From NCBI RefSeq assembly GCF_018691265.1, contig NW_024881277.1, forward strand, positions 6,741,503 through 6,805,502: 64,000 bases of DNA, given 5' to 3'. The position numbers and the translations under genes were made by a program. Shown one piece after another: positions 1 to 64,000 of this stretch (position 1 is its first letter; every line of letters begins with the position of its first letter). This DNA is from Tyto alba. Its lineage: Eukaryota > Chordata > Aves > Strigiformes > Tytonidae. The notes beneath the pieces are model-generated. The model did not search any database. It saw only the letters and a program-made list of their open reading frames with translations, and was not told the origin of the DNA.

Positions 1-75
1 GGCAGCACAGTCCCTGCCCTCCTCCCCTGCCCCCGGCACAGCCCCGGTGTTCAACAGCCCACCCTGAGTCCTTAC

Positions 76-384
76 CTGTGCAGTTCACAGCAGCGCTGTT
101 TGCGTGGGTGCAGGGCTGTTCCCGAGGGGACCCCCTGGGGCAGGAGGCGAGGAGGGATTCATTCCCCACACACCGCAGCTCTCCATCCCACATGGGACCC
201 ACCCCTTCTCCAACGTGACTTCCTCCAGCGACAGGCAGGGCTGCACCGCACTGCAACTCCCTGCAGAGCACATCAGCAGCCTTGGGACCAAAGTGGGAAT
301 CACAGACACTTTTCCACAGGTTCCCATCATGGATCTCCACACGTCCTGAGCAGCGGTTCTTCCCTTCCACCAGACGGACAAATT
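76..384 (-). CDS. SRCR-domain protein, exon with second group B SRCR domain (gene continues off the left edge)
   Basis: A 309-nt exon, phase 1-1. The acceptor is a long T-tract plus CAG ending at 385, and the donor is CAG|GTAAGG at 76/75. Joined to the previous exon it reads VCS-E-FVRLVEGKNRCSGRV, the usual inter-domain junction of CD163/WC1-type proteins. The domain has eight cysteines (RCSG, SVCDS, VLCREL, QCG, RCVG, ASC, PC, NC), again group B. Compared with domain 1, the mid-domain loop is divergent (PMWDGELRCVGNESLL) and the acidic cluster is weaker. NES is a potential N-glycosylation site. Further SRCR exons and any membrane anchor must lie to the left of position 1. The ORF in the overlapping frame (381-85) is a shadow. 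Confidence 0.9.
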
Positions 385-1850
385 CTGGAAAAAAAAAAAA
401 GAAAATCAATAAATCAACTGGGAGTTCCCAGAGTCTTGTGGCATTCCCATTCCCACATCCCAGACCACCTCCATGCAAGCTGTGACCAAAGTCACACACT
501 ACATATCTTAGAAGAAGTTGTTGGTGGAGAGTTGGTGGCACAAGCATATCCAAGCCCCTCTGCTCCCCTTCTCTATACCATTACAAGATCCAAACGTATG
601 TGTCTGACAGACAGCACCAGGCACTGCTCAGACAAGCTGCTGCTGCACAAGGTGCCCTGTGCTGCCTTGCATGGTCCCCCCAGCACTGCAGTGGTGTGCA
701 CATTTTGGGTCCAGAGGAAGTGGCCCAGGTGTTAATGACTGCTGCAGCCTGCTCAGTCCCTACAGAGCTTGGCACCAGGCAGGGCCATCACCTTGATGCA
801 GCCATAAATGGCACCCGCTCCCAGGGGTGTGCCGGGGTGCTGGGAGGACCCTGTTAGCAGGGAGATGTCACAGAGCTCAGAAACGGTGCAGCTGTTACCA
901 TGGCTGGTGCCTGTCCAGACCCCTCTGATGCCTGCTGGGAGCGGGTCTCCTCAGCCAGGGACACAGTGCTCTGACCAGAGTGCACAGGTCCCAAGCTAAC
1001 GGTCAGGCAAAGGGGCAGGAGACCCACATGTGGCCCTGGGCTCACGCTGGCTCTGGAGGTGACAGCAGGCACAGCTAAGAGTCAGTAAGTGCTGCCCAAG
1101 CCCCTGTTTCATGGGGCAGTGTGGGTTGCTGTGGGCAGGGGGAGGGGCTGGGCAGCAGATCAGTGCTGTCTGCATGGGGCTGTGTCCCTGCTGGGCTGTC
1201 ACAGTCCCAGGGATTTCCGAGTGCCAGCCTGTGCAGGGGTGATGCAGTCGGGAACAGCCAGAGTCCAGCAGCTGCCGAGCTCCAAGGCCTCGCAGTGCTG
1301 GACCACAAAGCGCAGCCCTGGGGACAGGCGGCCAAGGGCTGTGTGCCACCCTGCTCCTCTGCCCACGGACAGCATTGTGCTCCATGAAAAGCCGGTCTGA
1401 TTCAGCTGAGGTACTCATGCCTGTGAGGGGGAATGACCCACGGGAACCAGCCACCTCATGCCATTCCTCCAAGGTGTGATGTTCTGAGAAAGTCCCGCCC
1501 TGGTTTCTCCAGCACAGGGCCCTCACCACTGTTGGCTGGGAATGGGCAGACTGGGTGGAGTCCAGTGGATACCAGTGAACACACGGGGGAAGGGACAGAG
1601 TGTTCATTTGCAGCCTAAGACACTGGCTGAAGAGGGGATGAGACACTGTGGCAGGGTTAGTTCACCCTAGGTTAAGCTCACTCTAGGCTTTCCCCAGGGA
1701 CTAGGGTCACCAGCAATGACAGTCCCAGCTCGGCAGTGTGACTGGCCACACTGAGCAGTGCTCCAGTGTCCGCGCGTTGCTCCCTGAGGGCACAGCCAGA
1801 TCCTTTCCACTATCCCAGCCCCAGAGGTATGGAATAGGTTGTCTCTTTAC
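385..1850 (-). other. Intron between the two SRCR exons
   Basis: GC-rich sequence between donor 1850 and acceptor 385. I found no third SRCR domain in any minus-strand frame. Long ORFs here, such as 1646-996, lack the SRCR cysteine spacing and reflect GC content. A small unrecognised exon cannot be excluded. Confidence 0.5.
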
Positions 1851-2165
1851 CTGAACACACCACTCCAGCATCCTCAGAATGTTCACAGTCATTTTCACCC
1901 CATCCTCTGCGTGTGCAGTCAGACAGGGCAGATTCGGTGCCATTACAGCCAACATCATCCATCCAAATGGGGCCAGATCCTGGCCCAAAGTGTCTGTACA
2001 GAGGAGCTCCAACAGCAGACCCACAGTCCAGCTGTTTACAAACCACTGCTGCATTCTTCATGCTCCAGTAGTCATCACACACGGTCCCCCACTTGCCCTG
2101 ATGTTTTACCTCCACTCTCCCAGCACAGCGCCTGTCTCCGTCTGCCAGCCTCACCTCCACAGCAC
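1851..2165 (-). CDS. SRCR-domain protein, exon with first group B SRCR domain
   Basis: A 315-nt exon, phase 1-1, encodes one complete scavenger receptor cysteine-rich domain. It opens [19 protein letters not shown] and continues through [39 protein letters not shown] and VVCSG. Eight cysteines are present, which is the group B pattern of CD163, WC1 and DMBT1-like proteins; group A has six. Acidic residues of the usual Ca2+-binding surface (DD after C2, MDD before C5) are kept, so ligand binding is plausible. The acceptor is an AG at 2167-2166 after a modest pyrimidine tract, and the donor is CAG|GTAAAG at 1851/1850. CD163-like receptors bind haemoglobin, microbes or other polyanionic ligands on macrophages, but the ligand here cannot be inferred. 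No gene symbol is given because birds carry many CD163-like paralogues. Confidence 0.92.
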
Positions 2166-3152
2166 CTTCAAACACCAAGATGGGATGGGTCAGGGGAGCA
2201 CCGAGACCCAGACTGTGGGTCTCGGGGAGCCCACTGCCAAGGTAGAGTCAGAGGCACCAGGGTGGGAGCCCACTCCTCTCCAGGCTGTCCCCAGGGCAGT
2301 TCAGGGGTCCCTTCTATCGTCATGGGCTGTGCAAGACTGGGGGTGCCCAGCTCCAGACCTGCTGGGTCATTCACCATCCCACCACACAAAGCACCTTTTC
2401 CCACCCCAATGGCCACCTGCCTCCTGCCCATGCCCACCTGTACACTGCCCAGCCCTGCACTGGGCACCTGCTCCTCCCCAGTACCCCCTGAACAGCCCCA
2501 TGTACCCAGGCCTGCAGCTTCCCATGCAACTGCCTGCTGCAGCCAGCCAAACCCACCCCCATGCCCAGGGCTTTCTGTGTTCCCACTGAGGTGATCCAGA
2601 GGATCCCCCCACCCACTTCCCCTTCTCATCCCTGGTGTCAGCCCAGTCCCTGCACTGGGCTGGGTCCCCCAGGAAGGGTGTCTCTCTGCTGTAGATGCCC
2701 TGGTCTCCATCTCTACGTGGGGTACAAACTGTCTTCATGGGGTCAGGGCTCCCCTGGAACAAGGGGCAGTGAACAGCACAAAATCCCTTCGGGACACCCG
2801 AGACATTAGCAGTGTCCCAGGGAGGATCTCTGGGTGCTGCCATCACCAGCGAGTCCACCACCGGCTACAGAGGCACAGTGCGAGGGGACAGGGGGTCCCA
2901 AAAGGTACCCCAGGACAGGGTGTCTATGAACCCAGCCAGGCACAGGCTGCCCTAGACACTGAAACCCTGCAAAAGGAGATACTGTCTCCCACCCAGATGA
3001 GCCCAGGGAAGGGCACAGGGTCCACGGACTTGAGCACGTTGTGTCCATCATCTCTGTAGCAACTGCAAAGAATCCCCATTCCCAGACAGATCCCGATGAC
3101 CACGCTAGTACCCGCTATTCCTGGGCTGTGGGACAATGGAGCCAGCACTTAC
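2166..3152 (-). other. Intron 1 of the SRCR gene
   Basis: Spans from the signal-exon donor (3152) to the first SRCR acceptor (2166). No SRCR-like or other coding motif was recognised. A short hydrophobic reading near 3120-3055 has no supporting splice context. Confidence 0.5.
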
Positions 3153-3219
3153 CCCTGCACAGCTGTACCCAGAGGAGCAGCCCCAGCACCTGAGGGGACA
3201 GCAGTCCCTCTGTGCCCAT
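3153..3219 (-). CDS. SRCR-domain protein, exon 1 (signal peptide)
   Basis: The exon begins at ATG (3219-3217) and encodes 22 residues plus one base. Met-Gly-Thr-Glu-Gly is followed by a leucine-rich hydrophobic core (VLGLLLWVQL) ending at Cys-Arg, a typical secretory signal peptide. It ends at a consensus donor, G|GTAAGT (donor GT at 3152-3151), in phase 1. Group B SRCR exons usually start and end in phase 1, so this exon splices in frame to the SRCR exon at 2165-1851, where the joined codon gives Gly before AVEVRL. The protein is therefore predicted to enter the secretory pathway and act extracellularly. A promoter-like region lies just upstream. The signal is very short of flanking evidence (no transcript), but ATG, hydrophobic core, donor and phase all agree. 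Confidence 0.75.
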
Positions 3220-3284
3220 CCTGAGCCTCCTGCCCTGCCAGCACATCCCTGCCGTGCCACACTGCTGTCACAGCTCCTGGGGAC

Positions 3285-3355
3285 TCTCGAGGACAATGAT
3301 GACAGGAGGGCAATATAGCTCTGCAGATGCCAGGCCAGCTACGGGAGGAGCCAAT
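3285..3355 (-). promoter_or_regulatory. Putative promoter of the SRCR-domain gene
   Basis: Reading the minus strand toward the signal-peptide exon, an inverted CCAAT box (plus-strand CCAAT at 3351-3355) is followed about 35 bp later by a TATA-like AGCTATATT at about 3319-3311. A start site near 3285 would leave a 5' UTR of about 65 nt before the ATG at 3219. The spacing fits a CCAAT/TATA promoter, but these are short motifs and the start site is inferred. Confidence 0.4.
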
Positions 3356-3419
3356 CAAAGCAGCAGCACCATTTTAGACATTATCGGGAGTTATCTCCCC
3401 TCCGACACAGCCCAGCCCT

Positions 3420-4136
3420 CCAATGAACGTCTCCAGTGCCATTCATGACCATATATGAGGGATGGCTCTGCTGCAGGTGTCACATCACTGTGGTGGTGCG
3501 GCGTCACAGGACAGGGCTGGCTGTAGTGGGGGAAATGGGTTTTTCATGCCTTGAACCCTGCTGTGTGGGCCGGGAGCACTGAGCATCTCCTATACTGGGC
3601 ACATCCAAGAGCCCAAGGTGTGAGTGCCCAGCCATCCCCATGCCACGGGAACCACGGGGCTGGGAGGGCACCGGGGGCTGTGTCAGGGGGGAAGGAAAGA
3701 GCCCCTGCCCTGCTTCAGACCCCTCTGTGCTGGGAGCAGCAGCGGGGAAAGGGCCTCAGCCCAGGCCAGAGCCCCATCCCAGGAGCGCTGGCTCACCCGT
3801 CCCTCCCTGGAGAGCCCCATGGAAGGTCCCTTCAAACGAGCTGGGGCTGGGCCATGTCCCTGTCCTGGCAGCAGACAAGCAGCTCAGACGGATCCCTGAC
3901 TCTCAGCATGTCACCGAGGGGCCGTTATTCCCCGCGGGGGGCTCGGGAGCTGCAGCCTGCAGGTGCACAAACCACAGCCCACGTGGCCTCACAGAGCTCC
4001 TCGCGCTCCCCCCACAAGCGCCCGGGCAGGAAGTCTGTGGTTTCCTCCTGGAGCTGAGCCCGGGCACATCCCCGCGGTGCCCCCGAGCCACCCCCACCCC
4101 GACTGCTCCAGCCAGGGCCGCAGGGGCTGCTCCTTC
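3420..4136. other. GC-rich intergenic stretch, no gene seen
   Basis: Upstream flank of the SRCR promoter, rich in GGGG/CCCC runs between about 3,600 and 4,130. The overlapping ORFs on both strands show no recognisable domain. Confidence 0.4.
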
Positions 4137-4735
4137 TGACACAGAAATTCACTCAACACTTAGAATCCAGTAGAACTGCTGAGCAGGTATTCTTTATTAG
4201 CAGCGCTGGGCAGCACTGGGGATCGCTCCACCACGAGTGCTCCCACAGACAGGTACAATCACAGAGAATATGTGCTGTGAGCTTGTACATATTCAGTAGA
4301 TTTCTGAGAACTAATCTACATATACATAAGATTTCCTAGAATTTATCTACATAGTCCGAGCATGTGTGATAAAATTAGGGTTAGGGTCTTTTCCCCCTCT
4401 GGTGGTCACTCATAGTCTTCCTCACAGTGTCCGGTGATTGAACTTTGGGATTCCTTTGCCCACATATGGTCATGCAGTTAGCTCATCCATTCTTGGGCCC
4501 TGGGATGCTCCAAGAAGGTCAGTTGAAACTAATTCCCAGGTGATTATCTTGACAGTGGCGTCTTAGGCCCTTGTTATCAGGGGTACTCAGGAAACTTAAG
4601 GAACCATCTCAAGGCCTACTTAAATTTCCTGAGGGAGACGTTGCATATTTCAAAACATCTTGATATTAATTCTGCCTAGCAGCTGACTAAACTATGTGAG
4701 TGAAAGGAAGAAAATAATATGAGTAGAACATGCTG
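4137..4735 (-). repeat. Solo LTR, gammaretrovirus-like
   Basis: On the minus strand, AATAAAG (plus 4190-4196 region) is followed by a short R-U5 ending near TGTCA at 4137, the usual layout of a class I ERV LTR. The other end lies near 4,735 but is not fixed because I found no clear target-site duplication. No internal viral sequence is attached. A GGTTAG-type doublet (TTAGGG twice, 4375-4386) lies inside it. Confidence 0.5.
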
Positions 4736-4824
4736 ACCAACAACGATTCTACCATAAACAATTTCTTTGCTCTAAACAAGAGAAATAGTTTTGGTCTTCT
4801 CTCACTTCCTTCTCAAACTTTCAG

Positions 4825-5527
4825 TCCTTCACTGGGCTCCATCTCCACCACTGTTCCCACATCCGTAGTCAATTCCCTGCAGGACACTAGGGACATCTCC
4901 TGCCAAGGGTGTGTGGCTCAGCTTTTTCTTTTTTATGTCAGCTGAGAATTCTCACAATCATGGCCTACACCGCTACGTTGCCATCTGCCAACCCCTGCAC
5001 TACGGGACCCTCCTGGGCAGCAGAGCTTGTGTCCACATGGCAGCAGCTGCCTGGGGCGGTGGGTTTCTCTATGCTGTGCTGTACACAGCCAATACATTGT
5101 CACTACGGCTCCACTAAGGCAATGCTGTTGACCAGTTCTTCTGGGAAATCCCCCAAATCCTCAAGCTTGCCTGCTCAGACTCCTACCTCAGGGAAGTTCA
5201 GCTTATCGTGGTTAGTGTCTTTGTTGCATTTGGCTGCCTTGTTTTCATTGCACTGTGCTAGGCACAAAGCTTGAGGGCCGTGCTGAGGATCCCCTCTGAG
5301 CAGGGACGGCAAGCCTTCTCCACATCCCTCCCTCACCTGGCCATAATCTCCCTGGTTCTCAGCACTGCCATGTTGCCTCCCTCAAGCCCCCCTCCATCTC
5401 CTCCCCACCCTGGACCTGGTGCTGTCCGTTCTGTACTCGTGGTGCCCCTGCAGTGAACCCCCTCACCTACAGCATGAGGAACCAGCAGCTCAAGGATGCC
5501 CTATGGAAACTGACCCAAGGGATGTAG
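4825..5527 (+). pseudogene. Olfactory receptor family 14-like pseudogene
   Basis: Pieces of a class II odorant receptor follow in order but in shifting frames. A TM2-TM3 loop segment (LGSISTTVP, DTRDIS) is followed by a TM3/IC2 remnant with RYVAICQPLHYG, then TM4 (SRACVHMAAAAWG), extracellular loop 2 (FFWEIPQILKLACSDSYLRE), TM5, TM6 (LRIPSEQGR, LPHLAIISL) and the tail. The start and TM1 are missing. The Asp of the DRY motif is lost in a frameshifted stretch, the EC2 cysteine reads Trp, and stops occur near 5,116 and 5,261. The NP..Y region of TM7 is out of frame. It cannot encode a working receptor. It lies on the opposite strand to the two minus-strand ORs further right and resembles the shorter plus-strand relics at 26.6 and 45.6 kb. 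Confidence 0.9.
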
Positions 5528-6814
5528 TTTCACTGACAACAACCTGTCTCAAGTCACTTCACATTTCCCAGAGTTTATCTTAGGCCAGGAGTCTGCTATT
5601 TTCCCTGTAATAATCCTACATATAGATAATTTTCTGGACTTACCCTACCTCTCTTGAGGATTTTTCCTGTTGTGTCTTACTCTTGCACCACACTGTGTCA
5701 GGTGTGACGTATCCAATAGCAGCTCTTGAATAAAATGGGATCTCCTGGGTGCAGTGCCTGAAGGCTGGGTTCTTCCTCCAAAGTGGCTGCCAATAAAATG
5801 TCTAAGGAATTGGTCTTTTAAAATTCTTTTCTCCTTATGTTCTCCCTGTATTTGGAGTTAAGATCACATATCATTGGGTTCCACTGGACAAAAAGTTCTG
5901 CTTTTAAAGGCTCTCTTCTTGGTGTAAGATGGTGCATGAGCTCCCCACTACCTCCTCAGGCTGCTTCATATATGCCAGGACTCATGGCATATAGCTGTCT
6001 TTATGGAAAATAATTTAGTCAGGAGAGGAGTAGGGGTCACCACATGCCCTGGGGTGGGAACGAATGGACACGCATAAAGTGAAACACCCTGAAGTTGATG
6101 TCCCCCAAAAGCAAAGCACTAAATCAAGGTATATGCAAGCAAGGACTCCGCAGTGCCCTGGGGGTCAGTGTGAACGCAGTGGGCATGGGAAAGGGAGACT
6201 GGAGAGGTGCAGGAGCTGCCTGAGGAGGCCCAGGGCCAGGACTCTTGTGCTGTGCTGGGGAGCAGGGCTGGTGGGGGAAGGGAAGGGTGTAAATGCAGTT
6301 GAGGTTAGGGACAACCTACCAGATGAATGCAGCAGAGCTAGAGACTGACTGGCTTCTGTTTCCTCCTGCCCTTTTGGCCAGCATCAGCCCTGGTGCTTGT
6401 GGGAAGGCTGACCCCCCTGTCTGACCTCCAGGAGCTGCTGTGCCCTTCCGAGGAGCTGGAGCTGTGGTTGAGTGCCCAGAGGGCTGCAGCACCCTGTGGT
6501 GGGCACTGCCCTGGGGCCAGGGCAGGTGGGGAGAGCTGGGCTGGGGCTGGGCTGGGCTGGAAAAGTCCTGGAAGAGGAAACACCAGTGATACCCAACTTT
6601 ACCACCATTATTAGTAAAAAGGAAACTGGTTTCCTACTGACACTCATGACGCACCAAGTTCCAGAGCTCTTGCCACAGGTCTCTCAGCCAAGAAGCCCCA
6701 TGTCAGACAGCTCCAGCTAGATCAGGTGCTCATGGGCTTGTCTTGACAAATACTGAAAATATCCATTGAGTGAGATCCCACCAACTGGCCTGGGTCCTTG
6801 CTGCAGTGTTTGGC
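5528..6814. other. OR-cluster flanking DNA, no gene seen
   Basis: Two AATAAA-containing spots (about 5,728-5,742 and 5,792-5,800) follow the OR pseudogene. A stretch at about 6,190-6,560 loosely resembles 27,220-27,540 and 46,230-46,510, which also lie downstream of plus-strand OR relics. This suggests an older third copy of the duplicated unit. No coding signal was recognised. Confidence 0.4.
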
Positions 6815-6985
6815 TCTGAGGGATTTCTCAGAACCCCAGCTCTCTCAGCCACTCCTTGTCCATAATGTGCTCCAGGCCCCAACCATCCTTCTGGCCTCCG
6901 CAGGACTCGCTCCAGTCTGTCAGGATCTTTCTTGTGCTGGGGAACCCCGTACTGGACACAGCAGTCCTGATGTGGTCCTGTGGTG
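6815..6985 (-). repeat. CR1 LINE fragment
   Basis: The stretch reading 'ctctctcagcc...gtgctccaggcc...ctccgcaggactcgctccag...cttgtgctggggaaccccgtactggacacag' is the familiar antisense view of the 3' part of avian CR1 ORF2. It is truncated at both ends. Confidence 0.7.
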
Positions 6986-7104
6986 GGTTAACTTTGTCCA
7001 GCAGCCAGACAGCCACCCAGCTGCTCACTCACTCAGCCCACTCAACAGGACAAGAGGAAAAAATAAACCAGAGAAGCTCATGGATTGAGATGTGTGTGGG
7101 TCAA

Positions 7105-7800
7105 AGGAGAAACCAGAAACGATGACACTGTGGTAGGTGTTCAGTTTGGTTTACCCCAGGCAGCAGCTAAGCACCCACAGAGTCATTTGCTCACTCCCCT
7201 TTGCCTCTTACCACCCCAGCAGGGCATGGGAGGGAATTGGAAGTGCAAAAGCAGGAAAACTCATGGGTCAAGACAAAGAGAGTTTAATAGGTGAAGCAAT
7301 ATCTGCGTGTGCAAGCAAAGCAAAATGGGAAATTCATGCATTACATCCAATCAGCAGGCAGATGTTTAGTCATTCCTAGGAAAACAGGGTTTGGGAAAAC
7401 AAATGCCATCACCATGAATATCTCCCCTTTTTCCTTCTTCCATTGAGTTTTGTTTTGTTTTGTTGGGGGTTTTTTGTTTGTTTTGTTTTGTTTTTGTTTT
7501 GTTTTGTTTTGTTTTGTTTTAATTATTTCTGAGCCTGACATCATATGGAATGGAAAATCTCTTTGGTCCTTTGGGGTCAGCTGTCCCAGCTGTGCCCCTG
7601 CCAACTTCTTGTGTACCCCCAGCCTACTTGCTGCAGGGGCAGAGTGGGAAAAATAGAAAGCCTTCATGCTCTGCAAGGACTGTTCAGCAACAGCCAAAAC
7701 TCTGATGTGTTATCAGTGCTGGTTTAGTAACAAATCCAAAGCACATCACCCTATGGGCTGCTATGAAGAAAATCAACTCCATCCCAGCCGTTTACAGGTC
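7105..7800 (-). repeat. Diverged avian ERV LTR split by a GTTTT repeat
   Basis: Its left end (GGCAGCAGCTAAGCACCCACAGAG..., then a purine-rich stretch ending GAGAGTTTAATAGG) and its right end (GGGTCAGCTGTCCCAGCTGTG ... TCAACTCCATCCCAGCCG) match the family of the LTRs at 20,536, 51,284, 58,972 and 60,776. A (GTTTT)n tract at 7447-7520 lies in its middle. The copy is old and its ends are approximate. Confidence 0.55.
7447..7520. repeat. (GTTTT)n simple repeat
   Basis: About 74 bp of T-rich GTTTT/GTTT units with one GGGGG interruption. The reading frames across it are low-complexity artefacts. Confidence 0.9.
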
Positions 7801-8692
7801 ATACAGCCAGGGTGAGGAGTCAACAATGTCTTCATTGAATGGTCGCAGGAAATCAGTGGATCACACAACCTGGCTCTTCTGGAGGACACAGTTTCCTTGG
7901 TATTCACTGCTCATGTGGGACAGCAGCATGCAAACCACCCAGGACGTTTCTTGTGGAGTTTGTGGAAATATTCTTAGCACAGATGGCAAATATTCCTTTC
8001 AGTCTGCTCACCTGGACCTGGTATTCCCAAAAGAGCTGGTCAGGGATGTGAATACCATTGTCAGGGCGTGACCATGAAATCCTGGTCTCCCAGATCCCCA
8101 GGGACGTGGGGAAGGAGAGGAGCAGAGCACAGGCCCTGGACTTCAGGGCAGGAGAACTTGGCCTCTCGAGGGCACTGCCAGGGGGGATCCCGTGGGCGCA
8201 GTGTCAGGGCACTGAGAGCATCCATAGGCCTCCATCGGCCCTGGCCAGCCCAACCTCGGGTCTGGGCCCACACCTCTGTCCCTGGGCCCAGGAGACCATT
8301 GAAGCCCAAGCCAGAGTTTCAACACCAGCTTGATCTATGCAGTAGGTGTACTGGTTTCCAGACCAGCCACGGACACAGCCTTGCCTGTCAATGAACCCTG
8401 TGGATTTGGGCTTTCAGTCTCACTTCCCAGCTTAGTTCTTTATGGGGTGTACAATGAAATGACACTGTGGCCTCCAAGTGCCAGACCCCCGCTAATTCAC
8501 AGAGGCCTAGGGCCTTTCTGCTTCCTTTCTTCCCATCACTTGGTCAGGTTTGGGGAGGAGAAGAAGGAAAAGCAGGGCAGGTTTCTGGGTACCAGTGACT
8601 GAATGTGGGGAGCAGAGCCTTCACAACTGAAATGATCAAAAAGCTATGTTAGCTCAAAACTTTCATTCTGACCTCCTTTCTCAGAGGCTTAG
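7801..8692. other. Intergenic stretch with a possible CR1 scrap
   Basis: At about 8,065-8,215, plus-strand text such as GGACTTCAGGGCAGGAGAAC and TTGGCCTCTCGAGGG resembles the 5' half of avian CR1, but it is too short and decayed for certainty. Nothing else was recognised. Confidence 0.3.
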
Positions 8693-9240
8693 TGCGGAGC
8701 TGCGGACGAACAACACGCCGAGACGGGTTCAATGTGGGTGATAGAGCACCAGTCTACTTGTGTCTTTATTGGTCCAGGGTACATATATTTATACAGACAA
8801 TGATAATTATTATGCCTACTAGTCACTAGCTGATTGGTTTAAGCTCTAAAGTCGTATTCACACGGTCCATCTACTTGCAGTTAGCTAACAGCACAAGCTT
8901 CTCATAACACTAAGTTTCTCATGCCACTATTTCTAATTCCTCTTGACTTGTTTTCAATACACAACAGTACCATAACACAATGTTTCTCAGACCACCGTTA
9001 CCCTAACACTGGTTTTCTCAGACCACTATTCCCAATTCCTCTCAACCTGTTTTCGACACACCACGGTACACAAGGCTGAAGCATCCTTGACATTCTTCAT
9101 TTATCAGCAGCTGCGAGCAGCTGCAGGCAAACCCTAGTGAGGCCCAGCATCAGCGAGGCAGCATCAGCCCTTAGAACAGGCTCTGATCGTACCATTACTC
9201 GTTGGGCTCATGACCCTTGTCTCTGAGCCATTCTCCAACA
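8693..9240 (-). repeat. Solo LTR of the 10.4-19.7 kb provirus family
   Basis: 548 bp, clearly the same LTR as 10,414-10,942 and 19,178-19,722. It is flanked by a perfect 6-bp target-site duplication, GCTTAG (8687-8692 and 9241-9246), the length expected of class II (beta/alpha-like) integrases. TATAAA (minus, 8793-8788) lies about 20 bp before the AATAAA signal (8770-8765). No internal sequence remains, so it arose by recombination between the two LTRs of a full provirus. Confidence 0.93.
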
Positions 9241-10413
9241 GCTTAGATCTTCAGCATCAACATGGAAGCTCTGAGATCCCTCTATCTCCCTCTCTTTTAG
9301 TAATTAAGTTGATAGTACCCAAATCAGACTTTCTTTCTTTTTTACAGCCTAGAGCACCCCCTGGTCTGGAGATGTGCCAGGAACCTTACAGAAGAATCTT
9401 CTGCAAAAGAAGGTGGATGTTCCCAGGAATCTCAGGAGGGATGGCATACTGATAGCTGTGTTCAGGGAGCTGGTCAAATGTCTCATCTTCGTTTCTGTAA
9501 TGGTGGCTTAGATGCCTGGCTCATGTGTAAACTCTCTATGTGAATGTTGACATTTACTGAGCTACCTGGTCTGACCTCAGAGCTGGCCCTGCTTTGAGCT
9601 GGGCATTGGACTCGAGGCTTCCTGAGCTCCCTTTTACCCTGAATTGTCCTATGACATAGAGGCCCTCACCTCCATCTTAGTTTCTTCTTGTAGGGCATGT
9701 TGCAAGGCACAGGCTCATGGAAGGATTGGTGGGGAAGAGATTTCTAGGGGTCTCTAGTCCAGCCTCCAGGCTGGCTGCGACTTTGTAGAGCTGAAACCCG
9801 AAGCGCTCCAAAGGTGGAGATCACAGCAATGTTCCTCCTAGTCCATTCTATTTCTCCTGAGGCTCAGTCTAGAGCTCCCAAAAGGTAGTTTGTGACTGGT
9901 GCCCCTGTCATATCATTGGCCACTGCAGAAGAGAGCTTGGCTCCACCATCTCTGCAGGTAGCTGTTGGCTTTTATTAGGTTGCCCTGTTGTGGGAATAGA
10001 ATGGAAAATTGCCGAGGAGGATTGTAAATATGCTCAAGTGACTTGCAGCTGAGGTGCCAAAAAACACATATATCACACTAATTGTGGTTTACCTCTGTGT
10101 GCTTGACAGGTAGAATGTCTGTGCTTAGATAACAGAGGCCTGTGAGAAACACAGAGGCACCTTATTGAACATCCTTGAGATTCCTGCCCTGCTGTGGGAA
10201 AGATCAAAGCACAATGGAAAAGTAGACCTGTGAAAATCCCAGATATATACAGGCAAAAGCAGTAGGCCAGAGATCTTTTCTTTTTTGATGTAACCATTCT
10301 CCCAATAGATACCATGTGGGGTCTAAAGAATTTTTCATGTCTATTTTCCTAATTTTTGTCAATTCATCCACTTTTTGGTTCCAGTTTGTGGCTGGTTTAT
10401 TGTCACATGCATG
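9241..10413. other. Stretch between solo LTR and provirus, no gene seen
   Basis: A unique-looking sequence with no long coding frame. A phrase near 9,760 (TCTCTAGTCCAGCCTCC) resembles CR1-type 3' text but is isolated. The segment ends at the left LTR of the provirus. Confidence 0.35.
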
Positions 10414-10942
10414 TGTGGAGCGACGGAGGAATGACACGCCGAGACGGACTCAATGTGGGTGATAGAGCATCATATATCTTTATTGGACCAGGGTACATAT
10501 ATTTATACAGACAGATAATTATTATGCCTACTAGTCACTAGCTGATTGGCTTAAGCTCTAAAGGTCATATTCGCACGGTCCACCTACTTAGCTAACAGCA
10601 CAAGCTTCTCATAACACTAAGTTTCTCATGCCACTATTTCTAATTCCTCTTAACTTGTTTTCAATACACAACGGTACCATAACAAAGTTTCTCAGACCAC
10701 CGTTACCATAACAATAAGTTTCTCAGGCCACTATTTCTAATTCCTCTTAACTTGTTTTTGACACACCACGGTACACAAGCCGAAGTGTCCTTGACATTCT
10801 CATGTATCAGCAGCTGCGAGCAGCTGCAGGCAAACCCTAGTGAGGCCAGCATCAGCGAGGCAGCATCAGCCCTTAGAACAGGCTCTGATCGTACAACTGC
10901 TCGGTGGGCTCATGACCCTTGTCTCTGTGCCATTCTCCAATA
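10414..10942 (-). repeat. 3' LTR of the provirus
   Basis: 529 bp, lying directly after the polypurine tract. On the plus strand it runs from TGTGGAG to CCAATA; the terminal CA has mutated to TA (5' LTR: CAACA). TATAAA at 10507-10502 precedes AATAAA at 10484-10479 by about 20 bp, so the poly(A) signal lies near the U3/R border, as in avian leukosis-type LTRs. Confidence 0.92.
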
Positions 10943-12231
10943 GTTCCCCTTTTTCTTTTTGTACGAGCAGAGCCTGCCCCAACGTTTGTTCAAAGATTTT
11001 CTTAATACATGATAAAGCACAACTTAAACATGCAAGCCCAATAATGACAAAGATCAGAATAAGAAGCAAACTTTGGAAAGGCCTTTTAACCATCCACCTA
11101 ATCCCATCCAGTTAGTGAGTCCGTCTAGTCCAAAGAACCCCACATCTTGTTTTATCTTTTGGGTATGTTCTACAAGCTGTTTAAGTTCCGTATGAATTGA
11201 CCTCGATTTGTCTTCCAAATCCATACAACACATACCCTCAAAATCCTCACAGCCATGACCATGCGCCAAGAGTAGGAAATCAATGGCCATTCGATTTGTA
11301 ATATGGCATGCTGGAGTTCGTTCATACCCTCGGCTAGGCCTGAAAGTACAGTGCTGGTAAGATTTGCCTGTTTTACCACCCAACAAGATAATTTCTCTAA
11401 CTGTCGGTGCGCTTGGGCAGCAGAAGCACCTGGGACAAAGAAAGAAGAGAATATTGCTTCCCATTTGTTCCATAAGTTGACATTGTCATCACAGGCATTA
11501 GTGAGGGTCTTTAGTGCGCATCTATATCGCCGGACTGGATAGGTTTTATTAGGGTGATGATGGGGTAAGGCCAAACTGAGACGCCCAATGGTGCAGGGCC
11601 CTCCAGTGGGTCGGAAGGGGATCCCCTGCCATGCCCGATCACCACAAATGAGAAATAGGCCAGGAGGTAACCTCCTGGGCGTGGTAGTACCAGGGGCTGG
11701 ATGCAGCCTGTTTCGGCTGTTTGACTTACACCAATTTCCCCAACAGGCGCTACTGCCTTGTGAGGATACCTCAGTTCCTACTGTGACCTTGCAAGGGTAC
11801 CGGTTCCCTTCACTGCAGGGGTATTTAGACGCATCTAGGAAAACACAGTAAGAGGCATTCAGTGAGTCTACTAGTTCAAGTTCCTGGGGCGTGGGCCAAT
11901 GGGCAGGCGGTTAGCCCAAGAATCATATTTGTCAAACCAGCTACTCATGTTTGATGCAAAAGCCCTATACCAGTTCCTGGATTGGTTCCAGCGTTGGGCA
12001 TATTCCGCAAGTGTTTGGTTTAGAGAACCCCAGTTGGCACTGTTCAGGGGGATGCCTACCAAGCATGTTAGAAAGGGCGCACTTGGGGTGGCGAGACTAG
12101 TGCAAAAGGTGGTAGTGTTTGCGCTCAGCCTAATGTTACCCATACATTTTCTCTTGGATCGAACACGGTTCTCTTATCCCAACCCCAATCGAATTCGCGC
12201 CCCCCAAAACCAGTAACAGAAACCACCACAT
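10866..12231 (-). pseudogene. Broken env gene, alpharetrovirus-type transmembrane subunit
   Basis: ATG at 12231-12229 starts a signal-peptide-like stretch (MWWFLLLVLGG). The surface-subunit region to about 11,480 is scattered over several frames with stops, but keeps conserved-looking Trp/Cys/Asn-glycosylation text. The transmembrane subunit has a fusion-peptide-like segment near 11,435, then a heptad-rich region. A frameshift near 11,295 separates these from the loop with a CX6CC motif (11,251-11,225). A hydrophobic anchor (about 11,085-11,010, LLLILIFVIIGLACL) and a cytoplasmic tail follow, reading into the 3' LTR. The loop sequence resembles the avian leukosis/sarcoma virus type rather than betaretroviral Env, which lacks this covalent CX6CC arrangement. 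Several frame breaks mean no full Env can be made from this copy. Confidence 0.85.
10943..10961 (-). promoter_or_regulatory. Polypurine tract of the provirus
   Basis: The minus strand reads AAAAAGAAAAAGGGGAA immediately before the 3' LTR. This is the expected site for priming plus-strand DNA synthesis, and it overlaps the coding frame of the Env tail. Confidence 0.8.
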
Positions 12232-12254
12232 TGCTTCAGTTATCCCAAGGAAAT

Positions 12255-15200
12255 TTAACAGTCTGGAACTTCAGAGTGTCCAACGTCCAAAGCGGCCTTA
12301 GTCCACCTGGCAGGAATCCACTGGGAGCCTGAGGGAGTAAGAACACACATATAGCCCTTACCAAGGAACTGGACGTCAGCAGGCCCCTCCCACTTCCCTG
12401 TGGATAGGTCTCTATAATAGACTTTCATGCCCTGTGGTTTGTTGTTCCCGGAGGTGTCAGAATGTTTCTTAACCGGCGCTACATCTGAATCTCCAAAAAT
12501 GCAAAGGTAATTCATCACAAACAGTGCCTTAGCTACTCTCTCTTGGATATTTTTGACGTCGTGGAATTTTTGTAAATATATTTTAATTGTCTGATGTGAT
12601 CTTTCAGTTATAGCCTGCCCAGTTGGAGAATGGGGAATAACTGTGTCCTGAGTGAGTGGTGGAGTCTTTTGGTGGCAGGGGAGGGGGCTATCGGGGCGGC
12701 CCCCTGTGAGAAGCTTCTCGAAGCTCCCCCAGCTCCACGTCAGCTCCAATTCTGTTTGGGAAATTGAGCCAATCGGCTGCGCCTCTGCAATAACATATTT
12801 AAGAAGGGACGTGGTGATGTGCATTCGGACTTGTGAGGAGGAGTTGCTGCAGCTGCATAAACACCAAGGTCAGTGGAGGAACGGAGGAAGAAAGGAGGGG
12901 GGAGGTGTGCCGGAGCAGAGAGCCCCCTGTATCCTGTGGTGAGACGGCAGGGCGGCCCCCCGCTGCCACCCATGAAGATCTACAGTGGAGCAGACATTGA
13001 TTTATGGCCTGTTGCTCCTGCTCGGCATAATCAAGGTTCTGTGCCCGAAGAAGGCCGGGGTCTCATGGGAAAAGGTAGCCCTGCTGCTGTAATTCAGTGC
13101 TGGGAGGATTGCAGCATGCGGGGGAGTCCCACGCCAGAGCAGCTCGGGAAGGGCTGCAGCCGTGGGAGAGAATCCAGTCAGAGCAAGTTAGTGACCCATG
13201 ACGGAGCAGTGTGGGGAACGCTGCAGCCCATGGGAGGAATTCAAGTCGGAGAAAGTTTGTGGAGGACTGTCTCCTGTGAGAGGGGGACCACGATGGAGCA
13301 GGGGGAACAAGTTTCAGACACTCCCCTCACCAAAGATGAAGGAGTGGCAGCGCTGACTGCACCCCCCATTCCCTGCCCCTGCACCACTGGGGGAGGAGGT
13401 AGAGATATCGGGAGCAGAGCTGAGCCCGGGAAGAAGGGAGGGGTGGGGGGAAGGTGTTCTCAAGATGTGGCAATGCTTCTCACTGTCCTACTCTGTTATG
13501 TGTTGTTAGTGTCTGTAATAAATATATGGGTTTTTTCCTTCCCCTAACGAGTCTGCCTTTTGCTCGTGATCATAAAAGGGTGATTTTTCCCCATCCCAGT
13601 CCTATCTTGAACCCCAAGCCTGGCTCTCTGTCCCTTCTCATTGCCGGAGGGGAAGGGAGAGATATCTGCTGCATTGTGGTTGGCTGACAATCAGGCCTAA
13701 ACCACAACAACCTGTCATGTGTACAACCCCCCAGCTCTGACAGAACTTTCTCATTTTTTCAGTAATATAAGCCCGACCATTGTCCGTTTTATCTTCTGTG
13801 GAACCCCCATGACAGCGAAGCAGCTCGTCAAATGGCGTACTATGTGCAATACCTTTTCGCCTGTCTGGGGCGTGGCCCATACAAACGGGCTGTATGTGTC
13901 AATTGTGACGTGCAGATATCTTAACCGACCAAACTCTGGGACATGCGTCACATCCATCTGCCAGAGGTCACAGGGGCCCAACCCTCGGGGGTTAACTCCT
14001 GACTCCCAGGCCAGGACCATGATGGCTGCACTCTGGGCAGGCTCTTACAATCCCTTTGCTTCTTCAGTGGTTATATTAAACTGTTTTTTCAGGCCTTTTG
14101 CATTCTGATGGAAAGTAGCATGAGCCTCGTGGGCCTTGACAAAGTCGCTGAGTGGCACTGTTAGGGTGACGAGTCGGTCTGCTCTTTGATTCCCTTCCCC
14201 TAGTCCTTGGGACCACATATGACTTCTTATATGAATGACTGCATACGGATTCTGGCGCTGTTGCAAAGCAGATTGAAGTTGGCAAAATAGTTCATTTAAT
14301 CTGGGATTTTTTGAGTCCCTGAGTCATGCATCTTCTATACGGTGTAGCACTCCTGCAACATATAAGGAATCAGTTACTACATTGAGACGTTGATCATGCC
14401 ATCAAAGGATGACCCAAACCACTGCTGACAGTTCAAGCGTTTGCAATGAGTCCCCTGGAATAGCTGACAAAACATGGTGGTGCCATAATTTATCCTCCAA
14501 CCAGGTGACGGCGGCACGCTTAGATTTCTTTCCAGCATCAGTGAAAGCAGTAATGGTGTTTGATAGAGGCGTCTCACTGCGTTTGGAAGGCATGATCCAG
14601 TCGTGTTGGCTCACCCATTGCAGTACTGGCGATTTGATTGGGGTCACTGCTATATTCCTGAGCTGCAGTTAGCAGGCTGGCTTGCAACTTCTTCCGATTG
14701 TCTGATGCACCATTCAAGCAATCTCCCTCTTGATGGGGAGATGTATGCTGCCCGGTTCAGATCCCGTAATCTGTAGGATGCGAGTTCGGCCCTTTCTAAT
14801 TAATTCTGCTAGGTTCTCCAGTTTTGTGAATGGATTTCTGAGGCCGTAGCCTTGTGTATACCGCTTCCAGTACCTTGACCTTCTCCCCCTTTTTCTTTTG
14901 GTGTTGAGTTAATGCGCCGATGAGCTGGGATGGGCCATTTAAGATGGTGAGGTCTACCGGTAGCCGGGGATCTCGGCGGTCAACCCATCGCTGGGTAACG
15001 TAGTCTGCAATTCGGGACAGGGTTGATCGTTGTTCCTCTGATAAGTGCACCGGGCGAGCGGGATCAACCCCCTGGAGTAAGGGTCAGAGGACATCCAATT
15101 CATCATTGGCAATTCCTACCACAGGGCGAAGCCATTGTAGGTCTCCAAGCAACTTCTGTGCGTCATGTAAGGTACGGACATCAAGCTGTATCTGTAATTT

Positions 15201-15885
15201 CTGTGGTTGTATTTGTGAGTCCATTATCAGCCACCCAAGGTATTTCCACAGTGCCGAAGACTTAACCTTTTCAGGAGCAATAACAAGGCCTTCCTTTTGA
15301 AGAGCGTGAGTCAAAAAGGAACGTTGCTGGTCAGAGAAAGGGCATTCTTGAGCAATCAGAATGTCATCCATATAATGATATATAATTGCAGTAGGCCAGA
15401 CAATTCTGACAGGTAGTAAGGCATTGCTTACAAACAGTTGACAGAGTGTTGGACTGTTCTTCATTCCTGTGGCAATACTGTCCACTCAATCAGCTGAGCC
15501 GGTGCTTCACGATTAATCGATGGGAGGGTGAAGGCAAAGTGCTGTGTATCCTCTGGATGCAGTTGGATGGTAAAGAAGCAGTCTTTCAGATCAACAATGA
15601 GTAGATGCCAGTGTTCAGGCAGCATAGATGGATTGGGCAGCCCGGGCTGGAGGGCTCCCATGGGCTGCATCTGCGCATTTACCGCACGCAGATCATGGAG
15701 GAGGCGAAATTTCCCTGACTTTTTCCGGACAACGAATATGGGTGTATTCCACGGGCTAGTGGACAATCGTAAATGTCCCTGAGACAGCTGTTCCTCAATT
15801 AGTTGATGCGCTGCTGCAAGGCTTTCCTTTTTCAACGGCCACTGCTTGATCCAAAACGGGGTGTCTGATAACCACTTCAACGGGA
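12255..15885 (-). pseudogene. Broken pol: reverse transcriptase, RNase H, integrase
   Basis: RT begins near 15,880 with a betaretrovirus-like opening (WIKQWPL) and the VDLKDCFF active-site motif. A frameshift at about 15,485-15,461 separates it from the segment carrying YMDD (15,374-15,363). The connection region lies at 15,050-14,800 and RNase H (TAFTDAG, Asp at about 14,539) at 14,650-14,380. The integrase zinc-binding HHCC region is at about 14,210-14,020 and the first catalytic Asp (WQMDVTH) near 13,954. The second Asp (TDNG, 13,784) and the Glu (12,605) are on opposite sides of the nested 1,066-bp LTR. The C-terminal DNA-binding domain ends near 12,255. Frameshifts and stops also occur around 14,780, 14,370 and 13,880. 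The catalytic residues are recognisable but the gene is dead as read. Confidence 0.93.
12644..13709 (+). mobile_element. Nested solo LTR (1,066 bp) inserted in integrase
   Basis: It runs TGTCCTGAG...CCACAACA and is flanked by near-identical 5-bp duplications, AACTG (12639-12643) and ACCTG (13710-13714), one mismatch. Integrase coding text on either side is in the same frame once one duplication copy is discounted, proving secondary insertion. Promoter features in plus orientation are CCAAT at 12769-12773 and TATA-like ATATTTAAG at 12795-12803; the poly(A) signal AATAAA is at 13517-13522. The 1-kb length, 5-bp duplication and sequence resemble the common avian ERVL-type LTRs. A deleted copy of the same family lies at 21,376-22,079. 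A 224-codon open frame (12,873-13,547) lies inside. Confidence 0.92.
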
Positions 15886-16630
15886 TCAGGAAAGCTTTAG
15901 AAGCAGTGACCGTAGCTGAAAAGGATCGCTGGTAGTCAGGATGACACCAATCTGGTCCAGCACATCACGGCCAATTAGGCCATAAACTCCTTGAGGCAGA
16001 GGCATAACTGTTACATACGTATTCGCGACTCTCCCATCTATGATCACTCGAATATGCTCTCTGCTGCACATCACTGATGAGTGTCCCCCAACTCCTTCGA
16101 ACCCCACGAGCCATAGGTACCAAAGGCCAGTTGGGTGGCCAATGGTTATTGTCCACAATGGTGAGGTCGGCTCCAGTATCCAATAATACAGTAAGGCAAA
16201 TCTGTGTCCCATTCGAGCAGAAGGTAACGTCGGTCACCGGACAGCTATTCATTGCCATAGTTAGCAGAGCCAAATCTCCTGTTGATCCAAAGCCAGCGGT
16301 TCCCCTGGTAACCGTGGGGGAGGCCTCCATCTCTTTGGTCAGTTGGGGCAGAGGCACTAATTGAGCAATTTTGCTGTTTGCTGGAAAATGAATTGGGGGA
16401 AATAAAGTCTGTACCATTATGCATATAGTCCCAGTAAAGTCAGCATCAATAATTCCTGGCAGAATAAACAGTCCTTTAATGCTGCTTGATGATCGCCCAA
16501 TTAGTAAAGCACCTTGTGGCTGTCCATTAATTACTATTGGGCCCTTAACCTTAGTTGCAATCCTTTGCGGTTGTTGATCGATCAGTGTAACATCTATTGC
16601 TGTCGCCAGGTCCAAGCCGAGGCTCCCTCT
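15886..16630 (-). pseudogene. dUTPase-protease region of the provirus
   Basis: A dUTPase domain occupies about 16,627-16,277: an opening SLGLDLATA motif, GRSSSSIKGLFILPG in the middle and a glycine-rich RGTAGFGSTG end. It lies directly upstream of a retropepsin with LLDTGADLTIV (Asp-Thr-Gly at 16,180-16,172). A dUTPase placed before the protease is a hallmark of betaretroviruses. The protease C-terminal half, with the GRDVL motif near 15,960, is in another frame, so a frameshift at about 16,110-16,130 inactivates it here. The dUTPase is in the same frame as the nucleocapsid, so no ribosomal frameshift is needed between gag and dUTPase in this copy, unlike classical betaretroviruses. Confidence 0.88.
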
Positions 16631-18339
16631 AGTGGCTGGCTGGAGGGCACTCGCAGGAACGGATTCTTGTTGGCAGATGCTGGAACTTGTTGCTGAGGCA
16701 GTATCAGGCTGTTGTCTAGCTGTGCAGGGGCTGCCACTGTTGTCGTTGCGCGGCAGCCCGTCGCACTCATTTGGGTGTTTCCCTGATCGCCCACATGCAC
16801 TGGTGTTATGGCTATTCATGTTGCACTTCCCGCACCAGACTCGTCGAACAGGGCATTCTTGTCGAATGTGTCCTTCTTTCCCACATCGAAAACACTTGGG
16901 ACGGCGCCACGTCGGTGGTCGCTGTTGCTTCTCAGATGGACGTAATGGGGCTAGGGCTGCAAAGGCTTGGTGCTGGGCCTGAATCAGGTCCCTCCCTAAC
17001 TCCCGAACTGCTTCTACCAACATAGCCTGGGGGCCTACAGGCACCCTGCTCATACATTCCAACATCTGCTCTATCCTAACATCCTCAGGAAATGTTAGTA
17101 TAATAGACTTTGTTGCTGGGTTAGCATTTTCTAAAACACACTGCCTGAGGAGCACAGGTTTCATCCAGTCTTGAACCTCTGCCTGTTCTATAGCTGCGGT
17201 TACCCGATCAATGAACTGTGCAAAGGTTTTGTCCCGTCCCTGTTTTATTGCCATATAAGATGGAGAAGGGGGGGGCTGTTTTAACTGCGGCTATGGCTAG
17301 CCTTGCTGTCCGCATGGCCTCCAGGCAGACATCTGGACCTTGCTGCATTTGAGCGTCTATGGTAATATATCGCCCCACTCCTATAAGCTGTTCCACAGTT
17401 ACCCCAAACAGTGGGTCATGCTGCTGTCTGGGCTGTTGAGCTGCTATTTCACAGAGTCGTTGCCAGTGGGCCTGCCATATCAATAACTGAGACTGGGTCA
17501 TAATCATTTTCATAACAACCTTAATATCTTCCTGACACAAAAGGGTTCCCCCCCATATGTAATTTAATAACTGCTTCGTGGGTTCACCATGTAACCCAGA
17601 CTCATTAACAGTACTACTCAACTGCGAGAGCATTTTCCAATTCAATGGACTATGGCTGCCATAAATGGCTCCATCTTCAGCCCATTTGAATCAAACTGGA
17701 AATGCCAGATTCTCAGAGAGGGTACCAACAATGTCATATTGCTTATCCTCTGCCGCCTGGCGCATGATCTCCCGCCAGTCAACATGACGTACCCACCCCT
17801 GTGCTTTCGTTGTATCTGACCACATTGGGAGGCCATCTTCCCTCTCCCCCCCCGCCTCCGAGGTTGGGGGGGGGTGGGGGAGCATGACTGTAAGGGCACT
17901 GGGGTGGGGCTGGCCTCCAGACTTCCCCTATTTATGTTAACAGAAACTGGCACTCCTGTTGATGGTACAGGAATATGATCACTGTCAAAACCATAGAACC
18001 GGATGCATCACTTTCTGGGGTAACAGTGGAACTTTCCCCCCCCAACTTTGTAGTTGCCACAGCTGCAAGGTTCTTTTCAAGCTGATATCGCTTAATATTA
18101 TTCACCACCTTCCTCCACGGTTTCATCATTTTCCTTGCAGCTTTATCCTTGTCAATTACCATATCCCATAAAACATCACCTAATCGTCTCCAATCCTCGA
18201 CATCAAAAAGAGAATTAGGATTTTGAAAACATCCTTTGACCTGTCATAACGCTACTAATCCCGCAAGTGATTTTACACAATCTACTCCCCGTTTTTCTAA
18301 AAAGCACTGTAATAAATCCAGGGCTACCTCCTGTTCCAT
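16631..18339 (-). pseudogene. Broken gag of the provirus
   Basis: The probable ATG is 18339-18337, followed by a matrix-like helix-rich stretch with a stop or frameshift near 18,240. Matrix text continues to about 18,000. A proline-rich segment follows near 17,850, then capsid N-terminal text (17,645-17,255). A frameshift at about 17,255-17,210 leads to capsid C-terminal text containing a major-homology-region-like motif (IKQGRDKTFAQFIDRV, near 17,245-17,200). The nucleocapsid has two CX2CX4HX4C zinc knuckles at 16,894-16,853 and 16,834-16,793, both complete. At least three breaks prevent a full Gag. The zinc knuckle pair and domain order agree with an orthoretroviral, beta-like Gag. Confidence 0.88.
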
Positions 18340-18344
18340 ATCGT

Positions 18345-18640
18345 CGAACTGGTGCTCCCTGATTAAGGCACCTCCGGTCCTGCACTGCCTGGCTAAGGCA
18401 CAGTACCGTTACCGCCGACACACCCCTGATGAAGGCACTGACGGCCCTGTGCTCCCTGGCTAAGGCACAGTAACGCTCCCGCCGGCCCGGTGCTCCCTGA
18501 TTAAGGCACCTCCGGTCCTGTGCTCCTTGACTAAGGCACAGTACTGTTACCGCCGACCCACCCCTGATTAAGGCACCGTCGGCCCTGTGCTCCCTGTCTA
18601 AGGCACAGTAATGTTCCCTTACTTTGACATGTTGCTGATG
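18345..18640 (-). repeat. Leader tandem repeat, about 139-bp unit with inner repeats
   Basis: Two units begin GGTGCTCCCTGATTAAGGCA at about 18,351 and 18,490. Within them the phrases CCTG[A/G].TAAGGCAC and CTAAGGCACAGTA recur every 30-50 bp, giving a higher-order repeat. It lies between the primer site and the gag start, in untranslated leader on the minus strand. Confidence 0.8.
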
Positions 18641-18756
18641 CTCCGTGATTAAGGCACCAGTTGCAGCTCTTGCCAGTAGCCCTTGCAGAGAGCGACCCTC
18701 TATCTTGGTTCAGGTCCTCGGAATGACACATCGGAGATCCAATGTTCGATCGTTCT

Positions 18757-19130
18757 TGATCCCCGGGCGCTGCTGTATCTGGTGTTTCTCCGTGTCCGTT
18801 TCTGATCCCCCGGGCGCTGCTGTATCCTGCACTTCTCCGCTTCCGGTCTCGACCCCCCGGACACAGCTGTATCCGGCACTTCTCTGCTTCCGGTCTCGGT
18901 CCCCGGGCGCTGCTGGAGCCGGCGCTTCTCCGCTTCCGGTCTCGACCCCCCCAGGCGCTGCTGTAGCCGGCACCTCTCCGCGTCCGCTCTCGATCACCCG
19001 GGCGCTGCTGGAGCCGGTGCTTCTCCACGTCCGCTCTCAAATCCCCGGGTGCTGCTGTATGTGACGCTTCTACGCGTCCAGTCTCGGTCCCCGGGCGCTG
19101 CTGTACCCGGCGCTTCTCCGTGTCCGCTGC
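18757..19130 (-). repeat. GC-rich 47-bp leader minisatellite, about 8 copies
   Basis: The plus-strand phrase CCCCGGGCGCTGCTGTA plus about 30 bp (CCGGCGCTTCTCCGCTTCCGGTCTCGA-like) recurs at about 18,760, 18,808, 18,855, 18,901, 18,948, 18,997, 19,043 and 19,091. The spacing is 46-49 bp. The copies differ by substitutions, so it is not an assembly stutter. It occupies the proviral leader directly after the primer site. Confidence 0.9.
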
Positions 19131-19156
19131 TCCATCCGTGTTATTCTTCTGTGCAG

Positions 19157-19174
19157 GTCCCTGTTCAGGTGCCA
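19157..19174 (-). promoter_or_regulatory. Primer binding site, tRNA-Lys type
   Basis: The minus strand reads TGGCACCTGAACAGGGAC three bases after the 5' LTR. It differs from the standard Lys3 primer site (TGGCGCCCGAACAGGGAC) at two CpG-derived positions, as expected from CpG decay. Confidence 0.88.
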
Positions 19175-19177
19175 TCT

Positions 19178-19722
19178 TGTGGAGCTGCGGAGGAACGACA
19201 TGCCGAGACGGACTCAATGTGGGTGATAGAGCATCATATATCTTTATTGGACCAGGGTACATATATTTATACAGACAAGCGCTAATTATTATGCCTACTA
19301 GTCACTAGCTGATTGGCTTAAGCTCTAAAGGTCGTATCCGCACGGTCCACCTACTTGCAGTTAGCTAACAGCACAAGCTTCTCATAACACTAAGTTTCTC
19401 ATGCCACTATTCCTAATTCCTCTTGACTTGTTTTCGATACACAACGGTACCATAACACAAAGTTTCTCAGACCACCATTACCATAACACTAGGTTTCTCA
19501 GACCACTACTTCTAATTCCTCTTAACTTGTTTTTCGACACACCACGGTACACAAGGCCGAAGTGTCCTTGACATTCTTCATGTATCAGCATCTGCGAGCA
19601 GCTGCAGGCAAACCCTAGTGAGGCCCAACATCAGCGAGGCAGCATCAGCCCCTTAGAACAGGCTCTGATCGTACAATTGCTCGGTGGGCTCATGACCCTT
19701 GTCTCTGAGCCGTTCTCCAACA
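19178..19722 (-). repeat. 5' LTR of the provirus
   Basis: 545 bp, very similar to 10,414-10,942. TATAAA at 19271-19266 and AATAAA at 19248-19243 are both intact. The plus-strand view runs TGTGGAG to CCAACA. On the minus strand it is followed by AGA and the primer site. Confidence 0.92.
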
Positions 19723-20535
19723 GATACTGACAAGTTAGAGCAGACTTCTTTGAGCCCAAGCTATGTTTTTTTGTTTGTTTTTTTTTTTTTTTTTTTTCAC
19801 AGAAAATCCCCTCAGAATTACTTCTCTTTCTTTAGAATAACGTCATTCCTTTTTTAGTAGTGATCTCAAATTTGAGTTGTTGCTGAGTGAGGGTACCTTC
19901 TCTGAAGTGGCAGAAATCCTCATCTTTCACATGGCTCTCACCCTGAACATGGGAGAGAGCTGAGGGAGAAAAGGGCTCCCTGTGCCCTAGTGCAGAGTCG
20001 GAAGAGCTGATCTGCCCTGAGTGACCTGCTGGTTACCACACAGGTGCCCTCTGCTTACAGCTCTCTCCACTGGAGGATGATGTAATTAACAACATACTTG
20101 AAGAAGAAATTTGACTTCTGTAAGCATGGAAGAGCCCATTTTCAAATTCCATTTCTCCAAAATGTTCTCTCTGTCCCTGTACAGCTGAACAGAATGGGAT
20201 ACAGAGGGGTGGTCTGGTCTCTGCTCCCTGGAGATCTCCCTGCCTGGAGCCATTTCTCTGTCCAAATGTCACCTCCCTGTCAGTGCTGCCAGCCCCCATC
20301 CCACCCGCTGTGTGCTCAGCTCTGCCCTGCAGACCCCTCCTGGCAGCAGGACACTGCCCAGGGACAGCTCTGTGTTTGCATGTCTTAAGCAGCACCTCAG
20401 CCAAAAGTTTAACCCTCAGGCAAAGGTGATCTTGGTACTGTTAGTATATAGAGTAGTGGGTGAAGGCACTTTAAGAGGTCTCTGGCAGATCTGCTGATCC
20501 CTCAGTGTAATGGATCAGCTGTCTCAGTGACTTTC
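19723..20535. other. Flank with T-rich tract and an OR-flank fragment, no gene seen
   Basis: A T-rich tract sits at about 19,766-19,798. At 20,285-20,375 the text CTGCCAGCCCCCATCCCACC...CAGCAGGACACTGCCCAGG closely matches 38,583-38,665 and 55,665-55,745, the region upstream of the two minus-strand ORs. It is therefore a third fragment of the OR flank. No coding sequence was recognised. Confidence 0.55.
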
Positions 20536-21027
20536 TGTCCTGGTTCGGGCTGGAATAGAGTTCCTGTTTGTTTTAGTAGCTGGAGGAGTGCTGCAGCACA
20601 CTGAGACCCCAGGGGCTCTCCAGGTCCTAGTGCCCTCACCTGTGTGCGGGGGTGGGGGAGCACAGCTGGAGGGCTGGGCCGGGATTGGCTGATATTCCAT
20701 GTCATGTGACATTGTGCTCACCATATAAAGGCAGGAGAGGGCTGGGAGAAGCTGCCACCTTCTGGGAGTGTTGCAGTGGTGTCTTTGTGTTTGGGATTGC
20801 TGGCTGGGAGCAGGTGGGTGTTGGTCGGTGGGTAGTGAGCAGCTGTATTGTACATTGCCTACTGATATTGCTATCAGTGTATTATTCTGTTACTGTTATT
20901 AAACTGTTTTTATCTCAACCTGCGATTCTCCCTTTGCCCTTCCGATTCCCTCCCCATTCCCAAGTGGGGGGAGGGTGGGTGAGTGGCTGTGTGGCATTTA
21001 GCTGCTGAGTAAGCTCAAACCACGACA
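20536..21027 (+). repeat. LTR of a Lys-primed avian ERV (LTR family 2)
   Basis: 492 bp from TGTCCTGGTTCGGGCTGG to CCACGACA. A CCAAT-like GATTGGCTGAT and the TATA box CATATAAAGG (about 20,722-20,731) lie in plus orientation. It is the same family as the minus-strand LTRs at 51,284, 58,972 and 60,776. It is followed by a decayed primer site, so it is a 5' LTR whose provirus body is lost. Confidence 0.85.
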
Positions 21028-21032
21028 GTTTT

Positions 21033-21050
21033 TGGAACCCAATGTGGGGC
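21033..21050 (+). promoter_or_regulatory. Decayed primer binding site, tRNA-Lys1,2 type
   Basis: TGGAACCCAATGTGGGGC five bases after the LTR resembles the Lys1,2 primer site TGGCGCCCAACGTGGGGC, with CpG decay. Confidence 0.7.
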
Positions 21051-21375
21051 AGAGGGTTGCGATGTGATAAGGATATTAATTGGGAGAGGTAGCGAGCAAA
21101 AAAAAAACTGAACTCCGTTAGTGGAATGATCTTTGTAATGTCTGTAGTTGTAATTGTGGGGAAGTTTTTTTCAGGTGTGGTGAAGGGACTATGGGTGGAT
21201 GTTCTGTATTGTATCTCAGTATTTTGTCAGTTATGTTTTATTTGGGTGTGGGGAAGTTCTTTCATTCTGGTTTTGCCTACTCTTTGTTCTGATGTTGATG
21301 TGTTTGCTATTTTCTGTATTGAATGTTGGATCTCTTAATTCTTAAACACATGATTTGCAGAGGCGAGGGGTGGAA
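21051..21375 (+). other. Residual ERV leader
   Basis: AT/GT-rich text after the primer site up to the next LTR. It holds no gag frame that I recognise; the rest of the provirus is missing. Confidence 0.45.
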
Positions 21376-22079
21376 TGTCCTGGGTTGAGTGAGTGGTGGA
21401 GATTTTTGGTGGCAGGGGAGGGGGCTATCAGGGTGGCGCCCTGTGAGAAGCTTCTCGAAGCTCCCCCAGCTCCAAGTCAGCTGCACTTCTGTTTGAAAAA
21501 CTGAGCCAATCAGCTGCGCCTCTGCGATAATGTATTTAAGAAGGGACGTGGTGATGGACAGTCAGACTGGTGAGGAGGAGTTGCTGCAGCTGCATGAACA
21601 CCAAGGTCAGTGGAGGAATGGAGGAAGAAAGGAGGGGGGAGGTGTGCCGGAGCAGGGATCCCCCTGTATCCTGTGGTGAGACGACAGGGCGGCCCCCCCC
21701 TGCCACCCATGAAGATCTACGGTGGAGCAGACATTGATTTGTGGCCTGTTGTTCCTGCTCGTATGATCAAGGTTCTGTGCCTGAAGAAGGCCGGGGTCTC
21801 ATGGGAAAAAGCAGCCCTGCTGCTGTATTTCAGCGCTGGGAGGATTGCAGCATGCGTTGGAGTCCCACGCCAGAGCAGCTCGGGAAGGGCTGCAGCCGTG
21901 GGAGGGAATCCAGTCAGAGGAAGTTAGTGACCCATGATGGAGCAGTGTGGGGAATGCTGTGGCCCTTGGGAGGAATTCAAGTTGGAGAAAGTTTGTGGAG
22001 GACTGTCTCCTGTGAGAGAGGGACCACGATGGAGCAGGAGGAATAAGTTCTGGACACTCCCCCATTGTGGTTGGCTGCC
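21376..22079 (+). repeat. Internally deleted copy of the 1,066-bp LTR
   Basis: It matches 12,644-13,340 closely. It then jumps within a run of C (about 22,060) to the last part (CATTGTGGTTGGCTG), so about 340 bp including the poly(A) signal is deleted. CR1 sequence follows. Confidence 0.85.
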
Positions 22080-22085
22080 TTCTCT

Positions 22086-22670
22086 GTAGGGCTGCTCTCA
22101 ACCAACTCATCACCCAGCCTGTATCTGTGCATGAGGTTGTCCCAGCCCATGTGCGAGACCTTGCACTTGGTCTTTCTGTACTTCAGGAGGTTTACATGGG
22201 CCCACCTCTCCAGTCTGTCCTAGGTCCCTCTGGATGACATCCCTTCCTTCGAGCGTGTTGACTTCACCACAGATCTTGATATCGTTGGCAAACTTGCTGA
22301 GGGTGCACTTGATCCCACTATCCATGTTGGCACCAACGATGTTAAACGGCAACGGGCCTAACACTAACTCCTGGGGAACACCACTAATCACACTTCTCCA
22401 ATTGGACATCAAGGTGTTGACCGCAAATCTTTGAGTGCGACTATCCAGACAATTCCTTATCCACCAATTGGTTCATCAGTCAAATCCATGTCTCTCCAAT
22501 TCAGAGAGAAGGATGTCATGTGGGACAGTGCCAAGTGGCTTGCACAAGTCTGGGTAGATGATGTCACTTGCTCTTCCAAATGTTCTTCGATAGGGCCAGC
22601 AACTGGTGAGACAGGTGTGTGTATATCACGTTGGTGTGTATGTATGTCAGTGGGTGTAACCACTAGCAAA
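22086..22670 (-). repeat. CR1 LINE fragment (RT region)
   Basis: The minus strand encodes CR1-type RT text (SGVPQELVLGPLPFNI, KFANDIKICGEV, GRDVIQRDL). The same stretch, including the GTGTGTGT...CAGTGGGTGTAA end, recurs at 58,400-58,971. Confidence 0.85.
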
Positions 22671-23529
22671 CACCAAACCAGAGCAACAGTGAGTAGAAGA
22701 GGACTGGGAGTCTGAAATTTTTGACAGCTTAAATCTGGACTGGACAATAGAGAGACCAGAATTTATGGAAATAGCTACTGGAGGAGTAAGGTGGCTCAAA
22801 CCACCTCCTGGAGATACTGTGGGTGCTTGGGCATCTGGTACTGATTATGCCATAGGCCTTTACCTGAAGGGGAACTTGTCCTTTTTGGAAGAGGGCAACA
22901 GGAATGCATGGAGCTCTGTCTGGGGATGGATGAGGAGTCAGCTGATGCATAATGACTGTGACAAAGCCTGTGCTGAGATCAGAGTCTGTGCTGTGCAACA
23001 CACCCCATCAAGAAATGATGCTGTTAAACAGTAGATTTGCAGTGGTGGCAACCATGCCGGTTTTGCAAGGGGGGCTTCTGTCCAATTACTAATAGGATGT
23101 GCTACTACCAAGATGCATTTGGTGTTTCAAGCTGTCACTGGCAGAGGTCCCACGAAATCAGTCTGTAGTTGTGCCCGTGAGCTCTTCACTCTGTTGGTGC
23201 TAGACTGGGGCTTTAACTCCAGCGTAATCTGCACTGGTCATGGCAGGAGAAAGACAGTTCCTACACCAGAGATCTACATCCTTCTTCCTGTTAGGCCAGC
23301 ACTCACTGTCCTTCACTCTGCTCAGAGGGTTTGCATTAGCTCATGGATGAGCTTAATTAGATTCTACCTTGAACATTCTTAGTTACTTTAACTATGGGTC
23401 ATCCCCAGAGAATGTGCTGGCAAGGGTACCAGGATCCATGGTGGCAGCCCACAGGAACCTGGGCCTTCCCGGAAGAACCTGTGGAACTTGAAGAAGACTG
23501 ACACTTGAATTCCCAGACTCCAGTGAAGG
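22671..23529. other. Unassigned intergenic stretch
   Basis: No recognisable domain and only short frames. The part at 22,740-23,030 looks like an old repeat, but I cannot name it. Confidence 0.3.
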
Positions 23530-23530
23530 C

Positions 23531-25733
23531 ATTGCATTTATTGCCACTTATGTGAGTGAAAATGTGTTCCTCTGCTAGAAACCGAGATGCTGTTCCATCC
23601 TTTCTCTAGCTCATTTTCAAAAATCTTTTGTTCTCTTTCTAAATCTTGTGGTTGGCCAATATCTAGCTGCAGTTATTTAATTTGTAACCAGAGTCTGTGT
23701 CTGTGGACCCTAAGATCTTATGTTGTTTTGATTAAGACAATTTTCTTAAACTGGGAAATTCCTTCGTCCTTCAATTTCTGGATGGTTTTTTGCATGTTCT
23801 TTACCTTTTCAACTATTCTTCTCAGAAGAAAACTATTTCTGAATGCACCAGATTGGATCAAGATTCTCTATTGCTGGGGCAATGGGAGAAGCCCAAGGAG
23901 CCCCTGGGCCAGGAGTCTGTTCCTGGGAGAGGGGCTGGCCCAGAGGGTCTTGCTGGCAGGGGACAATAAGATGCCTGGGAGACCGGAGCAAGGGACACAG
24001 GGAGACACTGGCCTCCATCTCCTCATGCCATGGCTGGCCCTCAGCCCTGGGGCTGATGGGGAGCCTGAGACACCTCTCCTTCCTTCCTTCACTCCCCACA
24101 CGTGGATGGGCCTCAGGAAACATCCAGGAGCCTGGAGGTTGCACAAACCTCCTGGGCTGAGGTCCACCTGCTGCAGGGGAAGAGGAAGGGTGTGTGAGAC
24201 AGATGGGAGTGCAGGGAGAGAGTGGGGGGGTGTGGCAGTGTGTGTGTAACAAACAGTAAGATGAGAGGTCTGCGGCAAGGGGAGGTGTGGGAGTGTATTG
24301 TAGTGAAGTGAAAGTGGTGGAGTTTTGATTTGAAGGAGAAGGTGTACAGTTCAGTGCTGAGACATGGAGCTATATAGATGACTGAAGTAAGGCTGGGTTC
24401 GGGGATAACTTTGACAATTGAGGAGCAATAGCAGGCCTTTGGAAGAAGTTCCACAGGTTATGGGGAACTCACAGCCATTTGAAAAAGAAGAGAACATGAC
24501 AGATTTGTGTTTGAACAAATAATGAATTAGGACAGAGTGTTACCAGTAAATCTTGGGATGCGATGGGATCAGAGTGAGATGGGGAAGCAGAGGTGGTGGT
24601 TCTGCACAGAAACAGGCACAGGCATAGGCAAGTGTAGGACAGCCTGTGGTGGGAATGTCCCCTCCGATGGGGCTGGGACCCCCCAACACAACTGAAAGCC
24701 TTGTCCTTCTGACAATGGCTGCTGTCTCTTCCACTGAGGTCCCTGAGAGCACACCAGTTCCTTACAGCCACAGCGCTTCTGCTGCCTCCTCCTCTACCCT
24801 CCACACAGCCTGGGAGGAGTCCTCCCGCTGTCCTACACTTGGCATCACACACCCCTACATCTCACTGACCCCAGGAAGAGCCCTCAGCATCCCTGAGGGG
24901 AAGGATCCCCATTCCCAGGCTATGGGCGTCAGGGCTTGAACAGCCTGCATGAAGAAACACATCAAGGGCTTTCACAGTCACCTGAACATTTGATTTTCAG
25001 CCTGGCAGCAGTGCCTCTGCCTTCCTGCTTCACCACCCCAGGGACAGGAACCTTGTCTCCTCATTCCCTCCATGGGCTCTTCAGTGATGGCCCTCGGTGG
25101 CGATCACTGACACCCTCAGGAACTTGGAGGGTTCCTGCTGACTCCGACTTCTCTAGAGGCCAGATTCAATCCCTTTCCAGGATCTGCAGTTCAGCAACTT
25201 GGCACCAGAGGGCTCAGAAGCAGCTGAAACGTCCTCAATAGCCAAGTCTCTGAGTATCACTGAATTCCTCAGTTCCTATGTGGTGAATTTGAGTGGTTTC
25301 AGAAGCTGTAGTCAAAGTGAAAAAGATTTCAGTATTAAATGTTAATAAGAAACAATCTCTTCTTTTTCCACTAGTTCTTATTTTCCTGCTTACACACTAA
25401 GTGACATCACCCAACTGCAACTGATACTGATTCTAGAGCATCTCCTGATTAAGTCTGAATATGGATGGAAGTCAAGACCCTGTATGTCAGACACTCTCTG
25501 GGCAGTGTTTGTCCCTACCTCGAACCCCACATGTCTCTCACCAGCCCCCTGTGACTTACAGCACCTTTGTTCCAATCTGAGCTTTCTCCAGGATGGTCTG
25601 TAGATGCACATTTCAGCCCATTCACACCAACACCTACTTGACGTACTTGGGAAATGAGCTGCACACAGACACAGAAGAATGTTTCTTCCCTGCCAAAAAA
25701 CAAAACCAAATGATTGTCCTGTTCAATAATATT
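23531..25733. other. Copy A left part, no gene seen
   Basis: 23,870-24,170 (GGGGCTGGCCCAGAGGG... CTGATGGGGAGCCTGAGACACC) is closely repeated at 43,550-43,800. The frames on both strands there are GC-driven. A GT-rich stretch at about 24,200-24,350 is absent from copy B. Confidence 0.5.
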
Positions 25734-25892
25734 AAAAAAAAAAAAAACAAACAAAAACAAAAACAAAACAAACAGAAAAAAACCAAACAAACAAACAAAA
25801 AAACAAACAAACAAACAAAAAAAAACAAATAAAAAAACAAACCAAAAAAACAAAAAGAAACAAAAAAAAACCAAACAAAAAAAAAAAAAAAC
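25734..25892. repeat. (AAAC)n low-complexity tract, copy A
   Basis: About 159 bp of A-rich AAAC/AAAAC units. ORFs across it (Lys/Gln/Asn or Phe/Leu/Cys-rich) are not genes. Confidence 0.95.
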
Positions 25893-26569
25893 AGAACTCC
25901 TCTTCTGCATATGAAGTCCACCTAAACTGCTCTGAAGTCCAATTTCTATCGTGGAGACGCCCTTACAGCAAAGGAAAATATATTTTATGTCAAGCAGAGA
26001 ATCCCCTGACCCAGACTCTGTCCATAATTACTCACGGTTTCTCACACGCTGAAGTTATAAGCTCCCTAAATTCACAGAGGGATGTAAAGAGTCTAAAAAA
26101 GGGAAATTTCCTGTTTTGAATAGTCATATCTGCACTAATCCCACTGTATGTGGGCTACAAGTACATCTTCCAGTAGGCTCTGCAACATCCTGGACCCACT
26201 CATTTCTTATTCGCCTCCAACACGAGGCAGCTTGGGTGCAATTGTCCAGGCTTCCTCATCTACTCAAGGGACAGAAATGAGCTGTCTCGACTGAGATGCT
26301 TTGGCTCACCCTGCCTGTCCACCAGCTCCTGCTCCAGAAAGTCTCCCATCAGCCTGGGGACACATTTCCCAGTCCCGATGCCATGGCCTCATCTACCCTT
26401 GTGTATCTTGCAGGCAGTGGTCACCACTTTGTGGGCAACTGAATCAACCCTTGAATGAAGATGTTTGGCAAAAGTTGAACCATTTTAAGAAACAGGTTGA
26501 GAAGTGGATCCCTGGATAGAAAACAGTTTACGGATTTCTCCTGGCTACATCCTGTTCAGTATTTGGTTG

Positions 26570-26880
26570 GGTTTTCTTCATCATGCTGTCTTATCTGCAG
26601 ATCTTCAGGGCCAGTGCTGAGGATCCCCTCTGAGCAGGGACAGCACAAAGCCTTCTCCATGTGCCTCCCTCACCTGGCCGTGATCTCCCTGTTCATCCAC
26701 ACTGCCATGTTTGCCTACCTGAAGGCCTCCTCTATGTTCTCCCCATCTCTGTATCTGGTAGTTTCATTTCTGTAATAGGTGAATGCTTTCAGCATTGAAC
26801 CCCCTCTTCTATAGCATAGGAACCAGGAACCTCAAGGATGCCCTGACGGAAACCTATCGGAGGTTTTTCAGCAGCCATAG
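26570..26880 (+). pseudogene. Olfactory receptor 3' fragment, copy A
   Basis: The end of TM5 (YLQIF), then LRIPSEQGQHKAFSMCLPHLAVISLFIHTAMFAYLK (TM6 and extracellular loop 3), a stop at about 26,774 and frameshifted TM7/tail remnants. Everything before TM5 is missing. One extra base near 26,612 (GGCCAGTGCTG against GGCCGTGCTG in copy B) shifts the frame. It is a decayed family-14-type OR. Confidence 0.88.
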
Positions 26881-28039
26881 ACTCTCAGCCTTTCTCTGCA
26901 GATGACCCCTACTATATGTCATGACAGCCCAAGAATACCTTTGCTTCTCTATACATTTTGGTCCTCGTTTTTCCAGTTGTGATGATGTGTTCTTCAAAGA
27001 AATAGCATTATTCTTTCCCTCCTACTTCAGTATCCAACCATCTTGTGCAACCCAGAGACTTGGTCTCAATAAGCAAGCTCTCTGTGTATTTAAGCAGAAT
27101 ACATGAACTCACAACTTTTTGCCTTAGATCCATCCTGATCGGGGCAGGAATGAATGGGGAATGAAAACACCTTTCTGGCTGCACCATCTCAGGTCAAGCC
27201 TCTCTGACAGCATGGCAGCAGAAGCTGCCTGAGAACCTCCAGGGCCAGGGCTCTTGTGCAGGTCACGGGAGAGGGGATGGCATGGAGGGGCTGCAGAGCC
27301 CTCAGGCATGTGCTGGAGAGGAGAGCATGGGATGCAGGTGACACTGGACCTCCTTCTACTTGTGCCACTGAATGCCTCCCATCTCCGGGGCTAACCCCTC
27401 TCGTGCCCCCAAGGAGCTGCTCTGCCTTTCAGAGGGGCTTGAGGCATGTGGTGGGAGTACCAGGAACCTGCCTTGGGACTAATCCCAGACTGGGCTTTTC
27501 TGGGGAATGAGGTGGAGGAGGTCAGGGGAGGAGGAAATCTTGGCAGAAGTTGGCTTGAGTGGAAAGTAGCAGGAAGAGAAAAACAACAGAGTATAAGTTG
27601 TACTGCATGACCACACAGGGGTGAGGACACACCAGGGGATTTGTGGTGCAGAGCCAGGGCTTGTGGAAGGGATTGAAGGCATGCAGGTGCAGGAGAGAAG
27701 AGGCTGGTCTGTGCCCTTTTTTAGAATGAACAGACCAGGAAGGTGACCCAGGGCCTTCATCTCCCCCCAGCCTCTCTCACTGGCCATTTCCAGCACTGGC
27801 TGCTCACCCAAACTTATGGGTGAGTCTTTCTGTGAGACCATCTCCATCCTCCTGCTGGTCTCAGTGCCTGTATGGGGGGACCGGTCAGCCCTGCCCGGCC
27901 TCTCTCCTGGCCACAGACCCCGGCAGACCCTGGAGCAGGGCTGTCTGTAAAGACCAGCATGGGACACAACTGGGTCTGGGCAGGGGTCAGATGCTGGGGG
28001 AGCCTCCAAACCATCATGGACTTAGGAGAAGGGGCAATG
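26881..28039. other. Copy A, between OR fragment and CR1; no gene seen
   Basis: Near-identical text in copy B (45,870-47,060). ORFs such as 28,009-27,479 have counterparts in B that break at different places, arguing against coding constraint. Confidence 0.45.
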
Positions 28040-29110
28040 AAAACTGTCTTAGGGTTTGCGACACAGAACCTTTCAACTATCACAAACCAAATGAAGGAGG
28101 TGATTGGGAAAATCCAGCAGATATTGCTCAAGGGCAAATCATGCCAATATAACATCATCATCTTCTTCAACAAAATAACATCTTCTGTTGACATGGGGAG
28201 ATCAGTGGATGTTGTTGTCCTGGACTTCAGCAAAGCATTCAACACTGTTTCCTACATCCTTCTCCTGGACAAAGTGGCAAGACAGAGATTGAAGCATTGG
28301 TGTGAGAGATGGGTAGGAAATTGGCTCAGAGGCTGCACTCAGAGGGTGGTGATCAATGCTTTTACTTAGGCTGGAAGCCTGTAGCACATTGGATCCCCCA
28401 GGAATTGGTACCGGGTCCCATGCTGTTCAACATCTTCATAAATGATCTGGATGTTGGGATTGAAATCACCCTCAGCAAGTTTGCTAATGACGTTAAGCTG
28501 GGTGGTGAGGTGGACATGCCAGAAGGGAGAGTCATCTTACAGAGAGACCTGCACAGGCTGGACGAATGGGCCAGCAAGAACAATATGAACCACAAGACAA
28601 AGACAAGTCAAAAGTCCTGCACCTGAGTCAGAGCAACCAAAGAGCCCAGTAGAGGCCAGGAGGTGTGTGGCTGGGGAGCAGCCTTGCTGAGAGGGAACCT
28701 GGGGGTTCCTGGTGGACAGCAAGCTGAAGAGGCTCCGGCAGTGCCCCTGCTGCAGCAACAACAGCAAATAGGCTCCTGGGCTGCATCCACAGGGGCGTTA
28801 CGAGCAGACACAGGGACATGATCATCCCACTCTGCTCAGGCTTTGTCAGGCTACAGCTGGAGTGCTGTGTCCAGTTCTGGTCCCCACAATGGAAGAAATC
28901 CACAGGCAGACTGGAGACAGTCCAAAGGGCTAAGGACAGTCATTCACTGGAAGGAACTCCCCAAGGATGTGGTGGAGTCCCCACCACTGCAGGTTTTCAA
29001 GAAACAATTGGACAGGGTGCTAGGTAGTCTCATGTAGGCTCCCTTTCCCACAAAACTTTGGACCAGAAGATCTTTTGAGGTCACTTCCAACCTGGTCTGG
29101 TCTATTATAC
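28040..29110 (+). repeat. CR1 LINE, RT C-terminal half to 3' end, copy A
   Basis: RT text reads VDVVVLDFSKAFNTVSY, a broken [15 protein letters not shown] equivalent near 28,400, then [12 protein letters not shown]. The CR1 3' region follows (CAAATAGGCTCCTGGGCTGC...; GGAACTCCCCAAGGATGTGG; CTGTGATTCGATGAAT end). Stops and frameshifts make it dead. Confidence 0.92.
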
Positions 29111-29400
29111 TGTGATTCGATGAATATCTCTTTGGCCAGTTGGGGTCAGCTGTCCTGGCTGTGTCCCATCTAATCCCCAAATTCTTGCCCATCCCCAGCT
29201 ACTTGTTGGGAGGAAGAAGAGTAAGAAATAAAGAAGACCCTGATGCTGCACAACCGTTGTTCCACAATAACCAAAACACTGCTGTGTTCTCAACACTGGT
29301 TTAATCTCAAGCGCAAAACAATCCACCATAACGGCTGCAAAAATGAAAGTTAACCCCATCCCAGCCAGACGAAACACACTTGCACTGGGGGCCCCAAAAT
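29111..29400 (-). repeat. LTR family 2 fragment, copy A
   Basis: CAGTTGGGGTCAGCTGTCCTG...AGTTAACCCCATCCCAGCC matches the right half of the LTR at 7,105-7,800. The rest is missing. Repeated at 48,112-48,350. Confidence 0.6.
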
Positions 29401-32189
29401 TGATACGACAGTGTATAGGTGTTCAAACGAGTGATGAGTGTTTGGTAAATCACTCCCCTCACTCTTCTGGCAGGGCTCCTCTTTAAACACTCCAGGACAC
29501 TGCTGGCTGCCTTTGCAACCAGTCATGCTGGATTGTGCTGATCGCTGCTGGATCATGTTTTGCTTCGTGACCCCCAGCATGACCAAGTACTTGTCCGCAG
29601 AGCTGCTCCCCAGCCAGACAGTCCCCTTCTCCTGTCACTGCAGGGTGTCAGTCTCTCCCAGGGGCAAGACCTGAACATTTTCCTTCTTCTGTCCTGTGAA
29701 GTTCCTGACAGGACAGTCCTCTCATCTGCCAGGTTTCATTGGAATGGCATCCCTAGGGCACAGGAATGGTCCTCTCAATTTACTGTCATTGACAAACACT
29801 GTCAGAATTGACTCCTCTGGGTTAGAGATAGAGTTGTTAAATTGTCCAGATCCCAGGAGATTTTCCTGTGCTGCCCCACAATGCCCCAGTATCTCCCACT
29901 GCACTCCAGGTAGGGTATGACCCCTTCACCACAGCTCTCTGAGCCTGAACCTCCAACTGGTGTTTCACCTCTCTGTCTGTTGACCCACCCAGACTGTAAT
30001 GGCCTAATGTGGGTACAAGAATATTGAGGGAGATCATGGCCAGTGTCTTGCAGCATTGGAAGTACCTGACATCCACTGTTCTTATGTCACGCACAAAAAC
30101 AGTTACTTCATCCTGCAGGCAATCAGGTTAGCAGGGCATGATTTACCCTTGGAAAGTCCCTGCCAACTGAATTTGGACATTTTCTTCTCTTTTAGGTGCC
30201 CAGGAACGTCACCCAAGAGGACTCTAACTGACGGCACACTCCTCACCAAAGAGAGCTTGTACAGCCTGTGGTTCCCTGGGTGGCCCTTGTGGGCTCTTTC
30301 CAAGATGGCTGCAACATTGGCTTGTCCTCTCCCACAAGAAGCCTCTACCAATCCCATGACCTCTTAAAAGACATATGCCAAAGAAATATCCATATTCAAG
30401 TCTAACTTCATTGCCACTACCCTGCCTGGTTTACCACATACTTAATTTCTCTAATATTTCATGAATTTGCACCTGGCCAGGATACAATGAACATTTCTCA
30501 CGTCACCTTTTCAGATGCAGACCCCTGAGGCAAAGGACCTTTCCATTATCTCCAGATTTTCTCCTGCCTTTATTCTTTGTTCCTTCAGATAACTCTCACC
30601 TATGTTGCTCTTTTGAACTTCAGGGAGTAAAAACTGTCAACAGCCTCATTTTCTCCTTAGTCAACACTTTAATTGTGTTTATACCTATCTTTGTGTATTT
30701 ACCTACCTAAGGTATTTCTCCTGACAGTAGCCCTTGCATAAGGCAACCTCATTAGTGATATCTTGTATTTAACATATGCATCTGGATCAGTCTTTATTGC
30801 TGATGAAAGTTTATCATACTTTAGATTTCTTTGTTTCCAAGGAACAGAAACCCTTCTGTGCCTGTGGGCAGCCAGTTCTCTAAGGACAGCAGTGGGAGCT
30901 GGTGCAAAGGACCTGTAAGATCCAGCTGCAGAGATCAGTGGAGAAGGCTGATGTAAGGAGAAGTGATGCAAGTCCCAGGAAGGCCAATGTGAAAAATGGT
31001 GAGACTGGGCAATGAGGAGGAAGGTTGTCCATTCTGTGGTGGACCCCAAGGGACTGTCCAGACCTCCCGAGGAGACACTCTGCATCAATATCAGACACAG
31101 AATGTTGTTATCACCTCTTCTCTAAACTGAAATTAATATAATATGCTCTTTATAATGAAGAATCATTTTTATTAGATATCTTTGGAAATGTTCTTCCTTG
31201 ACTACATTCCAAAATTAATTCAATTAGCTGTACAAGTCTTGAAGACTTCAAGAAAATAACAGGAAAATGCATGGCTTGTTAGTACATTCTGTATTTTAAT
31301 GAGCCCCATGGTGTGTTTGGCCCGGAGTCCATGAGCCTCAGATACTGAGTGGAGACTGAGCAAAATACTCAAGAAGTCAAAGTCAGAAGAAAACCCAAAG
31401 TACCTTGAAGCATTGATTGGCCCCACTGAGGGCCATTACTGACAAAGCCTCCCCATGGACTCGTTAGAGCAGATAATTGGAGGCTGTGATTACAGGTAGG
31501 CAAAGGCACTGTGCAGGTGGCTGTAAGGCTGCAAAACCCCTTGGTTTGTTTTATGAAGCAGAAAGGCCAAGCCCTGACCCCCAGGCCCTGCGAAGGCATG
31601 TCATGACCCTCACTGTGTGGGTCAGGGCTCTTCCTGGGGGCAGTGGGGTGTGAGGGTGAGCAATGCCACATTTAGGGAAACTGCACAACACCTCCCGGCT
31701 TCCCCAAGAAGGGACAAGGAGGAAACAATGTTCAGAGTTAGAAAATAAGATTTATCCTGGCAGGCTTCAGTGACAGAGGCAACTGCCATAGCCAAAGGGA
31801 CAAAGAGCTTGGGTTTTTTGTAGCCTTTCAGCCCTTTATGAGCCCTTGGCTACTTCTACTGCAGGTTTTCTTCTGCTGTCCCCTTCATGTATGTTTTTCC
31901 CTTCAGGCTCCTGGCATCCATCTTGCTTTCCCACCTAGCTGTCACCTCAGCATTTCTGTACTTTCATTGATATATCTCCACCATCGCTGGCTGTTCCCTG
32001 ACAAATAATGCCACGGGCTGATCACAAACTTCACTGACTGCCATTCTTACACAATAATGCCACCCTTTCAGTGAGATTTCCTTTTCTCACATCCAGTCTG
32101 AACTTTCCAAGCTGCGTTTTGTTTTCTTCTCTTCCCGCTACCAAGAAAAGCTCCATCATCACTGAAAGTGCCCTTCAAGCACTTTCACA
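29401..32189. other. Copy A, unassigned single-copy-like stretch
   Basis: Collinear with 48,360-51,140. Some short frames are shared between copies (for example near 30,100-30,360 and 49,050-49,300), but their lengths differ and no domain was recognised. Confidence 0.4.
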
Positions 32190-32720
32190 GGCTACTGCTA
32201 CAGTGCCCTGAGCCTCCACTTCAGCAGACTGAGGAAGCCCAGGTCCCTCAGCCACCCCACAGACCCCAAACTCCTTCCTCAGAGATCTCGTTTGAAGCTT
32301 CTCCATTTCCCCTCCATTCCTCCAGAACAGAGAGCCCCACCCCCAGACACACTAGTCCAGATGTGGCCACACCAGTACTGTGTGAACGGGGATGATAATC
32401 CCCTTCTCTGGGTGGCCACGCTCCTCCTAACTCTGCCCTGTTTGCACTTGGCCTTATTTATGCTGATCATGCCCCGCTGGCTCACATGGCATCCCTTGTA
32501 ATGCCCAGGCTCTTCTCATGACGGTCAGTCCTGGGCTGGTCGGGTCCCAGCCTGCCCTCCTGTATGGGGTTATTCTCTCCCCAGTAAGTGACTGGCTGCT
32601 TCTACTTGTAAAACTTCATGAAGTTTCTATTGCCAAATCCAAGAGTTTCTCAAGGTCCCCCACAAGTGAATGTTCATTGGGCCAGATTTTAATGCCAGGC
32701 AGAAGTGACCTGGCAGCCAG
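32190..32720 (-). repeat. CR1 LINE fragment, mostly specific to copy A
   Basis: Antisense CR1 text: 'ctgaggaagcccaggtccctcagcc...ccagatgtggccacaccagt...gctcttctcatgacggtcagtcctg...'. Only its first ~60 bp are present in copy B (about 51,140-51,200). Confidence 0.65.
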
Positions 32721-33299
32721 CACCCGAGGGGACACCACGTGCTGCTGTGCTGCAGAGGCCCCTGCTCAGTCACCCCAGCAGTGCTGGAGGCAGGCGATGC
32801 CCTCCACCACCCCGCAGGTACTCTGCCTGCCTGCCAGCTCCTGCTCCAGAAGGGACCCCATATGTCCTGGGACACACGGGTGCTCCAGCTACACCAGGGC
32901 AGTGGCCACCTCTGTGTGGATGGCAGAATCATGTCCTGAATGTATATTTTGGAAAAACTTCTAATTCAGCATAAAAGAGCTCGATATAATAGATGAGAAA
33001 GTCTTCATTTCCAGCACTGTGAGGTTTTTAAGGAAGATTCTTTCCAGTTTACTTAGTCTTTTATTAACAGCACCAGGGGTATGTCCTATCAAACTGAATA
33101 TTGCTCTCTTGCTCTGTAGAAATAGTTTTATGCAGCCACTTATCACAATAAATTTTCTTACCAATAATTGAAATGGAGAAACATTGCTCAGAAGAGCTAC
33201 CGTGTTTATACAGGCACATTATTTATTCTACTTATGCCTCTCTGTCTTTTCTCCTTCCTCCGCCTATTTAACTTCAATGAGCTTTTCAATGGAAAGATC
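32721..33299. other. No gene seen
   Basis: AT-richer stretch present only in copy A, with short unremarkable frames. Confidence 0.4.
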
Positions 33300-33720
33300 C
33301 CATGTGTCATAGAAGTCCTGCTGGAAGAGACCTGAGCACTATCTTGTCTGATTCTCCCTCTCAAGGCAGGGTGAACTAGATGAGGTAGCTGAAAGGCTCC
33401 CCCAGATTGTCATCATCCACAAAGGACATGAAGGTGAGCTCCATCCTGTCATACAAGGAGATAATAAAGACGTTCAACAGTGTTGGCCCAAGTGCTGGTC
33501 ACTGAGGGAGGTCGCTAGTGACTGGTTCTCAGGAAGACTCTGTACCACTGATGACATCTGGGACTGATCGTCCAGCTAAACTCCCACCCATCTCATCATC
33601 AACTTCTTCAGCCCAGATAGCACCAATCTGGCTGCAAGGAGACCATGTCTAAGGCCCTGTTAAATTCCAGGCACACAACACTGCCTACATTCCCCTCCTA
33701 TACACCTTCAATAATCTTTT
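33300..33720 (-). repeat. Old CR1/L3-type LINE fragment
   Basis: Antisense RT text with the phrase GTTGGCCCAAGTGCTGGTCACTGAGG, the usual antisense of the LINE RT segment just after the catalytic region. Heavily diverged. Present only in copy A. Confidence 0.5.
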
Positions 33721-34119
33721 TCTTTTCTTTCAATGGCCTGTAGGAGGACTTGTCCCACCACCTTCCCCCTTCCCAGGGGCTGAGGTGAAGGTGACCATTG
33801 TAATTCTCACAAACTTCTTTCTTATACTTCTCAAAGAGAAGTGCGATGTTTGTAATTTCTGAGGACCAGGAAACTTCCCTGATTGCTCTGGGTTTTTAGA
33901 GATGTTTGAGAAAGTCCATGATAACACTGTCCAGCTCCACCAACACCTCTTTGTCCCTTCCCACACCAAAAACCTTCTAAATATCACACATTTCCACAGA
34001 AATGCCCAGGACAGAGCACATGCTTGTCCTTCTCCTCTGGTCCTGTTCATCAGACAACCAGAAAGGATTTCTGCCTGCAGGCCCACAACTCTGAGGGGGT
34101 GTCTCTACAGCTCACAGCT

Positions 34120-34240
34120 TGCCTGAGAATTTTTCTCAGTGTTGTTTGTATCCCCCAGAATATCTCTGGTTCACAGTCTGTAAATGAGGGTATTGATCAG
34201 GGGCATGAGGATAGTGTAGAAAACAAATTTTGTCAAACTA
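34120..34240 (-). pseudogene. Possible OR TM7 relic
   Basis: The minus strand reads a short stretch resembling OR TM7 and tail (FVFYTILMPLINTLIYRL, stop, TRDIL). Compared with the usual pattern it keeps a P..N..IY core. It is only about 35 codons, with a stop, and is absent from copy B. Confidence 0.4.
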
Positions 34241-34244
34241 TCTA

Positions 34245-36270
34245 AGGAGGCCACAGGACTGTATCTGGGACAAGAATGACATGATGACTGCAGATGACAT
34301 CAATACCCCTAGCCAAGATACAGCTGCCTTCTCAGCACAGACCTGCCAGTTTGGGAATCTTGCAGAGAGAAGTGGGTGGCACACAGCCTGGTACTGTCCT
34401 TAGGATGTAGCCACCAGAGGGAAACACTCAGCACCTGCAAAAAGTGCCAAAACCAGCACTGACACTGCTGTGAGCAGAGGTGGTACCTACAAGGAAGAAC
34501 TTTTGTTTCTTTGTTAGTTGATTCAAAGAATTGTAAAAGAAGTTGAGAGAGGTGAAAGATGAACGCACGTGTGTTTCTGAGTGCATTCACACTCCCTAGA
34601 TGTGCTCTGTGCCTTCTGAAAGGTGAGAAATGCCTTCTTCTGAAGGGCAGCGTCGCTCATGCTTGCAGAACCCCTTCTGAGTGCGCAGGTGAGATGCTCC
34701 CCAGGGCAGCTCATTTCATTCTGTGCATTTGAAGGCAGGGGCCAGACAGCCAAGGAAGGGTGATGGAGCAGGCAGAGGCTTTTGCAATGAACATGTCCAA
34801 GGAGGCTGAGATGAGTCTCACTGGGAAGGTGGGGTTGTTCCTGCAGTCACACACAGAAGTGTCAGGGCTCTGTCAGGTGCCCACAGCTGAGCTGGCCTCG
34901 GGCACTCCTCTTACACACAGGGCTGTTCAGAGACACGAGTCCTTCCCTTGCACACACAGAGGCAGTGCACTGCAGGAGCCATAGTGTCTCTCTGAACTCC
35001 TGCTGCCACCCCCAGAGTCTGGGAGGCACCTCATCCCTGCGGTGCTTGCCCTGTTCTGCACCCGTGGGAGATGCCCCAAGGCATGAGAATGGACACAGGG
35101 ACCGCGGTTCAGGGAAGCACCTCCCAGTGCTGCATTCAGGGGGTTTCCTCGGGGATGTCAGTCTCTACGTGAAGGGACCCCAAGAGATGGTCTGTGCCAC
35201 AGACCTTCATGGCAACCCCAGGAATAGCTGGTGGATTTTGTGCTCACTCTGGTTCATCTCACCGCTCACACATGATGTGCAGGTTTATGCTTTGTCTGTA
35301 CAATGCAAACACGGACTTCTGACCTAGTCCTTTGTTGTCCTTCTGTGGAAGTATGAAAAACCTATCTGATCTGAGGTAAGAGGTCCATGCTGGAAATGGT
35401 GGTTGTTATTGTCTGGTCTGTGGCAATTGCCCTGGGGCTGCTTCCCCGGGGTGTCCAGCACACACGGGCACAGCCCAGCCCATGCTTTCCTGGTCCTTCA
35501 GGTCTCTCACAGGAGCCTGGCTGTACAAGAACACTGCTGTGAGCCCCCACCCTACACATGCACACACTTCCACACTTCACTGGTGGTTTCTCTCCCAGAC
35601 AATTTCCTGGGCATGGTCTTGAGAGCAACTCTGGAAGAAGACCTGAGCCTTCCTGCACTGCCCTGAGGAGATCCCCTTGTCTGATGGAAACGCTGTTATG
35701 AAGGCCAGCTCTGTCACGGATGTACCCACTGCCTGTCCCTACCTGCGGTCAAAGGACTGCCACACCATGGGACAGTGACCAAGGCACAAAACCACTCAGA
35801 TCTTAGACCAATACAAGGGCTCAGGAGCAGAAAGTGGAAGTGGAAAATGAGCAGCACTGGAAAGACCAAGTGGTTGTGTTTTTTGGAAGCACTACTGTGC
35901 CGTGGTGCTTTTCCCATCCACCTCTGCACACAGGCACTAACCCAGCAGGTCGGGAGATGGCCTTGGAGGAATGATCTCAGAGAAACATGTTGCTGCAGCA
36001 TCCTTTATCTTGTTTAAACAGAAAGGAAGCACAGGTCCTAATTTACACAGTCTCTAGGTCACACAAAAGCTTGATAGTTGCATTATTAGAAAAAGGTCAA
36101 ATAATGACAATTCTTTGTAGAGAACACCATGTAAATTAAAGAAAGCAAAAAAGCCCACCCAACCCCAACAAAAAACAACAAAAGCTACAGATTATGCACT
36201 GGGATGTAATGATTTAAAATATGAGTGGTTTACAGAAGACAGGTACTTTATTTTTTCACAAAATCATTCT
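34245..36270. other. 3' flank of the copy A OR gene, no gene seen
   Basis: Collinear with 51,925-53,410 apart from about 540 bp (34,755-35,290) missing in B. No domain was recognised. Confidence 0.45.
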
Positions 36271-36274
36271 GTTA

Positions 36275-37225
36275 TCATTTCCTCAGGGCATCCTTGATCT
36301 CCTGGTTCCTCATGCTGTAGATGAGGGGGTTCACTGCTGGAGGCACCACCGAGTACAGAAATGACACCACCAGGTCCAGAGATGGGGAGGAGATGGAGGG
36401 GGGCTTCAGGTAGGCAAAGATGCCAGTGCTGACAAACAGGGAGACCACGGCCAGGTGAGGGAGGCACGTGGAAAAGGCTTTGTGCCTTCCCTGCTCAGAG
36501 GGGATCCTCAGCACGGCCCTGAAAATCTGCACATAGGAAAAAAGAATGAAAACAAAACACCCAAATCCTAAACAGGCACTAACCACAAGGAGCCCAGCTT
36601 CCCTGAGGTAGGAATCTGAGCAAGAAAGCTTAAGAATCTGGGGGATTTCACAGAAGAACTGGTTTATGGAATTGCCTTGGCAGAGTGGTAGGGAAAATGT
36701 GTTGGGAGTGTGCAGGAGAGAATAGAGAAATCCAGTGCCCCAGGCAGCTGCTGCCATGTGGACACAAGCTCTGCTGCCCAGGAGGGTCCCGTAGTGCAGG
36801 GGTTGGCAGATGGCAACGTAGCGGTCATAGGCCATGATGGTGAGAAGAGAAAACTCTGCAGTTATCAAGAAGAGAAAGAAAAAGAGCTGTGCAGCGCATC
36901 CCAGGTAGGAGATGTCCCTGGTGTCCCAGAGGGAATTGGCCATGGCTTTGGGGAGAGTGGTGGAGATGGAGCCCAGGTCAATGAGGGAGAGGTTGAGGAG
37001 GAAGAAGTACATGGGGGTGTGGAGGTGGTGGTCACAGGTGATGGCTGTGATGATGAGGCCGTTTCCCAGGAGGGCAGCCAGGTAGATGCCCAGGAAGAGC
37101 CAGAAGTGCAAGAGCTGCAGCTCCCGTCTGTCTGCAAATGCCAGGAGGAGAAATTCGGTGATGGAGCTGTCATTGAAAATTTGCTTCCACTGGTCATTGG
37201 GCACTGTCCATGGAGGAAAATACAT
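36275..37225 (-). CDS. Olfactory receptor, family 14-like (copy A), open reading frame
   Basis: A 316-residue seven-helix odorant receptor, single exon as usual, acting at the cilia membrane of olfactory neurons through Golf. It has TM1 with GN (residues 54-55), LHTPMYFFLLNLS (68-80), and Cys110 paired with Cys192 in loop EC2. MAYDRYVAIC (131-140) closes TM3, KAFSTCLPHLAV (249-260) lies in TM6 and NPLIYSMRN (299-307) in TM7. N18-D-S is a glycosylation site. The N-terminus is odd: the position where relatives usually start (Met before SNSSSITEF) reads Ile (I16), so the only in-frame Met is 15 codons upstream. The C-tail is short: a 1-bp difference from copy B gives a stop right after DALRK. 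All core motifs are intact, so it could be functional if the upstream ATG is used. The long plus-strand ORF over it is a shadow. Confidence 0.93.
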   Translation of the reverse strand: MYFPPWTVPNDQWKQIFNDSSITEFLLLAFADRRELQLLHFWLFLGIYLAALLGNGLIITAITCDHHLHTPMYFFLLNLSLIDLGSISTTLPKAMANSLWDTRDISYLGCAAQLFFFLFLITAEFSLLTIMAYDRYVAICQPLHYGTLLGSRACVHMAAAAWGTGFLYSLLHTPNTFSLPLCQGNSINQFFCEIPQILKLSCSDSYLREAGLLVVSACLGFGCFVFILFSYVQIFRAVLRIPSEQGRHKAFSTCLPHLAVVSLFVSTGIFAYLKPPSISSPSLDLVVSFLYSVVPPAVNPLIYSMRNQEIKDALRK

Positions 37226-39170
37226 TGAAAAGTTAGGGTAGACTTCTCTGAGATAAAATCTACTCTGTATCTCTCAGCAACTGCCTCTCCCTTTTAACCA
37301 AGACCTTCGGCCAGTCCGTCCGGTGAGCTCAGGTTGGTGTTGGCTGAGGGTGCCCCATGGAGCAGGGGCTCTGCTGTGATCTCTGGAGGAGTCTGTCCTG
37401 CCAGACAACCACAGATAAATCGGAACACATGTGATCTGAGATTACATTCAGTCATGTTTCCAAAGAGGTTTTCAGCATGTTTGCAAACAATTCACCTGAC
37501 TGCAGGGCAGACCTCTGGGGATTATTTTTGTTCAGACTGTTCTAGTTGTACCACCACACAAGGAGTGGTTTTAAGGCTGAAATTCTTGGCATTTCTGCTG
37601 CACTCCCAGTGAAAACTTCTGGGTCCTGAGAGGCCAAGGGTCTGTCCTGCAGTTCAGAGTGAGGAGAGTTGTTCTGTCCATCAACCCTGGTTTCCTCTGC
37701 TCTGTGTTGGCATCACTTTGAGCTGGATGATGATAGACAGATTTTCCCCAGACAAGAAACTGGACACTGCTGGGACTAGAGGAATCCAGTCTCCAAGCAC
37801 AGCTCTCCAAAGCCCTCAGCCCCTCTCATCACACCTGAGGAGGATCTCAGCTCTCCCCTCCCAGCCAGGGACACAGAGGGCTCATTGCAGCTGCCTGTGT
37901 GCAGATGCCCAGCAGCATTTCCATGGCCTTAGCACTGAGGTGTTTCCTCCCCGGGGCTGCTGGATAACACAGAGATGTCCTGGGAAAGCTCTGCCCACCT
38001 GGAGAGAAACCTGCAGCCCAGCACGAGCCCCTCAGAGCAAGAGTTGAGTGTCCTAAAATGAAGGTGTCCTGAAGAGAGAATTAGGTCCTTTATTTTCCCC
38101 TGATCCCAAAGATTATGAGGAGACTTTACTCCCATGGACACATCTGCACAGCAGGACCCACAGGGTTGGGCTCAGAAATGCAGCTTAACCCTGTACCCCC
38201 ATCCCAGTAAGTCCAGGGATGACAGTAAGAGGAGTAGATACAGGAAAGCAAAAATGGAGAAATTCCCGAATGCTGGAACTGCTGCTAGAGGGAGAAAGGG
38301 ACAGGCAGTTAGGTATTGAGTAAATTTTCCTCTTCAAGGCTGAGGCTGCTGCAAAGGTGCCCCATGGCCTTCAGGGCAGAGGCTGTTTTGAGTGAGAGAG
38401 GAGAGCAGGGGGTTGCTCCATGGAAGGCATCTGAACTGAAGGACTTGGCAGGGAGGAACTCAAATCCCCCCTCCCATGGTGTTCTGGGAGCAAATCCTTT
38501 TCCCTCCCTGTCCATGTCTCTGATACCCGGGGTTTTCCCTGCTGGGACCTGATTTTGTGTCCCCTTATCTCCTCCCTGTAAATGCTGCCAGCCCCCATCC
38601 CACCCGCTGTGTGCTCAGCTCTGCCCTGCAGACCCCTCCTGGCAGCAGGACACTGCCCAGGGGCAGCTCTGTGTGTTCAGGGTCTCAGGAGCAGCTCAGA
38701 AAAGTGGTAATGAGAAAAGGGATCTGAGTGCCTTCTCCACAATAAAAAAATAATCTAACCATTCCACCCAGTCAAACAAGAAAAGAAATCCGAAAGAGTC
38801 ACTGCATTTCAAGTGCAGTCTAGACATACTTCTTCAGAAGGACCCTCTGCAAAATCCTCAGAATGATTTGGAGCTGTGAGCAGCACTGTCATTTCTGTGA
38901 TGGGGGTCTCTCCTTCCCCTCACAGCTTCTCCCCACAACGCCGTGGGGAGCTCCCTGGGCAGGCTGAGTGCTGACCCTGGCAGGCGGCAGAGTCCCTGCC
39001 CCAGCACACAGCCCCCTGGGGTGCAGGGACCCTGCTGGGAAGGACAGCCCTGGGCACCCCTGCCTGCACACCCGGCTGCACACCCCTGCAGCCGGCCCCG
39101 CCAGAAGGCAGCCCTCATGCCCTGGCCCTCGCAGGGGGCACCAGGGAAGCCCTGCTCGGGAGCAGATCAT
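37226..39170. other. 5' flank of the copy A OR gene
   Basis: Collinear with 54,360-56,275. It contains the CTGCCAGCCCCCATCCCACC block (38,583-38,665), found three times in the window. 5' untranslated OR exons may lie here, but none can be fixed by eye. Confidence 0.45.
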
Positions 39171-39233
39171 CCTCCTCCTCCTCCTCCTCCTCCTCCTCCT
39201 CCTCCTCCTCCTCCTCCTCCTCCTCCTCCTCCT
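39171..39233. repeat. (CCT)21 microsatellite, copy A
   Basis: A perfect 63-bp run of CCT. The matching spot in copy B (56,276-56,316) has about 8 CCT units plus interruptions. Poly-Glu or poly-Arg ORFs crossing it are artefacts. Confidence 0.97.
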
Positions 39234-39239
39234 GTAGGC

Positions 39240-39612
39240 AGGAGGCAGATTCCTGGCGGCTCTGCCGCCTTCCCCAGATCCCTCCCCGAGCTGCAGCTGC
39301 ATTGCCCTGCACCCCCAGACTTACTGTGGCCAGGGCCCTGACGCTTTCTCCTCCTCGGAGCTCTCAGCAGCCTCCCAGCCCAGGCTGCCTTGAAGCTGTG
39401 TGTGCCTCGCTGCTCTGCCCTGGGTGCCTGCAGGCAGTGCCCTCAGCCCTGCTGCGCTTTGCAGAGGAGCTGCTCCTGGGCAGAGCTGTCTCTCTGCAGC
39501 GCTGCCCACTTGCCAGGAGCTCCCTCCGGCCCAGGAGCCCGGCCCAGCTCAGCACCACAGCAACAGCCCAAGGCACTTTAATGACCCCTCAGGAGGGTTT
39601 GGTGCCAACTCC
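39240..39612 (-). promoter_or_regulatory. GC-rich conserved block upstream of OR copy A
   Basis: A CpG-containing block that is nearly identical to 56,318-56,696 and better kept than its flanks. On the minus strand (the OR's strand) it includes a good splice-donor match, ACA|GTAAGT (near 39,330), about 2.1 kb upstream of the OR start. It may be a promoter plus 5' UTR exon of the OR. This is inference from position and donor only. Confidence 0.35.
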
Positions 39613-40589
39613 ATAAACCTCAGGCACTGAGAAGAACCTGGAAAAACCTCTGAAGAAATCAGAGTTAAATTGAAACTCCAAAGTTTCTTGTGGCTTTAAT
39701 GGCTCCCACTGAGGGCCACTGCTGACAAAGCCTCCCCAGGCTCCGGTTAGAGCAGAAATTTGGAGGCAGTGACAACAGTTTCAGAAAAGCAAGGGAAAGA
39801 TGTCTCTGATGCTCAAGTAAACCTGAATGTGTTGCATTAAGGCAAAGTACCAGGCCTTGTGCCCATTAACCAAATGGCCAAGCCACGACCCCCAGCCCCT
39901 GGGAAGGGAGATCCTGTCCCTCCCACATTCCTCAGGGCTCTTCCTGGGGTAGGGGTTATGGAGATGTGCACCTCCCAGGCTCCTGAGGATGCACAAGGAG
40001 GCCATGAGGCCCCCGTGCTGCAAGGGACTGTGCCTCCTCACAGGCATCAGTGGCAGAGACAACAGCCATGGCCAAAATCGTGATGGGGTTGAATTTATTG
40101 GGGTCTTTCAGCTTTTCCACAGTCTTCTGTCATCTCCACTACAGGCTGTCCTATGGGGTTGCATCCCCTGCATTTCTTTCCCTGCAGGCTCTCCTCATCA
40201 CCCCAACTGTCTCACCTCACTCCCACCTGAGCCTCTTCCTTCCTTTCCTGATCTCTCACCATCCTCCCTGGCTCTTGCTTGAAACACAAAGCCTTTGGCT
40301 GATCCAGGATTCTTCTGAGTGATGCGTTGCATTGCTGCTTGTGTCCAGTCTGGCCTTCCCCAGCTGAACTTTTGTGGCATTATTTCTTTCTCATGCTGTT
40401 TTCCACTATGAAGAAAATCAACAGCTCTGAAACCTCTCTTCAAGCACTGTCAGTCTACTCCTAGACTTTCCCATGTCTCCACTCCACTCTTCTACGACAT
40501 TCAACCTCCCTATACTGTTCATGCTCTTGAGGCCTCCAAACCCCATCTTGGGAGATGTCTGGGCACTCGCCAAGTTGTTTGTATTAAAA
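39613..40589. other. Copy A, no gene seen
   Basis: Collinear with 56,700-57,680. Short frames only. Confidence 0.45.
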
Positions 40590-40760
40590 TAGAGCGGTCA
40601 TAGGCCAAGAAAGACCAAGTGAGGGTTTTTATCAGGCCCTGTATTGGCAGGACAAGGGACAACGTTTTTAGATTTAGATTTGATTTAAAGAAGAAATGTT
40701 TTACCATGAGATTGTGGAGAAAGTGGAACAGGTTGCCTAGAGAAGTTCCAGGGAGGACAC
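40590..40760 (+). repeat. CR1 3' fragment, plus arm of inverted pair (copy A)
   Basis: GACAAGGGACAACG, TTAGATTTAGATTTGAT, AAGAAATGTTTTACCATGAG and GGAACAGGTTGCCTAGAGAAG form the sense CR1 3' region. It abuts an antisense copy. Confidence 0.8.
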
Positions 40761-41445
40761 ATCCATCACCTTTTTGGGCAACCTGTTCCAGTGTCTCATC
40801 ACCCTCACAGTAAAGAATATCTTCCTTAGATCTCAGTCTAACCTCTTCTAATATTAAACCTTAACGTTTGACCTCTCCCCACAATCCCTGATCAAGAGTC
40901 TCCTGCCATGTTTCCTGCAGGACCCCTTTAATTACTGGAAGACAGCAAGACGGTCTCTCCGGAGCCTTCTCTTCTTGAGGCTGAACACCCCCAGCTCTCT
41001 CAGCCTGTCCTCACAGGGGAGGTGCTCCAGCCCCCTGATCATCTTCATGGCTTCCTCTGGCCCAGCTCGAGCAGGTCCGTGTCCTTCTTATGCTGGCGGT
41101 CCCAGATCTGGACACAGCACTGCAAGTAGAGTCTCATAAGAGCGGAGTAGAGGGGGAGAAAAACTTCTCTCGACCTGCTGGCCACTCTTCTCTTCATGCA
41201 GCCCAGGGCACGGTTGGCTTTCTGGGCTGCGAGCTCACGTTGCTGGCTCATAGTCAGTTTTCCATCCACTCTTACCCCCAAGTATTTTTCTGCAGGGCTG
41301 CTCTTAATCCAGTCCTTGCCCAGCCTGTACCTGTGCTTAGGATTGCCCCGATGCATGGCCAGGACCTTGAACCTGGCCTTGCTGGAATTCAGGTGGTTTG
41401 CACAGACCCAGAATTTGTGCATGATAGAGCAGGGGAATGAGAGGA
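40761..41445 (-). repeat. CR1 fragment, minus arm of inverted pair (copy A)
   Basis: The antisense of the same 3' region (GGGCAACCTGTTCCAGTGTCTCATCACCC...) continues into ORF2. The minus-strand frame 41,422-41,045 carries CR1 RT C-terminal text (KYLGVRVDGKLTMSQQ). Confidence 0.85.
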
Positions 41446-43189
41446 TCCCAGGGCCAGGTGCTGGATAGATGGAAGGTTCAAGTCCAACTCTTGGAGGGAT
41501 CCATTTTATCTATCTATTTAGGTACAGATGTTGTAGTACAATAGCCTAGCATAGCAACAGCCCACCCTTGTTTCTCTTTCTCCACTGCCCATGGTTTGGA
41601 TTGCCCTAGACACCTTCCTTCCACCACGGGTCTTCCCTTGACAGTAATGTACTTATGGGCAGGGAGGTTGATTCAGTGTAGGGACAGGGCTGGCTCTAAC
41701 AGGGACCATGAATTAGCTGCTGGGAGGTGACAGAAAGGACATTTTACAAAGAACAAATTAATATGTATTGACCTCATTGTTTTTAGGAAGGCAAAGCTTG
41801 ACTGGAGCTGGTGGTAGAAAGGAAAAGTCAAGAGCAAAAGGAAGACCTTCAATTACACATTAGAGACCAAGGCTGAAGTAGGAAAATACAGGTCTGCTGA
41901 TGAATGGTGAGGGTGATTTAATAACAGCAGAGACAGGTGGGGATGGGGCACTCAATGTCCTCTTTGCCTAATTCTGTACTGAAAAGTTCTCCAGTCCTCT
42001 GTGCTGAGGGAAAGGGCTCAACGAGCAGGACAGCACGCATTGGCAGGAACCTCAGGCAACCCAGCAAGGCCAAGTGCCCGTGTGTGACCCTGCAGGACAT
42101 CCCCCTGGCAATGGCACAGGCTGGGAGCTGCCTGGCTGGGAGAAGCCCTGTGGGAAAGGTCTTGGTGGGTTGGAGAGGAGGCAGCCGTGTGCCCTGGCAG
42201 CAAGGGAGGCAAGCTGCACCCAGGCCTTTGTGGCCAGCAGGACGGCCAGGAGATCAAGACAGGGGCTTGTCCAGGTTACTGTGTCCAGATTGCAGATTCC
42301 CAGTACAGGAAGGATGTTGGCAAGCTGGAGGGGGTTCAGTGAATGGCCTCCAAGACAGGCCGGGGCTGGAACACTTTGTCTGTGAGGAGAGGCTGAGGGA
42401 GCTGGGCTTGTGCAGCCTGGAGAAGGGAAGGCTGAGGGGCACCTCCCTGCTGCCTCTCCACACCTATAAGGAGGTCTTCAAGAATACAGAATGGGGTTCT
42501 CCACCATGGAGCATGTTAAGAGGCTGAAAGAGGAGGGTTGGGTGAAACAGGGGATGTTCACCCTGGAGATAAGGAAATGATTTTCCCAGCAGTCTCAGGG
42601 CTAGTCCTGAGCAGGGTGGCCATCAGCCCTGCGTGCCCTCCTGTCTGCCATGGCTGCTCAGGTCACAAGAACAGAGGTGCCCCCAGAATCAGAACGCAGG
42701 TGGGTCTCTTCCACCTGCCTCAGCCCTCCCCTCCCCAAGGAAGTCGTTTCTGTTGGGTGGCTTCTCAGATGCCCTGGATGACCTCAGAATGCCCGCTGGC
42801 CAGCATGTCTCCTGAGGGCCAGCCAGGCTGCTGCAGTGGAAGCCACCTCATCATCATAACCATTCCTGCCATCTGCCCTTGGCCTGTCTCTCCCCGTCCT
42901 CTCTGTCCCTAGCTTGTCTCTGCTGGGTTGAACGTTTTTGCGATGCACGTCTTGTCCCCAAATTTCTGGGGCCAGCTGCTGGCCAATCAGGCTCCTGTAG
43001 CAGTCGTGGCATCGCAATTACCACCACCATTGGTGTTGCCTTTGCCCATCTCTCCCCATCCACTTCCTTGACTCCTCATCTCTGCTGCAGCCCATGTTCA
43101 ACAGCCAAACCCAGCCCCTTTCCTGGCCTTTCCCTCTCCCCTGCCCTACGGCTGGACAGAACCAGCCTGGGACATGGTGTGTTTTGGCT
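41446..43189. other. Spacer between duplication copies
   Basis: No gene recognised apart from a CR1 fragment at 42,240-42,600. Some short GC-rich frames around 42,600-43,200 have no domain. Confidence 0.5.
42240..42600 (+). repeat. CR1 LINE fragment
   Basis: Sense CR1 3' text: GGCTGGAACACTTTGTCTG, GAGAGGCTGAGGGAGCTGGG, CTTGTGCAGCCTGGAGAAGG. Truncated at both ends. Confidence 0.75.
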
Positions 43190-43190
43190 T

Positions 43191-44733
43191 TGCATTTATT
43201 GTGACTTACGGTTGTGACTATATGTTGCTCTGCTAGAAACTGAGCTTCTGTTCCAAACTTCTCTAGCTCATTTTCTAAAATCTTTAGTCATCTTTCTAAA
43301 TCTTGCACCTGGCCAATACCTAACTGCAGTTATTTAATCTGTAACCAGAGTCTGTGTCAGTGGACCATAAGATCATCCTCATTTGTGATTAAGACTGTTC
43401 CCTTCCTTTAGGAAATTGCTCCTTCAATTTCTTCATGTCTTTTTGTATGTTCTTTAGCATCAGTTTCTCTCAGGAGAAATCTATTTCTGTATGCAACAGC
43501 TCAGGGCAAGAATCTCTATTGCTGGGACAAGTGGAGGAGCCTGAGGAGCCCCTGGGCCAGAAGTCTTTTCCTGGGAGAGGGGCTGGCACAGAGGGGCTTG
43601 CTGGCAGGGGACAATAAGGATGCCTGGGAGACCAGAGCAAGGGACACAGGGAGACACTGGCCTCCGTCTCCTCATGCCATGGCTGGTCCTCAGCCCTGGG
43701 GCTGATGGGGAGGCTGAGACACCTCTCTTTCCTTCCTTCACTCCCCACACTTGGATGGGCCTCAGGAAAGATCCAGGAGCCTGGAGGATGCACAAACCTC
43801 CTGGTCCAAGGGAATGGGGTTATATGTGACAGTGTGTGTGTGAAAGAGATGAAGAAGATGTGAGGTGTCTGTGTGAAGATTCCTCAGAATCCCCTGAGGG
43901 GAAGGATCCCCATTCCCAGGCTATGGTGGTCAGAGCTTGAACATACTGCTTGAGGAAACACATCAAGGGCTTTCATAGTTGCCTGAACATTTGATTTTCA
44001 GCCTGGCAGCAGTGCCTCTGCCTTCCTGCTTCACCACCCCCAGGGACAGGAACCTTGTCTCCTCATTCCCTCCATGGGCTCTCCAGTGATGGACCTCGGT
44101 GGCGATCATTGACACCCTCAGGAACTTGTACGGTTCCTGCTGACTCCTACTTCTCTAGAGGCCAGTTCAATCCCTTTCCAGGATCTGCAGTTCAGCAACT
44201 GGGCACCAGAGGGCTCAGAAGCAGCTGAAACGTCCTCAATAGCCAAGTCTCTGAGTATCACTGAATTCCTCAGTTCCTATGTGGTGAATTTGAGTGGTTT
44301 CAGGAGCGTAGTCAAAGTGAAAAAGATTTCAGTATTAAATGTTAATAAGAAACAATCTCTTCTTTTTCCACTAGTTCTTATTTTCCTGCTTACACACTAA
44401 GGGACATCACCCAACTGCAACTGATACTGATTCTAGAGCATCTCCTGATTAAGTCTGAATATGGATGGAAGTCAAGACCCTGTATGTCAGACACTCTCTG
44501 GGCAGTGTTTGTCCCTACCTCGAACCCCACATGTCTCTCACCAGCCCCCTGTGACTTACAGCACCTTTGTTCCAATCTGAGCTTTCTCCAGGATGGTCTA
44601 TAGATGCACGTTTCAGCCCATTCACACCAACACCTACTTGACGTACTTGGGAAATGAGCTGCACACAGACACAGAAGAATGTTTCTTCCCTGCCAAAAAA
44701 CAAAACCAAATGATTGTCCTGTTCAATAATATT
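43191..44733. other. Copy B left part, no gene seen
   Basis: Matches 23,531-25,733 with a roughly 640-bp deletion at about 43,850. Confidence 0.5.
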
Positions 44734-44888
44734 AAAAAAAAAAAAAAAACAAAAAACAAAAAACAAAACAAACAGAAAAAACCAAACAAACAAACAAACA
44801 AACAAACAAAAAAAACAAATAAAAAAACAAACAAAAAAAAAACAAAAACAAACAAAAAAAACCAAAACAAAAAAAAAAAAAAAAAAAC
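44734..44888. repeat. (AAAC)n low-complexity tract, copy B
   Basis: About 155 bp, equivalent to 25,734-25,892 with different unit counts. Confidence 0.95.
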
Positions 44889-45559
44889 AGAACTCCTCTT
44901 CTGCATATGAAGTCCACCTAAACTGCTCTGAAGTCCAATTTCTATCGTGGAGACGCCCTTACAGCAAAGGAAAATATATTTTATGTCAAGCAGAGAATCC
45001 CCTGACCCAGACTCTGTCCATAATTACTCACGGTTTCTCACACGCTGAAGTTATAAGCTCCCTAAATTCACAGAGGGATGTAAAGAGTCTAAAAAAGGGA
45101 AATTTCCTGTTTTGAATAGTCATATCTGCACTAATCCCACTGTATGTGGGCTACAAGTACGTCTTCCAGTAGGCTCTGCAACATCTGGACCCACTCATTT
45201 CTTATTCGCCTCCAACACGAGGCAGCTTGGGTGCAATTGTCCAGTCTGCCTCATCTACTCAAGGGACAGAAATGAGCTGTCTCGACTGAGATGCTTTGGC
45301 TCACCCTGCCTGTCCACCAGCTCCTGCTCCAGAAAGTCTCCCATCAGCCTGGGGACACATTTCCCAGTCCCATGCCATGGCCTCATCTACCCTTGTGTAT
45401 CTTGCGGGCAGTGGTCACCACTTTGTGGGCAACTGAATCAACCCTTGAATGAAGATGTTTGGCAAAAGTTGAACCATTTTAAGAAACAGGTTGAGAAGTG
45501 GAGCCCTGGATAGAAAACAGTTTACGGATTTCTCCTGGCTACATCCCGTTCAGTATTTG

Positions 45560-45870
45560 GTTGGGTTTTCTTCATCGTGCTGTCTTATCTGCAGATCTTC
45601 AGGGCCGTGCTGAGGATCCCCTCTGAGCAGGGACAGCACAAAGCCTTTTCCATGTGCCTCCCTCACCTGGCCGTGATCTCCCTGTTCATCCACACTGCCA
45701 TGTTTGCCTACCTGAAGGCCTCCTCTATGTTCTCCCCATCTCTGTCTCTGGTAGTTTCATTTCTGTAATAGGTGATGCTTTCAGCATTGAACCCCCTCTT
45801 CTATAGCATAAGGAACCAGGAACCCAAGGATGCCCTGACGAAACCGATCGGAGGTTTTTCAGCAGCCATA
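45560..45870 (+). pseudogene. Olfactory receptor 3' fragment, copy B
   Basis: An open stretch of 63 codons (45,577-45,768) covers late TM5 to loop EC3 and the start of TM7: LSYLQIFRAVLRIPSEQGQ, KAFSMCLPHLAVISLF, then a stop in SFL*. The following TM7/tail text (NPLFYSIRNQE-like) is frameshifted. Nothing upstream of TM5 remains. It lacks the extra base that breaks copy A near 26,612, so that base is a later change in A. Confidence 0.88.
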
Positions 45871-47059
45871 GACTCTCAGCCTTTCTCTGCAGATGACCCC
45901 TACTATATGTCATGACAGCCCAAGAATACCTTTGCTTCTCTATACATTTTGGTCCTCGTTTTTCCAGTTGTGATGATGTGTTCTTCAAAGAAATAACATT
46001 ATTCTTTCCCTCCTACTTCAGTATCCAACCATCTTGTGCAACCCAGAGACTTGGTTTCAATAACAAGCTCTCTGTGTATTTAAGCAGAATAAATGAACAC
46101 ACAACTTTTTGCCTTAAATCCATCCTGATCGGGGCAGGAATGAATGGGGAATGAAAACACCTTTCTGGCTGCACCATCTCAGGTCAGGCCTCTCTGACAG
46201 CATGGCAGCAGAAGCTGCCTGAGAACCTCCAGGGCCAGGGCTCTTGTGCAGGTCACGGGAGAGGGGATGGCATGGAGGGGCTGCAAAGCCCTCAGGATGT
46301 GCTGGAGAGGAGAGCAGGGGATGCAGGGTGACACTGACCTCCTTCTCCTTGTGCCATTGATGCCTCCCATCTCCGGGGCTGACCCCTCCGTGCCCCCATG
46401 GAGCTGCTCTGCCTTTCAGAGGGGTTGAGGCCATGGTGGGAGTACCAGGAACCTGCCTTGGGACTAATCCAGACTGGGCTTTGCTGGGGAATGAGGTGGA
46501 GGAGGTCAGGGGAGGGGGAAATCTTGCAGAAGTTTGGCTTGAGTGGAAAGTAGCAGGAAGAGAAAAACAACAGAGTATAAGTTGTACTGCATGACCACGC
46601 GGGGTGAGGACACACCAGGGGATTTGTGGTGCAGAGCCAGGGCTTGTGGAAGGGATTGAAGGCATGCAGGTGCAGGAGAGAAGAGGCGGCTCTGTGCTCT
46701 TGTTGGCATGAACAGACCAGGCAGGTGGCCCAGGGCCTTCATCTCCCCCCAGCATCTCTCACAGGCCATTTCCAGCACTGGCTGCTCACCCAAGCTTATG
46801 GGTGAGTCTTTCTGTGAGACCATCTTTCTGTGAGACCATCTCCATCCTCCTGCTGGTCTCAGGGCCTGTATGGGGGGACCGGCCAGCCCTGCCCGGCCTC
46901 TCTCCTGCCACAGACCCCGGCAGACCCTGGAGCAGGGCTGTCTGTAAAGACCAGCATGGGACACAGCTGGGTCTGGGCAGGGGTCAGATGCTGGGGGAGC
47001 CTCCAAACCATCATGGACTTGGGAGAAGAGGCAATGAAAACTGTATTGGGGATTGGTAC
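45871..47059. other. Copy B, no gene seen
   Basis: Matches 26,881-28,039. A short tandem duplication of CTTTCTGTGAGACCATC (46,807-46,840) is present only in B. Confidence 0.45.
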
Positions 47060-48095
47060 AGCAAACCTTTCAACTATCACAAACCAAATGAAGGAGGTGA
47101 TTGGGAAAATCCAGCATAGATTGCTCAAGTACAAATCATGTCAATATAACATCATCATCTTCTTAAAGAAATAACATATTCTGTTGCCATGGGGAGATCA
47201 GTGGATGTTGTTGTCCTGGACTTCAGCAAACATTCAACACCGTTTCCTACATCCTTCTCCTGGACAAAGTGGCAAGACAGAGGTTGAAGGGTTGGTGTGA
47301 GAGATGGGTAGGAAATTGGCTCAGAGGCTGCACTCAGAGGGTGGTGATCAATGCTTTTACTTAGGCTGGAAGCCTGTAGCACATTGGATCCCCCCAGGAA
47401 TTGGTACCGGGTCCCATGCTGTTCAACATCTTCATAAATGATCTGGATGTTGGGATTGAAAACACCCTCAGCAAGTTTGCTAATGACGTTAAGCTGGGTG
47501 GTGAGGTGGACATGCCAGAAGGGAGAGTCATCTTACAGAGAGACCTGCACAGGCTGGACGAATGGGCCAGCAAGAACAATATGAACCACAAGACAAAGAC
47601 AAGTCAAAAGTCCTGTACCTGAGTCAGAGCAACCAAAGAGCCCAGTAGAGGCCAGGAGGTGTGTGGCTGGGGAGCAGCCTTGCTGAGAGGGACCTGGGGG
47701 TTCCTGGTGGAAAGCAAGCTGAAGAGGCTCTGGCAGTGCCCCGCTGCAGCAACAACAGCAAATAGGCTCCTGGGCTGCATCCACAGGGGCGTTACGAGCA
47801 GACACAGGGACATGATCATCCCACTCTGCTCAGGCTTTGTCAGGCTACAGCTGGAGTGCTGTGTCCAGTTCTGGTCCTCACAATGAAAGAAATCCACAGG
47901 CAGACTGGAGACAGTCCAAAGGGCTAAGGACAGTCATTCACTGGAAGGAACTCCCCAAGGGATGTGGTGGAGTCCCCACCACTGCAGGTTTTCAAGAAAC
48001 AATTGGACAGGGTGCTAGGTAGTCTCATGTAGGCTCCGTTTCTCAGAAAAGGTTGCACCTTTCCAAGCTCGGCTGCTCTATGATACAATGATTCT
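47060..48095 (+). repeat. CR1 LINE, RT C-terminal half to 3' end, copy B
   Basis: Same insertion as 28,040-29,110, inherited through the duplication. One A is missing in the AGCAAAGCATTCAAC motif at about 47,229, so the RT frame is broken differently from A. The last ~50 bp (48,040-48,090) differ from A, ending TGATACAATGATTCTATGAAT. Confidence 0.9.
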
Positions 48096-48111
48096 ATGAA
48101 TATCTCTTTGG

Positions 48112-48350
48112 TCAGTTGGGGTCAGCTGTCCTGGCTGTGTCTACCCCATCTACCCCCCACTTCTTGTCCACCTGCAGCTATTCACAGGAAGGAAAAAGAG
48201 TGAGAAAACACAGTGATGCTGTGCATGCATTGCTCCTCGATAACCACAACAATGCTGTGTTTTCAATGCTGGTTTAGGCTCCAATGCAAAACAAGCCACC
48301 GTAAGGGCTGTGACAATGAAAGTTAACCCCATCCCAGCCAGTCCCAGCAC
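48112..48350 (-). repeat. LTR family 2 fragment, copy B
   Basis: Equivalent of 29,111-29,400. Confidence 0.55.
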
Positions 48351-51283
48351 ACTTGAACCAAAATTGTTACAACAATTTACCGATGGTCTGGCGAGTGATG
48401 AGTGGTGGGTAAATCACTCCCCTCACTCTTCTGGCAGGGCTCCTCTTTAAACACTCCAGGACACTGCTGGCTGCCTTTGCAACCAGGTCATGCTGGATTG
48501 GGCTGATCACTGCTGGATCATGTTTTGCTTTCTATACCTGAGCAAAACCACAGACTTGTCTACAGAGCTGCTCCTCATCCAGGCAGACACCTTCTGCCGT
48601 CACTACAGGGTGTCACTCTCTCCCAGGGGCTAGACCTGGACATTTTCCTTCTTTTGTCTTGTGAAGTTCCTGACAGGACCGTCCTCTCATATGCCAGGTT
48701 TCATCTAAATAGCATCCCTAGGGCACAGGAATGGTCCTCTCAATTTACTGTCATTGACTAACACTGTCAGATAGAGTTGTTAAATTGCCCAGATCCCAGG
48801 AGAGCTCCCTGTGCTGCCCCACAATGCCCCAGTATCTCCCACTGGCCTCCAGGTAGAGTATGACCCCTTCACCACAGCTCTCTGAGCCTGAGCCTCCAAC
48901 TGGTGTTTCACCTCTCCTGTCTGTCGACCCACCCAGACTGTAATGGCCTAACGTGGGTACGAGAATATTGAGGGAGATCATGGCCAATGTCTTGCTGCAT
49001 TGGAGGTACCTGACATCCACTGTTCTTATGTCACACACAAAAACAGTTACTTCATCCTGCAGGCAATCAGGTTGGCGGGGCATGATTTACCCTTGGACAG
49101 TCCCTGCTGACTGCATTTGGACATTTTCTTCTCTTTTAGGTGCCCAGGAACGTCACCCAAGAGGACTCTAACTGACGGCACACTCCTCACCAAAGAGAGC
49201 TTGTACAGCCTGTGGTTCCCTGGGTGGCCCTTGTGGGATCTTTCCAAGATGGCTGCAACATTGGCTTGTCCTCTCCCACAAGAAGCCTCTACCAATTCCA
49301 TGACCTCTTAACAGGCATATGCCAAAGAAATATCCATATTCCAGTCTAACTTCATTGCCACTATCCTGCCTGGTTTACCACATACTTAATTTCTCTAATC
49401 TTTCATGAATTTGCACCTGTCCAGGATACAATTAACATTTCTCATGTCACCTTTTCAGATGCAGACCCCTGAGGCAAAGGACCTTTCCATTATTCTCCAG
49501 ATTTCTCCTTCCCTTTATTCTTTGTTCCTTCAGAAAACTCTCACCTGTGCTGTTGTTTTGAACTCGAGGGAGTAAAATCTTTCAACAGCCTCGTTGTTTC
49601 CTTAGTCAACACTTTAATTTTGTTTATACCTATCTTTGTGTACTTAGCTACCTAAGGTATTTTTCCTGACAGTAGACCTTGCAGAAGGCAACCTCATTTG
49701 CAATATCTTGTACTTAGCATATGCTTGTGAAGTGTTTTTACTGTTGATGAAGCTTTATCATACTTTAGATTTCTTTGTTTCCAAGGAACTAAAACCCTTC
49801 TGTGCCTGTGGGCAACCAGTTCTCTAAGGACAGCAGTGGGAGCTGGTGCAAAGGACCTGTAACATCCAGCTGAAGAGATCAGTGGAGAAGGCTGATGTAA
49901 GGAGAAGTGATGCAAGTCCCAGGGGGCCAATATTATAAATAGTGAGACTGGGCAATGAGGAGGAAGATTGTCCATTCTGTGTTGGACCCCAAGGGACTGT
50001 CCAGACCTCCCGAGGAGACATTCTGCATCAATATCAGAAACAGAATGTTGTTATCACCTCTTCTCTAAAGTGAAATTAATATAAAATACTCTTTATAATG
50101 AAGAATCATTTTTATTAGATATCTTTGGAAATGTTCCTCCTTAACTACATGGCAAAATTTATTCAATTAGCTGTAGAAGTCTTGAAGACTTCAAGAAAAT
50201 AACAGGAAAATGCATGGCATGTTAGGACATTCTGTATTTTAATGAGCCCCACGGTGTGTTTGGCCCTGAGTCCATGAGCGTCAGATACTGAGAGGTGACT
50301 GAGCAAAATACTCAAGAAGTCAAAGTCAGAAGAAAACCCAAAGTACCTTGAAGCATTGATTGGCCCCACTGAGGGCCATTACTGACAAAGCCTCCCTATG
50401 GACTCGTTAGAGCAGATAATTGGAGGCTGTGATTGCAGGTAGGCAAAGGCACTGTGCAGGTGGCTGTAAAGCTGAAAAACCCCTTGTTTTGTTTTGTGAA
50501 GCAGAAAGGCCAAGCCCTGACCCCCAGGCCCTGTGAAGGCAGGTCTTGTCCCTCACGTGTGGGTCAGGGATCTTCCTGGGGGCAGTGGGGTGTGAGGGTG
50601 AGCAATGCCACGTGTAGGGAAACTGCACAACACCCCCCAGCTTCCCCAAGAAGGGGAGAGGATGAAACAAATTCCAGAGCCTCAAAATAAGATTTATCCT
50701 GGTAGGTCTCAGTGACAGAGGCAACTGCCATAGTCAAGGGGACAAAGAGCTTGTTCTTGTGTGGCCTTTTCAGCCCTTCCAGAGCCCTTGGCCACCACTA
50801 CTGCAGGCTCCCTTCTACTGTCCCCTTTATGCACCTTTTTCCCTTCAGGATTTTGACATCCATCTTGCTTTCCCACCGAGCTGTCACCCCAGCATTTCTG
50901 TACCTTCACTGACATCTCTCCACCCTCGCTGCCTGCTCCTTAAAAAACAGTGCTGTGGGCTTTTTGAGAGTCCTTCTGGGCACCTCCTATGCCACAATGC
51001 AACCCTTGTAGTGAGATTTCCTTCCCTCACATCCAGACTGAATTTTCCAAGTTGCACTTTGTGGAGCTTTCCTTCTCTTCCCACTACCAAGAAAAGCTCC
51101 ATCATCTCTGAAACCACCCTTTAAGCAGTTGCAGGCTACTGCTACAGTGCCCTGAGCCGCCACTTCACTAGGCTGAAGAAGCTCAAGTCCCTCAGCCTAC
51201 CCTCAGAGGAAGGTGAGGACTGGATCTCAGAAGAAGGGTGTGACCGCGAACAGCAGGACTGTCATGGTGTCACTGCAGGAGAG
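48351..51283. other. Copy B, unassigned stretch
   Basis: Collinear with 29,401-32,245. The overlap with copy A ends at about 51,200. No gene recognised. Confidence 0.4.
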
Positions 51284-51884
51284 TGTCGTGGTTTGGGCCT
51301 GGTCAGCAGCCAACCACCGCAGCTAATCACCCTCCCTTCCCCCTCCCCACCTGGGAATAGGGGAGGGGATTAGAGGGGTGAAGGGAGACTCACAGGCTGA
51401 GATAAGAACAGTTTAATAATGGCAATAAAATGAGAACAATGACCATGATAGGGGGAAAACAAAAAGAAATATATAAAGAGGCAATGTACAGCGTAATTGC
51501 TTACCACCTGCTAACCAATATCCATCCCGTTCCCGGCCAGCGACCCCGAGATACCAAGATCCCGCAATCACAATCCTGTAAGTGAGAGAGCTCCTTCCCA
51601 ACCACCCCTCCTTTAAATAGTGAGCATGACATTCCATGATATGGAATATTCCACTGGCCATTTAGGGTCTGATGCTCTGTCCGTTTTCCCTCCCTGCTTC
51701 CTGTGCCCTTGCGCACGGGCAGGACATGAGGAGTCGGAGAGTCCTTGAAGTCTTGGTAGCAGCTGAAAACATCAGTGTGCTATCAGCATTTTTCCCATTA
51801 CAAACCCAAAGCTAAATCCAAAACACAGCACTCATCTAGTCCCTGAAAAGGAATATTAACTCTATTTCAGCCCAAACCAAGACA
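51284..51884 (-). mobile_element. Solo LTR (LTR family 2) specific to copy B
   Basis: 601 bp from TGTCGTGG to AAGACA, flanked by the 5-bp duplication GAGAG (51279-51283, 51885-51889). Minus-strand promoter elements include a TATA-like CTATTTAAAGG (plus CCTTTAAATAG at about 51,610-51,620). Absent from copy A, so it arrived after the duplication or was lost with the surrounding A/B difference. Confidence 0.85.
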
Positions 51885-51889
51885 GAGAG

Positions 51890-53412
51890 CTCCAGTGAAA
51901 TCACAGAAGAGGTGGCCCACTCTACTGGGGCCACAGCACTGTATCTGGGACAGGAATGATATGATGACCGTAGATGACATCAATACCCCTAGCCAGGGTG
52001 CAACTGCCTTCTCAGCACAGACCTGCCAGTTTGGGAATCTTGCAGAGAGAAGTGGGTGGCACACAGCCCGGTACTGACCTTAGGATGTGGCCACCAGCGG
52101 GAAACACTCAGCACGTGCAAAAGGTGCCAAAACCAGCACTGACACTGCTGTGAGCAGAGGTGGTACCTACGAGGAAGAACGTTTGTTTCTGTGTTAGTTG
52201 CTTCAATCAATTGTAAAGGAAGTTGGAAGAGGTGAAAGATGAAGGTATGTGTGCCTCTGAGTGCATTCACACTCCCTAGACATGCTCTGTGCCTTCTGAA
52301 AGGTGATAAATGCCTTCTTCTGAAGGGCAGCGTCGCTCATGCTTGCAGAACCCCTTCTGACTGCGCAGGTGAGATGCTCCCCAGGGCAGCTCCTTTCATT
52401 CTGTGCATTTGAAGGCAGGGGCCAGACAGCCAAGAAAGGGTGATGGAGCAGAGAGACACAATGCAAATTTGGACTTCTGACCTAATCCTTCTGTGTCCCT
52501 CTGAAGACAGATAAACAGCCTCTCTGAGCTGGGGTGAGAGGACCATGCTGGAAATGGTGGTTGCTATGTGCTGGTCTGTGGTGATTGCCCTGGGGCAGCT
52601 TCCCCGGGGTGCCCAGCGCACATGGGCACAGCCCAGCCCCTGCTCTGCTGGGCCTTCAGGTCTCTCACAGGAGCCTGAATGTGTGAGGACACTGCTGTGT
52701 GCCCCCACCCTGCACATTCACACATTTCCAGTCTTCACTGGTGGTTTCTCTTCTGGGCAATTTCCTGGGTATGCTCTTGAGAGCAACTCTGGAAGAAGAC
52801 CTAAACCTTCCTGCATTGCCCTGAGGAGATCCCCTTGTCTGATGGAAACACTGTCCTGAAGGCCAGCTCTGTCACAGAAGTGCCCACTGCCTGTCCCTGC
52901 CTGTGGTCACAGAACTGCCACATCGTGGGACTGTGACCACGGCACAGAAGCTACTCAGATCATAGACCAATAAAAGGGCTCAGGAGCAGAAAGGGGAAGT
53001 TTAAAACCAGCAGCTTAGGAAAGATCAAGTGCATTTGCTTCCTGGAAGCACTGCTCTGCCAAGATGTTTTTCCCCTCCACCTCTGCACACAAGCACTGAT
53101 CCCAGTAGATCCAGAGAACAGCTTGGAGGAAGGATCTCAGAGAAATATATTGCTGCAGTATCCTTTATTTTGTTTAAACACAAAGAGAGCATGGGTCCTC
53201 ATTTACAAAGTCTCTCAGTCACACAAATCTTGATAGATGCCAAATTATAAAAGCGACAAATAATCACACTTCTTTGTAGAGAATATTATGTAAAGTAAAA
53301 CAAACAAACAAAAAAAATCAACTCCCAAACCCCAACAGAACCTACATACTGTGCCCTCCTTTGTAATGAGTTACATTTCAAGTTATTCACAAAATACATG
53401 TAATTTATTGTT
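51890..53412. other. 3' flank of the copy B OR gene, no gene seen
   Basis: Collinear with 34,245-36,270, lacking about 540 bp. No domain recognised. Confidence 0.45.
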
Positions 53413-54358
53413 TCAGAAATTCATGCCTGTTATCAGTTCCCTCAGGGCATCTTTGATCTCCTGGTTCCTCATGCTGTAGATGAGGGGGTTCACTGCTGGA
53501 GGCATCACCGAGTACAGAAATGACACCACCAGGTCCAGAGATGGGGAGGAGATGGAGGGGGGCTTCAGGTAGGCAAAGATGGCAGTGCTGACAAACAGGG
53601 AGACCACGGCCAGGTGAGGGAGGCACGTGGAAAAGGCTTTGTGCCGTCCCTGCTCAGAGGGGATCCTCAGCACGGCCCTGAAGATCTGCACATAGGAAAA
53701 AAGAATGAAAACAAAACACCCAAAATGCTAAACAGACACTAACCACAATAATCACAACTTCCCTGAGGTAGGAATCTGAGCAGGAGAGCTTGAGGATCTG
53801 GGGGATTTCACAGAAGAACTGGTCCACAGCATTGCCTCCGCAGAGGGGTAGGGAAAATGTGTTGGCAGTGTGCAGGAGAGAATAGAGCAGCCCAGTGCCC
53901 CAGGCAGCTGCTGCCATGTGGACACAAGCTCTGCTGCCCAGGAGGGTCCCGTAGTGCAGGGGTTGGCAGATGGCAACGTAGCGGTCATAGGCCATGATGG
54001 TGAGAAGAGAAAACTCTGCTGAAATGAAGAAAATAAAGAAAAAGATCTGGGCAGCACATCCCAAGTAGGAGATGTCCCTGGTGTCCCAGAGGGTGTTGGC
54101 CATGGCTTTGGGGAGAGTGGTGGAGATGGAGCCCAGGTCAAGGAGGGAGAGGTTGAGGAGGAAGAAGTACATGGGGGTGTGGAGGTGGTGGTCGCAGGCG
54201 ATGGCGGTGATGATGAGGCCGTTTCCCAGGAGGGCAGCCAGGTAGATGCCCAGGAAGAGCCAGAAGTAGAAGAGCTGCAGCTCCCGTCTGTCTGCAAATG
54301 CCAGGAGGAGGAACTCAGGTGATGGAGCTGCTGTTGAAAAATTGCTTCCACTGGTCAT
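53413..54358 (-). pseudogene. Olfactory receptor, family 14-like (copy B), one frameshift
   Basis: Two overlapping frames make up one OR. 54,358-53,690 gives the N-terminus through TM5 (GN in TM1, LHTPMYFF, MAYDRYVAICQP, FFCEIPQILKLSCSDS). 53,691-53,413 gives QIFRAVLRIPSEQGRHK, TM6, TM7 with NPLIYSMRN, and the tail ending ITGMNF. The break is one extra base in an A4 run (53,722-53,725; A3 in copy A). Everything else is intact, so this is either a very young pseudogene or a sequencing/assembly error. The N-terminus (MTSGSNFSTAAPSPEF) differs from copy A: an inserted base in the ATCACC-GAG region brings a different ATG (54,358) into frame. NFS gives a glycosylation site. The tail is longer than A's. 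Confidence 0.9.
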
Positions 54359-54359
54359 T

Positions 54360-56275
54360 GGGCACTGTCCACAGGAGGAAAAGACATTGAAATGTTAGTG
54401 TAGACTTGTCTGAGATAAAACCTACTTCATATCCTCTCAGTGACTGCCTCTCCCTTTTAACCAAGTCCTCTGGCTCTGCTGTGAGCTCTGGAGGAGTCAG
54501 TCCTGCCAGACAGCCATAGATAAATCAGAACATGGGTGATCACAGATTAAATCCACTCATGTTCAGCATTTTTGCTCCCAATTCACCTTACTGCAAGGCA
54601 TAGCTGTGGGGATATTGGATTTTTTAAACCGTTTTTGTTGCACCACTACACATGAGGAGTGGTTTTAAGGCAGAAATTTATGGCATTTCTGCTGAACTCC
54701 TACTGAAACATTGTATGTTTTGAGAGACCAAGGGGCTGTCCTGAAATTCAGAGTGAGGAGAGTTGCTCTGTCCATCAGCCCTGGTCTCATCTGACCCTGT
54801 GCTGACACCGTTTTGAGCTGGATGATGGAAACAGGGCACTGCTGGGACTAGAGGAATCCAGTCTCCAAGCACAGCTCTCCAAAGCCCTCAGCCCCTCTCA
54901 TCACACCTGAGGAGGATCTCAGCTCTCCCCTCCCAGCCAGGGACACAGAGGGCTCATTGCAGCTGCCTGTGTGCAGACGCCCAGCAGCATTTCCATGGCC
55001 TTAACACTGAGGTGTTTCCTCCCTGGGGCTGCTGGATAACACAGAGATGTCCTGGGAAAGCTGTGCCCACCTGGAGAGAAACCTGCAGCCCAGCATGAGC
55101 CCCTCAGAGCAAGAGTTGAATGTCCTAAAATGGAAGGTGTCCTGAAGAGAGAATTAGGTCCTTTATTTTCCCCTGATCCCACAGATTATGAGGAGACTTT
55201 ACTCCCATGGACACATCTGCACAGCAGGACCCACAGGGTTGGGCTCTGAAACTGCAGCTGAACCCTGTACCCCCCATCCCAGTAAGTCCAGGGATAACAG
55301 TAAGAGGGAGTAGATACAGGAAGGCAAAAATGGAGAAATTCCCGAATGCTGGAACTGCTGCTAGAGGGAGAAAGGGACAGGCAGTTAGGTATTGAGTAAG
55401 TTTTCCTCTTCAAGGGTGAGGCTGCTGAAAAGGTGCCCCATGGCCATTTAGGGTAGAGGCTGTGTTGAGTGGGAGGAGGAGAGCAGGGGTTTGCTCAATG
55501 GAAGGCATCTGAACTGAAGGACTTGGCAGGGAGGAACTCAAATCCCCCCCACCCATGGTGTTCTGGGAGCAACCCTTTCTGCCTCCCTGTCCATGTCTCT
55601 GATACCTGGGGTTGTCTGTGCTGGGACCTGCTTTTGTGTTTCCTTATCTCCTCCCTTTCAGTGCTTCCAGCCCCCGTTCCCACCTGCTGTGTGCTCAGCT
55701 CTGCCCTGCAGACCCCTCCTGGCAGCAGGACACTTCCCAGGGACAACTCTGTGTGTGCAGGGTCTCAGGAGCAGCTCAGAAAAGTGCTAATGAGAACTGG
55801 GATCTGAGTGCCTTCTCCACAATAAATAAATAATCTAAGCATTCCACCCAGTCAAACAAGAAATCTCAAAGAGTCGCTGCATTTCAAGTGCAGTCTTGAT
55901 ATCCTTCTTCAGAAGGACCCTCTGCAAAAGCCCTCAGAGTGATCTGGAGCTGTGAGCATCCCTGATCCACACAGCAGCAGCTTCTGGAGAGCAGAAGGAG
56001 CCTGCCCTGGCGGGGGTCTCTCCTTACCCCCACAGCTTCTCCCCACAGCGCTGTGGGGAGCTCCCCGGGCAGGCTGAGTGCTGACCCTGGCAGGCAGCAG
56101 AGTCCCTGCCCCAGCACACAGCCCCCTGGGGTGCAGGGACCCTGCTGGGAAGGACAGCCCTGGGCACCCCTGCCTGCACACCCGGCTGCACACCCTGCAG
56201 CCGGCCCCGCCAGAAGGCAGCCCTCATGCCCTGGCCCTCGCAGGGGGCACCAGGGAAGCCCTGCTCGGGAGCAGA
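54360..56275. other. 5' flank of the copy B OR gene
   Basis: Collinear with 37,226-39,170. Includes the CTTCCAGCCCCCGTTCCCACC version of the thrice-repeated block (55,665-55,745). Confidence 0.45.
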
Positions 56276-56316
56276 TCCTCCTCCTCCTCCTCCTCCTTCT
56301 CCTCCTCACCTCCTCT
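56276..56316. repeat. Short interrupted CCT repeat, copy B
   Basis: About 8 CCT units then CTT, CTCCTCACCTCCT. The unexpanded counterpart of 39,171-39,233. Confidence 0.9.
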
Positions 56317-56317
56317 A

Positions 56318-56696
56318 GGCAGGAGGCAGATTCCTGGTGGCTCTGCCGCCCTTCCCCAGATCCCTCCCCGAGCTGCAGCTGCATTGCCCTGCACCTCCAG
56401 ACTTACTGTGGCCAGGGCCCTGACGCTTTCTCCTCCTCGGAGCTCTCAGCAGCCTCCCAGCCCAGGCTGCCTTGAAGCTGTGTGTGCCTCGCTGCTCTGC
56501 CCTGGGTGCCTGCAGGCAGTGCCCTCAGCCCTGCTGCGCTTTGCAGAGGAGCTGCTCCTGGGCAGAGCTGTCTCTCTGCAGCGCTGCCCACTTGCCAGGA
56601 GCTCCCTCCGGCCCAGGAGCCCGGCCCAGCTCAGCACCACAGCAACAGCCCAAGGCACTTTAATGACCCCTCAGGAGGGTTTGGTGCCAACTCCAT
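56318..56696 (-). promoter_or_regulatory. GC-rich conserved block upstream of OR copy B
   Basis: Almost identical to 39,240-39,612, including the minus-strand GTAAGT donor near 56,405, about 2.0 kb upstream of the OR start. A plus-strand 206-codon frame (56,078-56,698) covers it, but it is broken in copy A by the CCT expansion and has no domain. Confidence 0.35.
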
Positions 56697-57679
56697 GAAC
56701 ATCAAACACAGAGAAGCTGAAGAAACCTCTGAAGAATTAAAAGTTTTATTCAAACTCTAAAGTTTCTTGTGGCTTTAATTGTATCCACTGAGGACACTAT
56801 TGACAAAGCCTCCCCAGTGTCCTGTTAGAGCAGAAATCTGAAGGCAGTTATGAGAAGTCGGAAACAAAAAGGGTAAGTTGTCTCTGATGCTGAGTAATCC
56901 TCAATTTGTTGCATTAAGCCAAAGTTCCAAGTCCTAAGCCCATTAACCAAATGGCCAAGCCATGACCCCCAGCCCCTGGGAAGGGAGATCCTGTCCCTCT
57001 CACATTCCTCAGGGCTCTTCCTGGGGTAGGGGGTATGGAGATGTGCACCTCCCAGGCTCCTGAGGATGCACAAGGAGGCCATGAGGCCCCTGTGCTGCAA
57101 GGGACTGTGCCTCCTCACAGGCATCAGTGTCAGGGACAGCATACATAGCCAAAATCGTGATGGGGTTGACTTTACTGGAGGCTTTCAGCTTTCCCACAGC
57201 CCTCTGTCATCTCCACCACAGGCTGTCCTATGGGGTTGCATCCCCTGCGCCTCTTTCCCTGCAGGCTGTCCTCATCCCCACAGCTCTCTCACCATGCTCC
57301 TCCCGAGCATCTTCATTTCTTTCCTGACATTTCACCATGCTCCCTGGCTCTTCCTGGAAAAACAAAGCCTTGTTCTGATCCGTACTCCTCCTGGGTCATG
57401 TGTTGCACCACAGCATTTATCCTGTTGTCCAGTCTGGACTTCCCAGATGCACAGTATGACATTATTTCTTTCTCATGCTGTTTTCCACTGTGAAGAAAAA
57501 GTCCACCGTCTCTCAAACCACCCTTCAAGGGTTCTTGGGCTACTCCTAAACTGTCCCAAGTCTCCACAACACTTATCTCAGAATGTTTATATCTAAGCAT
57601 ATTGGACATGTGCTTGAGTCCTCTAAACCCCATCTTGGGGTGATGTCTGGGCACTCTTAAAGGTGTTTGGAGATGAAAA
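56697..57679. other. Copy B, no gene seen
   Basis: Collinear with 39,613-40,589. Confidence 0.45.
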
Positions 57680-57865
57680 CATAGTGGTTCCAGGTCAAGA
57701 AAGATGGAGTGATACTTTTCACCAGGATCTGTATTAGAAGGATAAGCGGCAATGGTGTTAAAATGAAAGAGGGTAGATTTAGATTTGAAATAAGGAAGAA
57801 ATGTTTTACGATGAGGATACTGAGATACTGAAACAGGTTGCCTAGAGAAGTTCCAGGGAGAGGAA
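57680..57865 (+). repeat. CR1 3' fragment, plus arm of inverted pair (copy B)
   Basis: Sense CR1 3' text (AAAATGAAAGAGGGTAGATTT, GAAGAAATGTTTTACGATGAG, AACAGGTTGCCTAGAGAAG) abutting its inverse. Confidence 0.82.
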
Positions 57866-58971
57866 ATTCACCACTTCTCTGGGCAACCTCTTCCAGTGTT
57901 TATCTACCCTCATAGTAAAGAATTTCCTCCTTTTATCTAATCTAAATCTACCCTCTTTCAGTTTAAACCCATTACCCTTTGTCCTATTCCTGCAATCCCT
58001 GATAAATAGTCCTTCCCCATCTTTCCTGTAGCACTGTTTAAGTCCTGGAAGGCCACTAGAATTTCTCCCTTGGAGCCTTTTTCTTCTTCAGTCTGAACAA
58101 CACAAACTCTCTCAGCCTGTCCTCACAAGGGAGGTGTTCCAGCCCCCCCGTCATCTTCACGGCCTCCTCTGGACCTGCTTGAGCATGTCCATGCCCTTTT
58201 TATGTTTGGATCATGAGAGCTGGAAGCCAGACTACAGGGCCGGTCTCATGAGAGCAGAGCAAATGGGAGAATCCCTCACCTTGACCTGCTAGCCACACTT
58301 CTCTTGATGCAGCCCAGGACACGGTTGGTTTTCTGGCCTGCGAATGCACATTGCTGGCTCACAATCAGTTTTCCATGAACTACCACCCCAAGTCCTTCTC
58401 CGCAGGGCTGCTCTCAATCCACTCCTTGCCCAGCATCTATTTGTATGTGAGGTTGTCCCAAGCCATGGGTAGGACCTTGAACTTGGCCTTGTTGAACTTC
58501 ATGAGGTCTGTATGGGCCCACTTCTCCAGCCTGTCCAGGTTCCTCTGGATGGCATCCTTTCCCTCCAAGCATGTCACCACACCACACAGTTTGGTGGCAT
58601 CTGTGAACTTGCTGAGGATGCACTCGATCCTGCTGTCCATGACGGCAACAAAGATGTCAATCAATACCAGACCCAACTCCAACCCCTGAGGAATTCCCCT
58701 CATCTCTGTTCTCCAATTGGATGTTGAGCCTGTGACCTCAGCACTTTGAGTTCGACCCCCCAACCAATTCTTTATCCACCGAGTGGTCTATCCGCCAAAT
58801 CACCACCTCTCCAACTCTAGACGAGGATGTCATGCAGGACCGTGTCAAGTGCTTTGCACAAGTCCACATAGATGACATCAGTTTCCCTTCCAACTGTTCT
58901 TTGGTGAGGCCAGCAACAGGGAAGACCAGTGTGTGTGCATGTCATGTTGGTGTGTCTGCCAGTGGGTGTAA
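57866..58971 (-). repeat. CR1 fragment, minus arm of inverted pair (copy B)
   Basis: Antisense CR1 from the 3' region through ORF2. The minus-strand frame 58,763-58,437 gives RT text (GIPQGLELGLVLIDIF, KFTDATKLCGVV). It extends about 500 bp further than copy A and ends where an LTR begins. Confidence 0.87.
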
Positions 58972-59460
58972 CTCATGGTCTGAGCCTGGTCAGGCAGCCA
59001 AACACCACACAGCTCCCACCTGGGAATGGGGAAGGAAGCAGAGGGGCAAAGGGAGACTCACGGGTTGAGATAGGAACAGTTGAATAATGGTGATAAAATA
59101 ATACAGTGGCAGTATGAACGGATAATGTACAGTGCAATTGCTCACCACCTGCCGACTGACACCCAGCTGGCTCCCGGCCAGCGATCCTGAAACACAAAGA
59201 TGCCGCGACCACAATCCCAAAAGTGAGAGTGTGCCCCTTCCCGCCCACCCCTCCTTTATATGGTGAGCGTAACGTCACATGACATGGAATATTGGCCAAT
59301 CCAGGCCCGCTGCTCCAGCTGTGTTTCCTCTCTGCTTCTTGTGAGCCTGTGCACAGGCAGGACACGGGGAGCTGGAGAGTCCCTGAAATCTCCGTGTGCA
59401 TCAACACTCCTCCAGCTACCAAAAAGGAACATGAACTCTATTCCAGTCTGAACCAGGACC
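58972..59460 (-). repeat. 3' LTR of a minus-strand ERV (LTR family 2)
   Basis: About 489 bp. Its outer end (TCATGGTCTGAGCC) is decayed and sits inside CR1 text. TATA (plus CCTTTATATGG at about 59,253) and CCAAT (TTGGCCAATCC) lie in minus orientation. ERV internal sequence follows directly. Confidence 0.8.
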
Positions 59461-60775
59461 GTGTCCACCCCTTGTTCCATATCCTTTGCATTATCCTCAG
59501 GTTCCATATTTCCTAATACAGTCTAATAAATTACTGTCCTTTTCCCTGGTCTTAGGCATGTGCACACAGATATAATTCCCTTAGCCCATGGGCCATCTTA
59601 AGCCCATACGTGGAATTACCTTTTCCCAAGGACCTGGGTGCACTTGGCCCTTGCAGTCTATATACTGCAGAATGTATCGTGAGTTCATTTGGTCCATAGC
59701 TTCAGGTTCCATCTGTCCTAACAGTCTCTTAAGGCAGGAGGAGGGATTCTCAGTTGGTAGGGCACAGGTGTCCTTGGGCCTGGCAGGAGGATGGCATGCA
59801 GTCTCTGTTGCAGTTGGAGCTGGTGGCTGATGCATCTGACGCTGTCTGTATTCAGTCTGCAGCAGGCGCTGGGTATCAGTTGCTGAAACGAATCGTGACT
59901 TTATCAAAGTTCGTGTTTTTCTTCATGAATATGATGCCATTAGCATAATATGTGTCAACCATAGCAATGCATTTATAGGGTTGTTTGGTGATTAATGTAA
60001 TACAGTTTATTGGCTATTTTCACCTAACATTAAGTCCCCTTGAGGCACACATCGGACATCCTCATCCTTCTGCATTGCCCACCAAGTGCACCCAGGTCCT
60101 TGGGCAAAGGAAATCCTACGTATGGGCCTACTTTTACCTGAAGGTAGGAGTAACCCAAATAGTCTTCCCCAGCATGTTCTTAAGGTGCACTACTGGGACT
60201 CTATCTCCATCTGCAGTATGTAGAATTTTGACTGGGCAGGGCCATCCTGGTTGGTAGATGCTCTAGTTTTGACTAACCAGGTGGGCTTTGCTAAATGTCT
60301 GTCCCAGTGTTTAAAAGTTCTTCTTCTCATTGCTCTCAGCATGGTCTTTAGTAGCCCATTGTACCACTCAATTTTCCCAGAGGCTGGTGCATGGTAGGGG
60401 ATGTGATATACCCCCTCAATGCCATGTTCTTTTGCCAGGTGTTTATGAGATTATTTAAAAAATGAGTGCCATTATCTGACTCAATTCTTTCTGGGGTACC
60501 ATGTTGCCACAGGACTTGTTTTTCAAGGCCCAGAATAGTGTTCTGGGCAGTGGCATGGGGCACGGCCTATGTCTCCACCCACCCGGTAGTTGCTTCCACC
60601 ATTGTGAGCACATAAAGTTTGACATGCCAAGTATTGTGGAAGCGTGATGTAATCACTCTGCCAGGCCTCCCCATATCTATATTTTAACCATAGCCCTCGA
60701 TACCAAAGAGGTTTTAACCTCTTGGCTTGCCTGATTGCAGCATGTATCACATTCATGGATAACCTGTGTGACAGT
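59461..60775 (-). pseudogene. ERV integrase remnant (no gag, RT or env)
   Basis: Starting beside the LTR at 60,775, minus-strand text gives an integrase zinc-binding tail (HECDTCCNQAS, about 60,755-60,720), decayed core text and a readable core piece at 60,563-60,350. That piece contains an SDNG-type catalytic Asp (ERIESDNGTHF) and a degenerate region where the Glu should be. C-terminal integrase-like text runs to about 59,600 with stops. Nothing env-like lies between it and the 3' LTR, consistent with an ERVL-like or env-deleted element. The many stops show it is old. Confidence 0.75.
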
Positions 60776-61255
60776 TGTCGTGGTTTAAACCTGGTCAGCA
60801 GCTAAAACGCCACGCAGCTGCTCACCCACCCTCCCCTCCACTTGGGAATGGGGAGGGAATCGGAGGGCAAAGGGAGACTCATGGGTTGAGATAAAAACAG
60901 TTTAATAACAGTAACAGAATAATATGGTGACATGATGAATGGGTAACGTACAATACAGCTGCTCACCACCCGCGACCGACACCCACCTGCTCCCGGCCAG
61001 TGATCCCAAACACAAAGACCCTGTGGCAACACTCCCGGAAGTGAGAGCCCCTTCTGACCCACTCCTTCCTTTATATAGTGAGCGTAATGACATGGAATAT
61101 TGGCCAATCGGGGCCCAGCACTCCAGCTGTGCTCCCCCCACCCCCGCACACAGGCAAGGGCTCTCGGACCTGGAGAGCCTCTGGGGCCTCAGTGTGCTGC
61201 AGCTCTCCTCCCGCTGCCAAATGAACAGGAACTCTATTCCAGCCGAACCAGGACA
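60776..61255 (-). repeat. LTR (LTR family 2) beside the integrase remnant
   Basis: 480 bp, TGTCGTGG to AACCAGGACA, well preserved. TATA (plus CCTTTATATAG at about 61,068-61,078) and CCAAT (TTGGCCAATCG) are in minus orientation. There is no matching target-site duplication (ACAGT on the left, GGGGC on the right). No primer site separates it from the integrase text, so it is not simply the 5' LTR of that element unless an exact internal deletion occurred. Confidence 0.85.
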
Positions 61256-61700
61256 GGGGCCCTGTGTGTAACTGCGTGTCTGTGTGCCTGTATGCCTGCA
61301 TGAGAGAAGTGAAACGCAGCACAGCTGCGAAGTGAGTGCGGAGTTCTGATCCCTGCTTCCATGTCCTCCACGAGGAGAGTGGCCGGAGGCGAGAGAAGCG
61401 AGAAGTGTATGTCAGATTTTAAAACAGGATTGTTTGAGCCTGTGGTTAACTTTTGGTGCCCATACACAGACCCGAGGATTTTTCTTGTAATCCAATCTTT
61501 GTTTTGGAATGCTTTGGTTGTGGACAAGACGTCTGGGTGGAATTTGGAGACGATTTCTGGTGTAGTAAATGTCAAGGGAAGTGGTCTGACTGGGACAGAA
61601 TTGAGCGCTCGGGTCAGCTTAGAAGAACGTATTGTGGGAACCTAGGAAACTTACAGAGGCAATAGAAGCAGAATGTGGATAAGCCCTCCCGGCTAACAAT
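61256..61700 (+). other. Leader of the gammaretrovirus-like remnant
   Basis: Plus-strand sequence between the inserted LTR and the Gag ATG. The 5' LTR is missing. A frame at 61,453-61,665 contains two CX2C pairs (CFGC, CSKC) but no named domain. Confidence 0.4.
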
Positions 61701-62117
61701 ATGGGAGGGAAACAGAGTGGGGGTATAGTGAAAAAGATCCCTCTGGGCTGCATCTTAGCCCATTGGAAGGAAATTGGAGGCACACCAGGTGGAAGTGTGA
61801 ATAAAAGGACATTAACTAAATACTGTATCCAGTGGTGGCCCCTGTATAAATTAGATGACAGGGGGAAATGGCCCTTTAATGGAACCTTGAATTATAATAC
61901 TTTGTTGCAACTGATGTTGGTTTTGAGGAGAGAAGGAAAGTGGGATGAGGTCAGGTCTCATATGCAGACACTCCGAAATCACCCTGAGTATCAAACTGAT
62001 TGTGGATTAAAGAGCCCACAAGACCCAATGGTTTTGGCTCTAGAAAAGGAAAATATGAAAGAAGGATACTCCAGGACAAAATATTTAACCAGTCCCATGC
62101 CCCAAATGGTGTTTTGA
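61701..62117 (+). CDS. Gammaretrovirus-like Gag matrix ORF
   Basis: A 138-codon open frame beginning MGGKQSGG, so Gly2 could be N-myristoylated as in retroviral matrix proteins. KIPLGCILAHWK, YCIQWWPLYKL, LNYNTLLQLMLVLRREGKWDEV (given here in parts) and a TLRNHPEY motif follow; these are typical of class I (HERV-H/F-like gamma) matrix domains. It stops at about the end of matrix, where the text changes to env, so capsid, nucleocapsid and pol are deleted. The frame is fully open despite loss of everything else. It could be chance survival of a young deletion derivative or a retained short matrix protein. Confidence 0.82.
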   Translation: MGGKQSGGIVKKIPLGCILAHWKEIGGTPGGSVNKRTLTKYCIQWWPLYKLDDRGKWPFNGTLNYNTLLQLMLVLRREGKWDEVRSHMQTLRNHPEYQTDCGLKSPQDPMVLALEKENMKEGYSRTKYLTSPMPQMVF

Positions 62118-62577
62118 GGTCACCATGGAAAAGGGTAAGACAGGGAGCTTATAACCCGCTTATAGAGAAACCGTTAGGGTTTCATAGCTTCACACAGTGG
62201 TTCTTACCCTGGTTTGGAGTTCGTGAGATGAAAAAGCCATGGTAAATATTTTGGCAGAAATGGAAATAATAGCAAACGCAACTACTGATGCCCTTTTATG
62301 TTTAGACCAGGAGGTAAAATCCCTGAAGGGAGTAGACTTTCAAAACAGAACGGCTCTAGATATAATCACAGCTCACATGGGAAGGGTGTGCACCTTGATC
62401 AATACAAGCTGTTGTATTTATGTAGATGAATCAAGTAGAACAGAGATTGACCTTCAGAAGATTTGGGAACACTCAAAAGTCTTACATCAGGTATCCCTGG
62501 ATGATACCTCGTATGGGTTTTCTAACCTCTGGGAAAAGCTCACCTCTTGGCTACCTAATGTCGCAAAGCTTAAGTAG
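62118..62577 (+). pseudogene. Gammaretrovirus-like Env transmembrane remnant
   Basis: The first part (to about 62,242) is in one frame (FHSFTQWFLPWFGVREM, a juxta-fusion-peptide region). After a stop, the frame 62,239-62,577 (112 codons, own Met) gives the helical ectodomain with an immunosuppressive-type region and a CX6CC motif at 62,389-62,415. A stop at 62,575-62,577 falls just before the hydrophobic anchor (about 62,578-62,640), so any product would lack the membrane span. The surface subunit is deleted. The CX6CC motif marks a gamma-type Env. Confidence 0.82.
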
Positions 62578-62773
62578 CTTTTTGTTGCAGTTATCGTGAT
62601 TATTGTATTAGGATTATTGGTCTGTTGTGTGTTGCAATGATTTATGTGGATGGATAAACAAACTGGGAATACCGATGAGGAGTGGAAGAAACACAAATTA
62701 CAGCAAAACATTGAAAATGGCAAGTATTTTGCTAAAAGGAATGGTGCCATATAGCAAAAGAATTTGCAAGGGT

Positions 62774-62793
62774 AAAAAAAAAAGGGGGGGACT
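62774..62793 (+). promoter_or_regulatory. Polypurine tract of the gamma-like remnant
   Basis: A run of A followed by GGGGGGGA directly before the LTR start. Confidence 0.75.
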
Positions 62794-63332
62794 TGATATA
62801 GAAAATAAACGCTTAGCAAAATAACTAGCAAGATAATGGGATACTTGGTTGCAAAAGACCTTGAAAGATAACAGGAAACGTCTTTACAAGAGGCCTCCAT
62901 AGATAACAGGATATCCATCTGTTAATTAAGGCGTCTGCAAGAAGGAGCCATCTGGCTGGAGCCAGTTCTGCAGTTACTGGCTGAGGTAACTCAGCATTCT
63001 GGGACAAAGCTTGAGAGTACATGGTGAAGAAGACCACGAGCCTTCCTCCAAAAGACCCCGGCCCACGACCACCGGATGGCAGTACGCATGTGGCAAGAGG
63101 AGGAGACTTAGGATAATGAATTCCCGGAAATAATTACAATAATCACACCTATTCTTAGAACTAATTGTAATAACCCAGCCTATACTAACGAATATGCATG
63201 TTTCTGTATCATAAATGATGCCTGCTTCATGATACGGTGTACAAGCTTGGAGGAGAGATCGCCCTTGTTCAATCACTGCAATAAACATACCTGCTTTATA
63301 ACTCTTTGTGAATTGTAAAGTGTGTTTCCACA
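62794..63332 (+). repeat. 3' LTR of the gamma-like remnant
   Basis: About 539 bp from (T)TGATATAG after the polypurine tract to TTTCCACA. AATAAA at 63280-63285 precedes a short R-U5. Not similar to the solo LTR at 4,137. Confidence 0.82.
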
Positions 63333-63499
63333 TGTCAGAAAACAGCATGAGAAAGACATAGCAGAACAAAGTACAGCAGGGGAGGTAGAGAATGGAGACA
63401 AAGAGAAAGAAATGTCACCACAAGGGCAGTGCTGTGCTGCAACAAGTCTCCCAGAGGGAGTCTGGAAGAGCCCACAGCTTGTGTTTCAAGGAACAACCA
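63333..63499. other. OR-flank-like fragment, no gene seen
   Basis: AAAACAGCATGAGAAAGA resembles the reverse complement of the text at about 40,395 and 57,470, a piece of the duplicated OR flank. Confidence 0.4.
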
Positions 63500-64000
63500 G
63501 GAGGATGGATAGATACTCAGCATTGTGCGGCCTCACCTTCGACACTGTGTGCAGTTCTGTGCTGCACAGTTTGAGAAGAACGTGAAGGTCCTCGAATGCA
63601 TCCAGAGGAGGGCAACAAAGCCGGTGACAGAGCTGGAAGGAATGTGCTATGAGGAGTGACTGAGGACTTTTGGTTTGCCTAGTTTGGAGAGGAGGAGGCT
63701 GAGGAGTGACCTCATTGCTCTCTGCAGCTTCCTGAGGGGGGACACGGAGTGGGAGGTGCTGATCTCTTCTCCCTGGTATCCAGTGATAGGACATGTGGGA
63801 ACGGTTCAACGCTGTGCCAGGGGAGATTTAGACTGGACATGAGGAAGCATTTGTTTTACCGAGTGGGTGGACAAACACTGGAACAGGCTTCCCAGAGAGG
63901 TGGTCGATGCCCCAGGGTGGTCAGTGTTTAAGAGGCATTTGGACAATGCCATTCATGCCATGCTGTAACTTGGTCAGCCCTGAATGGGTCGGGCAGTTGG
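63500..64000 (+). repeat. CR1 LINE 3' region (runs off the right edge)
   Basis: Sense CR1 text: CTGTGTGCAGTTCTGTGCTGC, GCATCCAGAGGAGGGCAACAAAG, GGAGAGGAGGAGGCTGAGGAG, GGAACAGGCTTCCCAGAGAGG. The last lines approach the element's 3' end. Confidence 0.85.

What the first reader, a model, noticed from the sequence alone, without database searches (positions are those of the whole stretch)
10414..19722. Mosaic avian provirus: betaretrovirus-like gag-pro-pol with an alpharetrovirus-like Env
The internal genes carry betaretroviral hallmarks: a dUTPase domain just before the protease, two zinc knuckles, a Lys-type primer site and a beta-like RT opening. The Env transmembrane subunit instead has a CX6CC loop whose sequence resembles avian leukosis/sarcoma-type Env. 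The LTR also has AATAAA about 20 bp after TATA, as in alpharetroviral LTRs. This suggests ancestral recombination between beta-like and alpha-like viruses in birds. The two LTRs are very similar, so the lineage was active fairly recently.
Basis: partly seen in the sequence, partly recalled or inferred. Interest (0 to 1): 0.75.

Follow-up and report, generated by a model that had tools for sequence, protein, structure and literature searches.

The report
Bird retrovirus fossil, alpha-beta intermediate
An old, broken retrovirus in a bird chromosome has inner genes of a widespread bird lineage lying between two known virus groups and an outer coat gene like that of avian leukosis viruses, and signs of the same pairing in other birds suggest an old lineage and not a single accident.

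Summary
The provirus is real, on the minus strand (LTRs 19722-19178 and 10942-10414), and broken: open frames split in gag, pro, pol and env, plus a roughly 1 kb insert in integrase. It has a Lys-like PBS, two zinc knuckles, a dUTPase before the protease, class II RT and a PPT. The Env is avian-type in SU (Pfam Avian_gp85) and TM (CX6CC, cysteine pair around an internal fusion peptide, NLT); its best solved match is ASLV. Integrase and dUTPase side with betaretroviruses; the RT piece is equally like alpha (58%) and beta-like (54-60%) RTs. 'Alpha-beta intermediate' fits better than 'beta'. The pairing seems not unique: killdeer RT and TM models with near-neighbour locus tags show one contig length, and a chickadee model holds integrase plus this Env. 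The Env sits apart from the ASLV branch, so an ASLV-like donor is unlikely. Whether the pairing arose by recombination or by descent from a common ancestor is open (p-AU 0.245). LTRs differ at 22 of 530 sites and the provirus shows no target-site duplication, so 'recent' is weak. In ten paper searches, the listings and passages I saw did not describe this combination; most subscription papers are not held.

The parts
19178..19722 (-). 5' LTR (545 bp), TG...CA ends, TATAAA and AATAAA 23 nt apart
19157..19174 (-). primer-binding site, tRNA-Lys3-like (16/18 by eye; tRNA recalled)
18351..19137 (-). leader between PBS and gag, with two tandem-repeat arrays (67/138 bp and 47/188 bp periods)
17935..18243 (-). 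gag, matrix piece; resembles by eye the N-terminal part of relative P0155; no Pfam match
17211..17690 (-). gag, capsid N-terminal domain (PF00607, 99.5 bits)
15968..17290 (-). 441-residue frame: capsid C-terminal domain, two zinc knuckles, dUTPase, first half of protease
15889..16233 (-). protease second half in another frame; RVP is the only Pfam match, no G-patch
15464..15964 (-). RT fingers/palm
15087..15485 (-). RT palm (YMDD) and start of thumb, other frame
14048..14323 (-). end of RNase H (18.3 bits, below its cut-off) and start of integrase zinc domain (PF02022, 35 bits)
13754..14044 (-). integrase catalytic core, closest to MMTV integrase
12640..13710 (-). nested insert in integrase (limits approximate, judged by eye); part of it has a second copy at 21386-22062 (92%)
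12258..12640 (-). end of integrase core and C-terminal DNA-binding domain (PF00552, 33.9 bits)
11874..12173 (-). Env SU N-terminal piece, resembles P0001 by eye; no Pfam match
11173..11910 (-). Env SU C-terminal part (Avian_gp85), cleavage region, internal fusion peptide with flanking cysteines, NLT sequon; Env reading is lost after residue 205
11057..11485 (-). Env TM: CX6CC loop and second heptad-repeat region, other frame
10869..11111 (-). Env TM anchor and tail, other frame; assigned by eye from likeness to P0002, no family above its cut-off
10946..10960 (-). polypurine tract
10414..10942 (-). 3' LTR (529 bp), begins TA instead of TG

Best explanation
A decayed provirus of a class II retrovirus lineage that is widespread in birds (gene models of its relatives are often named after HERV-K; Jern et al. 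2005 called such elements alpha-beta intermediates). Its gag-pro-pol carries dUTPase and a beta-like integrase, and its Env is of the avian gamma-type otherwise known from alpharetroviruses and EAV. Shown: gene order, domain types, one unit between two LTRs. Strongly indicated but indirect: linked pol and Env pieces in a shorebird and a songbird. Inferred: it once replicated like a simple retrovirus (Lys tRNA primer, LTR promoter, spliced env, covalently linked SU-TM with an internal fusion peptide), entered the germ line, and was then broken by frameshifts and a nested insertion. The pairing of pol and Env is older than this copy; it arose either by an env exchange near the pol-env border through template switching, or by descent from a common ancestor of alpharetroviruses and avian alpha-beta viruses.
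For: Domains in order on one strand between two LTRs. Integrase core 46/74 identical to MMTV, 31/76 to RSV, MMTV to RSV 29/74; integrase C-terminal piece 58.4 bits to MMTV, 24.2 to RSV. dUTPase 68.5 bits to 2d4l, 36.9 to 1f7d. Env: Avian_gp85; TM piece to ASLV 53.4 bits, filovirus GP2 26.3, Syncytin-2 14.5; relative P0001: ASLV 85.5, filovirus 40.7, gamma-type TMs 26.4 at most; BFVD best rows EAV-HP and ALV Env, from a low-confidence model. Chickadee P0014 has Integrase_Zn 42.4 bits and Avian_gp85 49.4 bits in one model. Of the 120 RT rows listed (of 717 hits), 31 bear an organism name, all birds, 18 genera.
Against: RT does not separate alpha from beta. Capsid scores are weak for every genus (16-23 bits). 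In the integrase C-terminal piece lentiviral chains (about 28-31 bits) score above RSV, so that piece argues for MMTV but says little about alpha. Poecile integrase is nearer MMTV by a small margin only (59.3 against 49.0 bits for RSV), and P0014, which ends before the TM loop, matched no Env chain in the PDB. The own genome was never searched, so copy number and further copies of the join are unknown. The killdeer link rests on contig length and tags, and the Poecile model could be a predictor's join.
Confidence: 0.8

Rival explanations
1. Lateral recombination: a beta-like virus of birds took the env of an alpharetrovirus-like virus.
For: Integrase and dUTPase side with beta while Env sides with alpha/EAV. 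On the free TM tree the window Env and the Poecile-type Env lie apart. Env exchange among class II viruses is documented (PMC3758190, passages).
Against: Holding the two Env groups that have a pol link together costs 2.2 log-likelihood units, p-AU 0.245 (groups named after the tree was seen). The Env is apart from the ASLV/quail branch (loop 27/44 to ASLV, 39/44 to P0001). RT is equally like alpha.
Confidence: 0.4
2. No exchange: avian alpha-beta viruses and alpharetroviruses inherited the avian gamma-type Env from one ancestor; alpharetroviruses lost dUTPase and their integrase diverged, and mammalian betaretroviruses changed Env.
For: RT equidistant. Env relatives bear names from 16 bird genera, kiwi and tinamou included (16 of 25 rows named), in three deep groups. 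Jern 2005 places dUTPase-bearing alpha-beta ERVs between the genera and infers that an alpha-like virus acquired the dUTPase (PMC1224870, passages).
Against: Integrase is clearly nearer MMTV than RSV. On the free TM tree the two pol-linked Env groups are not together.
Confidence: 0.4
3. Chimera by nesting or misassembly: the Env belongs to another element.
For: No TSD seen around the provirus, a nested insert in integrase, and repeats spaced 17-19 kb apart in the window.
Against: Integrase C-terminal and SU pieces lie next to each other on one strand and run to a PPT and a 3' LTR that matches the 5' LTR; linked pol and Env pieces indicated in two other birds.
Confidence: 0.04

Closest known systems
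Chicken alpha-beta intermediate ERVs (GGERVAB; Jern et al. 2005, PMC1224870, passages)
   Same: Class II pol between alpha and beta, dUTPase before protease (21 of 67 detected there), no protease G-patch, two zinc knuckles.
   Different: The passages read do not describe their Env; direct sequence comparison was not possible.
Alpharetrovirus (ASLV) and EAV-HP
   Same: Env type: Avian_gp85 SU, internal fusion peptide between cysteines, CX6CC; RT 58% identical to ALV.
   Different: dUTPase present, Lys-like PBS, integrase nearer MMTV; Env in a separate group. That ASLV lacks dUTPase and uses tRNA-Trp is recalled.
TgERV-F (Henzy et al. 2014; paper not held, known here from passages of PMC3758190 and PMC10536682)
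   Same: Bird class II gag-pol with alpha and beta features and an Env of another kind.
   Different: Its Env is a mammalian-like gamma-type, not the avian type found here.
Mammalian betaretroviruses, HERV-K / MMTV / MPMV
   Same: dUTPase and integrase closest to these; RT 86/153 to HERV-K.
   Different: Their Envs are beta-type or mammalian gamma-type (PMC3758190, passages); the 4jf3 TM (MPMV, recalled) scores 20.1 bits against 85.5 for ASLV with the Env relative P0001.

Membership tests
Betaretrovirus | dUTPase N-terminal of protease | tested here: met
   PF00692 66.7 bits then PF00077; best PDB match 2d4l
Betaretrovirus | RT groups with betaretroviruses to the exclusion of alpha | tested here: inconclusive
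   58% to ALV, 54-60% to beta-like RTs; no tree with an alpha RT possible
Betaretrovirus | integrase groups with MMTV rather than RSV | tested here: met
   46/74 against 31/76; 58.4 against 24.2 bits for the C-terminal piece
Betaretrovirus | beta-type (CXnC) or mammalian gamma-type Env | tested here: not met
   avian gamma-type Env
Betaretrovirus | G-patch after protease (mammalian members) | tested here: not met
   only RVP found in 15889-16233; PMC1224870 reports none in chicken betaretroviral ERVs (passages)
Betaretrovirus | gag and pro in different frames | tested here: inconclusive
   one frame in this copy; of 9 relatives aligned, 4 end as gag (P0155, P0159, P0178, P0191), 1 stops at the second knuckle (P0149), 2 are dUTPase-protease only (P0151, P0152), 2 run through (P0148, P0154)
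Alpharetrovirus | Avian_gp85 SU and avian gamma-type TM | tested here: met
Alpharetrovirus | Env inside the ASLV/galliform branch | tested here: not met
   separate 8-row group, 100/100; ASLV with Cyrtonyx 96/92, window pieces outside (the branch between has 92/99)
Alpharetrovirus | no dUTPase; tRNA-Trp primer (recalled) | tested here: not met
   dUTPase present; Lys-like PBS
Avian alpha-beta ERVs (GGERVAB) | pol intermediate between alpha and beta, dUTPase, no G-patch | tested here: met
   judged against the description in PMC1224870 (passages)
Avian alpha-beta ERVs (GGERVAB) | pol tree grouping with the named chicken elements | not testable with these tools
   their sequences are not held

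The most novel reading that the evidence does not exclude
Birds hold a whole, mostly undescribed retroviral lineage that links the genera: dUTPase and beta-like integrase inside, avian gamma-type Env outside. The avian gamma-type Env would then belong first to this bird-wide lineage, and Alpharetrovirus would be a late offshoot of it or a borrower from it. One survey of 53 bird genomes found ALV-like sequences only in 12 Galliformes (PMC10820513, abstract); another counts low-copy alpharetrovirus-related ERVs across birds (PMC4272516, passages), and such hits could be this very lineage.
Probability: 0.3. Interest if true: 0.6.

Novelty: new variant of a known kind. Interest (0 to 1): 0.42.

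Why it matters
[quoted passage not shown] A bird-wide class II lineage with dUTPase and this Env would lift that restriction and make the origin of Alpharetrovirus testable with public bird genomes: one matched set of pol and TM trees would decide between env exchange and common descent.

Tried and rejected
Searching the window's own genome for further copies: the genome search did not answer in 18 tries. Relatives in IMG/VR: four scans, no confirmed hit. Phage records: no match for the RT piece. PHROGs: nothing for P0014. Rfam: nothing at gathering score in the window. Structure models of the RT piece and of P0001 were poor (mean pLDDT 59.9 and 50.5); only identities, ranks and organism names of the Foldseek lists are used, no fold claim (TM-scores of the Env rows are 0.26 and below). 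Continuous gag-pro frame as an alpha-like trait: set aside, since 4 of 9 aligned relatives end as gag while 2 run through. Env switching between lineages as proven: rejected, p-AU 0.245. Dating by LTR divergence: kept only as a rough guide, for lack of a duplication. The RT tree has no alpharetrovirus and a very long FIV branch, so it says nothing about genus.

Full report
What is there. The element lies on the minus strand between LTRs at 19722-19178 and 10942-10414. In its own 5' to 3' order: LTR; PBS at 19174-19157, 16 of 18 to the tRNA-Lys3 complement (tRNA recalled, compared by eye); a leader with two tandem-repeat arrays; matrix and capsid pieces; a 441-residue frame with capsid C-terminal domain, two zinc knuckles, dUTPase and half a protease; protease second half; two RT pieces; RNase H end and integrase zinc domain; integrase core; a nested insert; integrase C-terminal domain; Env in four open pieces; PPT; LTR. 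The copy is dead: no gene lies whole in one open frame (longest open frame 441 residues).

Genus signals, inner genes. RT piece: best solved match HERV-K, 193.4 bits, then FIV 93.7; 86/153 identical to HERV-K. In BFVD, which holds avian leukosis virus, the same piece is 60% identical to rabbit ERV-H, 58% to ALV, 57% to a human ERV, 55% to python ERV, 54% to bovine ERV beta-1, 49% to an unnamed row and 37% to the best lentivirus row (best 50 of 501 rows seen; the model behind it is poor). So RT says class II, alpha or beta. Integrase core: MMTV 99.9 bits, RSV 48.2; 46/74 and 31/76 identical, MMTV to RSV 29/74. Integrase C-terminal piece: MMTV 58.4, lentiviral chains about 28-31, RSV 24.2 bits. 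dUTPase: 68.5 bits to 2d4l, 36.9 to 1f7d. Capsid: 23.2 bits at best, ERV-K 22.4, RSV 16.6, not decisive. Virus names of PDB entries are recalled where the tool printed only a molecule name (7sr6 HERV-K, 5ovn FIV, 3jca/5cz2/7usf MMTV, 5ejk/4fw2/7jn3 RSV, 2d4l and 4jf3 MPMV, 1f7d FIV, 1em9 RSV).

Genus signals, Env. SU piece: Avian_gp85 58.3 bits. TM piece: ASLV 53.4 bits, filovirus GP2 26.3, Syncytin-2 14.5. Its nearest full relative P0001: ASLV 85.5, filovirus 40.7, ERV-S71 26.4, Syncytin-2 24.0, MLV-type 21.2, 4jf3 20.1. BFVD rows for P0001: EAV-HP, ALV ev/J and ALV Env are the three with E at or below 0.001; TM-scores are low. Features that PMC3758190 lists for the avian gamma-type (passages), internal fusion peptide, flanking cysteines, CX6CC and, shared with filoviruses, an N-glycan site at the first heptad repeat, are in the window: cysteines 35 residues apart, NLT, CEDFEGMCC. 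Of the 25 relatives, many of them fragments, the simple patterns found a CX6CC in 19 (in P0021 not at the loop, whose own loop is seen) and the cysteine pair in 16.

Perhaps not a one-off. Chickadee (Poecile atricapillus) P0014 holds an integrase zinc domain and Avian_gp85; its integrase part scores 59.3 bits to MMTV and 49.0 to RSV, and its Env part, which ends before the TM loop, matched no PDB chain. It is 20/24 identical to the window's integrase core piece where they overlap, 26/67 over the zinc region. Organism names occur in 31 of the 120 RT rows (18 genera) and 16 of the 25 Env rows (16 genera), all birds (my count).

Env trees. Twenty-six rows (25 relatives and the window SU piece) fall into three deep groups: the window with P0001-P0006 and killdeer P0022 (8 rows, 100/100); a songbird group with P0014 (6 rows, 100/100); and a group of 12 with quail, turkey, kiwi, tinamou, penguins and parrot (86/81) (midpoint root). 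For a TM-only tree with ASLV and one filovirus row I chose 21 of the 25 relatives; three (P0011, P0012, P0023) gave no usable stretch, leaving 18, with two window pieces as separate rows, 22 rows in all. ASLV joins the quail Env (96/92); the window group stays apart (92/99 on the branch between; few columns, long filovirus branch). Holding window-type and songbird-type Envs together is not rejected (p-AU 0.245; the groups were named after the first tree was seen). Loop identity: window to P0001 39/44, to ASLV 27/44, to zebra finch P0017 24/44.

RT tree. The window piece sits with P0026 and P0027 (96/90); Gavia and Tinamus come next, weakly supported. The tree holds 32 of the 120 listed relatives and two PDB rows, has no alpharetrovirus and is not used for genus.

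Age and setting. LTRs: 508 matches, 22 mismatches, 9 gap runs, K2P 0.043. A solo LTR of the same family at 8693-9240 (91%) has a 6-bp duplication CTAAGC; the provirus flanks do not match by eye. Six bases is usual for alpha and beta integrases (recalled). The window also holds olfactory-receptor frames (2 of the 10 frames scanned) and repeats spaced 17-19 kb apart (20 of 48 families shown).

Literature. Ten searches, of which I saw the listings. Passages read: PMC3758190, PMC9967133, PMC1224870, PMC5006616, PMC10536682, PMC10820513 (38, and its abstract), PMC4272516, PMC11009239, PMC11067759. Henzy 2014 is not held; it and Chen and Cui 2019 are known here only through PMC10536682 and other passages. 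Bolisetty 2012 was seen only as a citation. None of the passages or listings that I saw describes class II gag-pol with dUTPase plus an avian gamma-type Env; most subscription papers are not held, so this is a weak absence.

Verdict. 'Beta' should read 'alpha-beta intermediate', 'alpharetroviral Env' should read 'avian gamma-type Env of its own group', and 'recombination' is one of two live origins.

Noticed in passing
8693-9240: Solo LTR of the same family, same orientation, 91% identical to the 5' LTR, flanked by a 6-bp duplication CTAAGC.
   Followed up: yes
12640-13710 and 21386-22062: About 1 kb insert in the integrase gene, possibly a solo LTR of another family; part of it recurs 8.7 kb away at 92%.
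   Followed up: partly
18351-19137: Two tandem-repeat arrays in the leader between PBS and gag (47-bp unit x 8.2; 67/138-bp units), which strikes me as an unusual place for repeats.
   Followed up: no
25308-40115 against 44308-57192: Many repeat pairs at a spacing of about 17-19 kb, most 83-100% identical, suggesting a large tandem duplication (20 of 48 families shown).
   Followed up: no
36278-37273 and 53657-54394: Olfactory-receptor frames, one of 332 residues and one of 246, 17 kb apart.
   Followed up: partly
P0146 (Tyto alba WC1.1-like model): A barn-owl scavenger-receptor gene model contains a gag stretch 82% identical to this provirus (37% of the query) and, by eye, a short RT stretch; perhaps an exonised relative or a prediction artefact.
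   Followed up: no
P0147 (Pezoporus wallicus CDYL2-like model): A parrot chromodomain Y-like model carries a retroviral dUTPase domain of this family, 47% identical over 65% of the query.
   Followed up: no
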